Shown here: piece after piece, positions 1-64,000 of the stretch | How the letters are laid out: each line of letters begins with the position of its first letter | Position numbering within the stretch: position 1 is the first letter of the stretch | From: Malus domestica | Lineage: Eukaryota; Streptophyta; Magnoliopsida; Rosales; Rosaceae | Assembly (NCBI RefSeq): GCF_042453785.1 | Contig: NC_091673.1 | Location: 8,019,001 to 8,083,000, forward strand | Direction: 5' to 3' | Length of the DNA stretch: 64,000 bases | Program-made: the position numbers and the translations under genes | The notes under the pieces: model-generated | Seen by the model: only the letters and a program-made list of their open reading frames with translations | The model's database searches: none | Told to the model about the DNA's origin: nothing

Positions 1-1
1 A

Positions 2-103
2 GTCAGTGAAAAGATTGAGGAAGTTGGGGTGGTTCTGTCAAGTGTCAATGCCGAGAGTTGTAGATGCTATATGAGGAGAGTTCTGGATACTGTAATCTTG
101 TAA
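2..103 (+). CDS. Possible 3' end of an upstream gene (partial)
   Basis: From base 2 the plus strand reads openly for 33 codons to a TAA at 101-103. The peptide begins VSEKIEEVGVVLSS, contains SCRCYMRR and ends LDTVIL. Its composition (alternating charged and aliphatic residues) looks like a coding C-terminus rather than random AT-rich sequence, and the following DNA turns AT-rich at once. The gene body lies outside the window, so I cannot name it. It could equally be a chance reading frame; there is no second line of evidence. Confidence 0.3.
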   Translation, partial: VSEKIEEVGVVLSSVNAESCRCYMRRVLDTVIL

Positions 104-163
104 TAATTTTGAAGTTGTAGTCAAGATACTGTAATCTTGTAATCATTTTGAAGTTGTAGTCAA
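86..163. repeat. 39-bp tandem duplication
   Basis: A unit starting gatactgtaatcttgtaat occurs twice in direct succession (from 86 and from 125), with one mismatch seen. The first copy overlaps the stop codon of the possible upstream reading frame, so the second copy would lie in its 3' untranslated region. Confidence 0.8.
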
Positions 164-171
164 GAAAGTTT

Positions 172-292
172 GAAGTACTTGATGAAGCTAGAACGTTCTT
201 TCCTTCTTTGCCTTTCATTTACATTGCCTTCACCACACGAATAAATTATTAAGATCTATAAGTTCGTATGTTCTAGCTTCATCGGAGTACTC
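172..292. other. Hairpin-forming inverted repeat, ~23-bp arms
   Basis: The left arm at 172-195 (core gatgaagctagaac) is matched in reverse complement by the right arm at 270-292 (core gttctagcttcatc), with about 75 bases between. Pairing is near-perfect over about 23 bp. It lies just downstream of the possible gene end. It may be a small MITE remnant, an RNA stem in a 3' region, or a miRNA-like fold; the sequence alone does not decide. Confidence 0.6.
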
Positions 293-767
293 AATTATTC
301 TGAATCACATTATTACTAATATATTATAAGGCTAAACTTACATCTCTTTTTTAGTGTAGATAATATTATTTGTTTTAAAAAAAAAACATTGGACAACTAA
401 TTTAATCATATTATTATTCGTGTGCGAAATATCTTTTTTATAACCGATATTACACACCTCTTAAGATATTTTGAACGTGTTTAAAAATAGAGAAAAATAG
501 AGAAAAAAATATTTAATGAACAGCTGATTGAATTACATTATTACTAGCCTATTGTAAGGTACTAGTTTAAAAATAAAATAAAAAAACTGTACACAAAATT
601 AATTATTAAAAAACACTGTTAAAATGATGAAAATACCCATGCATTATATGATGTATTATATTAGGCTACTTTTGAAGTTTTTTGTTTGAGGGACATTTTT
701 GTCCAAATATTTTTGTTGAAGCTTGTGACACCAAAAAACATTATTCATTTTATGGTTGACTTTATAT
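293..767. other. AT-rich intergenic DNA, nothing recognised
   Basis: AT-rich spacer with poly-A and poly-T runs and no credible reading frame. It ends at the copy of the 5-bp target site (ATAGA, 768-772) that borders the copia element. Confidence 0.6.
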
Positions 768-772
768 ATAGA

Positions 773-1088
773 TGTTGTAAAATTGATGGATTAATGAATG
801 CCTACTCAAAAAGAACAAGACTTAGGAATAGTGTTTGATACTTTCAAAAGTACCATCATTATTTTGTGGATGGTTGTAGTTACGAGAGTCTCTCTATAAA
901 TAGAGCACTCCGTCTGTTATCAAATGCATTGTGGAAGAAAGCAAGAGAAATAAGATTAGTATCCTCCCCTCTCTTTATCTACCATCCTTTTTGTGTTATA
1001 GCTACTAAAGTTATAGTGTGATATTTTACACATGCTTTGCTCCTATCCTTAGAAAGGTTATCTCTTTAACTTTTGCCTATTTATAACA
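773..1088 (+). repeat. 5' LTR of the copia element
   Basis: 316 bp, TG...CA ends, colinear with 6846-7161. It contains the element's own promoter: a TATA box ctataaatag at 894-903 preceded by an AT-rich stretch, with transcription expected shortly downstream. Confidence 0.95.
894..903 (+). promoter_or_regulatory. TATA box in the 5' LTR
   Basis: The sequence ctataaatag is a strong plant TATA box; the same position in the 3' LTR reads ttataaatag. Its place in the middle of the LTR is what a copia U3/R promoter needs. Confidence 0.7.
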
Positions 1089-1089
1089 A

Positions 1090-1103
1090 GTTATCAGCAC
1101 GAC
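1090..1103 (+). other. Primer-binding-site-like sequence
   Basis: Directly after the 5' LTR the sequence gttatcagcacgac follows. Many plant copia elements carry a related (g)ttatcagcacga primer site complementary to a tRNA 3' region, a diverged relative of the initiator-Met site tggtatcagagc. The position is right; which tRNA is used was not tested. Confidence 0.6.
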
Positions 1104-1344
1104 TCTCTAACCTTAAATAGTTTCCATCTACCTTCACCGAAAGAAAGAAAAAAAATGTTTCCTCTAAGGATTTTACTGTTCATCTTCTTCCTCTGCCTCA
1201 ACTACTGGACATACCCTCGCGAAGAACTGTTTGCACCATGCCTACTTTTAGTTCTCAACCTAACAGTTACATATATCTTTGATTTCTTGTTTGGTGTAGC
1301 TATTGATTATTAACCCAGTGTTTATTTATATTTAACTGCAATCC

Positions 1345-1667
1345 AAGATAGTGCGGTACAATCGCCCATCTTGAACTGCAAATTTAATTTTCATTACGAT
1401 CAAAGATTGTGCGGTACAATCGCCCATCTTGAGCTGCAGATCTAATTTTACTGCAAATTTTAGGTGAAGCGGTAGTATAATCGTCCACCCTACCCTGCAT
1501 ATTTAAATTTTCCTGCTGTTTAATTTCATTGCAATTTTAGGTGGTGCGGTATAATCGCTCACCCTGCTGTGCGTATTTAAATTTTCCTGCTGTTTAAGTG
1601 GTACAAAATAATCGCACATCCTATGCTTGTTTCGATGAGAATGATGCGGTACAATCGCCCTTCTCAT
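1345..1667 (+). repeat. Array of about six related hairpins in the retrotransposon leader
   Basis: Between the LTR and gag a short motif recurs at 1345-1372, 1403-1430, 1462-1491, 1539-1565, a degenerate copy near 1597-1622, and 1635-1667. Each good copy has the core GCGGTACAATCGC or a close variant (GCG, a 7-base loop, CGC), enclosed by an outer stem that differs between copies: aagat/atctt, aggtg/caccct, atgagaa/ttctcat. Both sides of the outer stem change together. The copies are spaced about 50 to 100 bases apart, with similar linker text (ctgca, aatttaattt) between them. Confidence 0.8.
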
Positions 1668-1830
1668 TAATCATGAAAATCTCGAACCTGAAGTTTCGAG
1701 TGCTTATCATTCTTGGCCTGAATATCAAAATGAAAAATTTGTAAAAGTTAGAAGTTCTAACACTATATTCCTCAAAGAATACACATTATTACAAGTTCTT
1801 ACACATCTCATTTTTCTTTTAGATAAGAAA

Positions 1831-2700
1831 ATGGCGAACTTGGCAAAGCTTAATTTTGCTGCCCTGGACATTACTGGGAAGAATTACCTTACCTGGGTAC
1901 TGGATACCAAGATCCATCTGCAAGCAGGAAATCTTGGAGATACCATTAGGGAAGAGAACATCTCATCCTCTCAAAATCGGGCGAATGCCATGATCTTTAT
2001 TCTTCGTCATCTTGATGAGGGACTAAAGAGCGAATACTTAACGGTTGAAGATTAGTTAGCTCTCTAGAAGGCTTTGAGAAACAGATACAATCACCAGACA
2101 ACGGTAATTCTTCCAAGAACTCACTATGAGTTGACTCACCTAAAGATCCAGGATTTCAAGTCAGTGGCTGAGTACAATTCTGCGTTGTTCAGAATTACCT
2201 CTCAGATGAAGTTCTGTGGGGATACCATTACTGAGGAATACATGCTGGAAAAGACTTTGAGCACATTTCATGCCTCTAACGTGCTCCTGCAGCAACAGTA
2301 TAGAGCGCGAGGCTTCACTGAATACAACCAACTGATATATGTGTTCTTGGTAGCTGAACAAAACAATGAGCTACTGATAAAAATCATCAATCCTGACCTA
2401 CTGGATTTGCACCATTCCTAGAAGTGAATGTTGCTTCCCTCGAAGTGAACGCCACATCCTCTGGTGGCGATAATCATAAACAAGGACGTGGCCACAAGCA
2501 AGGTCGGTGGAACAGGAAAGGCAAGAACCATGGTGTTCAGTCTCACAATCAGGTTCCAAGGCAAAATTCAAGCTCGAGCTTTAAAAATGGAAATCACCAC
2601 AAAGGCAAAGCTCGTATGAACAAGGTTTTTAGAAACTCTGATGGAGCATGCCATAGGTGTGGTGGCGATTGACACTGGGTGCGTACCTGTCGTACCCTAA
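1831..2700 (+). pseudogene. copia gag (broken)
   Basis: Begins MANLAKLNFAALDITGKNY, typical of copia Gag with the UBN2-type region (YLTWVLDTKIHLQ, later EYNSALFRI). The frame continues with stops at about 2053 and 2419 and an in-frame TGA inside the zinc knuckle at about 2668. That knuckle is still legible as C-x2-C-x4-H-x4-C starting CHRCGG. A basic, Asn/Gly/Lys-rich linker (2464-2640) precedes it, as expected for RNA binding. Gag would form the particle that packages the element's RNA. The stops make it non-functional. Confidence 0.85.
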
Positions 2701-3019
2701 AACATCTGGTGGATTTATATCAAGCATCCCTCAAGGAGAAGGGTGTCAAGCCTAATTTCCTCGACTAAGCTAAACTAATGGATATACCTGATCCAGTGTG
2801 CGAATTATCAGGAAAGTTGAACATAACCCACCTAGATGTCTCAGACTTCATTGTGGAAAGGGGGAATGAAGTGTATCGGCCTGACTGAATCATTTATGCT
2901 TGATGTACTTTTATTATTTTGAACTTGTAGTTTAAAACTAGCATTTCAATTCAATAAAAGTGGCATTTAAATTTCCTGTTATAAGTTGTTTTTAACTGTG
3001 ATCCCCTTTACTCAAAAAG

Positions 3020-6000
3020 CATGGATAAAAACTATGGTTATTCTCTAAACATGAGAAATGGCAGAGATATTTGTCTTGCAGACAGCTCAACCACACATAC
3101 AATACTTCGTGATTGAAAGTATTTCTTAAGCTTGATGCTTACAAGAGTAAGGGTAACAACAATATCAGGCCAATCAAATGTAATTGAAGGCTCAGGGAAA
3201 GCCCAAATTATGTTACCAAATGGAACAATATTGTCCATACAAAATGCATTGTATGATACTCGATCTACTCAAAATTTGTTGAGTTTCAAAGACATACGTT
3301 TAAATGGATACCACATTGAAACAAAAAGTGCAGAAAATGTGGAGTATCTATGCGTTACCTCCAATGATACCCAGAAACGTGTATTGGAGAACTTGCGTGG
3401 TTTGTCGAGTGGATTGTATTATACATACATAAGGACAATTGATTCACATACTGTTATGAATCAGAAGTTCATTGATTCAAAAGATTACATGCTTTGGCAT
3501 GACCATTTGGGTCATCTAGGATCCACCATGATGCGTAGGATCATTACCAACTCTAATGGACATCTATTATTGAGCAGAGACATTGTTATCTTAAATGATA
3601 ACCCTTACAAGGCTTGTTCTTAAGGGAAATTGGTAATCAAACCATCACAACCAAAGGTTGATGCTAAATCCCCATCGTTTTTGCAAAGAATTCAAGGGGA
3701 TATTTGTGGGCTTATTTAACCATCATGTGGACCATTTCGATATTTTATGGTTTTGGTTGATGCATTTATCAGATGGTCACATGTTTGTCTCTTGTCTACT
3801 CGAAATGTAGCTTTTGTGAGACTTCTTGCTCAGATAATTAAGTTATGAGCACAGTTCCCAGATTACCCCATTAAGTCAATCTGATTGGATAACGTTGGTG
3901 AATTTACATCTTAAACCTTTGATGATTACTGCATGACATTGGGCATTGATGTTAAACACCATGTTCCTCATGTCTATACTCAAAATGGTTTAGCAAAAGC
4001 ATTGATCAAGCGGCTTCAGTTAATAGCTTGCACTCTGCTCATGAAAACAAAATTGTCAGTTTCTGCATGTGGACATGCCATCTTACATGTTGCATCATTG
4101 ATTTGATTGAGACCTATAGCCAACCACTAATACTCATCAGTACAACTCATGTTTGGGCATCAGCCAAACATTTCACATTTACGAGTTTTTGGTTGTGCTG
4201 TTTATGTGCCTATTGTACAGCCGCAACGCACTAAAATGGGACATCGGCGTAGGCTAGGAATTTATGTAGGTTTTGATTCACCATCTATCATTAGATATTT
4301 GGAACCTCTGACAGGTGATATATTTACAGCTCGTTTTGCTGATTGTCACTTTAATGAGACAGTATTCCCGTCATTAAGGGGAGAAAAGACTGTTCTAGAA
4401 GAACGGCAAAAGCTGACATGGGTTGTACCCACCTTGTTTCATTTTGATCCACGTAGCACTCAATGTGAAAATGAAGTGAAAATGATCGCTCATCTTCAAA
4501 ATATTACCAATCAAATGCCAGATGCATTTAATGATGCTATAAAAGTGACAAAATCACATATACCAGCTGCACATGCACCTGCAAGAATTGATGTCCCTGT
4601 TGGACAAAATAAAGTGGCAGCGAATGATTCATCTGGTGCACACCTAAAGCGTGGTAGACCCCAGGTTCAAAAGATTCAGCCTCTCGAAAGAGAAAGACAA
4701 TGGCACAGCTGAATCCAAATGAAATCATTAAGGAAGAGAGAATGAATGACAAATCCACAATTCATGATTCTGGACTTCCAGAAAAAGAAAATGTCCTTGA
4801 TGAGACACATGTCCCTGAAGAGACAACAGTACATGAAAGCAAAGAAATCTCTATAAATTATGCATGTACAAATGAATTGTGGGATCGGAATGAATTAATC
4901 ATCGATGATATGTTCGCATTCGCAGTAGCCATTGAAATCATATTAAGTGATGATATTGAGCCCCGCTCTGTTGATGAATGTAAACAGAGACAAGATTGGC
5001 CTAAGTGGAAAGATGCAATTCAGGCAAAATTAAATTCCTTGGAAAAGCGAAATGTTTTTGGACCGGTAGTCCAAACTCCACCTGATGTAAATCCTATGGG
5101 TTACAAATGGGTATTCACAAGAAAATGCAATGAGAAAAATGAGATTGTAAGATACAAAGCACGACTCATTGCACAAGGCTTTTCACAAAGACCTGAAATT
5201 GATTATGAGGAGACATATTCTCCTGTAATAGACGCAATTACGTTCCGTTACTTAATAAGTTTAGTGGTTTCAGAAAAACTTGACATGCGACTTATGGATG
5301 TCATCACTGCATATCTATATGGAGAATTAGATACTGACATATACATGAAGGTCCCAGAATGACTTAAGTTACCTGAAACAACTAACAAACCACGAGGTAT
5401 GCTCTCGATCAAATTAAGACGATCATTGTATGGGCTGAAACAATCTAGACGAATATGGTATAATCATCTCAGTGAATATTTGATCAAAGAAGGATATATC
5501 AACAATGTCATTTGCCCTTGTGTGTTCAATAAGAAATCCAATTCTGGATTTGCTATAGTGGCAGTATATGTTGATGATATGAATCTAGTTAGAACTCCTG
5601 AGGAGCTCAATAAAACTGCTGAATATCTGAAAAGCGAATTTGAAATGAAAGATCTCGGGAAAACAAAATATTGTCTCGACCTGCAGATCGAGCATTGTGC
5701 TAATGGAATTTTGGTCCACCAATCAACTTACATTGAAAAAATCCTGAAGCGATTTGGCATGGACAAGATTTATCCACTCAGCACGCCAATGGTCGTTCGT
5801 TCTTTGGACATTAAAAAAGATCCATTCTGTCCAAAAGAAGATGATAAAATGGTCATTGGTCTAGAAGTACCATATCTGAGTGCAATAGGTACTTTATTGT
5901 ATTTAGCACAATGTACTAGACCAGATATAACTTTTCCAGTTAACTTGTTAGCAAGGTATAGCTCTACTCCAACAATTCGTTATTAGAAATGAGTCAAAGA

Positions 6001-6625
6001 TGTTTTGTGATACCTTCGTGGGACAACAGACATGGGTCTCTTCTACTCAGAGAAATCCACAAATGACCAGATCCTTACCGAATATGCAGATGTTGGTTTC
6101 CTCTCTAATCCGCACAAAGCCCGCTCACAAACTTGATATGTGTTCAAGAATGGAGATACAGCAATCTCATGGCGCTCAACAAAGCAAACATTAGTTGCTA
6201 CATCTTCAAATCACTCAAAAATACTTGCTTTACATGAAGCAAGTCGTGAATGTTCTTAGTTAAGATCAATGATCCATCATATCCGGAATTCATGTGGTCT
6301 ACCTTCGAAGACAGACAATCCAATTGTCATCCATAAAGATAATGCAGCCTGTGTTGCCCAAATGAAGGAATGATTCATTAAGGGCGATAAGACTAAACAC
6401 ATATCTTCAAAGTTTTTCAGTGCACATGAGCTTCAGAAGGCTAAAGTTATTGAAGTCAGACAAATATGTTCCAATGAAAATCTGGCAGACCTGTTCACCA
6501 AGTCTCTACCAAAGTGCACGTTTCAGAAGTTAGTGCAGAGTATCGGATTACGTCGACTTACCAATCAGCTAAATTTGAAGAATGCGAAATCAAGAGGAGA
6601 TAAATATCAAGGGGAGCATCCATGA
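3020..6625 (+). pseudogene. copia pol: protease, integrase, reverse transcriptase, RNase H (broken)
   Basis: Remains appear in copia order. The protease active site is altered (DSSTTHT near 3079, where copia usually has DSGA). The pre-integrase motif LWHDHLGHLG lies near 3497, followed by a heavily damaged integrase core (3620-4150). Reverse transcriptase spans about 4970-5985 with MGYKWVF, RYKARLIAQG, MDVITAYLYGELD and YVDDM; a TGA replaces the residue after KVPE at about 5360. RNase H remnants run to about 6500 (HKDNAACVAQ, DLFTKSLPK). Multiple stops and frame shifts separate these pieces. It is a dead copy; the RT is the best-preserved part and the most useful for classification. Confidence 0.85.
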
Positions 6626-6633
6626 TACATGCT

Positions 6634-6817
6634 TGTTGTACTCTTTTTCCTTCGACTAGGATTTTTCCCATTGGGTTTTTCCTATCAAGGTTTTAACGAG
6701 GCAACATAAGCATACTTAACATTATATCAACAATCCAGGTAAAGTTGTACTCTTTTTCTTTCGCTATGATTTTTTCCCACTGGATTTTTCCGGACAAGAT
6801 TTTAACGAGGCAACTGA
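6634..6817 (+). repeat. Duplicated ~75-bp motif upstream of the 3' LTR
   Basis: The stretch starting gttgtactctttttc occurs at 6634 and again at 6744 and runs each time through a ttttaacgaggcaac end. Such repeated blocks just before the polypurine tract are common in plant copia elements. Confidence 0.7.
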
Positions 6818-6845
6818 TATTGATATGTAGGCATCCAAGGGGAAG

Positions 6846-7161
6846 TGTTGTAAAATTGACGGATTAATGAATGCCTACTCAAAAAGAACAAGACTTAGGA
6901 ATAGTGTTTGATACTTTCAAAAGTACCATCATTGTTTTGTGGATGGTTGTAGTTACGGGAGTCTCTTTATAAATAGAGCACTCCGTCTGTTATCAAATGC
7001 ACTGCGAAAGAAAGCAAGAGAAATAATATCAGTATCCCTCCCTCTCTTTATCTACCATCTTTTTTGTGTTATAGCTACTAAAGTTATAGTGTGATATTTT
7101 GCACCTGCTTTGCTCATGTCCTTAGAAAGATTATCTCTCTAACTTTTACCTATTTATAACA
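6846..7161 (+). repeat. 3' LTR of the copia element
   Basis: 316 bp, same ends as the 5' LTR and preceded by the purine tract aaggggaag. It is followed directly by ATAGA, the second copy of the target site. Confidence 0.95.
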
Positions 7162-7166
7162 ATAGA

Positions 7167-7786
7167 AGATTATTTTTCATTTTTTTTTTCTGGTAAACGA
7201 AGATTATTTTTCATTTCTAGAAGCTGAGATGTGATTGACTTACCATGCAAACAATTCACGTGAAAAAAAAAATTCCTATATCGTATATTATTATATTATT
7301 TTTCATTTCTAGAAGTCGAGATTTGATTGAGTTTAATTATTTCTATATATTAAATTTTGTTCCAGCTGCAAGAAAATATTTGACGGTAGGGGAAATTAGA
7401 AAATATTGTATAAAATGTGAAACATCTAGAGGACAAGAACACTCAATGATAAGCCATTTTATTAGGCTCTTTGCTGGTTTATTTTAACAGATTACCTATG
7501 AGCAACCAGATATACAGATTCACATTATCAGAACATGCAATGAATGATAGATATCAAAAATGTCAACGAATCAACGTTTATTGAGAAGTATGCACATACA
7601 AAACCTCGGGACACTAAATAGACATCAAGCTGTATAATAAAACACGGGCTAGCTCTCTCTTGCTGTATTTTTTATTAAAAGTTTATAACTGGTTCTATTT
7701 GTACATACTTCCGGTGTTTATTTGAGTTCGTTAGACTTGGAATCATAATACAAGCGGGAGGGGGTTCACTGGAGCTATGAAGGAGC
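7167..7786. other. Spacer between copia element and urease 3' end
   Basis: AT-rich, with a partly repeated phrase (ttatttttcatttctagaag near 7210 and 7300). The last 200 or so bases probably include the urease 3' untranslated region (urease is read leftwards). No other gene seen. Confidence 0.5.
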
Positions 7787-8059
7787 CTAAAACATGAAGT
7801 AGTTCCGAGATAGTGGAACTGTGGTGGCTGGACTGCAGGTAAGAACCACGCCGTCTGCTGTTACCTTGTATGTTTCCGGATCAACCTCTATATTTGGTAG
7901 GGCGTCATTGAGCTTCATGTCGAGTTTGCTGAGTTTCCTAACGTTGCGCACGGCTTCCACTCTCTTGTCAAGGCGATACGAGTCTTTAACGCAGTTATCT
8001 ACAGCTGCCTGTTTGCACAGTGAAATAAAGAGAAAATCAGTCTTGCTAATGAATCTCGC

Positions 8060-8100
<41 letters not shown>

Positions 8101-11100
8101 ATGCCTGGCTGACAAAAGCAATGGAATGAGCACTACCAGCCTTGCCAAATGCACCAAACATAGGCCTTGAAATAACCTGCGAAGACATAAGGTTTTCTAG
8201 AGTAATCAGAACAAAAATCGCTATATTTATTACACCCTAAAAAGAATATCTACTACCATCTCCAAATTCTTTTGGACCATCCTCAACGTAAGTCATCAAT
8301 CACGTAAAAGAATTGTCATGACTAGAAAATGCATCCATGCATAAGAACTGTTTGTAAACTATAAACTTTACCGGTTCAGGGGTGGGGATGCTTGCATTTG
8401 GATCACCCATATTAGCCCATGCAATTGCACCACCCTTGATCACCATTTCTGGTTTTGCGCCAAAGAACGATGGCTTCCATAGAACAAGATCAGCCAGCTT
8501 CCCCACCTGCATAACATGCAAAGCCCATGAGTAGAATGAGAATTCCGCTATTTTAATGACAATAAAAGTGTTTATGGAACCCAAGAAATGCGAGTAATTC
8601 CAAAAAGGTAAGTTTCATCCAGGTACACATTCAAAAAGGTTGAAGCTCAAAGCATCAAGCTTAACTTCTATTCATTTGTTTCTCAAATGCTCTGCTCCAA
8701 ATAAGAGAGGTTAAAAAATGCTTGAAAGAATTATTTTGGTTATCTATAAGAGTGGCATACCTCAATAGAACCAACATACTGAGAAAATCCATTAACTATT
8801 GCTGGATTTATAGTGTACTTTGCGATGTATCGTTTGATCCGGAAGTTGTCATTGTCGGATCCACTAGGTTCTATCGACCCTCTTTGTGATTTCATCTTGT
8901 CAGCTGTTTGCCAAGTTCTGATTATCACCTGACACGAAAAGTTTTTAGACAATAAGCCTTATACATGCCTCGGTGTAAAATAATTAGACAAAGACTCCTA
9001 CTAACGCCAGAAACAGGGACTTCCAAGTGAAGGCATGAAAATCCACAGTTTGGTAAAAGGCGACAATGATAATGTTCTGTAATTCAATTTGAATAAGGAC
9101 TTTTGTTTTCCTTTTTTGTTACTGTTATGTTACGGTTTCAGTGAAGTCGATACAAACAGACATATGGGGGCATGTATCTCAATTTATAAAAGTTTTCTAT
9201 GATCAGGAGGAACCAGAATGCATAAGGTGAAGGTAGTAAGAACCTCTCCAATGCGACCCATAGCCTGTGAATCAGAAGATACAATGCTAATGGCCCCCAT
9301 ATCGTGCAAAATATCTTCTGCAGCAATTGTTTCAGCCCTTATTCTTGATTCAGCAAAAGCTACATCTTCTGGAATGTCCTTGTCAAGGTGATGGCAAACC
9401 ATCTGTACGCATTCGAAGTTTCAAAACAACATTCAGCCAAAAGACTCTAAACAACCTTAGCGCATGCTGTATCACTACTACTGTTATCTTCTCATACCAG
9501 CATATCAAGATGCTCATCTATAGTATTTGAGGTGAAAGGCCGTGTGGGATTCGTTGATGATGGCAGGACATTTTTCACACCGCAGACTTTGATTATATCT
9601 GGAGCATGGCCCCCACCTGCACCTTCACTGCCAAGAGATAACAAGCACAAACTATGAGAACTAAAAAAGAAAAAACACAAATAAGAAGAAAACAAGAAAC
9701 GAAATGTAACAACATGCAGGAAGTTACGCCAAGGATACTCATAATCATTTAAAATATGTATACTTAGCAATATAATCGTACTGACAAGTCATCAAGACTC
9801 ACAGCAAAAAATATAGGTACGATAATGCAAAATATTCAAGTATGCAGGAATGGTTAGATAAATGCCAAGATGTGACCAAATGGCCACGATCTCAAACTGT
9901 ATTCAGTGTGATGCCTTAGCTACCGAAAAATGGTTTGCCTCTACTCTGTGTACAAAGTAAAGTGGTCATGGACTTGTAAGAGACTGTAAGAAAAATTGCC
10001 GACTTATCAAATAGACCGAGGATGTGATTTATACCTGTGGTAAGTATGGATAGTTCTTCCTTTAAATGCAGCAATTGTATGCTCTACAAATCCAGATTCA
10101 TTCAAGGTGTCTGTATGGATGTTAACCTATCAAGGTCAGAATTGGAAGTATTAGAAGATGTGAAACTCGTAAGATACTACCACCCGAAACAGCCTATAAG
10201 ACCTAACATTAAATAAAGATTATAATACAGCACCTGGATGTCATATTGATCTCCAACAGCCAAACAATTGTCGATTGCAGCAGGAGTGCTTCCCCAGTCC
10301 TCATGCAGCTTCAGTCCCATTGCCCCAGCCCTTACTATATCATGCATCCCTTCGGGTTTGGCAGTGTTCCCCTAAAGTAAGCCAAGGATATTAAAGAAAA
10401 AGGAAGAATATATAAAATAAAACAGCTTTAGACATTACTTCACATTTTGTAAAATGGTAGTAACAGGTTTATAGTTGAATGCAGGCATGGGGTAGGGAAG
10501 AAAGAAGAGATTTTTAAGTACACACAACAGTTTAAGCATACCTTCCCAGTAAATCCAAAATTTAGAGGCAGGTCGTCAGTTGCTTGCAGCATTAACTTCA
10601 TGTGTAATGGGGCTGGTGTACAAGTTGTTGCACGAGTCCCAGTAGCAGGTCCTGTTCCACCTCCCACTAAGGTTGTGATACCTACACATTATAAGTTTCG
10701 GAAAATGGACCCCTTAAATGCTTGTTCATTGTCCGCAAAAAATTTAGAAACACACAAAGTTCATTCACGAGTATATATGAGCAGGAATAGAAGATGCAAA
10801 AATGAATTTTTTTTAAAGGAAACCTAGGTGGTACAAGGGGAAAAAACAAATGCAAATTGAATCAACCAGGAAATAAAATATGCCATTCAGATGAAACATT
10901 ATGCAACTGCACCAAACCTTGAGTTAATAGAGGAAAATCTTTACAACAAAATTATGGTACGTCAACTTTTTTTTTTTTTTAAAAACGACTCATTCAACTT
11001 GCAACTTGCTGGTATAATGTTCTGCATCTAATATATAATCCATGTCTTGGAGGCAACTAAACAAGATGACTAAGCATCTCTTAAGTTATGAATAATGTTT

Positions 11101-13817
11101 CACACCAGATACATGTACTTCACTACGCGTCAAAACGCATCACTATACGCATCACAGGCACTTTCCGGCCTAAGGATTCTCATAATATAGCTCACCACTC
11201 GATATTGCTTCATATGCTAATTGAGGGCATATGAAGTGCACGTGACAGTCTATTCCTCCTGCAGTCACAATCATTCCTTCCCCCGCAATGACCTCTGTGT
11301 TAACCTAAGTGATAAAGAAGAAGGCATAAGGACATTTTATCAACTTCCTATAAATTTTCTTTCCAGAACGACCTGCTGTAATATGAGATGATATTTACCC
11401 CAATAGTCATATTTACACCATTCATAACATCTGGATTGCCTGACTTTCCAAGTGCAAAAATGTTACCATCTTTGATACCAATATCTGCCTTATATATCCC
11501 ATTATAATCAATGATCACAGCATTAGTTATAACCGTATCCAATGAATTAGCTGGGTGGTTCCCACATGACTGGCCCATTCCTTCTCTTATAACTTTACCA
11601 CCTCCAAATATCGATTCATCCCCATAAACAGTAAAATCCTTTTCAATTTCAGCAAACAAGTTGGTATCACCAAGCCGAACTTTATCACCAGTAGTAGGGC
11701 CATACATGTTTGCATATGCCTCACGAGAAATTACAGTGGTGAAAGCTGGATTGCTTCCTGCAACACCTTCACTGCAAAATTAATACTGAGGTAAGGCATC
11801 TCCAATTTTTCCTTAACCATCTTAGTGAACTAGCTAACAATCATGCAACTTTATTGATCTAACAAAATAGAAGCAAGGAGGCAAATAAACATTTCTCTGG
11901 TAGAAAGCCTCGACCTAGCATTTGGTTCTTCCTCATGTCCAAATTCCTTTGCTTGTATGGCTTCCATGACTTCCTTTAGTTTGCCATCATCTACCGAACC
12001 ATCCACAATGCAATTTCCTCCTCTGATTACTCTAGTACCTCCAATTCTTACAAGTGCAACATGTTTGCTTTCCCCCGGCTGGCACAGCAAAACAAGCACC
12101 AATAACATACTTAGAATGCTAATAGTAGATTAAGCGGTAAAAAAAATGGTACTATACCAGCATGCAAAATGACAAAGTAGGGCCTAATTAACAAAAATAA
12201 GTGGCTTCGCAGCACCATGACTTCTATCACAAAAGTAGCACCCAATTATAGATGTAAAAGATGATGAAGGATGACATGACATCCTTGATAGACTTTGATT
12301 AGAAAAATATATGATAAGCAGAAAATATTTTGTGACTGACATGAACTAAACAACTTTTCATTACATAACAATGATAACATTGAAAAATGATTTAAGACAT
12401 TAAAGAACCTCAAATCTCTTGGCTGTTCCAGCTGGTATATTCAAGTGCATGCCATATGATTTCATTCGATCAAAAACCAGGCAGGGGTTGACCTCAATGA
12501 AGTGATAGTGACTGCCAACCTGAAAAAGTAGGGTAGTAACTAATCATAAGTCGGTTGCTTAATTGACACACTCTAAACCAGAACCAATAACCATACTAAG
12601 CTAAAGTAAATGAGATGTTGATTAGCTCAATCAAGAATCCCTTTCATCCTCGAACTAACGAATGCTTACATTTTGACTACAAGTGCATGCCATAAGCTAC
12701 TAGAAGCCAATTAAAACTGAATATGACTACAGAAGGGATATCACTATTTCAAGTAACTGAGAAATTATATGTAAAAGATAAACGCACCTGAACCGGCCTG
12801 TCTCCTTGGTTAACAACTCTGAGGAGTATTGCTTTCCTTCCATGATTAAGCACAATACAACCACCTCCATGGATAATTTCACCCGGAATTTTACCATCTT
12901 CCATTTCAGGAAACTTGTCTAGTGAGGGAACTGCAGAAAAATCTTATTGCATAAGTGCCCATAATAGGTCCCAGAACAGTCATTTGAAACTTCCAATATC
13001 CGATAGCCTTTACCAGGAAGAAAAGAATCCTTCAAAGCTAGTTCCAGATTTCCGTTCTCCCTAGAAATTGGATCGTGAATGGTGATTAACTTGGTCCCAT
13101 CACGAAAAGTCCCTTCAACCTGCATTTAAAATCTTACTTATAAATTTGATTTTAGGCAGAATGCTATGTCAGGGGTATGAGACAATAAGTTGGAAATTTT
13201 GACAAATTTTCAGCAGCAAGCATTATGTTTAAGGCTTTTCGAAGCAAATGCAAACAACCATAATGAGCATAATACCTGCACCATATCCAAAAGATAGTGA
13301 ACACCAGGAAGAACTTGTTTCCTGTTTGAAAAAGAAAGATGCAGATCAATCTTGAGCAACTAGACACATGATTTCGAGGTACGAAATTAGGAATACAAAT
13401 TGGTTGATTGCAATCCAGAATTAACATCCCACATACAAAAACAGGGCAAATTGATAAGATTTCACAGTTCACACCATTACCTTCCCAGCAGCTGTCTCCC
13501 AATGTCCATCAACTCCGCCACAGATTTATCGCCATTTCGAACGAACTCCAAAATCTACAAACACACAAACACATTAAACAAAAACGTTTCCTTTACAAAA
13601 CCCATTACCAAAATCCGATCAAAGTTCGTAAATTTGAACAAAAGATCAAGTTTCGGAGCAAAATCTGAAAAATACGAAGCAAAAAACACACCTGTGTGGC
13701 TATGAGAGCTGCAGCTTCTGGGTGATTCAGCCTCAACCCTCGAGCAAGACGCTTCTGCGCCAAAAACCCAGCATTGTTTAGGCTTAGTTTCTCAGCTTCT
13801 CTCGGAACCACCTTCAT
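7787..13817 (-). CDS. Urease (single-chain plant type), 18 exons, 835 aa
   Basis: Nickel enzyme that hydrolyses urea to ammonia and carbamate in the cytosol, recycling nitrogen. Exons, 5' to 3' on the minus strand: 13817-13692, 13554-13481, 13321-13276, 13119-13014, 12930-12788, 12519-12409, 12078-11915, 11771-11399, 11304-11196, 10681-10542, 10371-10234, 10126-10035, 9627-9498, 9402-9244, 8928-8761, 8506-8372, 8176-8105, 8008-7787. They sum to 2508 nt without an internal stop, matching the usual plant length of about 838. The gamma, beta and alpha regions of bacterial urease are fused in that order. Nickel ligands and catalytic residues are all present: His402 and His404 (CHVHF), carbamylated Lys485 (GLKLHEDWG), His514, His540, flap Cys587 (MVCHHLD) and Asp628 (SSDSQAMGR). 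The start chosen is the MKVVPRE methionine; a Met three codons upstream (13826) is possible. Intron 17 has a GC donor. It needs accessory proteins for nickel insertion, not seen here. Confidence 0.95.
8062..8097. repeat. (GA)n microsatellite in urease intron 17
   Basis: About 18 GA dinucleotides on the plus strand, hence (TC)n on the gene strand, inside the 96-bp last intron. On the gene strand it would read as alternating Ser-Leu codons if the intron were retained. Confidence 0.95.
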
Positions 13818-15150
13818 TTTTTCCACTCCTTGCTCTGTAAGTCAATGCCTGCAACTTACAAGAAAAATGTTTTATTTTATTTGATGCAATCTCTTATCTT
13901 TTGGAGGCGAAATTGAAGAACGTGGATGATTAGATGAGCATCCGAATTGTGGGAACTAAGTTTCTTACTTGTCAAGAGATACGAAGATTTGTGTCACTTT
14001 GTCAGTCCGATGATGCGCAACACGGCTGGGTCCCTGGGACATTTGCCAAGTGAAAGGCAATGACTGAAACGTTAAGGGGGTGTGACTTTCTCTCTCCTTT
14101 TTCTTGGGCGAATTAATATTTTGTTTCTGTTTTTTATGCGCATCGAAAACACAAGTAACATGATATACTGTTGTGATTAAAAAGAATATATACTTGATAT
14201 GTTTCTTGCTAAACTATGTTGATAAAAAAATATTCACCTATAATAATTTGAGTGAATTAATAATATTATATAAATTGTGTTCAACTTTTGTACTGTTGTA
14301 ATATTTCAGATCGGCTATATCTTTGTGAAAATAAAGTTTAAATATTCTAACCTCATTCCAATTAATAAGACCTCACACTTGTCGGATTGTGCATGTGTTA
14401 TTTAACAAGTTGGCAAGTTAGGGACATCATCGATGTTGTTGAACTTGAACATTCAAGTTGCCAACAATATCGATGTTGTTGAAAGTTGGCATTTGGCCGG
14501 TCAATTAGAGTTTTTTGTTCATGTGTCTGTCGCCATATAGTCCTTTATATAATATTGCATTGTGACAATCCAACTGCATCCAACACAGACCCACAACAAA
14601 ATTTTTGAACTTTCCTCATTAAACTATAACAAGCTTTGCCAATGAGAACCAATTTTATGATAAGTCAGCCACCACATGTTTATTTTTTATGTGTTTTGTG
14701 TAACTAATAATTCAATTGGTGACGTAGACTTGCATTCAAAATTCAAAATTTGGCGATGCTACATGTATTATAATAACTGTTGATTACATCTTTTTATGAA
14801 TAAATTTCAATTTTTCGTTTGTTATAAGTAAATTTTTTACATAAAAGATGCGAAAATGTAAAATATGAAGAGGGACAAAGTTGGTCTTCAAATTGAGTTA
14901 TGGTGGCGAGTTAGTAACTTCACCCAAACTATCAACGTTAACAGCAAATACGACACAAATGGCTAGATTATTCGATAGTAACCAAAATCAATGGAGCAAG
15001 ACCGCACATTACCGAAGGATTTGGAGCTTATTACCAAGGGATTTCTTTCTTATAGGAATAAAACTTACATTCAGTTCTGTAATACATATGGCCTTTTATA
15101 AAGTGCCTCTATTTATCGCTAACTTAATAATAATAAGTGGGGTTTAGGGT
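13818..15150. other. Intergenic DNA upstream of urease
   Basis: Holds the urease 5' untranslated region and promoter next to 13818, then AT-rich DNA. No second gene, no clear TATA box and no transposon ends were recognised. Near 15144 a double gggtttagggttt (telomere-like heptamer, about two units) lies at the end of the split reading frame described at 15151. Confidence 0.5.
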
Positions 15151-15302
15151 TTAGGGTTTGAGGCGTAAAGCTGGCAAAAACATGAATAATTTTCTGGTTG
15201 AAAGCTTTGAGATGACCTTTGTCATTTGATTGTGATTAGAGATGGATTGAAATGCCTTTAGCCTTTTGACCCCATTAGGACTCGTCTTACCCTTCAGATT
15301 AT
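15151..15302 (-). pseudogene. Downstream part of the LINE-interrupted reading frame
   Basis: Read on the minus strand through the target-site copy at 15315-15303, this segment stays open to a TAA at 15151-15153. The frame joins exactly with that of 21626-22649 on the other side of the LINE. About 50 codons are involved (HNLKGKTSPNG and ending ALRLKP). Whether this was translated or was 3' untranslated region is open, because no known protein is recognised. Confidence 0.5.
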
Positions 15303-15315
15303 GGAATAATACCTT
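15303..15315. repeat. Target-site duplication, left copy (LINE)
   Basis: GGAATAATACCTT, identical to 21626-21638. It abuts the poly-A end (plus-strand poly-T, 15317-15325) of the LINE. Confidence 0.9.
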
Positions 15316-15499
15316 CTTTTTTTTTGAACTAAAAAACATCCATTCCGAAATACCAGAGGCCAACAGAATACAGATAGCCCACACAAGAGCAAGCACAGCA
15401 AAACAAACAAAGGGCCGTGAGAGGGATAACAGCAATACAAAGACGCTACCACAAAGGTGAGACGTCGTCCCAACACACGCCCAAACCCAAAAAAACCAA

Positions 15500-18400
15500 T
15501 CACAGAGGGCAAGGTAGACCATCGTTGTTAAGAATGTGCACCATGGAAGATGGGGGTCTCCTGACCCAAGTAATACCGCTCATCTCCACATTAGACCTCG
15601 ACGCCAGAAAGTCCGCCGACCGATTGGCCAGTCTTGGGACCCAAGACCAGCGACAGCCCTGGAAAGAATTCCGCAACCTCAAAATAGAATCCAGGATGGG
15701 GAACACTTCCCAGCTGCCCCGAGCAATACCACCCTGCAAAGACGAGACCACCTCAAGCGAGTCCGATTCAGCTACAATCTATCTACAGCCCAACTCCGCC
15801 GCCAACTCACAGCCCTTAAGCATCGCCAAAGCTTCAGCGAACACCACGGACGGAGCACCAAGAGACCACTTGTGGGCCGCCACAAACAGCCCATTATGAT
15901 CCCTCAGGATCGCAGCCAACCGTGCCATACCATCCACCTGACACCAGCTAGCATCAACATTAACTTTTATATAGGGAGCAGAAGGGGGGACCATCTAGGA
16001 GCCGGAATGGGGGAGGGGCGGGACAGGGACAAGGGAGCCTGCACCTCTAAAAAAGACCCCAGGGAGAAAGAGATAGAATGGAGCACCTGGGATGGGGCTA
16101 AGGCCGACTCCTTAAAGACAAAATTACATCTCGCATTCCAGATGTGCCAGCAAGAGAAAGCAATGATTGAGAGAATTCGCGATCTTTCCTGGAGATTAGT
16201 AGTCTTATTGATCAGAGCATTGAGCCAGTAATGGAAAGAGGGATCACATTCACCAACCCTTCGAAACCCAAGCGGACCACCAAACCAGATAGGTTCAACC
16301 CAGGGACACCTCAGCAGCAAATGCAGCACAGACTCCTCCTGAGATTTACAGACAGGACACAAAGGAGAAGAAGCAGACCTACGCTTGAACAAACCTCCCA
16401 CAGTGGCCAAAGCCTCCCTAGCAGCGCGCCACAAAAAATGGCGAATTTTTGGCGGGGCATTAGTCTGCCAAATCGCTTTCCAAACCGAAGTCCCCAAAGT
16501 ACTTGGGACACCAGAATCAGGAACCCCCAGCTGCCCCCGTGAAGAATGGATCCAGTGATAACCCTCCCGGACCGAATAGATACCAGTTCTACTCGCCGTC
16601 CAGACCAATCTATCCCGAATAGAACAATGCCCCAAAGGAATATCAAGAATGGCGTTGATTTCCACCTCAGGAATGAACGGTCGTAAAAAATCAATGTCCC
16701 AAGACTTGGACCTCGGGCAAATAAGGGAGGAGACCTTAGAAGTAAGAGTAACAGAAGTGGGAGGATCGGGATTAGGATGCCCAAGAGGAAGAGAGGGAAG
16801 CCAACGATCAACCCAAAGCCGAGTATCCTTACCATTCAAAATCTGCCAGTGTGCTCATTTTTTCAGAATGTCTCTACCCACAAGAAGGCTAGCCTACGCC
16901 CAAGAGGCACGACCTCCTAACTTCGCATCCAAGAAGGAAGAGTGAGGAAAGTATCTAGCTTTCAACGTCTGAGCCCATAAAGAATTTGGATTAAGCATCA
17001 AGCGCCAGCATTGTTTAACTAACAACGCATCATTGAAGTCCTGGAAATTCCGAAAGCCCAAGCCCCCTTCACTTTTAGGCCGACCCAGAGTATCCCAATT
17101 CACCCAATGAATCCTCTTATGCCCACCACAGTCACCCCACAAAAAGCCCGCCAACATAGAGTCAAGGTCTTTGCAAACAGCAGCCGGGAATTTAAACAGA
17201 TTCATAGGGTAGGTAGGAATAGCTTGGACAACAGCTTTCAATAAAACTTATTTCCCCGCAAAAGAGATAGCAGATTGCTTCCAGCCCTGGATCTTACCCA
17301 TCACTCTCCCTTTCACAAAAGCAAGACTACTTCGTTTAGATCTTCCCCAAATAGCAGGCAGCCCGAGATACACCCCCGGGTCGGACACCACCGGCATACC
17401 CAACAAGGAGCCAAGCTGCGACCTCACCTGGTCAGGAGTGTTACGACCGAAGTACACACTAGACTTATGAGAATTCATCATCTGACCCGAGGCCAAACAG
17501 TACTTGTTGAGGATATGCATAATGTTTTCACCATTTCTCAGATTCGCCTGAAGGCAAATTAAAGTATCATCAGCGAAAAACAGGTGCGAGATACTAGGCC
17601 CACGGGGATGCATGAGGATACCGCCGAGTCGCCCATCTTCCACTCCCCTCTGAATTGAACGAGAAAGAACATCACTAACCATAAGAAACAAGTACGGAGA
17701 GAGATGGTCACCTTGACGGAGCCCACGAGAGGGAGAAAACCAATTTCCAGGCTGACCATTCAGTAAAATTGCGAACTACACAGTGCGAACACAGTTCATG
17801 ACCAGGTTAGTCCAGCCACGACAAAAGCCAAGCTTCAGCAAAACCGCTTCCAGGAAGTCCCATTCAACCCGGTCATACGCTTTCTGCATATCTAATTTAA
17901 CACACATCTCAAACTTTTGCTGAGATTTCCTCAACTTCAGAAAATGGAACAATTCATGAGCAAGCCCAAGGTTCTCCTGAATTTGCCGATCCGCAATAAA
18001 AGCGTTCTGCATAGGCGAGATTAAAAGAGGCAGCAAGGGCTGCAACCGATTCGCCAACACCTTTGAAAGAATCTTAAACGAGAAGTTGCAAAGACTGATA
18101 GGACGATATTGGGACACCGATTCAGGATGAGGGACCTTAGGAATCAAGACAATGTAAGTAGAGTTAAGGCTTCGAGTGTTACCCTCCCCCTGCATGAAAT
18201 CCATCACCAAACCATTCACCTCAGCAACAATAATGTCCCAAAAAAAGTGATAAAAAATACCTTGGAACCCGTCCGGTCCCAGAGCCTTCAAACCCCCCAT
18301 CTGATGAACAGCAACCTTAATCTCCTCCTCAGAAACAGGTTTGATGAGATCATTATTCATTAACTCAGAAACCAGAGGTTCCAGACAGTTGAGAATATCA

Positions 18401-19626
18401 CCCCAATCCCGACAGCCCACAGAAGTAAAAAGGGATTTAAAATGCTCCTCCACTAAAGCGGGAACCCTCCGACTATCATCCACCCAAGAGCCATCCACAT
18501 CCTTCAACTTAACAATGGAATTAACCCGTCTCCGTTGGAGAGTCGTACGATGGAAAAAAGCAGTATTAGCGTCGCCCTCCCGAAACCAGTTAACTCTAGA
18601 CCGTTGCATCCAGTAAAGTTCCTCCTGCTCCCGCAACTGATCAATGCGATTAGACACAACATGTATCTCCTCCGCATTATCCTCCCAATGATGCTGAAGC
18701 GAATCCAGTTGCTGCACCAACTCCTCAATCTCCAAGCCACGCCGGTTGAACTTATTCCGACTCCAACTGATAAGATGAGATTTGCATATTGAGAGTTTCA
18801 GATTCCACAAGTCAATCCACCGCCCCCTACCTGGAGAGCCCCAGCACTTAGCCACTAGAGCCCTACAATCCTCTTCCTTAGCCCAGAACGCCTCAAAACG
18901 GAATAGCCGTTTACCCCTACGAGTAGCGGGCTGGGATAGGACCACGATTGGGCAATGATCCGAGCAAAGCGCCGTATCGTGATGAACAGAAGTATGGGGC
19001 CAAAGATTTTGCCAAAGAACGTTAGCAGCCGCCCTATCAAGCCTTTCCTCCACAAGATTACCATACCACCTACCACGCCATGTGAACTTCGGCCCATTGA
19101 ACCCCAGATCCACCAAAGCAGCTGCATTCAGAAAGTTATGCAAGTACCCCGATCTATTATACAGGACACTGGCTCCCCCCGATTTCTGATGGTCCCACAC
19201 AAACTCATTGAAGTCCCCACCACAAAGCCAGGGAATATCCGTCGGACCAAAATAGTTAGACATCCAATTCCAGAAATCCAGCTTCTCTCGTCTGTACGGA
19301 GTACCATAAACAAAAGTACAGCGCACCCAAGAGAGACTATCCTCCAAACAGAAACACACATCAATAATGTGAGCAGAAGAAAAGAGAATGTTAACATTCA
19401 TCGACTCAATCCACCATAAACTTAAACCCTCAGCCCGCCCAATCGGCGAAACATGGAAGCCAAATGAGTATCCCAAACGCCTACGAATACCGTCAATCCT
19501 ATGATCTCTCATTTTCATCTCAGATAAAAAGATCATAGAGGGTCTATGTTTCCTGATCAGCCCACGGAGGGCCCGAACTACCGGGTCCGACCCCAGACCT
19601 CGGCAGTTCCAAAGCAGGTAATTCAT
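15500..19626 (-). pseudogene. LINE ORF2: endonuclease, reverse transcriptase, RNase H (multiple stops)
   Basis: Starts MNYLLWNCRGLGSD at 19626. Endonuclease motifs: WNCRGLG, FLSEMK, GGDFNEF and SDHCPIV, with the catalytic Asn, Glu, Asp and His visible. Reverse transcriptase: LIPKVPHPES, QYRPISLCN, KLDMQKAYDRVEW, then after a TAG at 17776 the catalytic FADD (near 17580). A zf-RVT region (PPKIRHFLWRA, CPVCKSQEESVLHLL) lies near 16400-16300. An RNase H start (KVNVDASW, near 15965) is in another frame. Stops at about 17776, 17248, 16894 and 16850, and the shift near 15980, make it inactive. Long open stretches remain, so the insertion is not ancient. Confidence 0.88.
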
Positions 19627-21155
19627 GACTGTCGTGCGGCTGTTAGGGGCCAGCCGCCACCGCAACAAGTTGAGTCGTCCGGCATTTGCTCATGCCTAGC
19701 ATTCAGCTCCAATTCCCCACTTCCTGCAGGGTAAGATCCAAGGCATGGGCATGTAGAATGAAGCTCGAGAAAAGGTTGCCGCACCAAGGAATCACTCTCC
19801 CCCACCACAGATCCACTCGGAACAAAAATATTCCGAAATCGTGCTTTCATCTGACGCGGGATACCTCCATCTCCCTTCTTGATTTTCTTCGTGGCCGAGA
19901 GGCCTGATTCTAACTGCTTTAATTCGAGCAGCCTCTTTTTGTTTTTTTTACCAGAGGTTGGTTTAAGGTGGGCCACAGCTTGTGCAACCTCGTCCTGCGC
20001 CAATCTCAATCCATCAGCAGGCCGCCCATTACCTTCATACGGACCCTCCTCAATCTGAACAAGCTCCACGGATGGGCTTAACTCCAGTGGGATGTGAAAG
20101 TCCAAAGATCTGCTGGGTTGGGGGCCCAAAAGATTAAAAGCCCGACCCAATTGATCATGGAACTCGGGTAGATGATCAGCTAAGGCCCATTGACAGGATC
20201 CCAACGTAAGATCCACAACTCTAGACCCTTCCGTCAGTCTCGAGATCTGAACATTACTGGGACCTCAAGCCGCTTCCATACGTGAGGGGCCCTCCTTACT
20301 GACTACCTGAGCTTCACCCGATTGAGTCACCGTGTCCCGCACGCGCTGCCATCCTCCTCCACCCATCATCGACCTTTTCGTGCCCACCGTTCTCCGTCCG
20401 CTAGGATTCGAATACTCTGATCTCGGACGGTCAATAATTTCCCGAATCGGGGCAGCCTTTAGCCAGTCCCCATAACCATTTCCACCTCCCCGATGCTGCT
20501 CAAAAGAACAATCCATATTCGTATGCCCAATTCGTCCACACTTATAGCAAAAATCCTGGAGCCGTTCGTATCTAAATTCAAGCCAGGTTTCCTGATTCTG
20601 CTTCCTGGGCAACCAACATCCCGTGAGTAGAGGCTTAGAGGTATCAACAATCACTTTCGCTCTCAAAAACCCCCTTGCCAGAGACGGGTTTTCCACTTCC
20701 TCCACCTGCCCAATAGCCGAAGCTAACTTCGTGAGATTCGAAGGCGAGCAGAGACATAACGGAACACCCCGAATTTGGACCCAAAAGGGAACCAAGTCCC
20801 ATTGTATTTCCTCCAACGCTAAGTCCTGAGACCACCTTTTAACTGAGAAGTTTTTCTTCATCACCGCCCAGGGAACTTGAGAAAGAATTTGCCTGGCCGA
20901 GTTCTCATCAGGGACAATAATGATATACAGATTATCCTTTACCCACTTGACTTGCATCTCTCCTATATCCTTCCAGGCTGCCCGTAGAATGTTTCTGACC
21001 CCCCACTTGTTGAGTGGCTTCTCGTTTAATACCATTCCCACCAGTTTCACGCCGTTCTCCATCGGAGTTAATTCCAAAGATTCCTCGAGGTGTACGACCA
21101 AATCCTCCATCGCCGATTGTCCCTGGCCACTATCTTCCGTTGAAATCGTACTCAT
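19623..21155 (-). pseudogene. LINE ORF1 (nucleic-acid-binding protein), one in-frame stop
   Basis: Starts MSTISTEDSGQG at 21155. The N-terminal half resembles the DUF4283 domain of plant LINE and gag-like proteins (WAVMKKNFSVKRW, VPFWVQIRGVPL). A CCHC knuckle follows (CYKCGRIGHTNMDC, near 20510-20551). A TGA at 20265-20267 follows MEAA; beyond it the same frame stays open to 19623 with a basic stretch (GKKNKKR, TKKIKKGDGG). The whole frame would be about 510 residues. Its final TGA overlaps the ATG of ORF2 (ATGA, 19626-19623), which suggests coupled re-initiation in the active ancestor. Confidence 0.85.
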
Positions 21156-21625
21156 AAGGTGGATGAAAGAAAATGTAAAGAGGATAGAGAAATTGGTACT
21201 TCTTTCTATGAGGCCCAGAGAATGAAAGCTTGCTGGAAAGCGCGTTGAATCCGCTACAACGCTGGGATGAAGGGTAGATAGCACTAAGCGAACCACTCCA
21301 CCCATGGTTAAGAACCTGACTAGCAAAGCTATAACTGCTCTTAATTGAAACGCCACCAACCTCAGAAGACAAATCATTAAGCCTCCGACCATGCAAGAGA
21401 GAGACGCAATTAATGGAGGCCAGACTCACCAAGACACCACGACTAGATCACTCTCACAGAGGAGAGAAAAAACTCACTACGGAGGGCTCTCACCACGGAG
21501 AGATCACACTTTCAATAATGTTTGCATAGTTTTAACTGGCTGAAAATACCAGATGTCTTTTTTTAAACCAGAAAAAACTAGTTGCTATAGATACGCAGTC
21601 AAGCAATCTGGTACAAGTTTGCTAC

Positions 21626-21638
21626 GGAATAATACCTT
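21626..21638. repeat. Target-site duplication, right copy (LINE)
   Basis: GGAATAATACCTT, identical to 15303-15315. It borders the 5' end of the LINE. Confidence 0.9.
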
Positions 21639-22333
21639 AGGCTTCGGCAAAAAAAAAAGAGAAAAAAGTAGGTCCGAACGGGTTAATGATGTCTTTTGCT
21701 TGATGTGGGTTGGCGATTGATCCTCGTCGACCCTATCCTCTTGGCATTTCTTGAGAAGTTGGAGCTGGCGTCGCAGGTGCAAAACCTCTTCTTGAAGCAA
21801 TGTGGGAAGATTTTCTGTGGAAACAAGGTGATATATTTCTTTCGAAAGCTTCACGTCTTTGATCCCAGACCATGTCCCTGGCGGCAAGGCCAGTAGAAGC
21901 ACTGTTAGAACGTCATTGCAAGCTGGGTGCATCCGAATTGCACAAGAACATCCTGGATTTGTTTTCGGCCAAGCAGTGAGCATGTCCATCCTTTTCTCAG
22001 TACCACCATTAACCACCGCGACTGGCTTGTCGCCACCATTAGCCTTCAAGCTTTTCACGCATGTTTCCTGACAGAAGTACACCCCTGAGGAGTGGCAGCA
22101 AACACTCGCAGCAATGTTGGCTTCATGACCAGAAATGAAGTTTCCGCAGCACGACTGTACACGTGCTGAAGATAATAATTCAACCACGTGCTTAAAAAGG
22201 GCAGTGTCCTGCTTAAAAAGGTCATAATACAGAGTTCTTGGATTTATTCATCTCCCTGGTACAGCGGATGGCCTTTTCCCAATACTTTGTCTTTGATAGT
22301 ACAAGATGAGTATTCGAAAAAGCCTATCCGCTG

Positions 22334-22393
22334 TACTAGGGAGATGATCCATATCAAGGATCTTACTAGGGAGATGATCCATATTAAGGATCT
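22334..22393. repeat. 30-bp tandem duplication
   Basis: A unit starting tactagggagatgatccat occurs twice in direct succession (22334-22363, 22364-22393) with one difference. Its length is a multiple of three and it does not disturb the minus-strand reading frame. Confidence 0.9.
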
Positions 22394-22649
22394 TCGTGCA
22401 AAGGCCAAGATTGTTCACCAGAAAACCAAAGTCCAAACTACAATTCAGTGTGAGCCGGATATATGTGCGAACCATCTTTACCAGATCAGCATCTGCATGG
22501 ACGGAGATGCTACTAAGTTCACAAACTGTTCCGACGATAATCGCCTTAGCTACTTGATTTGAGAGAGATTTAGACAAGGAATGGTACTCCTACTCTTTGA
22601 AATGCTTCGAGGAAATGCTTGCTTTCTTTTGAGAGATTTGTTCCTTCAT

Positions 22650-23058
22650 TTTGAGAGGCTTTGAACGATTTGTTCGTAGAGAGGACTTTGATAGATTGAA
22701 AAATCTTTGATTTTTAATTGAAATATATACAAAGTCTATACGTCACGAAGCAGCCAGTATGCTCAAAACATACCACATTGGATTGGGATGTACTGGCCGG
22801 CATGCACATTGCTTGTCGTACCAGAACAATCGGAAAATAGAAATACAACATGTGTGTGCCGGACTCGTGTCTTCCGGAGGTGGTTGATTGCAACTATGGT
22901 AGAGGATGATGAGGCTGGCATTGATCTGAAATTGACTTGGGAGTTGGGCAGCCTTAGTTTGGTTTCCGTATTTACCGGTTGCAGCTTAAACCAGATTTCT
23001 TTAGGTCAGTGCTAAAACTCAATACCCCCACTCCATCCAACACAACTACTGAATAAGC
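22650..23058. other. Spacer and DEAH-box gene 3' region
   Basis: Contains the upstream region of the damaged frame at 22649 and, next to 23058, the probable 3' untranslated region of the helicase gene. No independent gene supported. Confidence 0.5.
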
Positions 23059-26000
23059 TCATTTCTTTCCTTTACGAGCAAGAAATCGTTCCCTAGCCGC
23101 CTGTACTCTACTTTCCCGATCGTCAAGGACCGGCGCAACAACATCCTCTTTCTTTGGCAAATCGGAAAGATTTCCCTCCGGTTGCTCTTCAATACGACCA
23201 ATCCCGCCACTGCATAAAAGGTTAAAAGGTTCAAACCCAGCAATGTTCATAACTTCATATACGACCTCAAATTAGCAACAAACCATTTTCTACTTATAAT
23301 GGTGTTTCTATGTAAACTGGCTTTACCTCAGCTTCTTGATGTTTAGATTATTCACTTTGTCCAAAATTGGTCTGACCCAAGCAACATTTACGGCACATAC
23401 AGTGCGCAGGAATGGGCGGGTTGTTGCAATGAGTTCATGGTACACAACATAGTCAGGCAATTTCCCTTCATCATCTGGTTTTAGCACAGAGGATGGATGC
23501 ACCTGAAATAAAAGATGATACAAATACAAGCGTCAATTCTAGACTTCCGAAAAACTCACTACTCAAAGCCTTTGACTAATGGTAGTGAGATATGCCTAGT
23601 CACAATCAATTTTCTACTCAAAGTTTCTGATTTTCCTTTCCCGGATTAAATAAATCAATAGGTGATTTGATAACCAGAAATGCATAATGATAATGTAACA
23701 AGCCTAACGTAGACTAGACTTCAAGGTTCATACCTGTACTACTTGGGGCTTAAAACCTAAAGTTCGATAACCATTGTGATGCATCATTCTCTCAGCAAGT
23801 TGATTTGCATATCCCACGCACAAAGCCTTCCTCAAATTGTGATAATCTTGTTGGCTTTCATTCCGTCTTCTGGCTGTCTGTACATCTAATGATCCTGTTT
23901 TCCAGATACACAACATATCAATAGAGTGAAGGAAAGCAACATCAAGAGAACACTGCAAGAAGAATCTTCAGTTGGCAGTTAAACACTAATAACAGTTAAC
24001 AAAGATCAGATAATACGTCAAGAAAAAAATTAGGCTATAAATAATAAAGATAGCTAATATATCTTCCATTGTCATCTCAATTCGTTTTTGTGCCATAAAT
24101 CAATGTATTTTGGATATGTTACTTATTGAGCACTCATCAGTTAGCAACTATTACAGCTGTTCACCATTATATATAAGAGTTTCACATTATCAAGTAACAA
24201 GCAATGTTTCGTGAATGTGATATAAGCGCAAGGTCCTCGCTAATTTAGCTTACTAACCTTTTGCTATTTTCTGCATGATTTGAGATAACTGTTTCCTTAC
24301 ATCCTTGACAAACTTCATCCCTCTCACCTACAATCAATGAGTTCCAGAAACATAATATGCATATATTAGAATCATGTTGTAGATGTACTCAATATATCAC
24401 ATTTCTTATACGGACTATAAAAAGGTACCTGCAACTGATAATCCTTGCACCAATTAATGTCATAGTCAGTTTGATGCCAGCACTCATAGATCTGTAGCAA
24501 CTGGATATGATCACCCCAACCAGAGCCATCAGGAAGGTCCAAATAATCATGTTTCCTCTTCTTCTCCGTACTTTTGCTGCAAATGGAGGCATGCACAAAA
24601 ATAATCTTCTCAAACGAAATATTCATACTTCCAAGGGCCAGAGGTCCACAAATATCTTTCAAAGTTTATGTGTGCAGATGTGTGCACATTTAGTTTTACA
24701 TATGATATATGAGTACTTTTCAGGTATTCAGAAGTCAGAACACAATGCATGCTATTAACTTTCACAACATAGATAAGGGCACCATCTTCTGGGAAACTTT
24801 TAACGAGTTTACCTTCGACCAGGAAGCAATGTGGTTTCTGCAGATAACATAGCAGCAACAGTCAAAGCCTGCGATAAGCAGCCATACTCATTTGCCTCCA
24901 TTAAGGTCTTTGACAGTGAAGGTTCTAGCGGAAGCTCTGAAAAAATCAAGGAATTACTGAGCAGACTCATCAAAGATCTAAAAGAGAAAATGCTCAATGT
25001 GCACAAAACCAAGGGGGAATAACTTCTAGCACTAGTAACAGATAGTACAGGAACAAAAAGCCCAAGTAGGTATGAGTAGCAAAACATTTGTGAGTACATA
25101 TATGACACTTCTATTACAGTTCAACTAAGGTTATGAATGATATACAAAATTTTGACGACTATAAAATGCCATTTTATTCCTCAAGATGCTAGGGGCTCTC
25201 CAATGACGCTAATTTATCAAAACTACTAAAACTCGTTTAAGGCTTCTAAATAATGGCAACACATTGGAAATTATTACTATAACTCTTGAAAACTGGGATG
25301 TGAATCAAATACCAGCCATTGTTTTTCCAACTCTTGTGATCAATCCATTTTCATCAATAGCATCAATAAGATACAACTGCTTCAAAGCATCTTGTAAAGA
25401 CTCAGCTGCAGCAAACCAATTGGAATTAGAAAACATATGCAAGGAATTCTAATGTTATCCCTGAACAGGGCAGAAAAACACAATGAAAAGAAATTCATCT
25501 TACGGGAAGGAGAATCAAGAAAATCAAATTTTAGAATGTCAATATCAGGGAGGTCCAAAGATTTCAAATAGAGAACACTTCCAGCAAGCGAAGAGCGTTG
25601 TATTTCAGGAATTGTTGCATCAAGGAACTCATCCTCGTAAACCGTCGAAGGGTATAAACGATAGCACTTCCCAGGACGTGTTCTTCCTGCTCGTCCTGCA
25701 CGTTGATTTGCTTGTACCCTGCAATCATATGAATCCAAACTTAATTAGAATGATAGGCAGAATCATTCTTTTTTTTTTTTTTAAAGAGAATCATTCGAGG
25801 GAATAACATCTATAAACATGACAACTTCTGTTTATTAAGCCTTTCGGCCATGCTTTTAAAAATTCCATGCCTACATCTACTGCAATGGTTTAAGTATCAC
25901 TGGCTTCCTTAAATGATAACCATGAAATTGTTTCTAGATCAGAATGCAACTATAGAAGCTGCTAACGCTGATTGCTTTCGTAGTTGGTTCACAATTGTAG

Positions 26001-28060
26001 TGCAAAATAATAAGAGAACAAACATATAAACAATTGAAAAGGTCTAGTTAACTTCAATTTCAAATCTTTTTCACATAGGAATGAATTGGATCAAAATTCA
26101 AATTACCTGAATACAAACATAAGCAAACTACACAGAGATGTTATTCATTTGTGTTAGAAACCTTATAGCACTCGGTAGAGTACAAGATGCGGGGGGGTAA
26201 AAAAAAGGAAATTTTATCGTTTGGAAAAGCCTGGAAAAAATGTACTTTTCATAAAACTTGTCTACTAAAATTGTAGACGAAGAGCCCAAACAAGAATACA
26301 GTAATAAATTAAGTGTAAGGACAGAACACAGTAAAAAGTTATAATAAATATAAAACTATGGACTCCTTACTTGCTAATTTGAACAACATCGAGGGAATAC
26401 ATGCCAGTTGATGGGTTGTACTGTCGTTGCTTCACGTAACCAGAATCAATAACATACCTGTGATTCATACATGATTATGAGAAAACAGAAAACCATTTAA
26501 CATCATTTCAGTTATGTGTAAACCAGATTCGTTGATTATAAATAACATGGAAAAAAGTTTACTTGAAAATTTTACTCAACAATAGCTTCCATATAATCAT
26601 TAAGTCAATTTCAACCTTGTGAAGCAAGCAATATAAAAAGGGTAAATAAAAGCAAATGAGCATGACAGCCAGGAAATAGTTTCTTTTCTTACACAACACC
26701 ATCTACAGTCAAAGAAGTTTCAGCAATATTTGTTGCAACAATAAATCTCCTACAATTTGGAGGCCGAGGACCAAAAACACGTACCTGTACAGAAAAGATG
26801 AAGCATGAACTAAAAAAGCTTTAGGATTTTAAAGCCTCCAAAAATAGAACACAATTACAATTAGTCTTTACTTGCCTGCATTTCGGGCTGCAAAGAACCA
26901 TGAAGAGGAAGGATTATGGCATCCATGCAAGACCCTTCTTCCAGGCTTCGAACTCTCTCTTCTAACTTCAACACCAACTTGTCTATATCATCCTATAAAA
27001 AAGAACAGTTTTTCGGTCAGTAGAAGCATTGTATGGAAAACAATGTAAACGACAGGTTATATGCAAAGTAGCAGTCACACGCTCGCATGTACATTGAATG
27101 CCACAAAAAGGAAAAGAGAGTAGGAAAACAGCATCTGACCTGTCCAGTCATGAAAATCAAGACATCGCCTTCGCCTTGCTTAATATGTATATCTATAAAA
27201 AGAGAAATTGTTAGTCAACTTCTTACCAACAAGTAAATGTTTGAAACTAAGTCGGGAATTAAACCGAAATAACAGAAAGAAGATACCACATTGATTATAT
27301 GAAAAATAAAATACAATGCAAGGAATAAACTAAAATCAGAATCATACTGAGAGCTGTTTCTAGAGATGACTCAAGATAGCTGGCAGGGCGCTCACGGCTG
27401 TAGGCTATTTCGACCGGGAATAACTTGCCGGGGACTTTCACTACAGGGCAATTTGAAAAGAATTGTGATACTTTTTCGCCATCAAGAGTTGCTGAAGTGA
27501 TTAGAACCTTGAAATTCGAGGCACGCCTTTTCACCAAGCGTTTCATCAGTCCCAGCAGTATGTCCCTGATTGACAAAATGCCACATTGTAGTGTAAACAA
27601 ACAAATAATCAAAATTTCTAAGAACCCTAAAATCTGGAGCGTTATGGAGAGAGAGATTGTACGTGTTTAGACTCCTTTCGTGAGCTTCATCTAGTATGAT
27701 TACAGAGTACTGATCAAGCTCTGGATTGGAGAGGCTTTCACGAAGAAGAACTCCATCGGTGAGGTACTTAATCCGCGTCCTTTCCGAAGTTCTATCTTCA
27801 AATCTGATGGCGTATCCAACTTCGTCCCCAAGCCGAACGCCGAGCTCCTGCGAAACTCGTCTGGCGACGGAGACGGCGGCGACTCGGCGGGGCTGAGTGA
27901 CGCCGACGACTCCGGACTTGGTGTAGCCCCTTCTGTGAAGTATCTGAGAGAGCTGCGTGCTCTTTCCCGAACCTGTCTCTCCGATCACCACTACGACGGG
28001 GTTTTCTTCTACTGCTTTCATGATTGTGTCCTCGAATTGGAGGATTGGTAGGTCCGCCAT
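23059..28060 (-). CDS. DEAH4: DEAH-box ATP-dependent RNA helicase (DEAH4-like), 14 exons, 700 aa
   Basis: Unwinds or remodels RNA-protein complexes with ATP; the family includes the pre-mRNA splicing helicases. Exons on the minus strand: 28060-27663, 27565-27348, 27192-27140, 26992-26876, 26784-26693, 26457-26371, 25718-25504, 25405-25313, 24936-24813, 24576-24429, 24327-24258, 23894-23734, 23502-23327, 23209-23059. They sum to 2103 nt and no stop interrupts them. Motifs: Walker [10 protein letters not shown] at residues 27-35, [12 protein letters not shown] at 124-127, ITSATLDG, then QRAGRAGRT in the second RecA domain. The helicase-associated region and the short C-terminal domain follow ([12 protein letters not shown]). 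The product is compact, lacking the long N-terminal extensions of Prp2/Prp16/Prp22, which fits plant DEAH4 (about 700 residues). The fourth intron uses a GC donor (CAG/GCAAGT). Intact; likely nuclear. Confidence 0.94.
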
Positions 28061-28890
28061 TGATGAAGTAAAAGAAGCTCGGAATCGTATAATGACGAGG
28101 AAGAAGAAATTTGGGGGTTTTGGGAGGGAATTTGTTTGGGAAGAAAATCGAAATCAGGGTTTTAGAAAAACTCAACTTTTCAACGGTTTTTTATTTTTTA
28201 TTTTTTTATTTTTTTTTTTAAGGAGCAGCTAATGCTTTCACCATGCCAATTCATATTTCGAAGAGTTGAGAAGACTCATAAAAGTATTTCATTATTCTCT
28301 GGCTATTATAATGTGATTCACGGACGTTTTGTGGGAAGTCTGAGTTTAGAATTCGTTCTCAACCACTAGGTCATCCCGTAATAGTTCCAGATATTAGTTA
28401 TTAGTTTGCTATACAATCGTTATGGTCTTATGAGTAGGAGTGGTTGATGTAAATTGTTAAAATGACAAAAAGTCTCTAACATTTGGCTACCGATTAGATT
28501 TTTCGAACTCAAATTTTACGTGCATTGCTACTTTTCGAACACAATTTTATAGCTTTTTTTGTTTTGCTATGTTCCTAAAATTCGAACTCAACGTCACTTT
28601 TGGCATAGTAGGCCTCCAGCAGGAGCCCTCACGGCATGCTATTAACTCAATGTTAGAGCAGGCCCCTGATAATTGCGTCGTTGTGAACTCAAATCACACT
28701 TTCTCGTGGAGTGGAAAGAAATGCCCAGAAACTTATTTACTGAGTTTAAAGACCTTTGTGGGAAAGTTACTACCGAAGTACAAAGAGTTCAAGTAAAAAA
28801 AACATACAACAAAAAGTACAATGGGATGAACCAAGCACCAATAAAAACTGCTTCAATTGAACAAATCTCCAATGCACACTCCAACTCCAC
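28061..28890. other. Intergenic DNA between helicase and ankyrin genes
   Basis: The part beside 28061 is the helicase promoter and 5' untranslated region; the part beside 28890 is the 3' region of the ankyrin gene. A poly-T rich patch lies at 28185-28225. No further gene seen. Confidence 0.5.
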
Positions 28891-31694
28891 TCAAAGCTTG
28901 CCAAAAACAGCTTTCATTGTCACAAGCTTGATCCCTCTCACCCAGAGCTCAGCCATTTCAATCCCACCTTCACATACAAAATGCAGCTCCTTGTGCTTTG
29001 TGGTCACCACATGGAACAGCCCCAGCTCGTCAGTGTCGAATTTCCTCCGGCGGTTCCATCTGAACGAGTCACTAGCCCCGACTTCCGCCCTCCTGCAAAT
29101 CACATTTCTCTTGCTCGACTTCCCCCACTGCAAAATCCCGGCAGCCCCAACCATTTTCAGCATTTTTCGATGTGGAGATCCTCTACCGCATTTTGTGTGC
29201 TTCTTCACGCGACTCCCACCAAGAACAAGGCTTCTTGCAACCTCATCCAATATCACATTCTCTGCATCGTTTTTAATCCCACTTTTCCTTGCAAGTAAGA
29301 GGGCTGTCTCGTGTCTTGCATTCGCAATGTCGCATTTTGCCCCTAAAGTAATCAAAAGCTCGCACAGTGTAGAGTGGCCTCCTCTTGCTGCTAACATCAA
29401 TGGAGTGTATCCATCGGCATCAGAAGCATTCACATCAGAACCCCTGCTTATCAATGTAAGAACGAAATCTGTGTTGCCGTGCTGTACTGCCTGATGTAGA
29501 GTCCCATAAAACTCAATAGGACTATCAAGTACCTTTTGAGGTGCAGCATTCTTAAGAAACAACTTTTCAAATTCTTCACTGTTTTGGTTTGTAACGAATA
29601 GTTCCATTACAGTCTGACCACATTTATTGTGCAGGTTTATGTCAGCCCCAGCATCGATAAGCAATTTGAAAGTTTCCAGGTAACCACCCTCTGCAGCTAT
29701 CATGGCAGCTGAGTATCCCTTTTCATCTTGCTCATTGAGATCAACGTCTGCTCCCTCAATCAGTTTCTTCAAGGCCTCAACATCGTTTGCTTGAGTCACA
29801 AGCATTAGAGGAGAAAATACTGATGTATTGCTTGATTGAACAATTTCACCAGATCGAATCACGTCTGCAACTGCTTGTCGGAAGCCAAGAGTCCACCTTG
29901 CTGACTCTGCTATTACGCTTGCGCTCTGACCAGCAGAATTCACCAGGCCAAAATCAGCACCCTCTGAAGCCAGAATTTTAAGGCATTCCTGGTGTTTATA
30001 TCTAGCACAGCTCATTAGTGCAGTTTCTCCAGATTCTGTCCGAGAGTTGACATTGCACCCCGCACTAACCAATTGTTGAAGAACCTTATTTAATCCAAGT
30101 CGCGACGCCATGTGAACAGGGCAGTCAGTTTCTGAATTTGTTGTCTTAATTGGAACTTCTACATCAGCACCGCAACTTAACAGAACCTCTACCGCTCTTT
30201 CATTGTTACATAATACGGCGTGGTGAATGAGAGTCCTCCCAAAGTGAGGAATGTTAGGAGAGTGGTGTTGCAAGAGCATCCGCAAGATAGCACCACTGGC
30301 TTCAAAATACTCCACAGCACACCAGGTCACACTGTAAGCCTCGGCTAGTCCTGCACCCACCCGAAACTCTTCTCCTGTATTTACATCCCAGGACCAGCCC
30401 CCAAGACTCACTTTTATATCTGTTCTGGCTCCAGCCTGTTATTCATTCCAAAAGGTACACAACGTTAGATAGAAGTGCATAACCATAAAGGTACGCATAC
30501 TAGTCGATGAGTTAGGGATAAACCTGCAAGAGGAGTCTGACTACAGAAATTTGCCGGCTAACAATGGCGGCAACAAGCGCATTACAGTAAACATTAGTGT
30601 ATAGAAATGGCTTGGACGATTGAAGCAGCGCCCTGTCAGTTGCATCCGCATCCACCCCACACTGCCACCAATCAATAGCATCACTGTCATGGAACAAAGG
30701 TTATATGTTCAAGCAATTAAAAAAACACATACACTTTTGGGCGACGATGACCTTGTTTGTACTTCACACTTAATTATGTTGTCAATACAGTTTAAGGATC
30801 ATGTTTTCGGCAATGCAGACTCAGATAAGAGCATAACAACTTAAAAGTACTTACGAGCAGAGGTTATTCCTACATAAGCATTCTCAGACGAGCCCTAATT
30901 GAGACATAAAACCACGATGGATTTTTCGATTAGTCTATGATTAAAAGTTACCTTGATGAGTGTGTCAACTACATCAACAAAGCCTCTGCAGGAAGCAGAA
31001 ACAAGAGCATGCACCGCCGCCTGAGGGCGGATCATGTCGGATCCCATGAGCATCTCGGCGGACCTAGCCCTCCCCAAGTAGCTTGCCTCCAACAAGGCCT
31101 CCTCACATGCCTCCTGAGACGCGCCGCCATTGATGAGCACCTCCAATATCTCCAAATGTCCCTCCCTCACTGCTGCTGTTGTTGCATAGCCTCGGAACAG
31201 GTTTTGATTCACATTTGCTCCATAACTCTGTCACGCGAAAATTTACAAAACCAAAATTAGAGACATTCAAAGTTCTTCGCTCTAAATTTAAGCAAAAGAG
31301 AAATTATAATATGAATTTAATAATTTCAAATACTGCAAATTTGCATGAATTACGTTACCAGGAGCTTCCTAACGAGCGCCAAATTCCCAGAGTGAGCGGC
31401 GAGGAACAAGGCAGTGATCTGAGTCTTGAACTCCTCGTACTCGACGCGAACCTCGTGCGCCGACTCGCCCTGCGCCACAATCTCCGTCTTCTTCGACTTC
31501 AAGCACACCGTTCCGACAAAGTTCACGTCCACGAAAGGATCGCCTAGACATTCCCCCGCCGATTTCGAGTCGTTGTCGTGCGCGGCGTCCACCAACCGCT
31601 GCGAAACCTCGGCCTCGTAGTCGATCGGAAACACGTGCGCGTGCGCTTTCCCGCCGGACAGGTAAGCCGTGGCGGAGCTCCCGAACACCGTCAT
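28891..31694 (-). CDS. Ankyrin-repeat protein, 4 exons, 764 aa
   Basis: Exons on the minus strand: 31694-31359, 31227-30952, 30661-30524, 30435-28891; 2295 nt in total, all introns GT-AG and in phase 0. Begins MTVFGSSATAYLSGG. About ten ankyrin repeats can be picked out: ITALFLAAHSGNLALVRKLL near residues 93-112, one in exon 2 (TTAAVREGHLEILEVLINGG), and a run in exon 4 (for example TLIHHAVLCNNERAVEVLL, AMIAAEGGYLETFKLLIDAG, TPLMLAARGGHSTLCELLI). The last 100 or so residues are basic and hold no repeats (RVKKHTKCGRG, RWNRRRKFD). No membrane segments, RING finger or kinase domain are visible, so it is not a PGG-type or XBAT-type protein. Ankyrin repeats mediate protein binding; the partner is unknown. 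The gene looks intact. Confidence 0.9.
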
Positions 31695-34600
31695 TTCCGA
31701 AACGCTTCGTTTTGCGGAACCTCCGAAGAGTGAAACGTCTGGAGAGCTTCGTGGTTGGCTTTTGTGATTGGGTATATAGGTGGAGAGAGAGCTCCGTATA
31801 GGTGGAGAGAGAGAGAGTTCTGTTTTGGTCTGCTTATACAGTGAGTTGGGTTTTTGGCTGAAAGGACTGAATCTGCATCAAATCATTGAATTTGTAAGTT
31901 ATTATAATTTTTAAAATAAATCTCTATTTGCAATCGTTAAATTAAATATCCCGTTTATAATCGTTGAATTAAATTTCAATGATACGGATTCATTAATTTG
32001 ATGGATTATGATAAAAGAATACGCAGGATGCTTTCCCATTTTGGCGCCAGAGAGGAGATTAGAGAGAGAAAAGCTAGAGAGAGAAAGAGAGGGAAGAGAG
32101 ACACATGTCTTCTTGGGGTTGTGTACCAAGGTGACCAAAATATATTTGACGATGACTTGGTCTTGTTCAACAAGTTTTCATCCTCTTTACCGAGTAAATA
32201 TTTTCTACCGCTAAAATCTGAAGTATCTCATATTCTGAATAAATGATGGAACTAATTATTAGTGAGGTTCAAAAGAATTAAGGGCATTCCGCCCAACTTT
32301 AATTACAATAAAATGTCATACCATCGTGTTATTATTGTACTTAGATGAGTGATGAGCACGTATATTTATTTATTAATATTATAATTGGAGTATGTCAATT
32401 ATATAATAAATTTATTTTATGACTTGTGTAACAGTTATATTGCGTAGCAGTATGATTGTTACGCTTTGAAATGTGCTTGCTAATGTTCAGCTCCAAATCA
32501 TTCTTTTTTTCATCGTTTTGATGTGGGATTTTTTTCATTCTCTTTAGCCTTTTCACACAATGTTTGCTGGCACAATTATTAGAATTAATGGGTGAGATCA
32601 TTTGTCTATCAAAGAGAATGGGTGAGATCATTTGAATTAAATCTTTTTAAGGAAATGATTATCCGAATTCGATACAATCAATTAGTTTTATAGAAGCTAT
32701 CTAATTTAGTATGAGTTTTTTTTTTTTTATTAATTGACTACAACAACATGTTAGTAATCAAAGAAAAAATAGGAGGGAATGAGTAGAATGATGATAAAAA
32801 TAATTTTGAAATTTCAAAGGGCGACCTCAAGCTAATAAGGTTCCACACTTTGTGAGGAATGGGGTAAATATCTATAGTACGCAGCCTTACTCTTATTTTA
32901 CAAATAAATTGTTTTCACAACTCAAGTCCGTGATCATTTAGTAAAAAAAAAGTAACATTTCTGTCGTACCAAGACCCGTCCTCTAATTCTGAAATTTTAT
33001 AATAAAAAAATGAAAAAAAAATCCCAAATCAAAACGATCGAAACAATGAAAGATTTGTAGCTGGACATTAGCAACCAAATTGGATTATCTTTTTATTTCA
33101 CAAAAAAAATATATATTTTTTGTAACGGAAAAGAAAATTGGATTATTCATTTGTATCGAAGGAACCATAAATGAGATTCAGATGTCCTTCTAGGCGTTAC
33201 ACATGATCAACATATTCATTACAATTTGGACCGACTTTAAACTATACTGATTTATCGTGATTCAGCCATCAACTCAATTTCTAACCAACCCAATTTGTGT
33301 TGCTTAATCAAATAACTGGTCACCCACAAATACAAGCTACTACACACGCATGCGACTAAAAAGTTGCATATTTACAAAGGAGTTGGAATTTAAGTGGTTA
33401 ATTTTATTTATCTTTAAACCGAAGGTCATAAGTTTGATTTCTCCTTTTTTCCATTATTGTATCAAGAAAAGGGTTACATATATGTGAGACCTATTAGGAA
33501 AGAATAATGTTAAGTAGACCAATTTTTTTAATTTAATTTGTAAATCATGTGATGTGTCACCAATAAAAGATACGCATGTTAATCAACACTTTAACAATAG
33601 TTCAATTATCAATAACCACGTCATATGGTTTACAAAATATGTTTAAATTGACGATCTCCCTAGCATTATCCATCTGAGAATATATTTTTGGATAAAAAAA
33701 CGAAACTGTATTTTTAAACCAAATGATGGGGCAGTTGATAGTTGTATTTCATTTTGAATGATCTAAATAAAGAATTCAACTATCAACCGTCACATCATAT
33801 GGTCTATAAATATGACTTTAAAGGAACAGTTGAAAGCAATGTTAATATAAATTTTTCTGTTGTCCATCCAATAACAGTATGATTATGAATATAATTGCTT
33901 TTTACGAAAACAATCTCAAACAAGCCTAAGTACTGGTTTGGTACTGAGGTGTTTTTATAAAAAAAGCTTAGCTCAAAAAGTGTTTGGTAAATACTTAAAA
34001 ATAACTTATTTTCACAGTTTTAGGTGAAAAAAAAGCTGAAAACTTGAAGCAGCAAAAAATGAGTTTATTTTCACGGCACAGCAAAAACAATTTTTTTTCA
34101 AAGCACAATACCAAACTAGCCCTAACTAAACTAAAAGTCTACAAGTGATTATCGAAACAACCAAATGATCTTCCTTAATTTCATCGAGATAATAAACCCT
34201 AGACTTTCCATGTCCCGACAGTCCAACAACTTGAGGTCTTCTAAAAGCCGGATTTGGCCTGCATTGGAAGTGCTCTTGTAATGTAGCCACAGTTACAATA
34301 ATATTTTCAACTATAATAACCCACCATAATAACTTTATTAACATTAATCAAATTTGGAATAAGACATAATTTTATAATCTTAATTAACACTAACTAAATT
34401 TGGAAAAAGACAGTTGGTTGCTTACTTGTTTTGCAGAAGTCGCTGTCTTGTCTAACAAGGTCACAAAATTGGTGGCCTGCCGCTTATCCGAGGTTAATTA
34501 TTTGGTTAACCATAAGATTAGCTTAATTTGGTATTCAGATGGCTGCCTACTTTGATACTTACCCACTTAATTAGGGACAGGGATCCAAACAAATGGTGGA

Positions 34601-34875
34601 CTTATTTAGCTCACAAAACCCAGCTCCAACGGAAGGAGGAGGATTCTCTACCCTCATAATTTTTCTACCCTTCCATGTCCTCCTATTTGAACGGTCATAG
34701 TTAAGCCACGTCAACATCTTATATTGATTTTTTTTATAAAGATAATACGACAAAAAGTAATGTGTGAGAGGAGAGGGATGGAATGGGATGAGAATAGGAG
34801 GGTATAGAATTCTCCTTCCCAAAGGAAGCCCAAAGTTCCTCCTTGGCCTCGGTGTTGACTAAGTAAGTTTAGATA
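31695..34875. other. Long AT-rich intergenic region
   Basis: About 3.2 kb. Next to 31695 lies the ankyrin gene promoter, with short GA-rich runs (31780-31815, 32055-32100). The phrase gggtgagatcatttg is repeated at about 32590 and 32620. Otherwise only poly-A/T runs and the candidate MITE at 33932-34120. No gene is supported. Confidence 0.5.
33932..34120. mobile_element. Candidate MITE, ~189 bp
   Basis: The left end gtactggtttggtactg is mirrored by the right end caataccaaactagc, an imperfect terminal inverted repeat of about 15 bp. CCTAA flanks both sides (33927-33931 and 34121-34125). The interior is AT-rich and non-coding, with further inverted similarity. Size and ends resemble small hAT- or Harbinger-derived MITEs, but the 5-bp flanking repeat fits neither class well. 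Confidence 0.4.
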
Positions 34876-35748
34876 ACCATTGTACCAGGAAATGATGTGT
34901 CAACCATGTATATCAAGTTTTCTCTTTTTCGTGTGGATGGTTGTCATGCAAGTACACCTACTCCCACATTTTTATTATATTTCTATTTTCCTCCCTAGAG
35001 CATATTTAAATCTATCAATTTAATCCCTTATCTCTTTTAATCCTAACCATTGATCTAGATTCCCTAATTCTCCTAAACTGCCACATGGTAGGTTCTCAGC
35101 TCTCTTCTCTTCCCTCTCTTCCCTAGTATTCCCTTTCAGATCTCTCTCTTTTTCATGGGAACTCTCCTATCTCCCTTTCTCTCCTTGCACCGTGACCAAC
35201 CCAGCAAACCTACATGCAGCTCCTGTTGTAGACCATCATCATCATCATCCTCTTTGCGCCGTCTCTCTCTCTCCATCGCAGCGAGGTCGGGGAACCTAGA
35301 GAAAGGACCTCCGACCGATTCCTCCATTCCTTCCAGCTAGGTAAGTTTGAATACCTTTTTAAATTACCATTGTTGTTGTGGAGCGTTGTGGGTTGATTTT
35401 TACGTGGTTCTTCCAATGTTTTGAGGACGGAAACGGCACGGGGGAAACTCACCCACATTTTATGACGAAATCGTGACCTTCTAGGATTCTTTCCGAACAC
35501 TCACGGCCGTTCATGGCGAAACTAGGGTATGAAAAATACTCCACTCTCTTCCCTCTTTATTTTAGTACTTGGTTTGGGTAGTAGTTTATATGTTCGCCGT
35601 CAACCGGAGCTATAACAGCTCCGGTGTTTTTCCCCGTCACCCCACAGGCCACCAGGCCTTCTCAAAACACCCACGTGCCTTAGCCCATTCTTGGACCAGC
35701 CAAGTTCCCTTTTGGTTATTTGGCCTGCGGGCCGTGTCATGCTGGACT

Positions 35749-35943
35749 GAGTGTGTGTGTTTTAGGCTCAGTGAGTGTGTGTGTGTGTGTGTGTTTTGGG
35801 CCGTGCATGTGTGTGGTGTGTATATGTGTGTGTCCGTGCGTGTGTGTGTGGTGTGTGTGTGTCTGTGTGAGTGTGTGGGTGTATTGTGCCCGTGTGTGTA
35901 CGAGTGTGTTGTGCACTTGTGTGGTATGTTGCGTGTGTGTGTG
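35749..35943. repeat. TG-rich low-complexity block
   Basis: About 195 bp of degenerate (TG)n with scattered interruptions. A shorter block of the same kind resumes at 40506-40560, beyond the nested transposon. The two are best read as one original block split by the insertion. Confidence 0.85.
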
Positions 35944-36528
35944 TACTACAAAATTATCTATAACTGGCGGTTCAAAAACCGACAAAAAACGTATATTACT
36001 GTCGAATTTTAGGCAAAATCCGATAGAAAATGGATGCAGTGGCGGATACAATAAGCGACAGAATTGCCTGCGTCAGGAAATGAATTTTCCGACAGAAAAT
36101 ACTCTAAAACCGACAGAAATAATGTCGGTTATAACCGACAAGATATATATTTATAATAAATAAATAAGAGAATTTCTCTCGGATAAAACTGACAGAAAAT
36201 ATAAAACGGCCAGGAATTCTGTCGGCTATAACCGACAAAAAATTTATCAATAATAATAAATAAAAGCATTCTTGTCGGCTGAAACCGACAGAAAATATAT
36301 TAATAATTAAAAAAAATATAAACGACTTTATGCGCAATAATCTCTTCTTACGAACTACAGAGGAGGAACCAAAACACATACAAATCACACCTCTAGTGTA
36401 TTCATTCTACACAACGAACTAACCTAAGCTTGAGCAATGAGCTAATATACATTGAAAATGAGACCAACCCAGTAGCATAATTTCAAGGTTCAATTCAACA
36501 TACTGCAAAGAAATCAGTACAATGTTAC

Positions 36529-37026
36529 CTTCGACACACGGCGACAGAAGCTCCCCGGTTTCAGTGTCCTCATCTCGCCGGATAATCGTGTTAATCGCGT
36601 CATTTGTTGTCCCATAGCGTGTTGAGATTCATGTACTCAACCTTCAACAAAACAAAGCAAAAAATGACCGACGGAACAACCAAAAAGAGCGAATGCAAAA
36701 CCGAAAAGGAAACGAGAAAAACCTCATAATTGGCTTTGGAATACATAATTTCCTCTCCTTTTAAAACCACAAAAGGCAGCTTCTTTTGCCACTCCTTGTT
36801 CTTCTACGTTACAGAGATGTGAACCTCATTGACGACCCTAATCAAACAGGTAGTAGGCGGTCAACAAAATGTGAAAAACATACACCTTTACCAAGAAATC
36901 CATGGAAACAAAGATGACCCAGTGCCGAAAAATCTGCTGAACGATGGCACCTCTCATGGGTTGGTGCCTATCGCTATGCCAAGCTCGCCGGACACACTCA
37001 TACGGCCTTGGGCCTGGACAAGGCAT
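36529..37026 (-). pseudogene. Captured gene fragment (three exons of an uncharacterised plant protein)
   Basis: On the minus strand, an ATG at 37026 opens MPCPGPRPYECVRRAWHSD. Exon 1 is 37026-36926, exon 2 36837-36723 (EWQKKLPFVVLKGEEIMYS), exon 3 36641-36529 (INTIIRRDEDTETGELLSP). The joins are in phase and acceptors are intact, so introns were captured too. Upstream, 37400-37027 looks like the gene's 5' untranslated region with its own intron. Damage: the donor of exon 1 reads GC, exon 2 has a TAG after EVHISV, and exon 3 has a one-base shift after LWDN. I recall similar conserved plant proteins of unknown function but cannot name one. The remainder of the gene is absent. Confidence 0.65.
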
Positions 37027-37873
37027 CTCGGCAGAGCAGTAGCAGGGCATCTCGACAGATTCAAAACAGAGATTAAACCCCAGAGATTTTCGCCATAATA
37101 CTCATCACAGATGGATTAGAACCCACACAGCCAAGAAGGGAAAATAATTCATACCTGAGATGGAGTTCGAGAGAGCTGAAGCTCTCAGCATTAATGGCAG
37201 AGCACATAGTGATGCATCGATAATACATGCAACGCTGCAGGTTGATTCCCTATGTCCCAAGGGTTCGAGGTTCAGATTTTTAAGGGTTGATTTGGTCAGA
37301 ATTGAGAGGAATGGTGGGGGTTCCTTCTCGGAGCTTAGAGAGAGAGTGTGTGTCGAGAGTTAAAGAGTTATGTTTCAGAAAAATGAAGGAGAGGAGTGGG
37401 GGCCAGATGTAGGTATAAGAAAGGGTTTAGGTACTGTCGGTTAAAACTGACAGAATTTTTTTTTTAAATATAAATCGATAAAAAAAATTTCATTCCTGTC
37501 GGTTACAACCAACAGAAACAAAATGGCGGAAAAATTCACCCCACAAAATTCTGTCCCAAAATTTTAATTCCCTCCCAAAATTTTAATTCCCTCCAAAATT
37601 TTAAATTCCCCCCAAAATTTTGTTACAATTTAAAAAAATAAAATAATAATTGATTGGTTTAATAAATAAATAAATAATATGTATTTACGTAGAATACGCT
37701 TTTAAAAATTAAATAAATAAAAAAATTTTGGTCGAAAATAAATAATTGTTTGGTTTAATAGATAGTAACCTATGTAAAATATGCAATAAAGAAACAAAAA
37801 GATAATTGTACACGGAAAATATCATCACACAAACGAAATATTGTCTAATCAATACTTGAAAAACATAAATAAG

Positions 37874-39800
37874 AATGCAATGAACAAATTCGATCTTCAA
37901 TTTGAAATATTTACACTAGTGTATTCCACAAAATCTTATTTTATACTTAATGGAAGTATAATAGTAACTCTAAGTGTTTGTTTAATCTATCATTTTGACG
38001 TGATATGCCTTCTACGAAACTTTTTTCAACGATCGAACCGTCAAACTTATTTGTACACACTCCGAGATTGTATACGTAAAAAATCGTAAAAAACAAACAT
38101 TCAGAGATTACGTAACGGAACAAAAGTTTTCAACGATTATAAACAAAAAATCACAATTTAACGGTTATTTTAGCTCCGGTTTTGATGATTTTTTTACAGC
38201 TACACTCCTCAACCCTATAAGAATGCAATGAACGAATTTGATCTTCAATTTGAAATATTTACACTAGATTTTATACTTAATGGAAGTATAATATTAACTT
38301 TAAGTGTTTGTTTAATCTACCGTTTTGACACGATATACATTCTACGAAACTTTTTTCAACGATCCAACCGTCAAACTAAATGTACACACTCTGAGATAGC
38401 ATACGTAAAAAATCGTAAAAAATAAACGTTAAGAGATTATGCAACGGAACAAAAGTTTTCGACGGTTATAAACGAAAAATCACAATTTAACGGTTATTTT
38501 AGCTCCGATTTTGATGATTTTTTACAGCTACACTCCTTGACCCTATAAGAATGCATTGAACGAATTCGATTTTCAATTTAAAATATTTACACTAATGGAT
38601 AAATCTTATTTTATACTTAATGGAAGTATAACATTAACTCTTAGTGTTTGTTTAATCTACCATTTTGATGCGATAGGCATTCTACGAAGCGTTTTTCAAC
38701 GATCGAACCGTCAAACTTATTTGTACACACTCCGAGATTGTATACATAAAAAATCGTAAAAAGCAAACATTCACAGATTACGTAACGGAATAAATGTTTT
38801 CGACAGTTATAAACGAAAAATCACAATTTAACGGTTATTTTAGCTCTGATTTTAATGATTTTTTACAGCTACACTCCTCGACCCTATAAGAATGTAATGA
38901 AAAATTTTGATCATCAATTTAAAATATTTACACTAGTGGATACCACAAAATCTTATTTTATACTTAATGGAAGTATAACATTAACTTTTAAGTGTTTATT
39001 TAATCTACCATTTTGACGTAATACACATTCTACGAAACGTTTTTCAATGATCTAACCGTTAAACTTGTTTGTACATACTCTGATATCACATATGTAAAAA
39101 ATCACAAAAAACAAACGTTCAAAGATTAGGTAACAAAACAAAAGTTTTCGACGGTTATAAACGAAAAATCACAATTTAGCGGTTATTTTAGCTCCGATTT
39201 TAATGATTTTTTTACAGCTACACTCCTCGACCCTATAAGAATGCATTGAATGAATTCGATCTTCAATTTAAAATATTTACACTAGTGGATAAATCTTATT
39301 TTATACTTAATGGAAGTATAACATTAACTATAAGTGTTTGTTTAATCTACCGTTTGGATGCGATACGCATTCTACGAAGCATTTTTCAACGATCAAACCG
39401 TCAAACTTATTTGTACACACTCCGAGATTGCATACGTAAAAAATCGTAAAAAACAAACATTCACAGATTACGTAACGGAACAAAAGTTTTCGACGGTTAT
39501 AAACGAAAAATCATAATTTAACGGTTATTTTAGCTTCGATTTTAATGATTTTTTACAGCTACACTCCTCGACCCTATAAGAATGCAATGAATGAATTCGA
39601 TCTTCAATTTAAAACATTTACACTAGTGGATAAATCTTATTTTATATTTAATGGAAGTATAACATTAACTCTTAAGTGTTTGTTAAATCTATCAATTTGA
39701 TAGGATATGCATTCAACAAAACTAGTTTCAACAATCAAACCGTCAAATATGTTCGTATATACTATGAGATAGCATGTGTAAAAAATCGCAAAAAATATAA
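37874..39800 (+). repeat. Tandem array, about 5.6 copies of a ~340-bp unit
   Basis: Units start at the phrase aatgcaatgaa or a variant at 37874, 38222, 38550, 38891, 39240 and 39581, giving periods of 348, 328, 341, 349 and 341 bp; the sixth unit is incomplete. Each ends ctacactcctcgaccctata. Copies differ by scattered substitutions and small indels. Short open frames of about 65 codons recur in the units but follow no conserved codon pattern, so I treat them as non-coding. Confidence 0.92.
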
Positions 39801-41891
39801 TATTTAAAACATGTATTTATTTATTTATAATCCATATAACATTTTAAAATAATAAAATCAGACATGATAAAGTACACCAGATGTTCATGTGTGCTTATGT
39901 GTCAGACAATGTGCATTGTGAAGCATTGGAAAAAATTGTTTAAATTTCTTTGTATCTTGTTGCTTGCCTGTGAGGGAGCATAATCCTTATTACAAAAATA
40001 ATAGAGCTTTAGATTGTAATCTGTTGTTATTATTCTCTAAGAAAATTTATTGCTTGTGGGAATTGGGTTCATTAGACTTTAGGGTCATGAGTGAAAAAAA
40101 AAATTAAAATATGTGTTTATTTATTTATTTTTAATCAATATAACATTTTAAAATAATAAAATTTTCATTTATGTCGGTTATAACCGCCAGAATACAAAAT
40201 AATAACCGCCATAAAGTAAAATAGTCAATTTTTATCGGTTATAACCGCCACCATTAACTTAAAAACCGCCAGAATATGTAAAAAAATATTAAAAAAAAAA
40301 GATTCAAAAATACCGCCGGTAAATATCCGCCAGTATTTTCTTGATATCTGCCAGTAAATATCCGTCAGGAATTTATGTCGGATATATCCGACATAATTTT
40401 TCAAATATCCGCTAGTAATTAAATGATGTGTCAGATATAATTTATCCGACATGATTTTCTAATATCCGCCACCATCATCCGCCACCTAAAGCTAATATTG
40501 TAGTAGTGGGTGTGTGCATGTGTGTGTGTGTGTGCTGACGTGTGTGTGTTATGTGTTGTGTGGGTTTGGGCTCAAGCCCAAACCACCACCCTTTTTGTTC
40601 CTAAACTTATCCAAAACCCAATAGGTCCGAACCTTAGTTAACCTAAACCTAAGCCCTAATCCGGATCCAAACCCAAGACCCATTTCCATTTCTTAAAATT
40701 CTATAGTTGGGTAGCTTGATAAATTGTACATTTTTGTGCTTAGGTGAAGTTGCTAGTGGGGATTTCCTTAATCATTTTCCGCACAATTCTGCTGCTACGG
40801 AGTATCTATGAGTGGACCATTTCTGAAATTTGCATAATTTCATAGTTTAATTGCATAAATGAAATGCATGCCTTACGAGTTTATGAATTGATTTTTATGT
40901 TAAGCATGTTTATGAAATATGTTGTTTATCTTCTCGTTTTTTATGAGGAATTAATTGTTGGCCTATATTGAGCTATATTTTAATATATATATATATATAT
41001 ATATATTGTATTTTCTATAAAAACCATGAACTGGTAGACTATCTGACGGATGACGATAGGATGCTAGAACATGTTTTAGAAACCCTTCTTTATAGTATAG
41101 ACGATTGATAACTTTATACTATGAAGTGGTTATTTATGAGAGACGTAACTATTTGTGCGTACCTAGTGGACACTATGCCGCCTGGGGTGAGGATCTGGTG
41201 TTGGCCGATAGGCTGGGAGAAATAAAAATAATCCCTAGTTACGGGCTGAGGGACACGGAGCAGGCGTTGGGTCGGGAGTTGGTAATCTTTGGCTACGGGC
41301 GCAGAGACCACAGTGCTGGTATAGGGCCAGAAGTTATATTTATTCAGTGATCTTACTAGCAGTACATCGCTATGAGACGATCTATGAGATGTTTAATATT
41401 TTGTGTTCCACGATATGTCTTTTAAGATATTTTTGGCATGCTAGGGTTTTCAGTAAAACTATCACTTATTATGCTAGTAGTTTTCTGTATATAAATTGTG
41501 GGGGTTAGTATCTTAATAACTGTTTTATTATTATTGTATATATGAACTTGGTCTACTTACCTTTGTTTTGCGCCCCCATTCAGGTCTTAGAAACGAGGAC
41601 TACGACACTACGTACGAGGCATTCCCCTACCATTAGCAATCTATCACTCACTTGTGTGATATCTTGTAATGATCTTTTCTTTTGTGATATTGTTTTAGAA
41701 TGTGTTATGTGCACTCTAGACATTCCTTAAACTTTGTTTATTACCTCTAGATTCTAATGATCATTCATGTGTATTTTCCCTCTAATCATTACTCTTGTAT
41801 TCAATAAATGGCTTTCGTCACCCTCGGGTGTCGCCCAGCACGTGCCTATCTGAGTATTCGAGGAATATCGGGGTCGGGAATTGTCAACCAT

Positions 41892-42334
41892 TGCATCGCA
41901 CACTTTAAGTTATATTAAAAAAATAAAATGAAACAACAATGTATGTCAAGTTTACATGGTATCTCATTTGAACAAGTAAATTATTTTCTTGTTCATTACA
42001 CAAAAATTAGGACACATGGACTATCTTGTGCCGGATAAATTAATCTACAAATTCAGTTATGGTGCAATAGTTTATGGCAATGAGAGTGTGAATTGCACAT
42101 AGGAGAATAAAGGAATTTGGGATGTGCTTTTAGAGAGCTGAATTATTTTTTTATATTGTCAATTTGTTTTATGGTGGAACCTCAAATTATTTGTTGATAT
42201 TGAAGTCAAGTTAACCCAAGTGTTTAGCCCAATGGCGAATGTGGCTCCACATCACGCAATATGTGTTATTCTTGTCTTATGCTTAAATGAAACTACACGT
42301 AAAAATACGCGTTGAGACTGTGAAATACAATAAA
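41892..42334. other. Spacer between solo LTR and Mutator-type element
   Basis: AT-rich DNA with no gene, repeat or transposon end recognised. Confidence 0.5.
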
Positions 42335-42344
42335 AAAAATTAAA

Positions 42345-43534
42345 GCCAATTTTTTTTTTCATGATCCCTGTGGTGACAGTCCACTTTCGATGTAACCCTC
42401 GTGGTGAAAAACCTTTTAATTAAACCCTCATGGTGGACCTTGTTAGCAATTGAGGTCCAAATCCAAATTTCCATTAGTCTTCCGTTAAATAAACTCACGT
42501 GACTATCACATGATGGGTCAAATTCGTCATTTCAATCCAAATTACATCTTATTCAATGGACGTCTATTATAATTTAGGGTTTAATTGAAATTAGATTTTA
42601 CAGGCAAAAAAAAAGCTTGAACGCGAAGATTGAAACTAAACATGTAAAACCACGTCAATGGCTAGGGGAAGAGGTGAAGGTGAAGTTGCGCCTAATTTCT
42701 TAGGTATAATTTAATTTCATTTGGAAATCTTAATACTTCTAATATACCATTGGTTTTTTTTTTCAATGCCAACATGTCTTTGATCATGAGTTAGAGTCTT
42801 AGTCTTACTTGAATTTTCATTCTTGTATCAATTTGTACCAATTTGAATGCATAAATGCCCTTCAGTTTTGTCTTTAATTGGTAATGTGGTTTTATGCAGG
42901 CCCTAGTTGGCCAGTGCACAACCTTTCAATTTTTTTTCTTAATCTTATTTGAATTTTAATTCTTTAAGTTTCTTACGCTCTTGAAGTTCATATGCGGAGG
43001 GTAGACCTGAAGACTGAACTTTTTAACTATGCCTTTCACCCATTGTCTTTAATTCTACAATGCCATTCACCCATCTGAATGCATATATACTGCATTTCAC
43101 CCATTGTATTGAACTCTTTAAGTTATTCTTGTGCCTATGTGATTTTCCTGCATTATATAGGTTGAGATACATGTGCTATTAAATTGGGGTGATGGTTAGT
43201 GACGGTGGAGGAGGTCCACTAGTGGCTGAGAGCCTGAAATGAGATGCGAAAACTACTAGGGTTTTTTTATCTTTACAAGTTTCTTTTATTTGTAATTTTA
43301 TTTTAATTCAATCATGTTTTTGTCTTTTTATTTTCCAAAATAAATAAACTTAATTTTAACCGATCCACATGTGATAGTCACATGATTTTATTTAATGGAA
43401 GACTAACGGAACTTTGGATTTGGACCTCAATTGCTAATAGGGTTCACCACGGAGGTTTAATTAATAGCTTTTTCATTACAAGGATCACATTGAAAATGTC
43501 GTGTCACCACATGGACCACAAAAAAAATTTGGCC
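42345..43534. mobile_element. Non-autonomous Mutator-like element, 1.19 kb, long TIRs
   Basis: Terminal inverted repeats of about 165-180 bp (42345 to about 42515, and about 43365 to 43534) pair at roughly 80% by eye; shared stretches include gcaattgaggtccaaatcca and gtgactatcaca. The ends begin GCCAA and GGCCAA. A 10-bp direct repeat AAAAATTAAA flanks it (42335-42344, 43535-43544), close to the 9-bp duplication typical of Mutator elements. No transposase. A short ATG frame (from about 42658, MARGRGEGEVAPNFL followed by a GT) might be a captured scrap. The element ends about 430 bp before the complex I gene start codon. Confidence 0.75.
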
Positions 43535-43544
43535 AAAAATTAAA

Positions 43545-43964
43545 AAATCAAAACGAGTGGACATAATAACACTTTTTAAAAACCAACCGATTCAACCCAA
43601 AGCCCACGAATATACCCATGATTCATCTAAAATTAAAAGCCCAACCCAATTGAAAATTTCAGGATGAAAAGGACGTAAAACTAGGTCCACATCACAACCG
43701 TTGATCCATGGACCAAATAGAAACAGCATAGCATCTACGTGTTATATAGCCTCATCACACATACTCGCTTAATCTCGACCGTTCACTACCGGCCTCTTTA
43801 AATCATCGAAGGTCCATTTTACCCTCTGCAGCATACCAGGTTTCGCGAACTGGAGCTCCCTCGTTCATTTCCCAACTGAGGATTCTCTCTCCTTGTCTCC
43901 CAGTCTCGTTCTCGTCGATTACCTGATCCGGCGACGCATCAAGCTTCGTCCGCCGTAACCCGCC
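43545..43964 (+). promoter_or_regulatory. Promoter and 5' leader region of the complex I 51-kDa gene
   Basis: This 420-bp gap between the Mutator-like element and the ATG must hold the promoter and 5' leader. A pyrimidine-rich leader (ttctctctccttgtctccc near 43885) precedes the ATG. A TATA-like ttatatag lies at 43742-43749. Exact transcription start not determined. Confidence 0.5.
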
Positions 43965-46283
43965 ATGGTAGGCAACCGACATCTCAATTTGCGCGCATTT
44001 CTAGCTGAATTTTAATTTTTTGAGCTTATCGTGCACTGCCCTAGGTTTCACTCTGATTCAGCTTTGCTTTTGTGTTTTTGTCAATCCGTTATTGTTTTAT
44101 ATGTTAATTTGTTATGAAATATTGAGTTTTAGTAGATCCGATATGGGTTTTTCTTAATTTTCTCTGTCTCGTATCTGTTTGTTTGGTGGGAAAATTGAGG
44201 AAAATAGTTGGAAAGCGATGGAAAATTGAATTTTGAATGGGTTAGTTAGGTTTTCGATACGTTTTCCATCTCTCGTTAGCTGAGACCATCTTTTTATTAG
44301 GCTTGATTGGAGAATGGTTTTGACATTAGGTTTCAAATGGATTAGGAGCCTTTAAGTCTATATACTTATCACCTCCATTATTACCGTTTTTGTTCGGCTA
44401 AAAGCTGGTTTGAGATATAGCGGGGATTCGCTGCAGGATTCTTAGATTAATTCAATTCAGGGCCTAGGTTCAGTTTTGTGTGAGAATCTCTTCCAGGTCT
44501 AAACTTAAGATAGTTATAGAGATGCTGAATTGAAATGGGCAAACCGCATGTAATTCGTCTAGTGCGTGTGCCCATATTGCCTTCTTCGTGGAATGTAGAA
44601 TCTTTAAGAAATGAATGTAGTGGATACGCCACAGCTTTGTTATAACACCAATGTTACATCATGCTTCTGGTTATGTAATTTTATGTAGGATTTTTCATGC
44701 ACATTCCGAGAAGTTGTTTTATGTCAACTGTATTTTGTTTCTTGTTAGCTCTGAAGAGTAGATATTATAGGCATAGGTCACTTTGAAGAAATGAATTGAT
44801 CTGACTTATTTTTGTTAATTCGTAGGCACCCATCAAGGGTATACTTTCTCTGCAGAGAGCAGCTTTAGCTCGTCATCATGGTGCGAAGTGGGGCCTAGGG
44901 TTTAGATCATTTAGCACTCAGGGTGCAGCACCCTCTACTACTCCTCAACCTCCACCACCTCCTCCACCTCCTGAAAAAACCCATTTTGGTGGTTTGAAAG
45001 ATGAAGACCGAATTTTCACCAACTTATATGGGTTGCACGACCCATTTCTCAAGGGTGCCATGAAACGAGGTGACTGGTACCGAACAAAAGATCTAGTTAT
45101 TAAAGGTGCTGATTGGATTGTCAATGAAATGAAGAAGTCTGGCCTCCGTGGACGTGGTGGTGCTGGTTTCCCATCTGGCCTCAAATGGTCTTTTATGCCA
45201 AAAGTATCTGATGGCCGTCCATCCTATCTTGTCGTCAATGCTGATGAAAGTGAACCTGGAACCTGTAAGGACAGGGAAATTATGCGCCATGACCCACACA
45301 AACTTTTAGAGGGTTGCTTGATTGCTGGTGTTGGGATGAGGGCTAGTGCTGCTTACATCTATATAAGAGGTGAATATGTGAATGAACGGTTAAACCTTGT
45401 AAAGGCCAGAAATGAAGCCTATGCAGCTGGATTACTGGGAAAAAATGCATGTGGATCTGGTTATGATTTTGATGTTCACATCCACTTTGGTGCTGGGGCC
45501 TATATTTGTGGTGAAGAAACAGCTCTTCTAGAGAGCCTTGAAGGGAAACAGGGTAAGCCAAGATTGAAGCCTCCCTTCCCTGCTAATGCAGGATTATATG
45601 GCTGCCCCACCACCGTTACAAATGTGGAAACGGTGGCTGTTTCTCCTACCATTTTGAGGCGTGGACCAGAGTGGTTTGCCAGTTTTGGGAGAAAGAACAA
45701 TTCAGGGACAAAATTGTTCTGTATTTCAGGACATGTGAACAAGCCTTGCACCGTTGAGGAGGAGATGAGCATACCCTTGAAAGAGTTATTAGAGAGGCAC
45801 TGTGGAGGTGTGAGGGGTGGATGGGACAATTTACTTGCAGTAATTCCAGGTGGTTCATCCGTTCCATTGCTTACCAAGGACATATGTAATGATGTATTGA
45901 TGGATTTTGATGCACTGAAAGCTGTCCAGTCAGGATTGGGAACTGCAGCTGTTATTGTGATGGATAAATCGACTGACATTGTCGATGCAATTGCAAGGCT
46001 TTCTTACTTCTACAAGCATGAGAGCTGTGGGCAGTGCACACCATGCAGGGAGGGGACAGGATGGCTTTGGATGATCATGGAAAGAATGAAAGTAGGGAAT
46101 GCAAAGCTGGAAGAGATTGACATGCTTCAGGAGGTGACCAAGCAGATTGAGGGGCACACAATCTGTGCTTTGGGTGATGCTGCTGCTTGGCCTGTGCAAG
46201 GTTTAATAAGGCATTTCAGGCCAGAGCTTGAGAGGAGGATCAGGGAGCGTGCTGAGAAGGAATTGCTGGAGGCAGCTGCTTAA
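43965..46283 (+). CDS. NADH dehydrogenase (ubiquinone) flavoprotein 1, complex I 51-kDa subunit, 486 aa
   Basis: Mitochondrial complex I subunit that binds NADH, FMN and a 4Fe-4S cluster and is the electron entry point. Exon 1 contributes only the ATG (43965-43967); after an 858-bp GT-AG intron, exon 2 (44826-46283) holds everything else. The N-terminus ([22 protein letters not shown]) is a plausible mitochondrial targeting peptide, followed by a Pro-rich linker of eight prolines. Then come the glycine-rich [13 protein letters not shown] loop for [21 protein letters not shown], and [16 protein letters not shown]. Cluster cysteines are 402, 405 and 408 (CGQCTPC) and 448 (TICALGD). Length equals the known plant subunit (486). 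No defect seen. An aataaa at 46912-46917 may end the transcript. Confidence 0.97.
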
Positions 46284-48669
46284 GTGCTTCTCTCAGGTTG
46301 CTTCTTGTATCTATCCTGTATTCTTTTCTTCATTCAACTCCTAAAAATAAGAAAAGGAGAAAAACAATATTAGTAACTTCAAACTAAGACGGTGAATTGT
46401 GTGAGATCTTGACTGGCAATGTTGACCTTAATATCAAGTTAAGAACACTCAGAAAACTAGGTGGATGATTAACTAGCATTCCTGTTTCTGTGTTTAGCGA
46501 ACTTGATGAATCTGTTACTCTCATCTTAGTATATTTAGTGTCATGGCCGAACTTTTCTGTTTGTGTGGTAAATGTTTTGCTCTTGGGGTGGCTGCTGGTG
46601 AACGCATCTGTATATTCTTAGGTACTGAAACATTTATCACTTGGTTTAATAAGGATTTTTCTACCGTGTAGGTTAATGCTTGTAGTAGCGGAAGTCATGG
46701 AATAAAATGGACTATGTGTCCCAGATTTTGGGAGGATAGGTGAATCGGGAGGCAGCTGGTGGTCCGGCTGCTATTGTTTATTTTTTAACTGTATCAACTA
46801 TATGACATCGTTGTCCCAGAGAAACTGTGACTCGTTATTGATGCGTCTGGGCAGGATATTTATGTTGTGTTTCCAGATCTTTGTTTTCCCTTACACAGTT
46901 GGAATTTTGTTAATAAATTTTTGTTTTTCACTTCCCTGCTTTATGTAATGATATGGATAGATATGCCTTCATGAATACAACATGAAACCTCAAATTTACG
47001 GGTACGAAAACTTCAAGGGTTTTATGCTTGCTTGCTAGATTAGTAAGAAATTGCACTATAAAATATTCGACATGGGGATTGAAAATGCACTGCATGAGCA
47101 TTGCGAAGAAGACACGAAACAAAGAATTTTCAACCCGTCACTTACAAGTCCCTGTTAGTGTGGTCTCGATGCATCTTAAGTCCATATATCTAATGGTTTG
47201 TAGTAGGTGTTGGCAACAATCCCAGGCATATTTATCAACTTCCATTTTAGTGAAGTTGGATGCCTTTTGTTTGTACAGTTTCCAAAGGACTTGTACTAAA
47301 TTCAACAAGGTGTGCAAAATTCAGAGGGGGTAAGTAGTAGGTTCTAGAAGAGTGACACGTGGAAAGAAGAAACTTTGAGCTTCCCCAAAGTCAAAACAAT
47401 CCTCCTGGTGAGAGGGAGTCAGAAGATGGCTTTTATGGTAAAAAAAATTAAGATTTAAAATTATAGAGTAAGTCTGTTAAGATTTAAGTTTAAAATTTAA
47501 AGTTTCGTCAAATCTTTGTTAATTATTAACTCGTAAGCCTCACATGTGAGACCAAAAAATAAACTTAGTCTAAAGTGATAACAATTAACTACTGAAAGTT
47601 GTTTGAATGAGAGTTGACGAAAATTTTAACTTTCGATCTAAATCCGAACGGCCTTCACCACAGGAGGGCCCAATAGAATGACGCAACCCGTTGGCGGGCT
47701 CAAGCCGGTCGGTCAGACGTATGAGCCCAGATTGGATGAGGTGAGTGAGAGGGACTCCGGAGAGAGACAGTTCCTTTCCGAACAACGCGGTTATCATCCA
47801 TCCTTTTCCAATTGTTCCTTTTTCTCCAACGACCTTTCCTTCCTCTTTCCGTATTCTCGCACGCCTCTCCCCTTTCAATTTTCCACCTTCTGACGCAACG
47901 TACAACCTGAAAAACCACACACCTACACAGCCGAACCCAGACGCAGTCTCGCATTTCTTCTGCATTCCTCTCCATTCGCCCGCTGTATGCTTACTCACAT
48001 TCTTTCTTTGTTCTCCATCAAACTGTCCTGCAATTCCCAGTTTTTCCTTCAAATTTGTTTCCATTGGTTGCATGGTTTCTAAATTCTGTTCGTCTTCTCT
48101 GCTTTGGGATCTAGTAGGAGTAGTAAGTTGGTCTCTGCATCGATGCTCGGATACAAAAAGTTTTGATTTTTGTTTTGTTTTTTTGTTGATTGATTCACTG
48201 CTGCTGTTCTCATCAACCCTTTTGTCCGTTTCAGTTTTTGCTAAGTTCTTCCGCATTTTTATATAACGCGGAGGGAGGTCAGAGAATTTGTCACCATATT
48301 TTTTAAAATAATATAAAAAATAAGTTGAATGAGTGGGGTGGGTGATACCCAAAATTTATTAAATTTAAACCCCTCTCCACGTTTGTACTCGTTTTTTGTT
48401 TTTCATGGTCAAATCTTAAACTGCCCATTGTTTTTTTCTTGCATTTTCTTCATTGTTTATTGAAGTTCATGAGGGTGCATTGCATCTTAGGTTATTGGTA
48501 TTAAATTACATTCAAAAGGTTGACAATTTGAATATATTTTACACCCCTTTTATTTGTATCTGATTTTGTGATGTGTGTATATATGTAAGGAGGTTTTATG
48601 GATGTAGAAGCATTGTGAGTTTGTAACTGGTTCTACCCATCACAAGCTATCCAGGAGCGTTTCGTGACA
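46284..48669. other. Intergenic region, includes 3' and 5' untranslated parts
   Basis: The first ~640 bp fit the 3' untranslated region of the complex I gene. The block 47750-48130 is pyrimidine-rich and may be a 5' untranslated exon of the following C2 gene, whose coding exon is preceded at about 48654 by a possible acceptor (tatccag). No independent gene is supported. Confidence 0.45.
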
Positions 48670-51013
48670 ATGGTTCTTGGGATCAGAGCAAAGAGCAGGA
48701 AGAGCGCGGCCGTTGAGGTTGATTATCTCATCCATGTGCAGGAGTTAAAGCCATGGCCCTCATCTCAGGCTTTGAAGTCTGTTCAATCTGTCCTGCTTCA
48801 ATGGGAAAATGGTGATCAGGTTTCTGGATCGTGTATTTGCAATGTTGGTGATGGGAAGATCGAAATCGGCGAGTCTTTCACGCTTCCAGTCACTTTATAT
48901 AAGGAGAAATCAAGAAAAAGTGCAGTTCGCGACTCTTACCTGAAGAACAACTTAGAGTTTTACTTGTATGAACCTCGAAAGGACAAGGGAGTTAAAGGTC
49001 AACTCTTGGGGTCAGCTGTGATCAATCTTGCTGACTATGGGATCATTGTGGAAACCCGAAATGTGAGCACTCCTCTGAACTGGAAGAAAAGTTTTAAGAG
49101 TTCATCTCAACCGGTTCTTTATGTTACTATTCAGCCATGTGGTAAATCTAGCTCCAGCTTGACACCGAAGAGTAGCTTGTCCAGAGAAGTGTCTCTGGAA
49201 AATGATGGAACTGAATCTGTTCCAGAGTCTGCGAATGATGGCAATGATGAGATTGCCTCTTTTACTGATGACGATGATGATGTTTCCTCGCGTTCATCAC
49301 GTACTGTAAACTCCTCGGCTATTGAGACAACAGTCAGTTCATCACCTAGCGGTGAAAAGGTATGTGAAGCCGTATTTAAATTTTCTACCTTTTAGATCAA
49401 TTTCTTTCCTTTCTTGCTCTTATTATTTCAAAATATGATTTCTCCAGTTGCAACTAATTTATCAAGCAGAATTAGGTTTGTGGAATTTAAATTAGTTTCA
49501 GATCCATGGTGTCTAATGAACAAACGGCGTTGCTGAAATTAAGGCCTTCAAATACAAATTCCGAGCACCCAGTTAGTGTGACTTGAAGTACTTGCAGCAT
49601 CATAATTGTCAAACTCATTTGCATATAAATGTCCAAAGAAAACGACCTAATAATATGGTTGCAAACTTGCAATCATCCTGCCAATTTACTTTGGTTTGTC
49701 GGTTGCTTCTGCACCAATCAAATAGTGGACAGTAACTATCCTGACAATGTTTGATCTGATGGGTTGCTTTTCTTTATCTGAGCCAATTCATTTCTGGATT
49801 TTCTGATTGTTTAACAGCCACATATATATTAATTTCAGAATGGACTAGAATCAACAATCAGTAAAAGGACTTATGGGGAACCTGCTGTACAGTCAATGGC
49901 AGCAACTGCAAGCACAGGGGTAACTCCAGTGGCTAAAGCATTCAAACACCAAAATGGAAGTTCATCTCCCCCGTCATCAATAGGCTCTTCCTCCTTTCTG
50001 CTGAACTCTTCAAATGATCCTGCTTCCTTGCCTAACAGTTCAAAGGAGAGTTCAATGCCAATCCTTAAAAAATCACTCACTCACTCTGTTCATTCAGCGT
50101 CTTCATCCTTTGGTTATCAAGATAGCCATCAGGTATCTGGTTACCATAATTTTAAGGACAACAGAATTCACATAACTCCATCTAACAGGAGTGCCAGTAT
50201 ATATGAAAATGCTCAAAAACTTATCACGGGAAATGTTGTCAGTACCCATGCTGCTGAACGTGCATCCTCGAGTATGTCTATTCAGGAGGACACAAACTCC
50301 ACATTTGCAAGCAATGCAGATTCACAAGCCCTTCGAGAGGATGGCCATCTCCTAATGGCGAATCAATATTCTTTTGATGACAAATTAGCTCCTAGATTTT
50401 CACAAGAGCCTACCAGAAAGCAAGTCAGGTTAAGGAGTGAAACTTTTACACCCAGCAGGAAAGTTGTTGTAGTGCAGGGAAGTAAGGCTAAAAGTAATGA
50501 ACTAAAGCATGTAGAGTCTGTGCAGTTACCTTTAGTATCAGCTCAGAACAATAGACAGTCAAGCAATAATGAGTTTCTCAAAAAGTCAAAGGAAGCTGAA
50601 ACTCCTGAAGATGCTTCTGTTCACGGTTGGATTAGCTCAACAAGTGAAAGTGAACAAAAAATAGTCAGCTTTTCAGATAGCAAAGTTGACTTGGAGTCCA
50701 CAATTGAATTGCTCAAGGAAGAACTGAGAGAAGCTGCTGCTGTTGAGGTTGGCCTTTACTCTGTTGCCGCTGAGCATGGGAGCCACACTAATAAGATTCA
50801 CGCTCCTGCTCGGCGACTTTCTAGGTTCTATTTTCATGCTTGCAAGACAAGCTCGCGAGCTAACAAGGCAAATGCAGCAAGAGCTGCTATCACTGGACTA
50901 ATCTTGGTTTCTAAAGCATGCGGAAATGATGTTGCGAGGTACTAAGCTAAATAAATGGAAAAGAACTCACCATTATAATTTACTGGCCAAGAAATGATGT
51001 CCAAGATGAATTT

Positions 51014-51060
<47 letters not shown>

Positions 51061-53605
51061 GAATAGGTGTCAAAACGTGTGTCCCCGGATCCTAACTATT
51101 TTTGATGGTCGAAATCAGTTGATACTTTGTGTCCTATAAATCTTCCAGGATGCAAAGATACTTATCTTTTAGTTTCACACTCCACTGTTTTGTTGCCCAA
51201 TGAACAGGTTGACATTCTGGTTGTCAAATTCAATTGTGTTGAGAGCTATCATCAGCCAGACCTTGTCCTGCAATAAAATTAATGCTGAGGGGTTTTTGAA
51301 ACCAAAGAATGGGTTTCCTCCTCACAAGGAAGAGAACAATAGCACTGTTGAAAGTTTCGATGATTGGGAAGATCCACAGATATTTATGGCAGCTTTGGAA
51401 AAGTTTGAAGGATGGATTTTCTCCCGAATTGTTGAGTCTGTATGGTGGCAGGTAAACCCATATTATTTTCATTTTTTTCTTCATTATTGGCATTGTCATC
51501 ATCTCTTTTCATCTACCTACAAGAATTTACTCATTTAGCCTAGATAAGAAAGTCCTTGCTATTCATTACTGATATCGTATCTTGTTTTTCCCTCTTCAGA
51601 ATATGACTCCATATATGCAGTCAGCAGCTGCAAAGGGTTCAAGCTCAAGGAAAGCCAGTGGAAGGAGGCATGGTTTGGGTAGTCATGAGCAGGGTAACTT
51701 TTCTATGGAGCTGTGGAAAAAGGCTTTCAAAGATGCCTGTGAAAGGCTTTGTCCTGCAAGAGCTGGTGGACATGAGTGTGGCTGCTTGCCTCTGCTGGCT
51801 CGTTTGGTAGGTTTATGCATGAGCGTATGTTGAGCTTTTCACTTCACCTGGAAACTCCTAAGGGTTATCATAGAACATTGTGCGTGAGTGTATTTGAAAA
51901 CTTTGTGCAAGTGCTATAGGTAGCCAGAGCTGCACGACCGATGTTTAAATGAAAATATATTTAGTGTTTTATTTTATGTTTTGAACTCCTGGTGGAATTC
52001 CAGTACTACATTATAGTGAGCTTTTACTACTGCATCATGCTTCCAAAGTCAATTAAAGATCTATTGCACGGTTTTAGTACTTTCCCCAAAATTTATGCAG
52101 ACCTATAGAATGCTAATCTATGGTTTTTCAGGTAATGGAGCAATTAGTGGATAGATTGGATGTGGCTATGTTCAATGCTATTCTTCGTGAAAATGCTGAA
52201 GAGATGCCCACAGATCCTGTGTCCGACCCCATAAGTGATTCTAAGGTTCTCCCTATTCCAGCTGGAAATTTGAGTTTTGGGGCTGGTGTACAGCTAAAAA
52301 ATGCGGTGAGTGTGGACACTTCATTGTGTGGGTTATTAGTCACATATTGGTTTTTTGGTTTCCGCTGCAACTCTGTACTACCGGTGAAAAGGCAAGTATT
52401 TTATTTGTGAAGAAATAGTAGTCTTGCATTTCATTGAAGGAAGGATTGTGCTTGTCTTCATGACCCCAGATTGGAAGCTGGTCCAGATGGCTTACTGATC
52501 TATTTGGCATCGATGATACTGATGCTCCTGATGATAATACTGAACTCAGTGATCACAAGGGACAAGAGTGCGAAACATCCTTTAAAGCTTTCCGTCTACT
52601 TAATGCTTTGAGTGACCTCATGATGCTTCCATTGGATATGCTTGCAGATAAATCCACCCGGAAAGAGGTAAATACTGGGTTTGTGTCCATTCCCCACAGT
52701 TAATAAAAAAAAACACCGTGAGAGGTCTGGTGGTATTCCTTTCCACTTGGAAGTGAGAGCCCTTAGGTTCGAATCTCGTGGATGGCGAATTCGATACCAA
52801 ATTAGGCTGCCCATTGTGTGGTTTTGCCGAACTCCCCCTCCCCTTAGTGTAAAAATATCAATGTACTAAACAAAAACACCGAGTTTATAATAACTCCCTG
52901 CCATTTTGTAATAATCACTGTTTCATTGATTTCTGAAGGTATGCCCTACATTTGGTGCATCATTGATCAAGAGGGTTCTTTACAATTTTGTTCCAGATGA
53001 GTTTTGCCCAGACCCAATTCCTGAAGCAGTTTTTGAGGCTCTTGATTATGAGGTAACTAAGTGGGCCTCTAATTCTAATATCTCCGCACATAACTATTCA
53101 GCTTATTTACTGAACTGCATTCCTGTATGAATGGTGTAGGACTGGTTATATATAATTGATTGTTTATTATTCTAACTGGCTATCCTCTGAACAAGAATCA
53201 TGGATTCGGGGCGGAAACCCTTATCTTTGTAGGGTTTAATTTTGCATTAATCTTTTTCACTTTTTATTTATTTAGGAGGATTTGGAAGCTGAAGCAGAGT
53301 CAGCTGCAAGTTTCCCATGCAACGCAAATCCTACAGTGTATTCACCACCTCCAGCTGCTTCACTACTAGGCATTATAGGAGATGTGGGAAGTCCAACTTT
53401 CTCTAGGAGTGGGTCATCAGTGCTTAAGAAATCTTATACAAGTGATGACGAGCTTGATGAGTTGGATTCACCGATGACTTCAATCATCATAGACAATTCT
53501 CCGTTTTCTCCCAGTCCATTGGCAGCCTCAACGCCGAAGTGGAAGGGTGGTCAGAAAGCTGTCAGGTATCAACTCCTCCGTGAAGTTTGGAAGGATAGCG
53601 AGTGA
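48670..53605 (+). CDS. NT-type C2 domain protein of unknown function, 8 exons, 1018 aa
   Basis: Exons: 48670-49359, 49839-50938, 51208-51451, 51600-51806, 52132-52305, 52470-52667, 52939-53052, 53276-53605; 3057 nt with all joins in frame and GT-AG. Residues 1 to about 155 form an NT-type (EEIG1/EHBP1-like) C2 domain: MVLGIRAKSRKS, VDYLIHVQELKPWP, VLLQWENGD, FTLPVTLY, LEFYLYEPRKDK, GQLLGSAVINLADYG. A long low-complexity Ser/Asn-rich region follows, then a coiled-coil-prone stretch (STIELLKEELREAAAVE) and a helical C-terminal half (ALEKFEGWIFSRIVESVWW, ACERLCPARAGGHECGCLPLL, DRLDVAMFNAILRE) that resembles a dilute-like or myosin-binding module. It belongs to a plant family that includes Arabidopsis At3g01810-like proteins. 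NT-C2 domains bind membranes or scaffolds; the role here is unproven. A SINE sits in intron 6. Confidence 0.9.
52720..52871 (+). mobile_element. tRNA-derived SINE in intron 6 of the NT-C2 gene
   Basis: A perfect 10-bp duplication AAAAACACCG flanks it (52710-52719, 52872-52881). Inside, ggttcgaatct matches the B box of a tRNA-type RNA polymerase III promoter, and an A-box-like gaggtctggtgg lies about 30 bp upstream. The 3' part (ccgaactccc, cttagtgtaaaaatatca) has no coding content. It is inserted in the same direction as the gene. Confidence 0.75.
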
Positions 53606-54477
53606 TCTTCCCTTTCATGTACGTATCTGATATACTCGGGAAGGTTGTTCAATTTGGGGGGCTCTCTGTACTTCACGCTTGTACATAGATGAGTATTTAT
53701 ACAACGGTACAACCATATGAATGTTGGAACAGTTTGTTCCAGAGCAGTGGCTATCGGGTTAGCGGCTGTAATCTGTAGGCTTTCATGGAAGCCTGCTATT
53801 TTTTTGAATAATGATATACCTAAGCATAATCTCGGTTTCCTTGTCTCGTTGTCTATGGACTCGAAACATAGGAGCAGGCGTTTCGTCTATGAACGACTTA
53901 TGCAAATGCTGAACGATTCATTCGAACTGACTTTTGAGGATGTTTAAGGAAGTACCCGCTCCTCGAATGCAATAGTTATAAACAGAGCAGCAGGAATACA
54001 GTTCAAGAACTTCAGGCTACAGTCGCATATATATCTGGTTATCCTTGATTGCACCTGCAAAAACCCACGACGAAAGTTCATGAGCCGCTAGCTGAGCGGA
54101 AGAGAGACAAGACGATGAAAGATATAAGACAAAAACCCGAGAAAGAAACCAAGCAAGGAGCTAGAACCTATTGTGCCTTCTGGTGCATACGGTTTTTCCA
54201 GTTAACATATGAGTAGGGAATGAAGAAATTAAAGGATGATACATTCCTGATCTCTTGGGATTGTTTCCCGTTTTCATCATGATTTCCAGATTTCCCTGTT
54301 TTATTAAAACATTCCCTTTATGTATTCTTTGTAGATTAATTATACTTGTAAATCAAGTCATTGTACACTATTTAAATCAATGATAATGCACCCTCTAAGG
54401 TATCGAGGGATTGAGCCAAAATACCTTCTTTTACTTTTGCTGTCTTGTCTGCCATTCCTCCTTTGAGTTATCTTTTA
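53606..54477. other. 3' region of the NT-C2 gene, then probable 5' LTR remnant
   Basis: The first 350 or so bases should contain the 3' untranslated region. From about 54200 to 54477 the sequence looks like a copia LTR (AT-rich, ending just before a primer-binding-like site). Because no second LTR exists, its left edge cannot be fixed. Confidence 0.45.
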
Positions 54478-56926
54478 TGGTACTCAGAGCCAGTGACTAA
54501 CGTCTTTTTTTTTTCTTTTCGGATTCTTCCTACTTTTCTCCATGGCTGCCTCAACCAGTTCGACTACTCCTTCCTCCGACATCTTCCCTTCTGTTTCTCA
54601 TGCGATCTCCATCAAACTTGACTCTTCCAATTATCCTCTTTGGTTGGCTCAGTTGCTACCTGTTCTTCGCAGTCGTCAATTGTTGGCTTTTGTTGATGGT
54701 ACTTCCATCTGCCCCTCGGCGTTCTTGTCCGACGATACCGGCAACGCCTCTTCCAAACCCAACCCCGCGTATGCTGACTGGGTTCAGAAGGACCAGCTTG
54801 TTCTTTCTTGGATCAATGGCTCTCTTGGTCACCAGGCCCTCGCCGCCACTGCTCGTCATTCCACTGCCCGTGATGTTTGGGTTGCTCTTCAGCAGCGTTT
54901 TGCTTCTACAAACCAAAGTCGCATTCTTCAGCTTCGTACTGCCTTCTTCTAGACCAAACGAGGTGATTCTTCAATTTCTGACTTTCTTGATAAGATCAAT
55001 GGTATTGCAGATCAATTGGCCCTTGCCGGGGCACCTGTTTCTGCTGATTACATGGTGCCGGTCGTCATGTCTAATGTCAGCCCCAAATTTGAGAACACTG
55101 TTGCTGCTGCTCAGGCTCGTGACAACCCCATCTCCCTTCCTGATCTTGAGGCTCTTCTTCTCGCTGCTGAACTCCGCCTTGCTGATCCTCCTGCTCCGCC
55201 GGACTCCAGCGTCTCGGCCCTGGTAGCCTCCCGCGGCTCTTCTGCCTCTCGTGGCCGCTCCTCTTCTGATCGCGGCGGCGATCGTGGCTCTGGCCGTTTC
55301 TCCCGTGGGGGTGGTCGTCCTCAACATGATGGGTCTCGCAACAATGGTGGTGACGACTATCGTGGCTATCGCGGTGCTGGTGGTTTCCATGACCGTCCGT
55401 TTCGCGATCGTGGTGGTGGTCGTCCTCAGCACGATGGCTCTCGCTTCCGTGGCTCCAACAATGCTTCTAGGGTTCTTGGTCCAGCCCCATATCACGGTTC
55501 CTCCCGTCCTCGCTGCCAGATTTGCAATACTTTTGGTCATGGTGCTCTTGACTGTGCTCAACGCCATAATTTAGCTTATGAAGGTCGTCCTCCTTCTTCA
55601 CGTCTCACTGCCTTGACTGCTCAGCACTCCCAGCCTTGGCTCCTTGATTCCGGGGCCAACTCGCATATCACCAATGATCTCAATGCTTTGTCTCAGTCCC
55701 GTGATTATCGTGGTGGTGATTCCGTCGGTGGTGTCGTTGGCGGTACAGGTTTGCCCATTAACCGTATTGGCTCCTCCACTCTCTCTCATAATAATATTTC
55801 TTTCAAGCTTAATGATGTTCTTCATTGTCCGGATGCCTCTACTTCTGTGTTGTCTGCTAATCGGTTTATGTTGGATAACAATTGTTATATTACATTGTTT
55901 CCTTCTTGTTTCTATATTCAGGATATGGAGACGGGGACGATTCTTTTTTCGGGCAAGAGTAGCAATGGCTTTTATCCCTTTTCCTCTTCATCACCGACTG
56001 CTCATGGTCGTGCTGCTTTTCTTGGTGTTTGTGTTGGTAGTGATGTCTGGCACTCTCGTTTAGGTCATCCATCTTCTTCCATTTTAAAATTTCTTTTTTC
56101 TAGGCATTCGAATAAGTTGCCTGTTTCTGGCAACCTCAATCTCAATACTTTTATGTGTCATTCTTGTCCCTTAGGCAAAAGTGTTAAGTTACCTTTTTCT
56201 GCATCATTGTCTGTTACTCAAGCTCCTCTTGAGCTTATTCACTCCGACGTGTGGAGTGCGTCCAATAAATCTGTTAGTGGTTTCCAATATTATGTTCTTT
56301 TTGTTGATAATTTCTCTCGTTATTCTTGGATTTATCCCATGACATTGAAATCTGAAGTCTTTAATATTTTTACTCACTTTAAGACCTTGGTTGAAAATCA
56401 ATTCTCCACTAAAATTAAGATGTTTCAGTCTGATGGTGGGGGCGAATACACTAGTCACCAATTCAAGAATTTTTTTCTTCACAATGGTATTCATCATTGT
56501 CTCTCATGCCCTCATCATCCCGAACAAAATGGTTTGGCGGAACGCAAACACCGTCACATTGTCGACACTGGACTTACTTTAATGGCCCATGCGTCGATGC
56601 CTCCTGCCTATTGGGCTGAGGCCATGCACACAGCAGTTTATCTTCTCAATCGCCTCCCCTCTAAAGTACTTGGTTTTATGTCTCCTTATCAAAAGTTGTT
56701 TCTTAAGGAACCTGATTATAGTTTTTTAAAGACCTTTGGGTGTGCATGTTTTCCCTACCTACGACCCTATAATAATAATAAACTCCAATTTCGTTCTACT
56801 AAATGTGTTTTTCTTGGTTACTCTCTCAATCATCAAGGTTATCGGTGCTTAGACATCTCTACTAACCGCATCTTTTTATCACGCCATGTTGTGTTTGATG
56901 AAGGTAGAAATCTTACAAATATATGA
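54478..56926 (+). mobile_element. Truncated Ty1/copia element (gag to integrase; no RT, no 3' LTR)
   Basis: A primer-binding-like site tggtactcagagcca at 54478-54492 is one inserted base away from the initiator-Met site tggtatcagagcca. It is followed by gag at 54542. The coding frame stops at 56924-56926, just after the integrase region where the reverse transcriptase should begin, and ordinary AT-rich DNA follows. No LTR like the upstream sequence is found downstream. It is a different family from the element at 773-7161: Ala/Pro/Ser-rich gag and GC-richer codons. Confidence 0.85.
54542..56926 (+). pseudogene. copia gag-protease-integrase frame with one in-frame stop, 3' truncated
   Basis: Starts MAASTSSTTPSSDIFPS. 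Gag hallmark KLDSSNYPLWLAQLLPVL is followed by a UBN2-type region; TAG at 54950-54952 interrupts after LRTAFF, and the same frame then runs open to 56926. A Gly/Arg-rich linker precedes the zinc knuckle (CQICNTFGHGALDC near 55516). The protease site is intact (LLDSGANSHIT, near 55640). Pre-integrase VWHSRLGHPSS lies near 56047. The integrase core keeps HSDVW, FVDNFSRYSWIYP, FQSDGGGEY and QNGLAERKHRHIV with the catalytic Asp, Asp and Glu. The frame ends RHVVFDEGRNLTNI. Apart from one stop and the truncation it is well preserved, so the loss of the 3' half is recent. Confidence 0.88.
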
Positions 56927-57821
56927 AGAAAAGCACTTTTACAAAAAGCACAAGGAGTTCATGTAATTACTCAAGTTAGGAATAACAAATTAACAGATAT
57001 CCAAGAAACCGAAATCTTCCATTCTAAATATTGAAACAAATAAAAGCTTTCGTAATCGAAAACAATCGAAAACAAAATTAACAAATGAAACCTTCATTAC
57101 CAAGCAGATTTTCCAGTTCCGACATCGGTTGAATTCAGATTAAGAAGTTGACAAAAAAAAAAAAAAATGCCACTTATGACAGAAGAAACGATGAATGTCT
57201 TCTGTTTGCTTCTTGATTTTGATGTGCAAAACTGCAATTGGATCTCAGCCGTTGAATGAGCTCACAGCTGATCTGACAACAATTCCTCCACAGTCCACAG
57301 CTTGTTGCCTTCTAGAATCGAATTCAATGCTTTTTATTTTGCTTTTTTCAAGTTTCAAACTTTCAAGTTTTCACTTTCAACCAACTGCCAGCGGCTAGGA
57401 ACCGTTACGCGCGTCATTTTTCAAGCACACTCAAACCACGAGGTAAAGTCGAGATATCTTTCGGTGCGTTGGAAATATGATTCAGTACACAATGTATATT
57501 ATAATTAGTTGGAAACGTGAAAAAAAAAAGAAAATTTCTAACCAACTGTATTTATGACATTTAGTATACTGAACCGGGACTGAAAAATTTCTCTGTAATG
57601 TCTTTTCGTGTATGTAACAAGTGTCAATCATCCAGAGAACTCTCCCGCTAAAATCATTAGGATCCGCTCGTTTCCCACTGGCAGCGCGCCAAAAAAGAAA
57701 CTGCGCCCCTTCCAAACAATTGGTTTTGGGTTGTTACTATTATCAGGTGCTTTCAAATTTAGAGCAGAAGACATCTCTTTAAAATACATATAAGGCCGAA
57801 TCCTTGACCACTTTTCACGAT
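56927..57821. other. Intergenic region upstream of the two-exon gene
   Basis: AT-rich DNA with a poly-A run (57153-57166). The last few hundred bases should hold the promoter of the gene at 57822. Open frames of 60-80 codons on both strands overlap each other and show no family features; none is supported. Confidence 0.5.
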
Positions 57822-58986
57822 ATGGATTCCCGGGCATCCTTGGCATCCCAGGTAACAACATCGCGTTCGTTTTCATAGAAATTCTCTTTACTCTTGTCCT
57901 TTATCGAAAAATGGCATGCATCGATATTGTATTGATATTGTTAACAATGTACTGATAACATGTCGCTGCATTTTATTTGCAATAGTGATATCAATGGATT
58001 GTCAGTGATACGTCGACAGTCTCTTCGAGAGTTGAACTATTATTTTTCATATATGTCAGAATTTGATTCAATATTTTGGCATGAAGTACCATTTTTCATG
58101 TACATGTCTGAATAAATTTGGAATTTCTCAGGAATCAACAGCACAAATCAACATGATCAGTCCCAGAAAACGCCCGTTGCACACTTGTGCGGTTTCATTT
58201 TTAGCGGTAGCTCATAGAGCCTTCACCATAGCCCAAGGTCTTAATGGACCGCTAGGGTTCATAATAAAAATTGCAGCCAGACTAATAACGTTGGCCGGAC
58301 CCTTGGCTTATGCCTTGAAATACCAATGGGTCACAATGACAATCCTCTCATTCATCGACGGTCGAATTTTAGCCCTTGAAGGCATGATCGAGAGATTTTA
58401 CCCTCCTTCACACATTGTGTTCGACAAGATCGACGACCTTGTCCAAGTCACCGAATCCCTGCCTGGAAAATTCGACAATGCTGTTAGCAAAATCCCTGCA
58501 CATTTCCATCACATTTCATTTTTCGACTGGACGTTGGTTCGTGCCATTTGGCTGCTGAATTTTGTTGCGGCTACATTGACTAACTACTGGAGAAAGTCAA
58601 AGGGTACGAGGGAGAAGGAGATTAAGGTTGATACAAGCAGCAATATTGATCACAACTGTCAACCAGGTTCGGTTCATGAGGCCGACCAGTCTTCCCCAAA
58701 TTGTAATAAGATTAATAAGGGTAATAATTTCTCTTCTCCGCGTAAAGCTGTTACTTACAAGGACGTGCTTCTACAGAAGGGAACAAATAAAGGAGGGATT
58801 GGAAAAAAAGAAGAGAACAAGGTTAACAACAGGGAAGAAGTGGAGAGTAGTGTTGCTGATGATGATGAAAGTGAAACCAACTCTAAGGATGATCTCATCG
58901 AAATGTTCGAATCATCCTGGCTTATGACATCGCCGGGAAAAAATGATGAAAATTACGCGCCGCGTTCTGTTTCATTCGCTTTTTAA
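57822..58986 (+). CDS. Uncharacterised plant protein, 2 exons, 294 aa
   Basis: Exon 1 (57822-57851) encodes only MDSRASLASQ and ends at a clean CAG/GTAACA donor. Exon 2 (58132-58986) follows a TTTCTCAG acceptor and stays in frame to TAA. The body has a hydrophobic or amphipathic stretch at about residues 55-95 (IIKIAARLITLAGPLAYAL, VTMTILSFIDG), a middle part with ERFYPPSHIVFDKIDDLVQ, a Trp-rich hydrophobic segment (DWTLVRAIWLLNFVAATL), and a polar, acidic C-terminal third rich in Asn, Lys and Glu. I do not recognise the family with confidence; the run of short hydrophobic helices is reminiscent of REF/SRPP-type lipid-droplet proteins, but that is only a resemblance. An alternative start in exon 2 (MISPRKRPL) is possible. 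Confidence 0.7.
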
Positions 58987-59404
58987 CAAAAATAGCAAGA
59001 ATTTAACCACTTTTTCATGAATAACAAAAAATGTGCAAAAAGAATGCTATTCTTCAAAAAGTGTATTTTTGCTAGTTTTGTTAATGTGAAACATCAAGGT
59101 AATTTTTAATGTTTTAGAAGGTAAATTTGTAGATACGAAAATGGCAGTGTGGTTTGGCAGTCCAAATCAATAAACCTTGGAAGTGAGTAGGATTTCTGGT
59201 GTTATGGTAGAGAACTGAGTATCAGTTGGTTCTGTACTTTTAGTTTTGGCAATATCAAGCATGCAATGGTTGTAAATAAAATGTTACATTGTTGTGGAAT
59301 TCACAAAATCCAGTGTGCTCTCAAAATTTGCTGCACAGCAAAACCTAATTTTCTCTTGCATTGTTCTCATTAACACTTATTGTTTTTTAGCTCTCAAACG
59401 ATAG
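58987..59404. other. 3' region of the two-exon gene and spacer
   Basis: Likely 3' untranslated region followed by AT-rich DNA up to the left end of the large inverted repeat. Nothing else recognised. Confidence 0.5.
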
Positions 59405-59635
59405 AAATTTTGCCACAATTGAGAGGATACGAATACATCTTTTCTCTGGGGATACGTATATATATGGATGGGGTACCGCTAGAAACACCAAATATAATCA
59501 TACTTTACTCATAAAAAGAAGTAGAATGTAAGGTTTAAGTCTTAATAAGTACTGACACATCATTTGATGAATAAATTAATGCGTTAAATATTTTCAGTCG
59601 AAAAGTCCACCTGTTATACTATTAATTTAAGCTGG

Positions 59636-60790
59636 GGTACCGTGGCTTGAAGAAAATGAAGCCTATGTATCTGAATTCTTAACCAAAAAGACATGGAAAA
59701 CGCGGAGTACATGGAGAACATGAGTAATGTGTACAAAGAAAAAGGACACAAAGAACACGAATCAAAAGTATTTTTTGCCACGAGTCCATCATGTTGAGGA
59801 GCCGGCGGCGGCTTAATATTACTTAAGCCGAAAACCCACGAGGTAGCAGTCAAATTCAAAACCCACCACTCCTACATCATGTTTCCTTTTTGGATTGACA
59901 TTTGGACGCTGAAACGTGCAAGGTAAAAGGAGATGGTACCATGCTTGAAGAAAATGAAGCTTATATATCTGAATTCTTAACCAAAAGGATGTGGAAAACA
60001 CGAAGAACACAGAGAACATGAGTAATGTGTACAAAGAAAAAGGACACAAAACACGAATCAAAAGTATTTTTTTGCCACGAGTCCATCATGTTGAGGAGCC
60101 GGCGGCGGCTTAATGTTACTTAAGCGGAAAACCCACCAGGTAGCAATCAAATTCAAAACCCACCACTCCTCCGTCATGTTTCCTTTTTGGATTGACATTT
60201 GGATGCTGAAACGTACACGGGAAAAGGAGATGGTACCGTGGCTTGAAGAAAATGAAGCCTACGTATCTGAATTCTTAACCAAAAGGACATGGAATACACG
60301 GAGAACACAGAAAAAAGGACACGAAGAACACGAATCAGAAGTATTTTTTGCCAGTTGAGGAGTCGGCAGCGGCTTAATATTACTTAAGCCGAGAACCCAC
60401 CAGGTAGCAATCAAATTCAAAACCCACCACTCCTCCATCATGTTTCCATTTTGGATTGACATTTGGATGCTGAAACGTACAAGGGACGAGAAGATGGTAC
60501 CGTGGCTTGAAGAAAATGAAGCCTATGTATCTGAATTCTTAACCAAGAGGACATGGAAAACGTGGAAAATACGGAGAACATGAGTAATGCGTACAAAGAA
60601 AGAGGACACGAAGAATACGAATCAAAAGTATTTTTTGCCACGAGTCCATCATGTTGAGGAGCCAGCGGTGGCTTAATATTAAGCCGAAAACCCACCAGGT
60701 AGCAATCAAATTCAAAACCCACCACTCCGCCATCATGTTTCCTTTTTGGATTGACATTTGGATGCTGAAACGTGCAAGGGAAAAGAAGAT
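59636..60790. repeat. Four tandem copies of a ~290-bp unit
   Basis: Copies begin at ggtaccgtggcttgaagaaa or a close variant at 59636, 59935, 60232 and 60496; the spacing is 299, 297 and 264 bp, and the last copy ends near 60790. The third copy lacks about 30 bp (around 60310-60350). Copies differ at only a few percent of positions by eye. The unit yields apparent 70-90-codon frames on both strands, but frames are broken at different points in different copies, so it is judged non-coding. Confidence 0.92.
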
Positions 60791-61410
60791 TATAATGTTG
60801 TTGTTGCGGGCGGTAGAATGGTTAACAAACAATATTATTTACGCTGAGGGAGATGAGGTAGGCTTAACCTCATAATAGGATAACAATAATGTGGTTCAAA
60901 TCCGCATTTGGTGGGAATTGAATCTAAAACATATCATTTACAAGTGAAGAGAAATACAATTAGAGTACCTATAAATTTGGTATCAAAACCCAACCACGGT
61001 ACCTTATACATTCTGTATCAAAACTCACGGTCTATAAAATCAAATACATTGAATAATCAACATGTAGCTAAGGTATTCGACCTCTAGTATAGAATCAGGT
61101 TCGATTGCGATAATTTACCTCTTGAACAAATATAATATCACATTTTATGTCTGCTTTCGAAAGATTGTGTTTGTAAATAAAAATTTCAAAATTCAAACTA
61201 AACAATCTAAAAGGGAAAATACTATTTATAACATTAAGGACAAATGGAGCAGCAAATTCAAACTCGTATTAATGTAATAATGTGGTCTCGTAATGGAGGT
61301 AGTGTATTGTTGGTCTTCTACAATTCAAAAAAGTTTAAAAAATAATAAAGAGCTGGTTTGAAAGTATGACTGAAAGTGCTTTTGGTGAAACTATTTTGAA
61401 ACTAATTCTT

Positions 61411-62694
61411 GGGTAAAAGACTGTTTACTAGCCTCATGTTTCATGGTTTTCAACATTTAGTACATCAAGTTTTTTTCGTCTCAGAATCATACCTAAAGTG
61501 TAAATTTTGAAATAGTCTCATACATCCGTTAGTCAAACTGTTAAATCTGCCGTTAATTGTGACGTGGCGCCCATGTGGACAATGACTGGGCGCCACGTGT
61601 CAGAGCCACGTTTTTTTCTTCTTCCTCCGAATCTGGGGAAGTTTTTTTTTTTTTCTTCTTCTTCCTCCTTCTTCCTTCTTCCTTCTTCCTTCTTCTTCAT
61701 CCGAATATGCCCAGATTCGGTATTTTTTTTCTTCTTCTTTCTTCTTCTTCCTCCTTCTTCCTTCCCCTTCTCCTTCTTCTTCTTCTTCTTCTTCCTCCAA
61801 ATCTGGGGAAGTTTTTTTTTTCCTTCTTCTTTCTTCTTCCTTCTTCCTTCCTCTTCTTCTTCTTCTTCTTCTTCTTCTTCTTCTTCTTCTTCTTCTTCTG
61901 AATCTGCCCAGATTCGGCGTTTTTTTCTTCTTTTTTCTTCTTTCTTCTTCCTCTGACTGCAACTTTTTTTTCTTCTTCTTTCTCCTTCTTCCTCCTTCTT
62001 CCTTCCTCCTTCTTCCTTCCCCTTCTTCTCCTTCTTCCTTCTTCCTTCTTCTTCATCTTCCTCAAAAAAAAAAAAAAAAAACCTTCATCTTCCCTAGATT
62101 CGGAGGAAGAAGAAGGAAGAAGGAGAAGAAGGGGAAGGAAGAAGGAAGAAGGAGGAAGGGGGAAGGAAGAAGGAGAAGAAGAAGGAAGAAGAAGAAAAAA
62201 AAAACTGAATCTGGGCAGATTCGAAGGAAGAAGAAGAAGAGGAAGGAAGAAGGAGGAATGAGAAGGAAGAAGGAAGGAGGAAGGAGGAGGAAGAAGGAAA
62301 AAAAAAGAAGAAACTTCCCTAGATTCGGAGGAAGACGAAGGAGAAGGAGAAGGGAGACGGAGGAAGAAGGAATAAGGAGAAGAAGGGGAAGGAAGGAGGA
62401 AGGAAGAAGGAGAAGGAAGAAGAAAAAAAAAAGTTGCAGTCGGAGGAAGAAGACGAAGAAGAAAGAAGAAAGAAGAAAGAAGAAGAAAAAAAAAAACGTG
62501 GCTGACACGTGGCGCCCAGTCATTGTCCACATGGACGCCACGTCACAATTAACGACACATTTAACAGTTTGACTAACGGATGTATGAGACTGTCTCAAAA
62601 TTTACACTTTAGGTATGACTCTGAGACGAAAAAAACTTGATGTACTAAATGTTGAAAACCACGAGACATGAGGGTAGTAAACAGTTTTTTACCC
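61411..62694. mobile_element. Foldback or Mutator-type MITE with CT/GA-rich core, 1.28 kb
   Basis: Terminal inverted repeats of about 200 bp: the left begins gggtaaaagactgtttacta, the right ends gtaaacagttttttaccc. They pair through tacatcaagttttttt, tgtaaattttgaaatagtct, cttacatccgttag-like and acgtggcgcccatgtggac segments. Inside, a CT-rich half (61610-62075) faces a GA-rich half (62098-62495), so the whole element can fold on itself. No convincing target duplication was found (aattctt at 61404-61410 and aattttt at 62696-62702 is the best). Plants carry many non-autonomous Mutator-like elements beginning gggtaaa. The arms contain G-box-like cacgtg sequences. Confidence 0.7.
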
Positions 62695-62833
62695 AAATTT
62701 TTATGCTTTGTGTCCTGTAATTGTACACTTTATAAATTTTCTTTAAAAATAAAATTCAGTATTTAACTCCAATAATTTAACTTTAAATACAAATCAAAAC
62801 ATAGCATTACAAACTCAATATTTATCTCCCTTT

Positions 62834-63124
62834 GCCCTTGTACGCTTCAACAATCAAATGTCAATCGAAAAAGGAAATATGATCGAGAACTGTTGGGTTT
62901 TGAATTTGATTGCTACCTGGTGGGTTTTCGGCCTAGTAATATAAAGCTGCTGCCGGCTCCTCAACATGATGGACACGTGGCAAAAAATACCTTTGATTTC
63001 GTGTTCTTCATGTCCTTTTCCTTTGTACATATTATTCATGTTCTCCATGTTTTTCATGTTTTTCATGTCCTTTTGGTTAAGAATTCAGATACAAAGGCTT
63101 CATTTTCTTCAAGCCACGGTACCC
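62834..63124. repeat. Single inverted copy of the ~290-bp unit
   Basis: Reverse complement of the unit repeated at 59636-60790, ending aagccacggtacc at 63112-63124. It is more diverged from those four copies than they are from each other, which suggests that the four arose by later tandem amplification in the left arm. Confidence 0.88.
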
Positions 63125-63472
63125 CATCTAAGGACTAGTTTGGAGTTGATGTGCTTTTCAAAAGTAAGAGTAGAATTGTTTTTGCTTTCTACTGTTTTGG
63201 ATCCATGATTTGATAAAATAAAAAAAAACTTTTTTTTTCTTTTCCCAAATACAATTTTAGCCCCAATTTTTTTTATAAAAAGATGCTTATAAAATAATTT
63301 CAGTAATGTTAAATCAGCCTTCAATTAATAGCATAACAAGTGAACTTTTTGACTAAAAATACTAAGTAGGTTAATTTATTCACCAAATGATGTGTCAGTA
63401 TTTGTTAAGATCTAAACCTTACATTCTACGTCATTATGTGAGTAAAATATGATAAGTAAATTGGTCCCATTC

Positions 63473-63480
63473 ATATATAT
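63473..63480 (+). promoter_or_regulatory. Probable TATA box of the P450 gene
   Basis: The sequence tatatata (within catatatatagata) lies about 75-80 bp upstream of the ATG at 63554, a normal distance for a plant TATA box with a short leader. It is inside the right arm of the large inverted repeat; the mirrored site in the left arm is tatatata near 59458-59465. Confidence 0.5.
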
Positions 63481-63553
63481 AGATACATATCCCAGTGAAA
63501 AGATGTATTTATGTCCTCTCAATTGTGGCAAAATTTACAGATTGGGAGAAGAA

Positions 63554-64000
63554 ATGGATTTCTTGAGTTGCATACTACTAGGTCTAATAATTGCATGGAT
63601 CTCAATTCACACCCTCTATTATTCGCTTGGAAGACGATCATTAGATACCACAAGGCTTCCACCAGGACCAAACCCACTTCCCTTCATTGGCAATCTCTTA
63701 GAGCTTGGCAACAAACCCCATCTCTCTCTCACAAAGCTTTCACAACGCTATGGCCCAATTATGACTTTGCATCTCGGCCAAATAACAACCGTGGTAATTT
63801 CTTCATCAACCATCGCCAAATCAGTCCTCCGAACCCATGACCAACTCTTCTGCAACCGAACCGTCCCTGATGCGCTCCAAGCCTGTCAACATTCCAAGTA
63901 CAGCATGGCGTGGATACCGGTTTCAGCTACATGGAAAAACCTCCGCAAAACATGTAACTCGCAATTGTTCACCACTAAAATTCTAGACGCCAACCAAGCC
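63554..64000 (+). CDS. Cytochrome P450, CYP76-like, N-terminal part (cut by window end)
   Basis: A membrane-anchored haem monooxygenase of the endoplasmic reticulum. The first 149 residues are visible and the frame is open at the window edge. Residues 3-25 form the N-terminal membrane anchor (FLSCILLGLIIAWISIH). The proline hinge LPPGPNPLPFIGNLLELG is at 35-52. KPHLSLTKLSQRYGPIMTL (from about 54) and the helix C motif with Trp127 and Arg131 (ATWKNLRKTC), which contacts the haem propionates, follow. The text matches the CYP76 family, whose members hydroxylate monoterpenols such as geraniol and other small molecules; the substrate cannot be told from this part. The haem-cysteine region lies outside the window, so intactness is unknown. 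The ATG follows gaagaa. Confidence 0.9.
   Translation, partial: MDFLSCILLGLIIAWISIHTLYYSLGRRSLDTTRLPPGPNPLPFIGNLLELGNKPHLSLTKLSQRYGPIMTLHLGQITTVVISSSTIAKSVLRTHDQLFCNRTVPDALQACQHSKYSMAWIPVSATWKNLRKTCNSQLFTTKILDANQA

Follow-up and report, generated by a model that had tools for sequence, protein, structure and literature searches.

A structured palindromic hairpin array in the leader of a decayed Ty1/copia element of Malus domestica

The leader of a decayed Ty1/copia element of Malus domestica carries a palindromic repeat array, in an unusual place for a plant copia element. The array is real and structured: it holds six copies of a short hairpin, among them two tandem duplications, its folding excess over shuffled sequence is concentrated in the hairpins, and the array as a whole folds more strongly on the transcript strand. 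We tentatively read it as a structured RNA domain of the element's genomic transcript, perhaps a packaging or retention signal bound by Gag, and we consider an array that works as DNA, or unselected duplication, nearly as likely. All positions refer to the window, which is the whole 64,000-nucleotide stretch that was analysed.

The host element occupies 773-7161, and only this one copy was analysed. Its landmarks are:

773-1088, + strand: 5' LTR with TGTTG...ATAACA ends, from blastn against the 3' LTR (94% identity)
1831-2055, + strand: presumed start of Gag, with an ATG at 1831 and 74 codons followed by an in-frame stop
4700-5362 and 5399-5986, + strand: copia-type reverse transcriptase in two open pieces (Pfam RVT_2, 5.6e-27 and 4.7e-25)
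6846-7161, + strand: 3' LTR, from blastn against the 5' LTR, with the target site duplication ATAGA directly after it (7162-7166)

Membership of Ty1/copia is given by the paired LTRs with TG...CA ends, the 5-bp target duplication (ATAGA at 768-772 and again at 7162-7166) and the copia-type reverse transcriptase recognised by Pfam RVT_2. The LTRs are 316 nt each and have 19 mismatches between them (K2P 0.063, about 6% divergence). The TATA box at 895, inside the 5' LTR, suggests a transcript start near 925, which would give a leader of about 900 nt ahead of the ATG at 1831. The first-pass annotation had placed the hairpins in a copia leader, and the LTRs, the flanking ATAGA repeats, the TATA box and the Gag ATG bear this out. 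The piece at 1831-2055 has no Pfam match, and we take it to be Gag from its position and from general familiarity with such elements. Just upstream of the 3' LTR, a 71-nt motif (TTGTACTCTTTTTC...TTTTTCCCAYTGGRTTTTTCC...AAGRTTTTAACGAGGCAAC) is present in two copies that are 86% alike (6635-6705 and 6744-6814); we presume it to be of a kind widespread among plant copia elements, and a 21-base pattern from its first copy, in the element's 3' region, had no match in IMG/VR.

The six hairpin copies lie at 1344-1668, five of them good and one degraded, as the annotation had counted them:

1344-1373, + strand: hairpin c1, outer stem CAAGAT/ATCTTG, core at 1353-1365
1400-1432, + strand: hairpin c2, outer stem with a bulge, core at 1411-1423
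1461-1492, + strand: hairpin c3, outer stem TAGGTG/CACCCTA including a single bulged base, core at 1469-1484
1538-1566, + strand: hairpin c4, tandem duplicate of c3, core at 1546-1558
1595-1618, + strand: degraded copy c5, core at 1598-1615 with arms GTGGT/ATCGC that can pair using U-G, loop enlarged, outer stem lost
1634-1668, + strand: hairpin c6, outer stem GATGAGAA/TTCTCATT, core at 1646-1658

The core GCGGTACAATCGC is exact in c1, c2 and c6, has one mismatch in c4 and contains three extra loop bases in c3, while c5 prefers a different fold when its flanks differ. The core had been described as GCG-GTACAAT-CGC, with a 7-nt loop; folding instead predicts a stem of 5 bp closed by the triloop ACA (GCGGU-ACA-AUCGC), or AUA in c4. 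When up to three mismatches were allowed, the core matched 11 places in the 64 kb compared with 5.7 expected, a count reached by 4 of 100 shuffles; seven of the 11 lie outside the array, each with 3 mismatches. The covariance model and the pair count given below were limited to c1, c2, c4 and c6, with c3 and c5 dropped beforehand, because the loop insertion of c3 was misplaced in a six-copy MAFFT alignment. The model recovers the four copies from which it was built by construction and also detects c3 (E 6e-4); the next best of the 22 matches listed has E 0.31, and c5 is absent among those 22.

A search with Rfam 15 at the gathering score found no family match in the leader. Its sole match in the window, to 5_ureB_sRNA at 11212-11590 (54 bits), probably marks a host urease gene rather than an sRNA, since by eye the opposite strand reads like urease coding sequence. 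The window also holds a second, different copia fragment (54560-56926), broken off after about 56926, with gag-pre-integrase, rve and SH3-like domains at 55016-56926 (Pfam); it contains no hairpin core at three or fewer mismatches. Other repeats of the window are a LINE-like element at 15967-21392 on the - strand, with a DUF4283/zf-CCHC_4 protein, an endonuclease with RVT_1, and zf-RVT; a tandem array at 37869-39797 with a period of about 340 nt and copies 82-88% identical; and, at 59636-60790, 61409-62696 and 62824-63129, tandem repeats with a period near 298 nt, a later inverted copy of their unit and, between the two, an extensive self-inverted region.

Folded as a whole on the + strand, the array (1340-1671) reaches -90.1 kcal/mol compared with a shuffled mean of -69.0 (z -4.49), and none of 200 dinucleotide shuffles folds as well; that shuffled controls might do so had been named at the outset as a reason to give up the structure. 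On the - strand the z is -2.47, and four of 200 dinucleotide shuffles equal it. As a background, 63 other stretches of 332 nt from the window were folded on the + strand with 30 shuffles each; their z averages -0.30, and two reach that of the array. The leader at its full length (1089-1830), which the annotation had proposed to fold, is not unusual (z -1.12, with 2 of 20 shuffles as good). The excess is located in the hairpins: in mononucleotide shuffles of 1314-1680, none of 150 sequences with only the hairpins shuffled was as stable, with pairing limited to 45 nt or unlimited, while shuffling only the spacers left 20 of 150 as stable locally and 4 of 150 unrestricted. When the spacers were reordered, 0 of 60 sequences reached the same unrestricted energy and 11 of 60 did so locally, which hints that the spacers contribute to a long-range fold.

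The lowest-energy fold contains one such domain:

1387-1680, + strand: predicted long-range domain, closed by ATTTTCAT/ATGAAAAT and holding c2-c5 and c3-c4 duplexes and the c6 hairpin

Only c1 and c6 remain local hairpins in this fold. The c2 copy pairs with c5, TGTGCGGT with ATCGCACA, by a helix at 1408-1415/1611-1618 that joins the 5' arm of c2 to the 3' arm of c5, and c3 pairs with c4 over nearly its whole length. In the leader, the pair probability of the local hairpin is 0.00-0.01 for c2, c3 and c4, and its mean is 0.94-0.98 for c1; for c6 the mean drops from 0.89-0.90 in the leader to 0.15-0.16 when 1340-1671 is folded by itself. Cross-pairing of this kind is expected of any tandem array of such a unit, as each copy is nearly palindromic. 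Alongside packaging, Gag binding and translation control, the annotation had suggested a dimerisation signal. Predicted homodimer gain is no better than that of shuffles, either for the six copies (96-199 of 200 shuffles as good) or for the array (-5.2 compared with a mean of -10.2 for 15 shuffles), and these predictions lend no support to dimerisation via self-complementary hairpins, which we left aside. Silencing hairpins of the miRNA-like type were set aside as well, no 110-nt segment of the element, taken every 5 nt, reaching the -40 kcal/mol cut-off that was used for maize (PMC10760457); segments starting at 1330-1570 go down to -30.2 kcal/mol. The element's eight most stable 110-nt segments lie at 2588-2757, downstream of the Gag start and not in the array, with a lowest value of -34.8 kcal/mol.

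Repeat-family analysis and TRF identify c1 and c2 as tandem duplicates with a 58-nt unit, and c3 and c4 as tandem duplicates with a 74-77-nt unit. Because both pairs are plain duplicates, the independent stem types are three: CAAGAT/ATCTTG, TAGGTG/CACCCTA with its bulged base, and ATGAGAA/TTCTCAT. The c3/c4 stem had been written as aggtg/caccct; GGTG/CACC does pair directly, but the next pair needs the bulged base. The first-pass annotation regarded the change on both sides of the outer stems as compensatory, and as evidence of selection on structure rather than plain tandem duplication. Each of the three stem types can pair, but two-sided changes are not in excess: in the ungapped four-copy alignment they occur at 1 of 12 pairs and 322 of 500 shuffles score as high, the power of four rows being very low. 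The preference for selection over duplication was right only in part: two pairs of copies are plain duplicates and the pair counts lie within the range of shuffles. The argument from compensation is a reasonable one, but it draws on three stem types within a single decayed element.

Pairing is found in 83% of the cells of the four-copy alignment compared with 23-50% when slid, a figure that is partly built in, as the structure was derived from the same sequences. If one extra base is allowed in the 5' arm of c6, two-sided changes can be seen by eye at four positions, but this register was picked for its agreement with the pairing. In an arm-swap matrix, five of the six 5' arms (those of c1, c2, c3, c4 and c6) had their best 3' partner within their own stem type; even so, the 5' arm of c4 matches the 3' arms of c1 and c2 more strongly than its own, and for c5 too those of c1 and c2 are the better partners. 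Judged by eye, the loop can accommodate both changes in core length (c3, c5), and each of three single-base variants (c3, c4, c5) remains paired as G-U, on the + strand only.

It is doubtful, though a serious contender, that the array is unselected, a chance quasi-palindrome spread by tandem duplication in units of 58 and 74-77 nt, with stems that match by chance or through template switching, in which one arm is copied into the other. Both close pairs of copies being plain tandem duplicates is in keeping with this, as are the c3/c4 spacers, which in the alignment look by eye at least as conserved as the hairpins, the lack of excess two-sided changes, the lost outer stem of c5, and the arms of c2, which pair no better than shuffles (1163/3000). 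Drift of this sort would be less expected to leave a core common to all three stem types (16 of 33 columns are invariant across c1, c2, c4 and c6) while the flanks differ, to keep the c1/c2 hairpins at 29/31 identity compared with 19/27 in their spacers, or to locate an array-wide folding excess in the hairpins. A parallel exists in the Tat lineage of plant elements, where hypervariable tandem repeats are common in 3' untranslated regions and have been proposed to arise during element replication (PMC7004042). The Tat/Ogre repeats resemble the array as short tandem duplications in an untranslated region of a retrotransposon; they differ in lying on the 3' side and in belonging to another lineage, and the parts of that paper available to us describe no conserved hairpin core.

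The transcript strand is favoured only by the array as a whole, and not by single copies. Folded singly on the + strand, c1 to c6 have z values of -2.89, -0.81, -1.24, -1.54, +0.64 and -2.71, with 3, 43, 23, 13, 143 and 4 of 200 shuffles as good; on the - strand the values are -4.75, -1.03, -1.64, -1.97, -1.68 and -1.81, better in five of the six. When the flanks were shuffled and the core kept, the number of 3,000 shuffles as stable was 88, 1163, 639, 469, 2036 and 325 for c1 to c6 on the + strand and 4, 335, 445, 182, 571 and 304 on the - strand, lower for all six. The largest - strand advantage among the copies is that of c1 (-17.1 kcal/mol compared with -11.2 on the + strand). The stability of the outer stems relative to flank shuffles is modest on the + strand, with combined values of 0.015 (c1, c3 and c6), 0.012 (c1, c4 and c6), 0.10 (c2, c3 and c6) and 0.027 (all six). 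Arm duplexes taken alone were equalled in strength by 141, 1995, 232, 556, 1986 and 58 of 5,000 shuffled arms for c1 to c6, and by fractions of 0.074, 0.29, 0.086, 0.082, 0.60 and 0.019 of 20,000 random window positions; by the latter measure c6 is unusual, c1, c3 and c4 are less so, and c2 and c5 are ordinary. Since single copies show no advantage on the transcript strand, we weighted the RNA reading down and a DNA reading up. The annotation's argument for selection on RNA structure holds in so far as the array is structured beyond chance, but RNA over DNA is a lean.

By analogy with known elements, it is possible that the array acts in DNA, as a set of imperfect palindromes bound by a host DNA-binding protein, and would constitute an enhancer or insulator within the leader. 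Copy by copy, the symmetry gives the transcript strand no advantage, since against flank shuffles each of the six is better on the - strand, and there are analogues in the repeated motifs of Sireviruses, the leader of Drosophila copia and the gypsy insulator. On the other hand, the LTRs have no copy of the core at three or fewer mismatches, pairing of the outer arms would be needless for a DNA-binding dimer, and the folding excess of the whole array is greater on the transcript strand.

The Sirevirus motifs are palindromic repeats reported from 13 elements, in the LTRs and before ENV, in which the CGG-CCG core is constant and the symmetric sequence around it varies (Bousios et al. 2010, PMC2829016). 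The present array resembles them in that short palindromes are clustered in non-coding parts of a plant Ty1/copia element, with one shared core and symmetric arms that differ. The Inga motif AGCGGTASTACCGCT matches the core here at 11 of 13 positions, although among 5,000 random hairpin cores of similar composition 117 agree equally well with one or another Sirevirus motif. There are at least eight Sirevirus copies per element and six here, including the degraded one; the Sirevirus motifs occupy the LTR ahead of the TATA box and, for the most part, the linker that precedes ENV, whereas the present copies are in the leader only; and the CGG-CCG signature of all but Tnd-1 differs from the core GCGGTACAATCGC (PMC2829016). 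In Drosophila retrotransposons, tandem repeats of the 5'UTR are bound by proteins and function as an enhancer or insulator (PMC7168160). Like the element here, copia, ZAM and gypsy are LTR elements whose untranslated leader holds a repeat array, in gypsy one of similar size (350 bp, 12 degenerate sites), but these repeats are described as DNA-binding sites, with no hairpin mentioned in the portions available, and the comparison is one of description, not of sequence (PMC7168160).

The annotation knew of no described plant copia leader with such an array. Searches of open-licence literature, which reach part of what is published, showed no leader array of this kind in a plant copia element among the papers listed and the passages available, but the Sirevirus motifs and the Drosophila 5'UTR repeats are related published precedents. 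The core was not found in the open-licence papers searched, and the matches listed for the primer-site string are unrelated by title.

The leader also contains upstream open reading frames, the longest of which precedes the array:

1155-1313, + strand: 52-aa hydrophobic uORF, from translation, ending 30 nt before c1

Control of translation by this uORF, the array and short uORFs across c6, which would make ribosomes stall, reinitiate or shunt before Gag, is improbable. The leaders of plant pararetroviruses are a precedent for stalling, reinitiation and shunting, and the arrangement here is in keeping with it: the long uORF stops 30 nt short of c1, two uORFs with starts at 1623 and 1635 share an end at 1670, a little beyond c6, and two more (1673-1744 and 1730-1744) precede the Gag ATG. 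Other short leader uORFs lie at 1032-1052 and 1238-1282. In a leader about 900 nt long, however, chance should supply upstream ATGs, and a uORF of 52 aa is long for classical shunting. The 1155-1313 uORF has no match in Pfam.

On our preferred reading, that of a structured RNA domain in the genomic transcript, an ancestral hairpin with the near-constant tip GCGGU-ACA-AUCGC would have been multiplied by two tandem duplications and some earlier copying. The tip would have stayed nearly constant, and the outer stems would have drifted without losing their pairing, the pattern to be expected where a protein recognises the tip and the stem does no more than present it. The likeliest reader would be the element's own Gag, judging from the position of the array between the primer site and Gag, some 415-745 nt from the presumed transcript start, and the array may then act as a multivalent packaging or retention signal. 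We infer the transcript start, the selection on pairing, the protein partner and the packaging role. A more specific form of the proposal is unlikely, namely that the element represents a plant copia lineage with a multivalent leader signal, in which tip-conserved hairpins, spread by tandem duplication, are set in a nested domain (c2-c5 and c3-c4 paired, c1 and c6 free) and Gag reads the tip.

Yeast Ty1, of the same superfamily, has a structured cis-acting RNA near its 5' end that is bound by Gag and involves palindromes, with a packaging region proposed at +230-580 (PMC8396678). Compared by description, it differs in being built of a pseudoknot and two palindromes (PAL) and not of a repeated hairpin (PMC8396678). 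Among plant copia elements, BARE (BARE2) is credited with dimerisation and packaging signals that are conserved (PMC3735527), and the accessible text of a 2025 review of plant LTR elements names no packaging hairpin (PMC12786077).

Pattern and protein scans of IMG/VR and GTDB, which are viral and prokaryote collections, found no plant copia sequence. The single-core pattern matched 99 stretches in IMG/VR, with one match in each of the 80 listed, and these were taken as chance. A pattern of two spaced cores had no match in IMG/VR; in GTDB it matched three bacterial loci, which were rejected after being judged by eye as a protein-repeat array and two unrelated pairs. Protein searches of IMG/VR with the two reverse transcriptase pieces and the Gag start, single-protein queries that reach close relatives only, found no related protein.

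If the reading as a multivalent array read by Gag is true, the element would have an array-type packaging signal not found in the open-licence literature searched. A repeated hairpin with a near-constant tip would offer a defined RNA ligand for tests on plant copia Gag, and a means of asking whether the palindromic arrays of such elements work at the level of RNA or of DNA.
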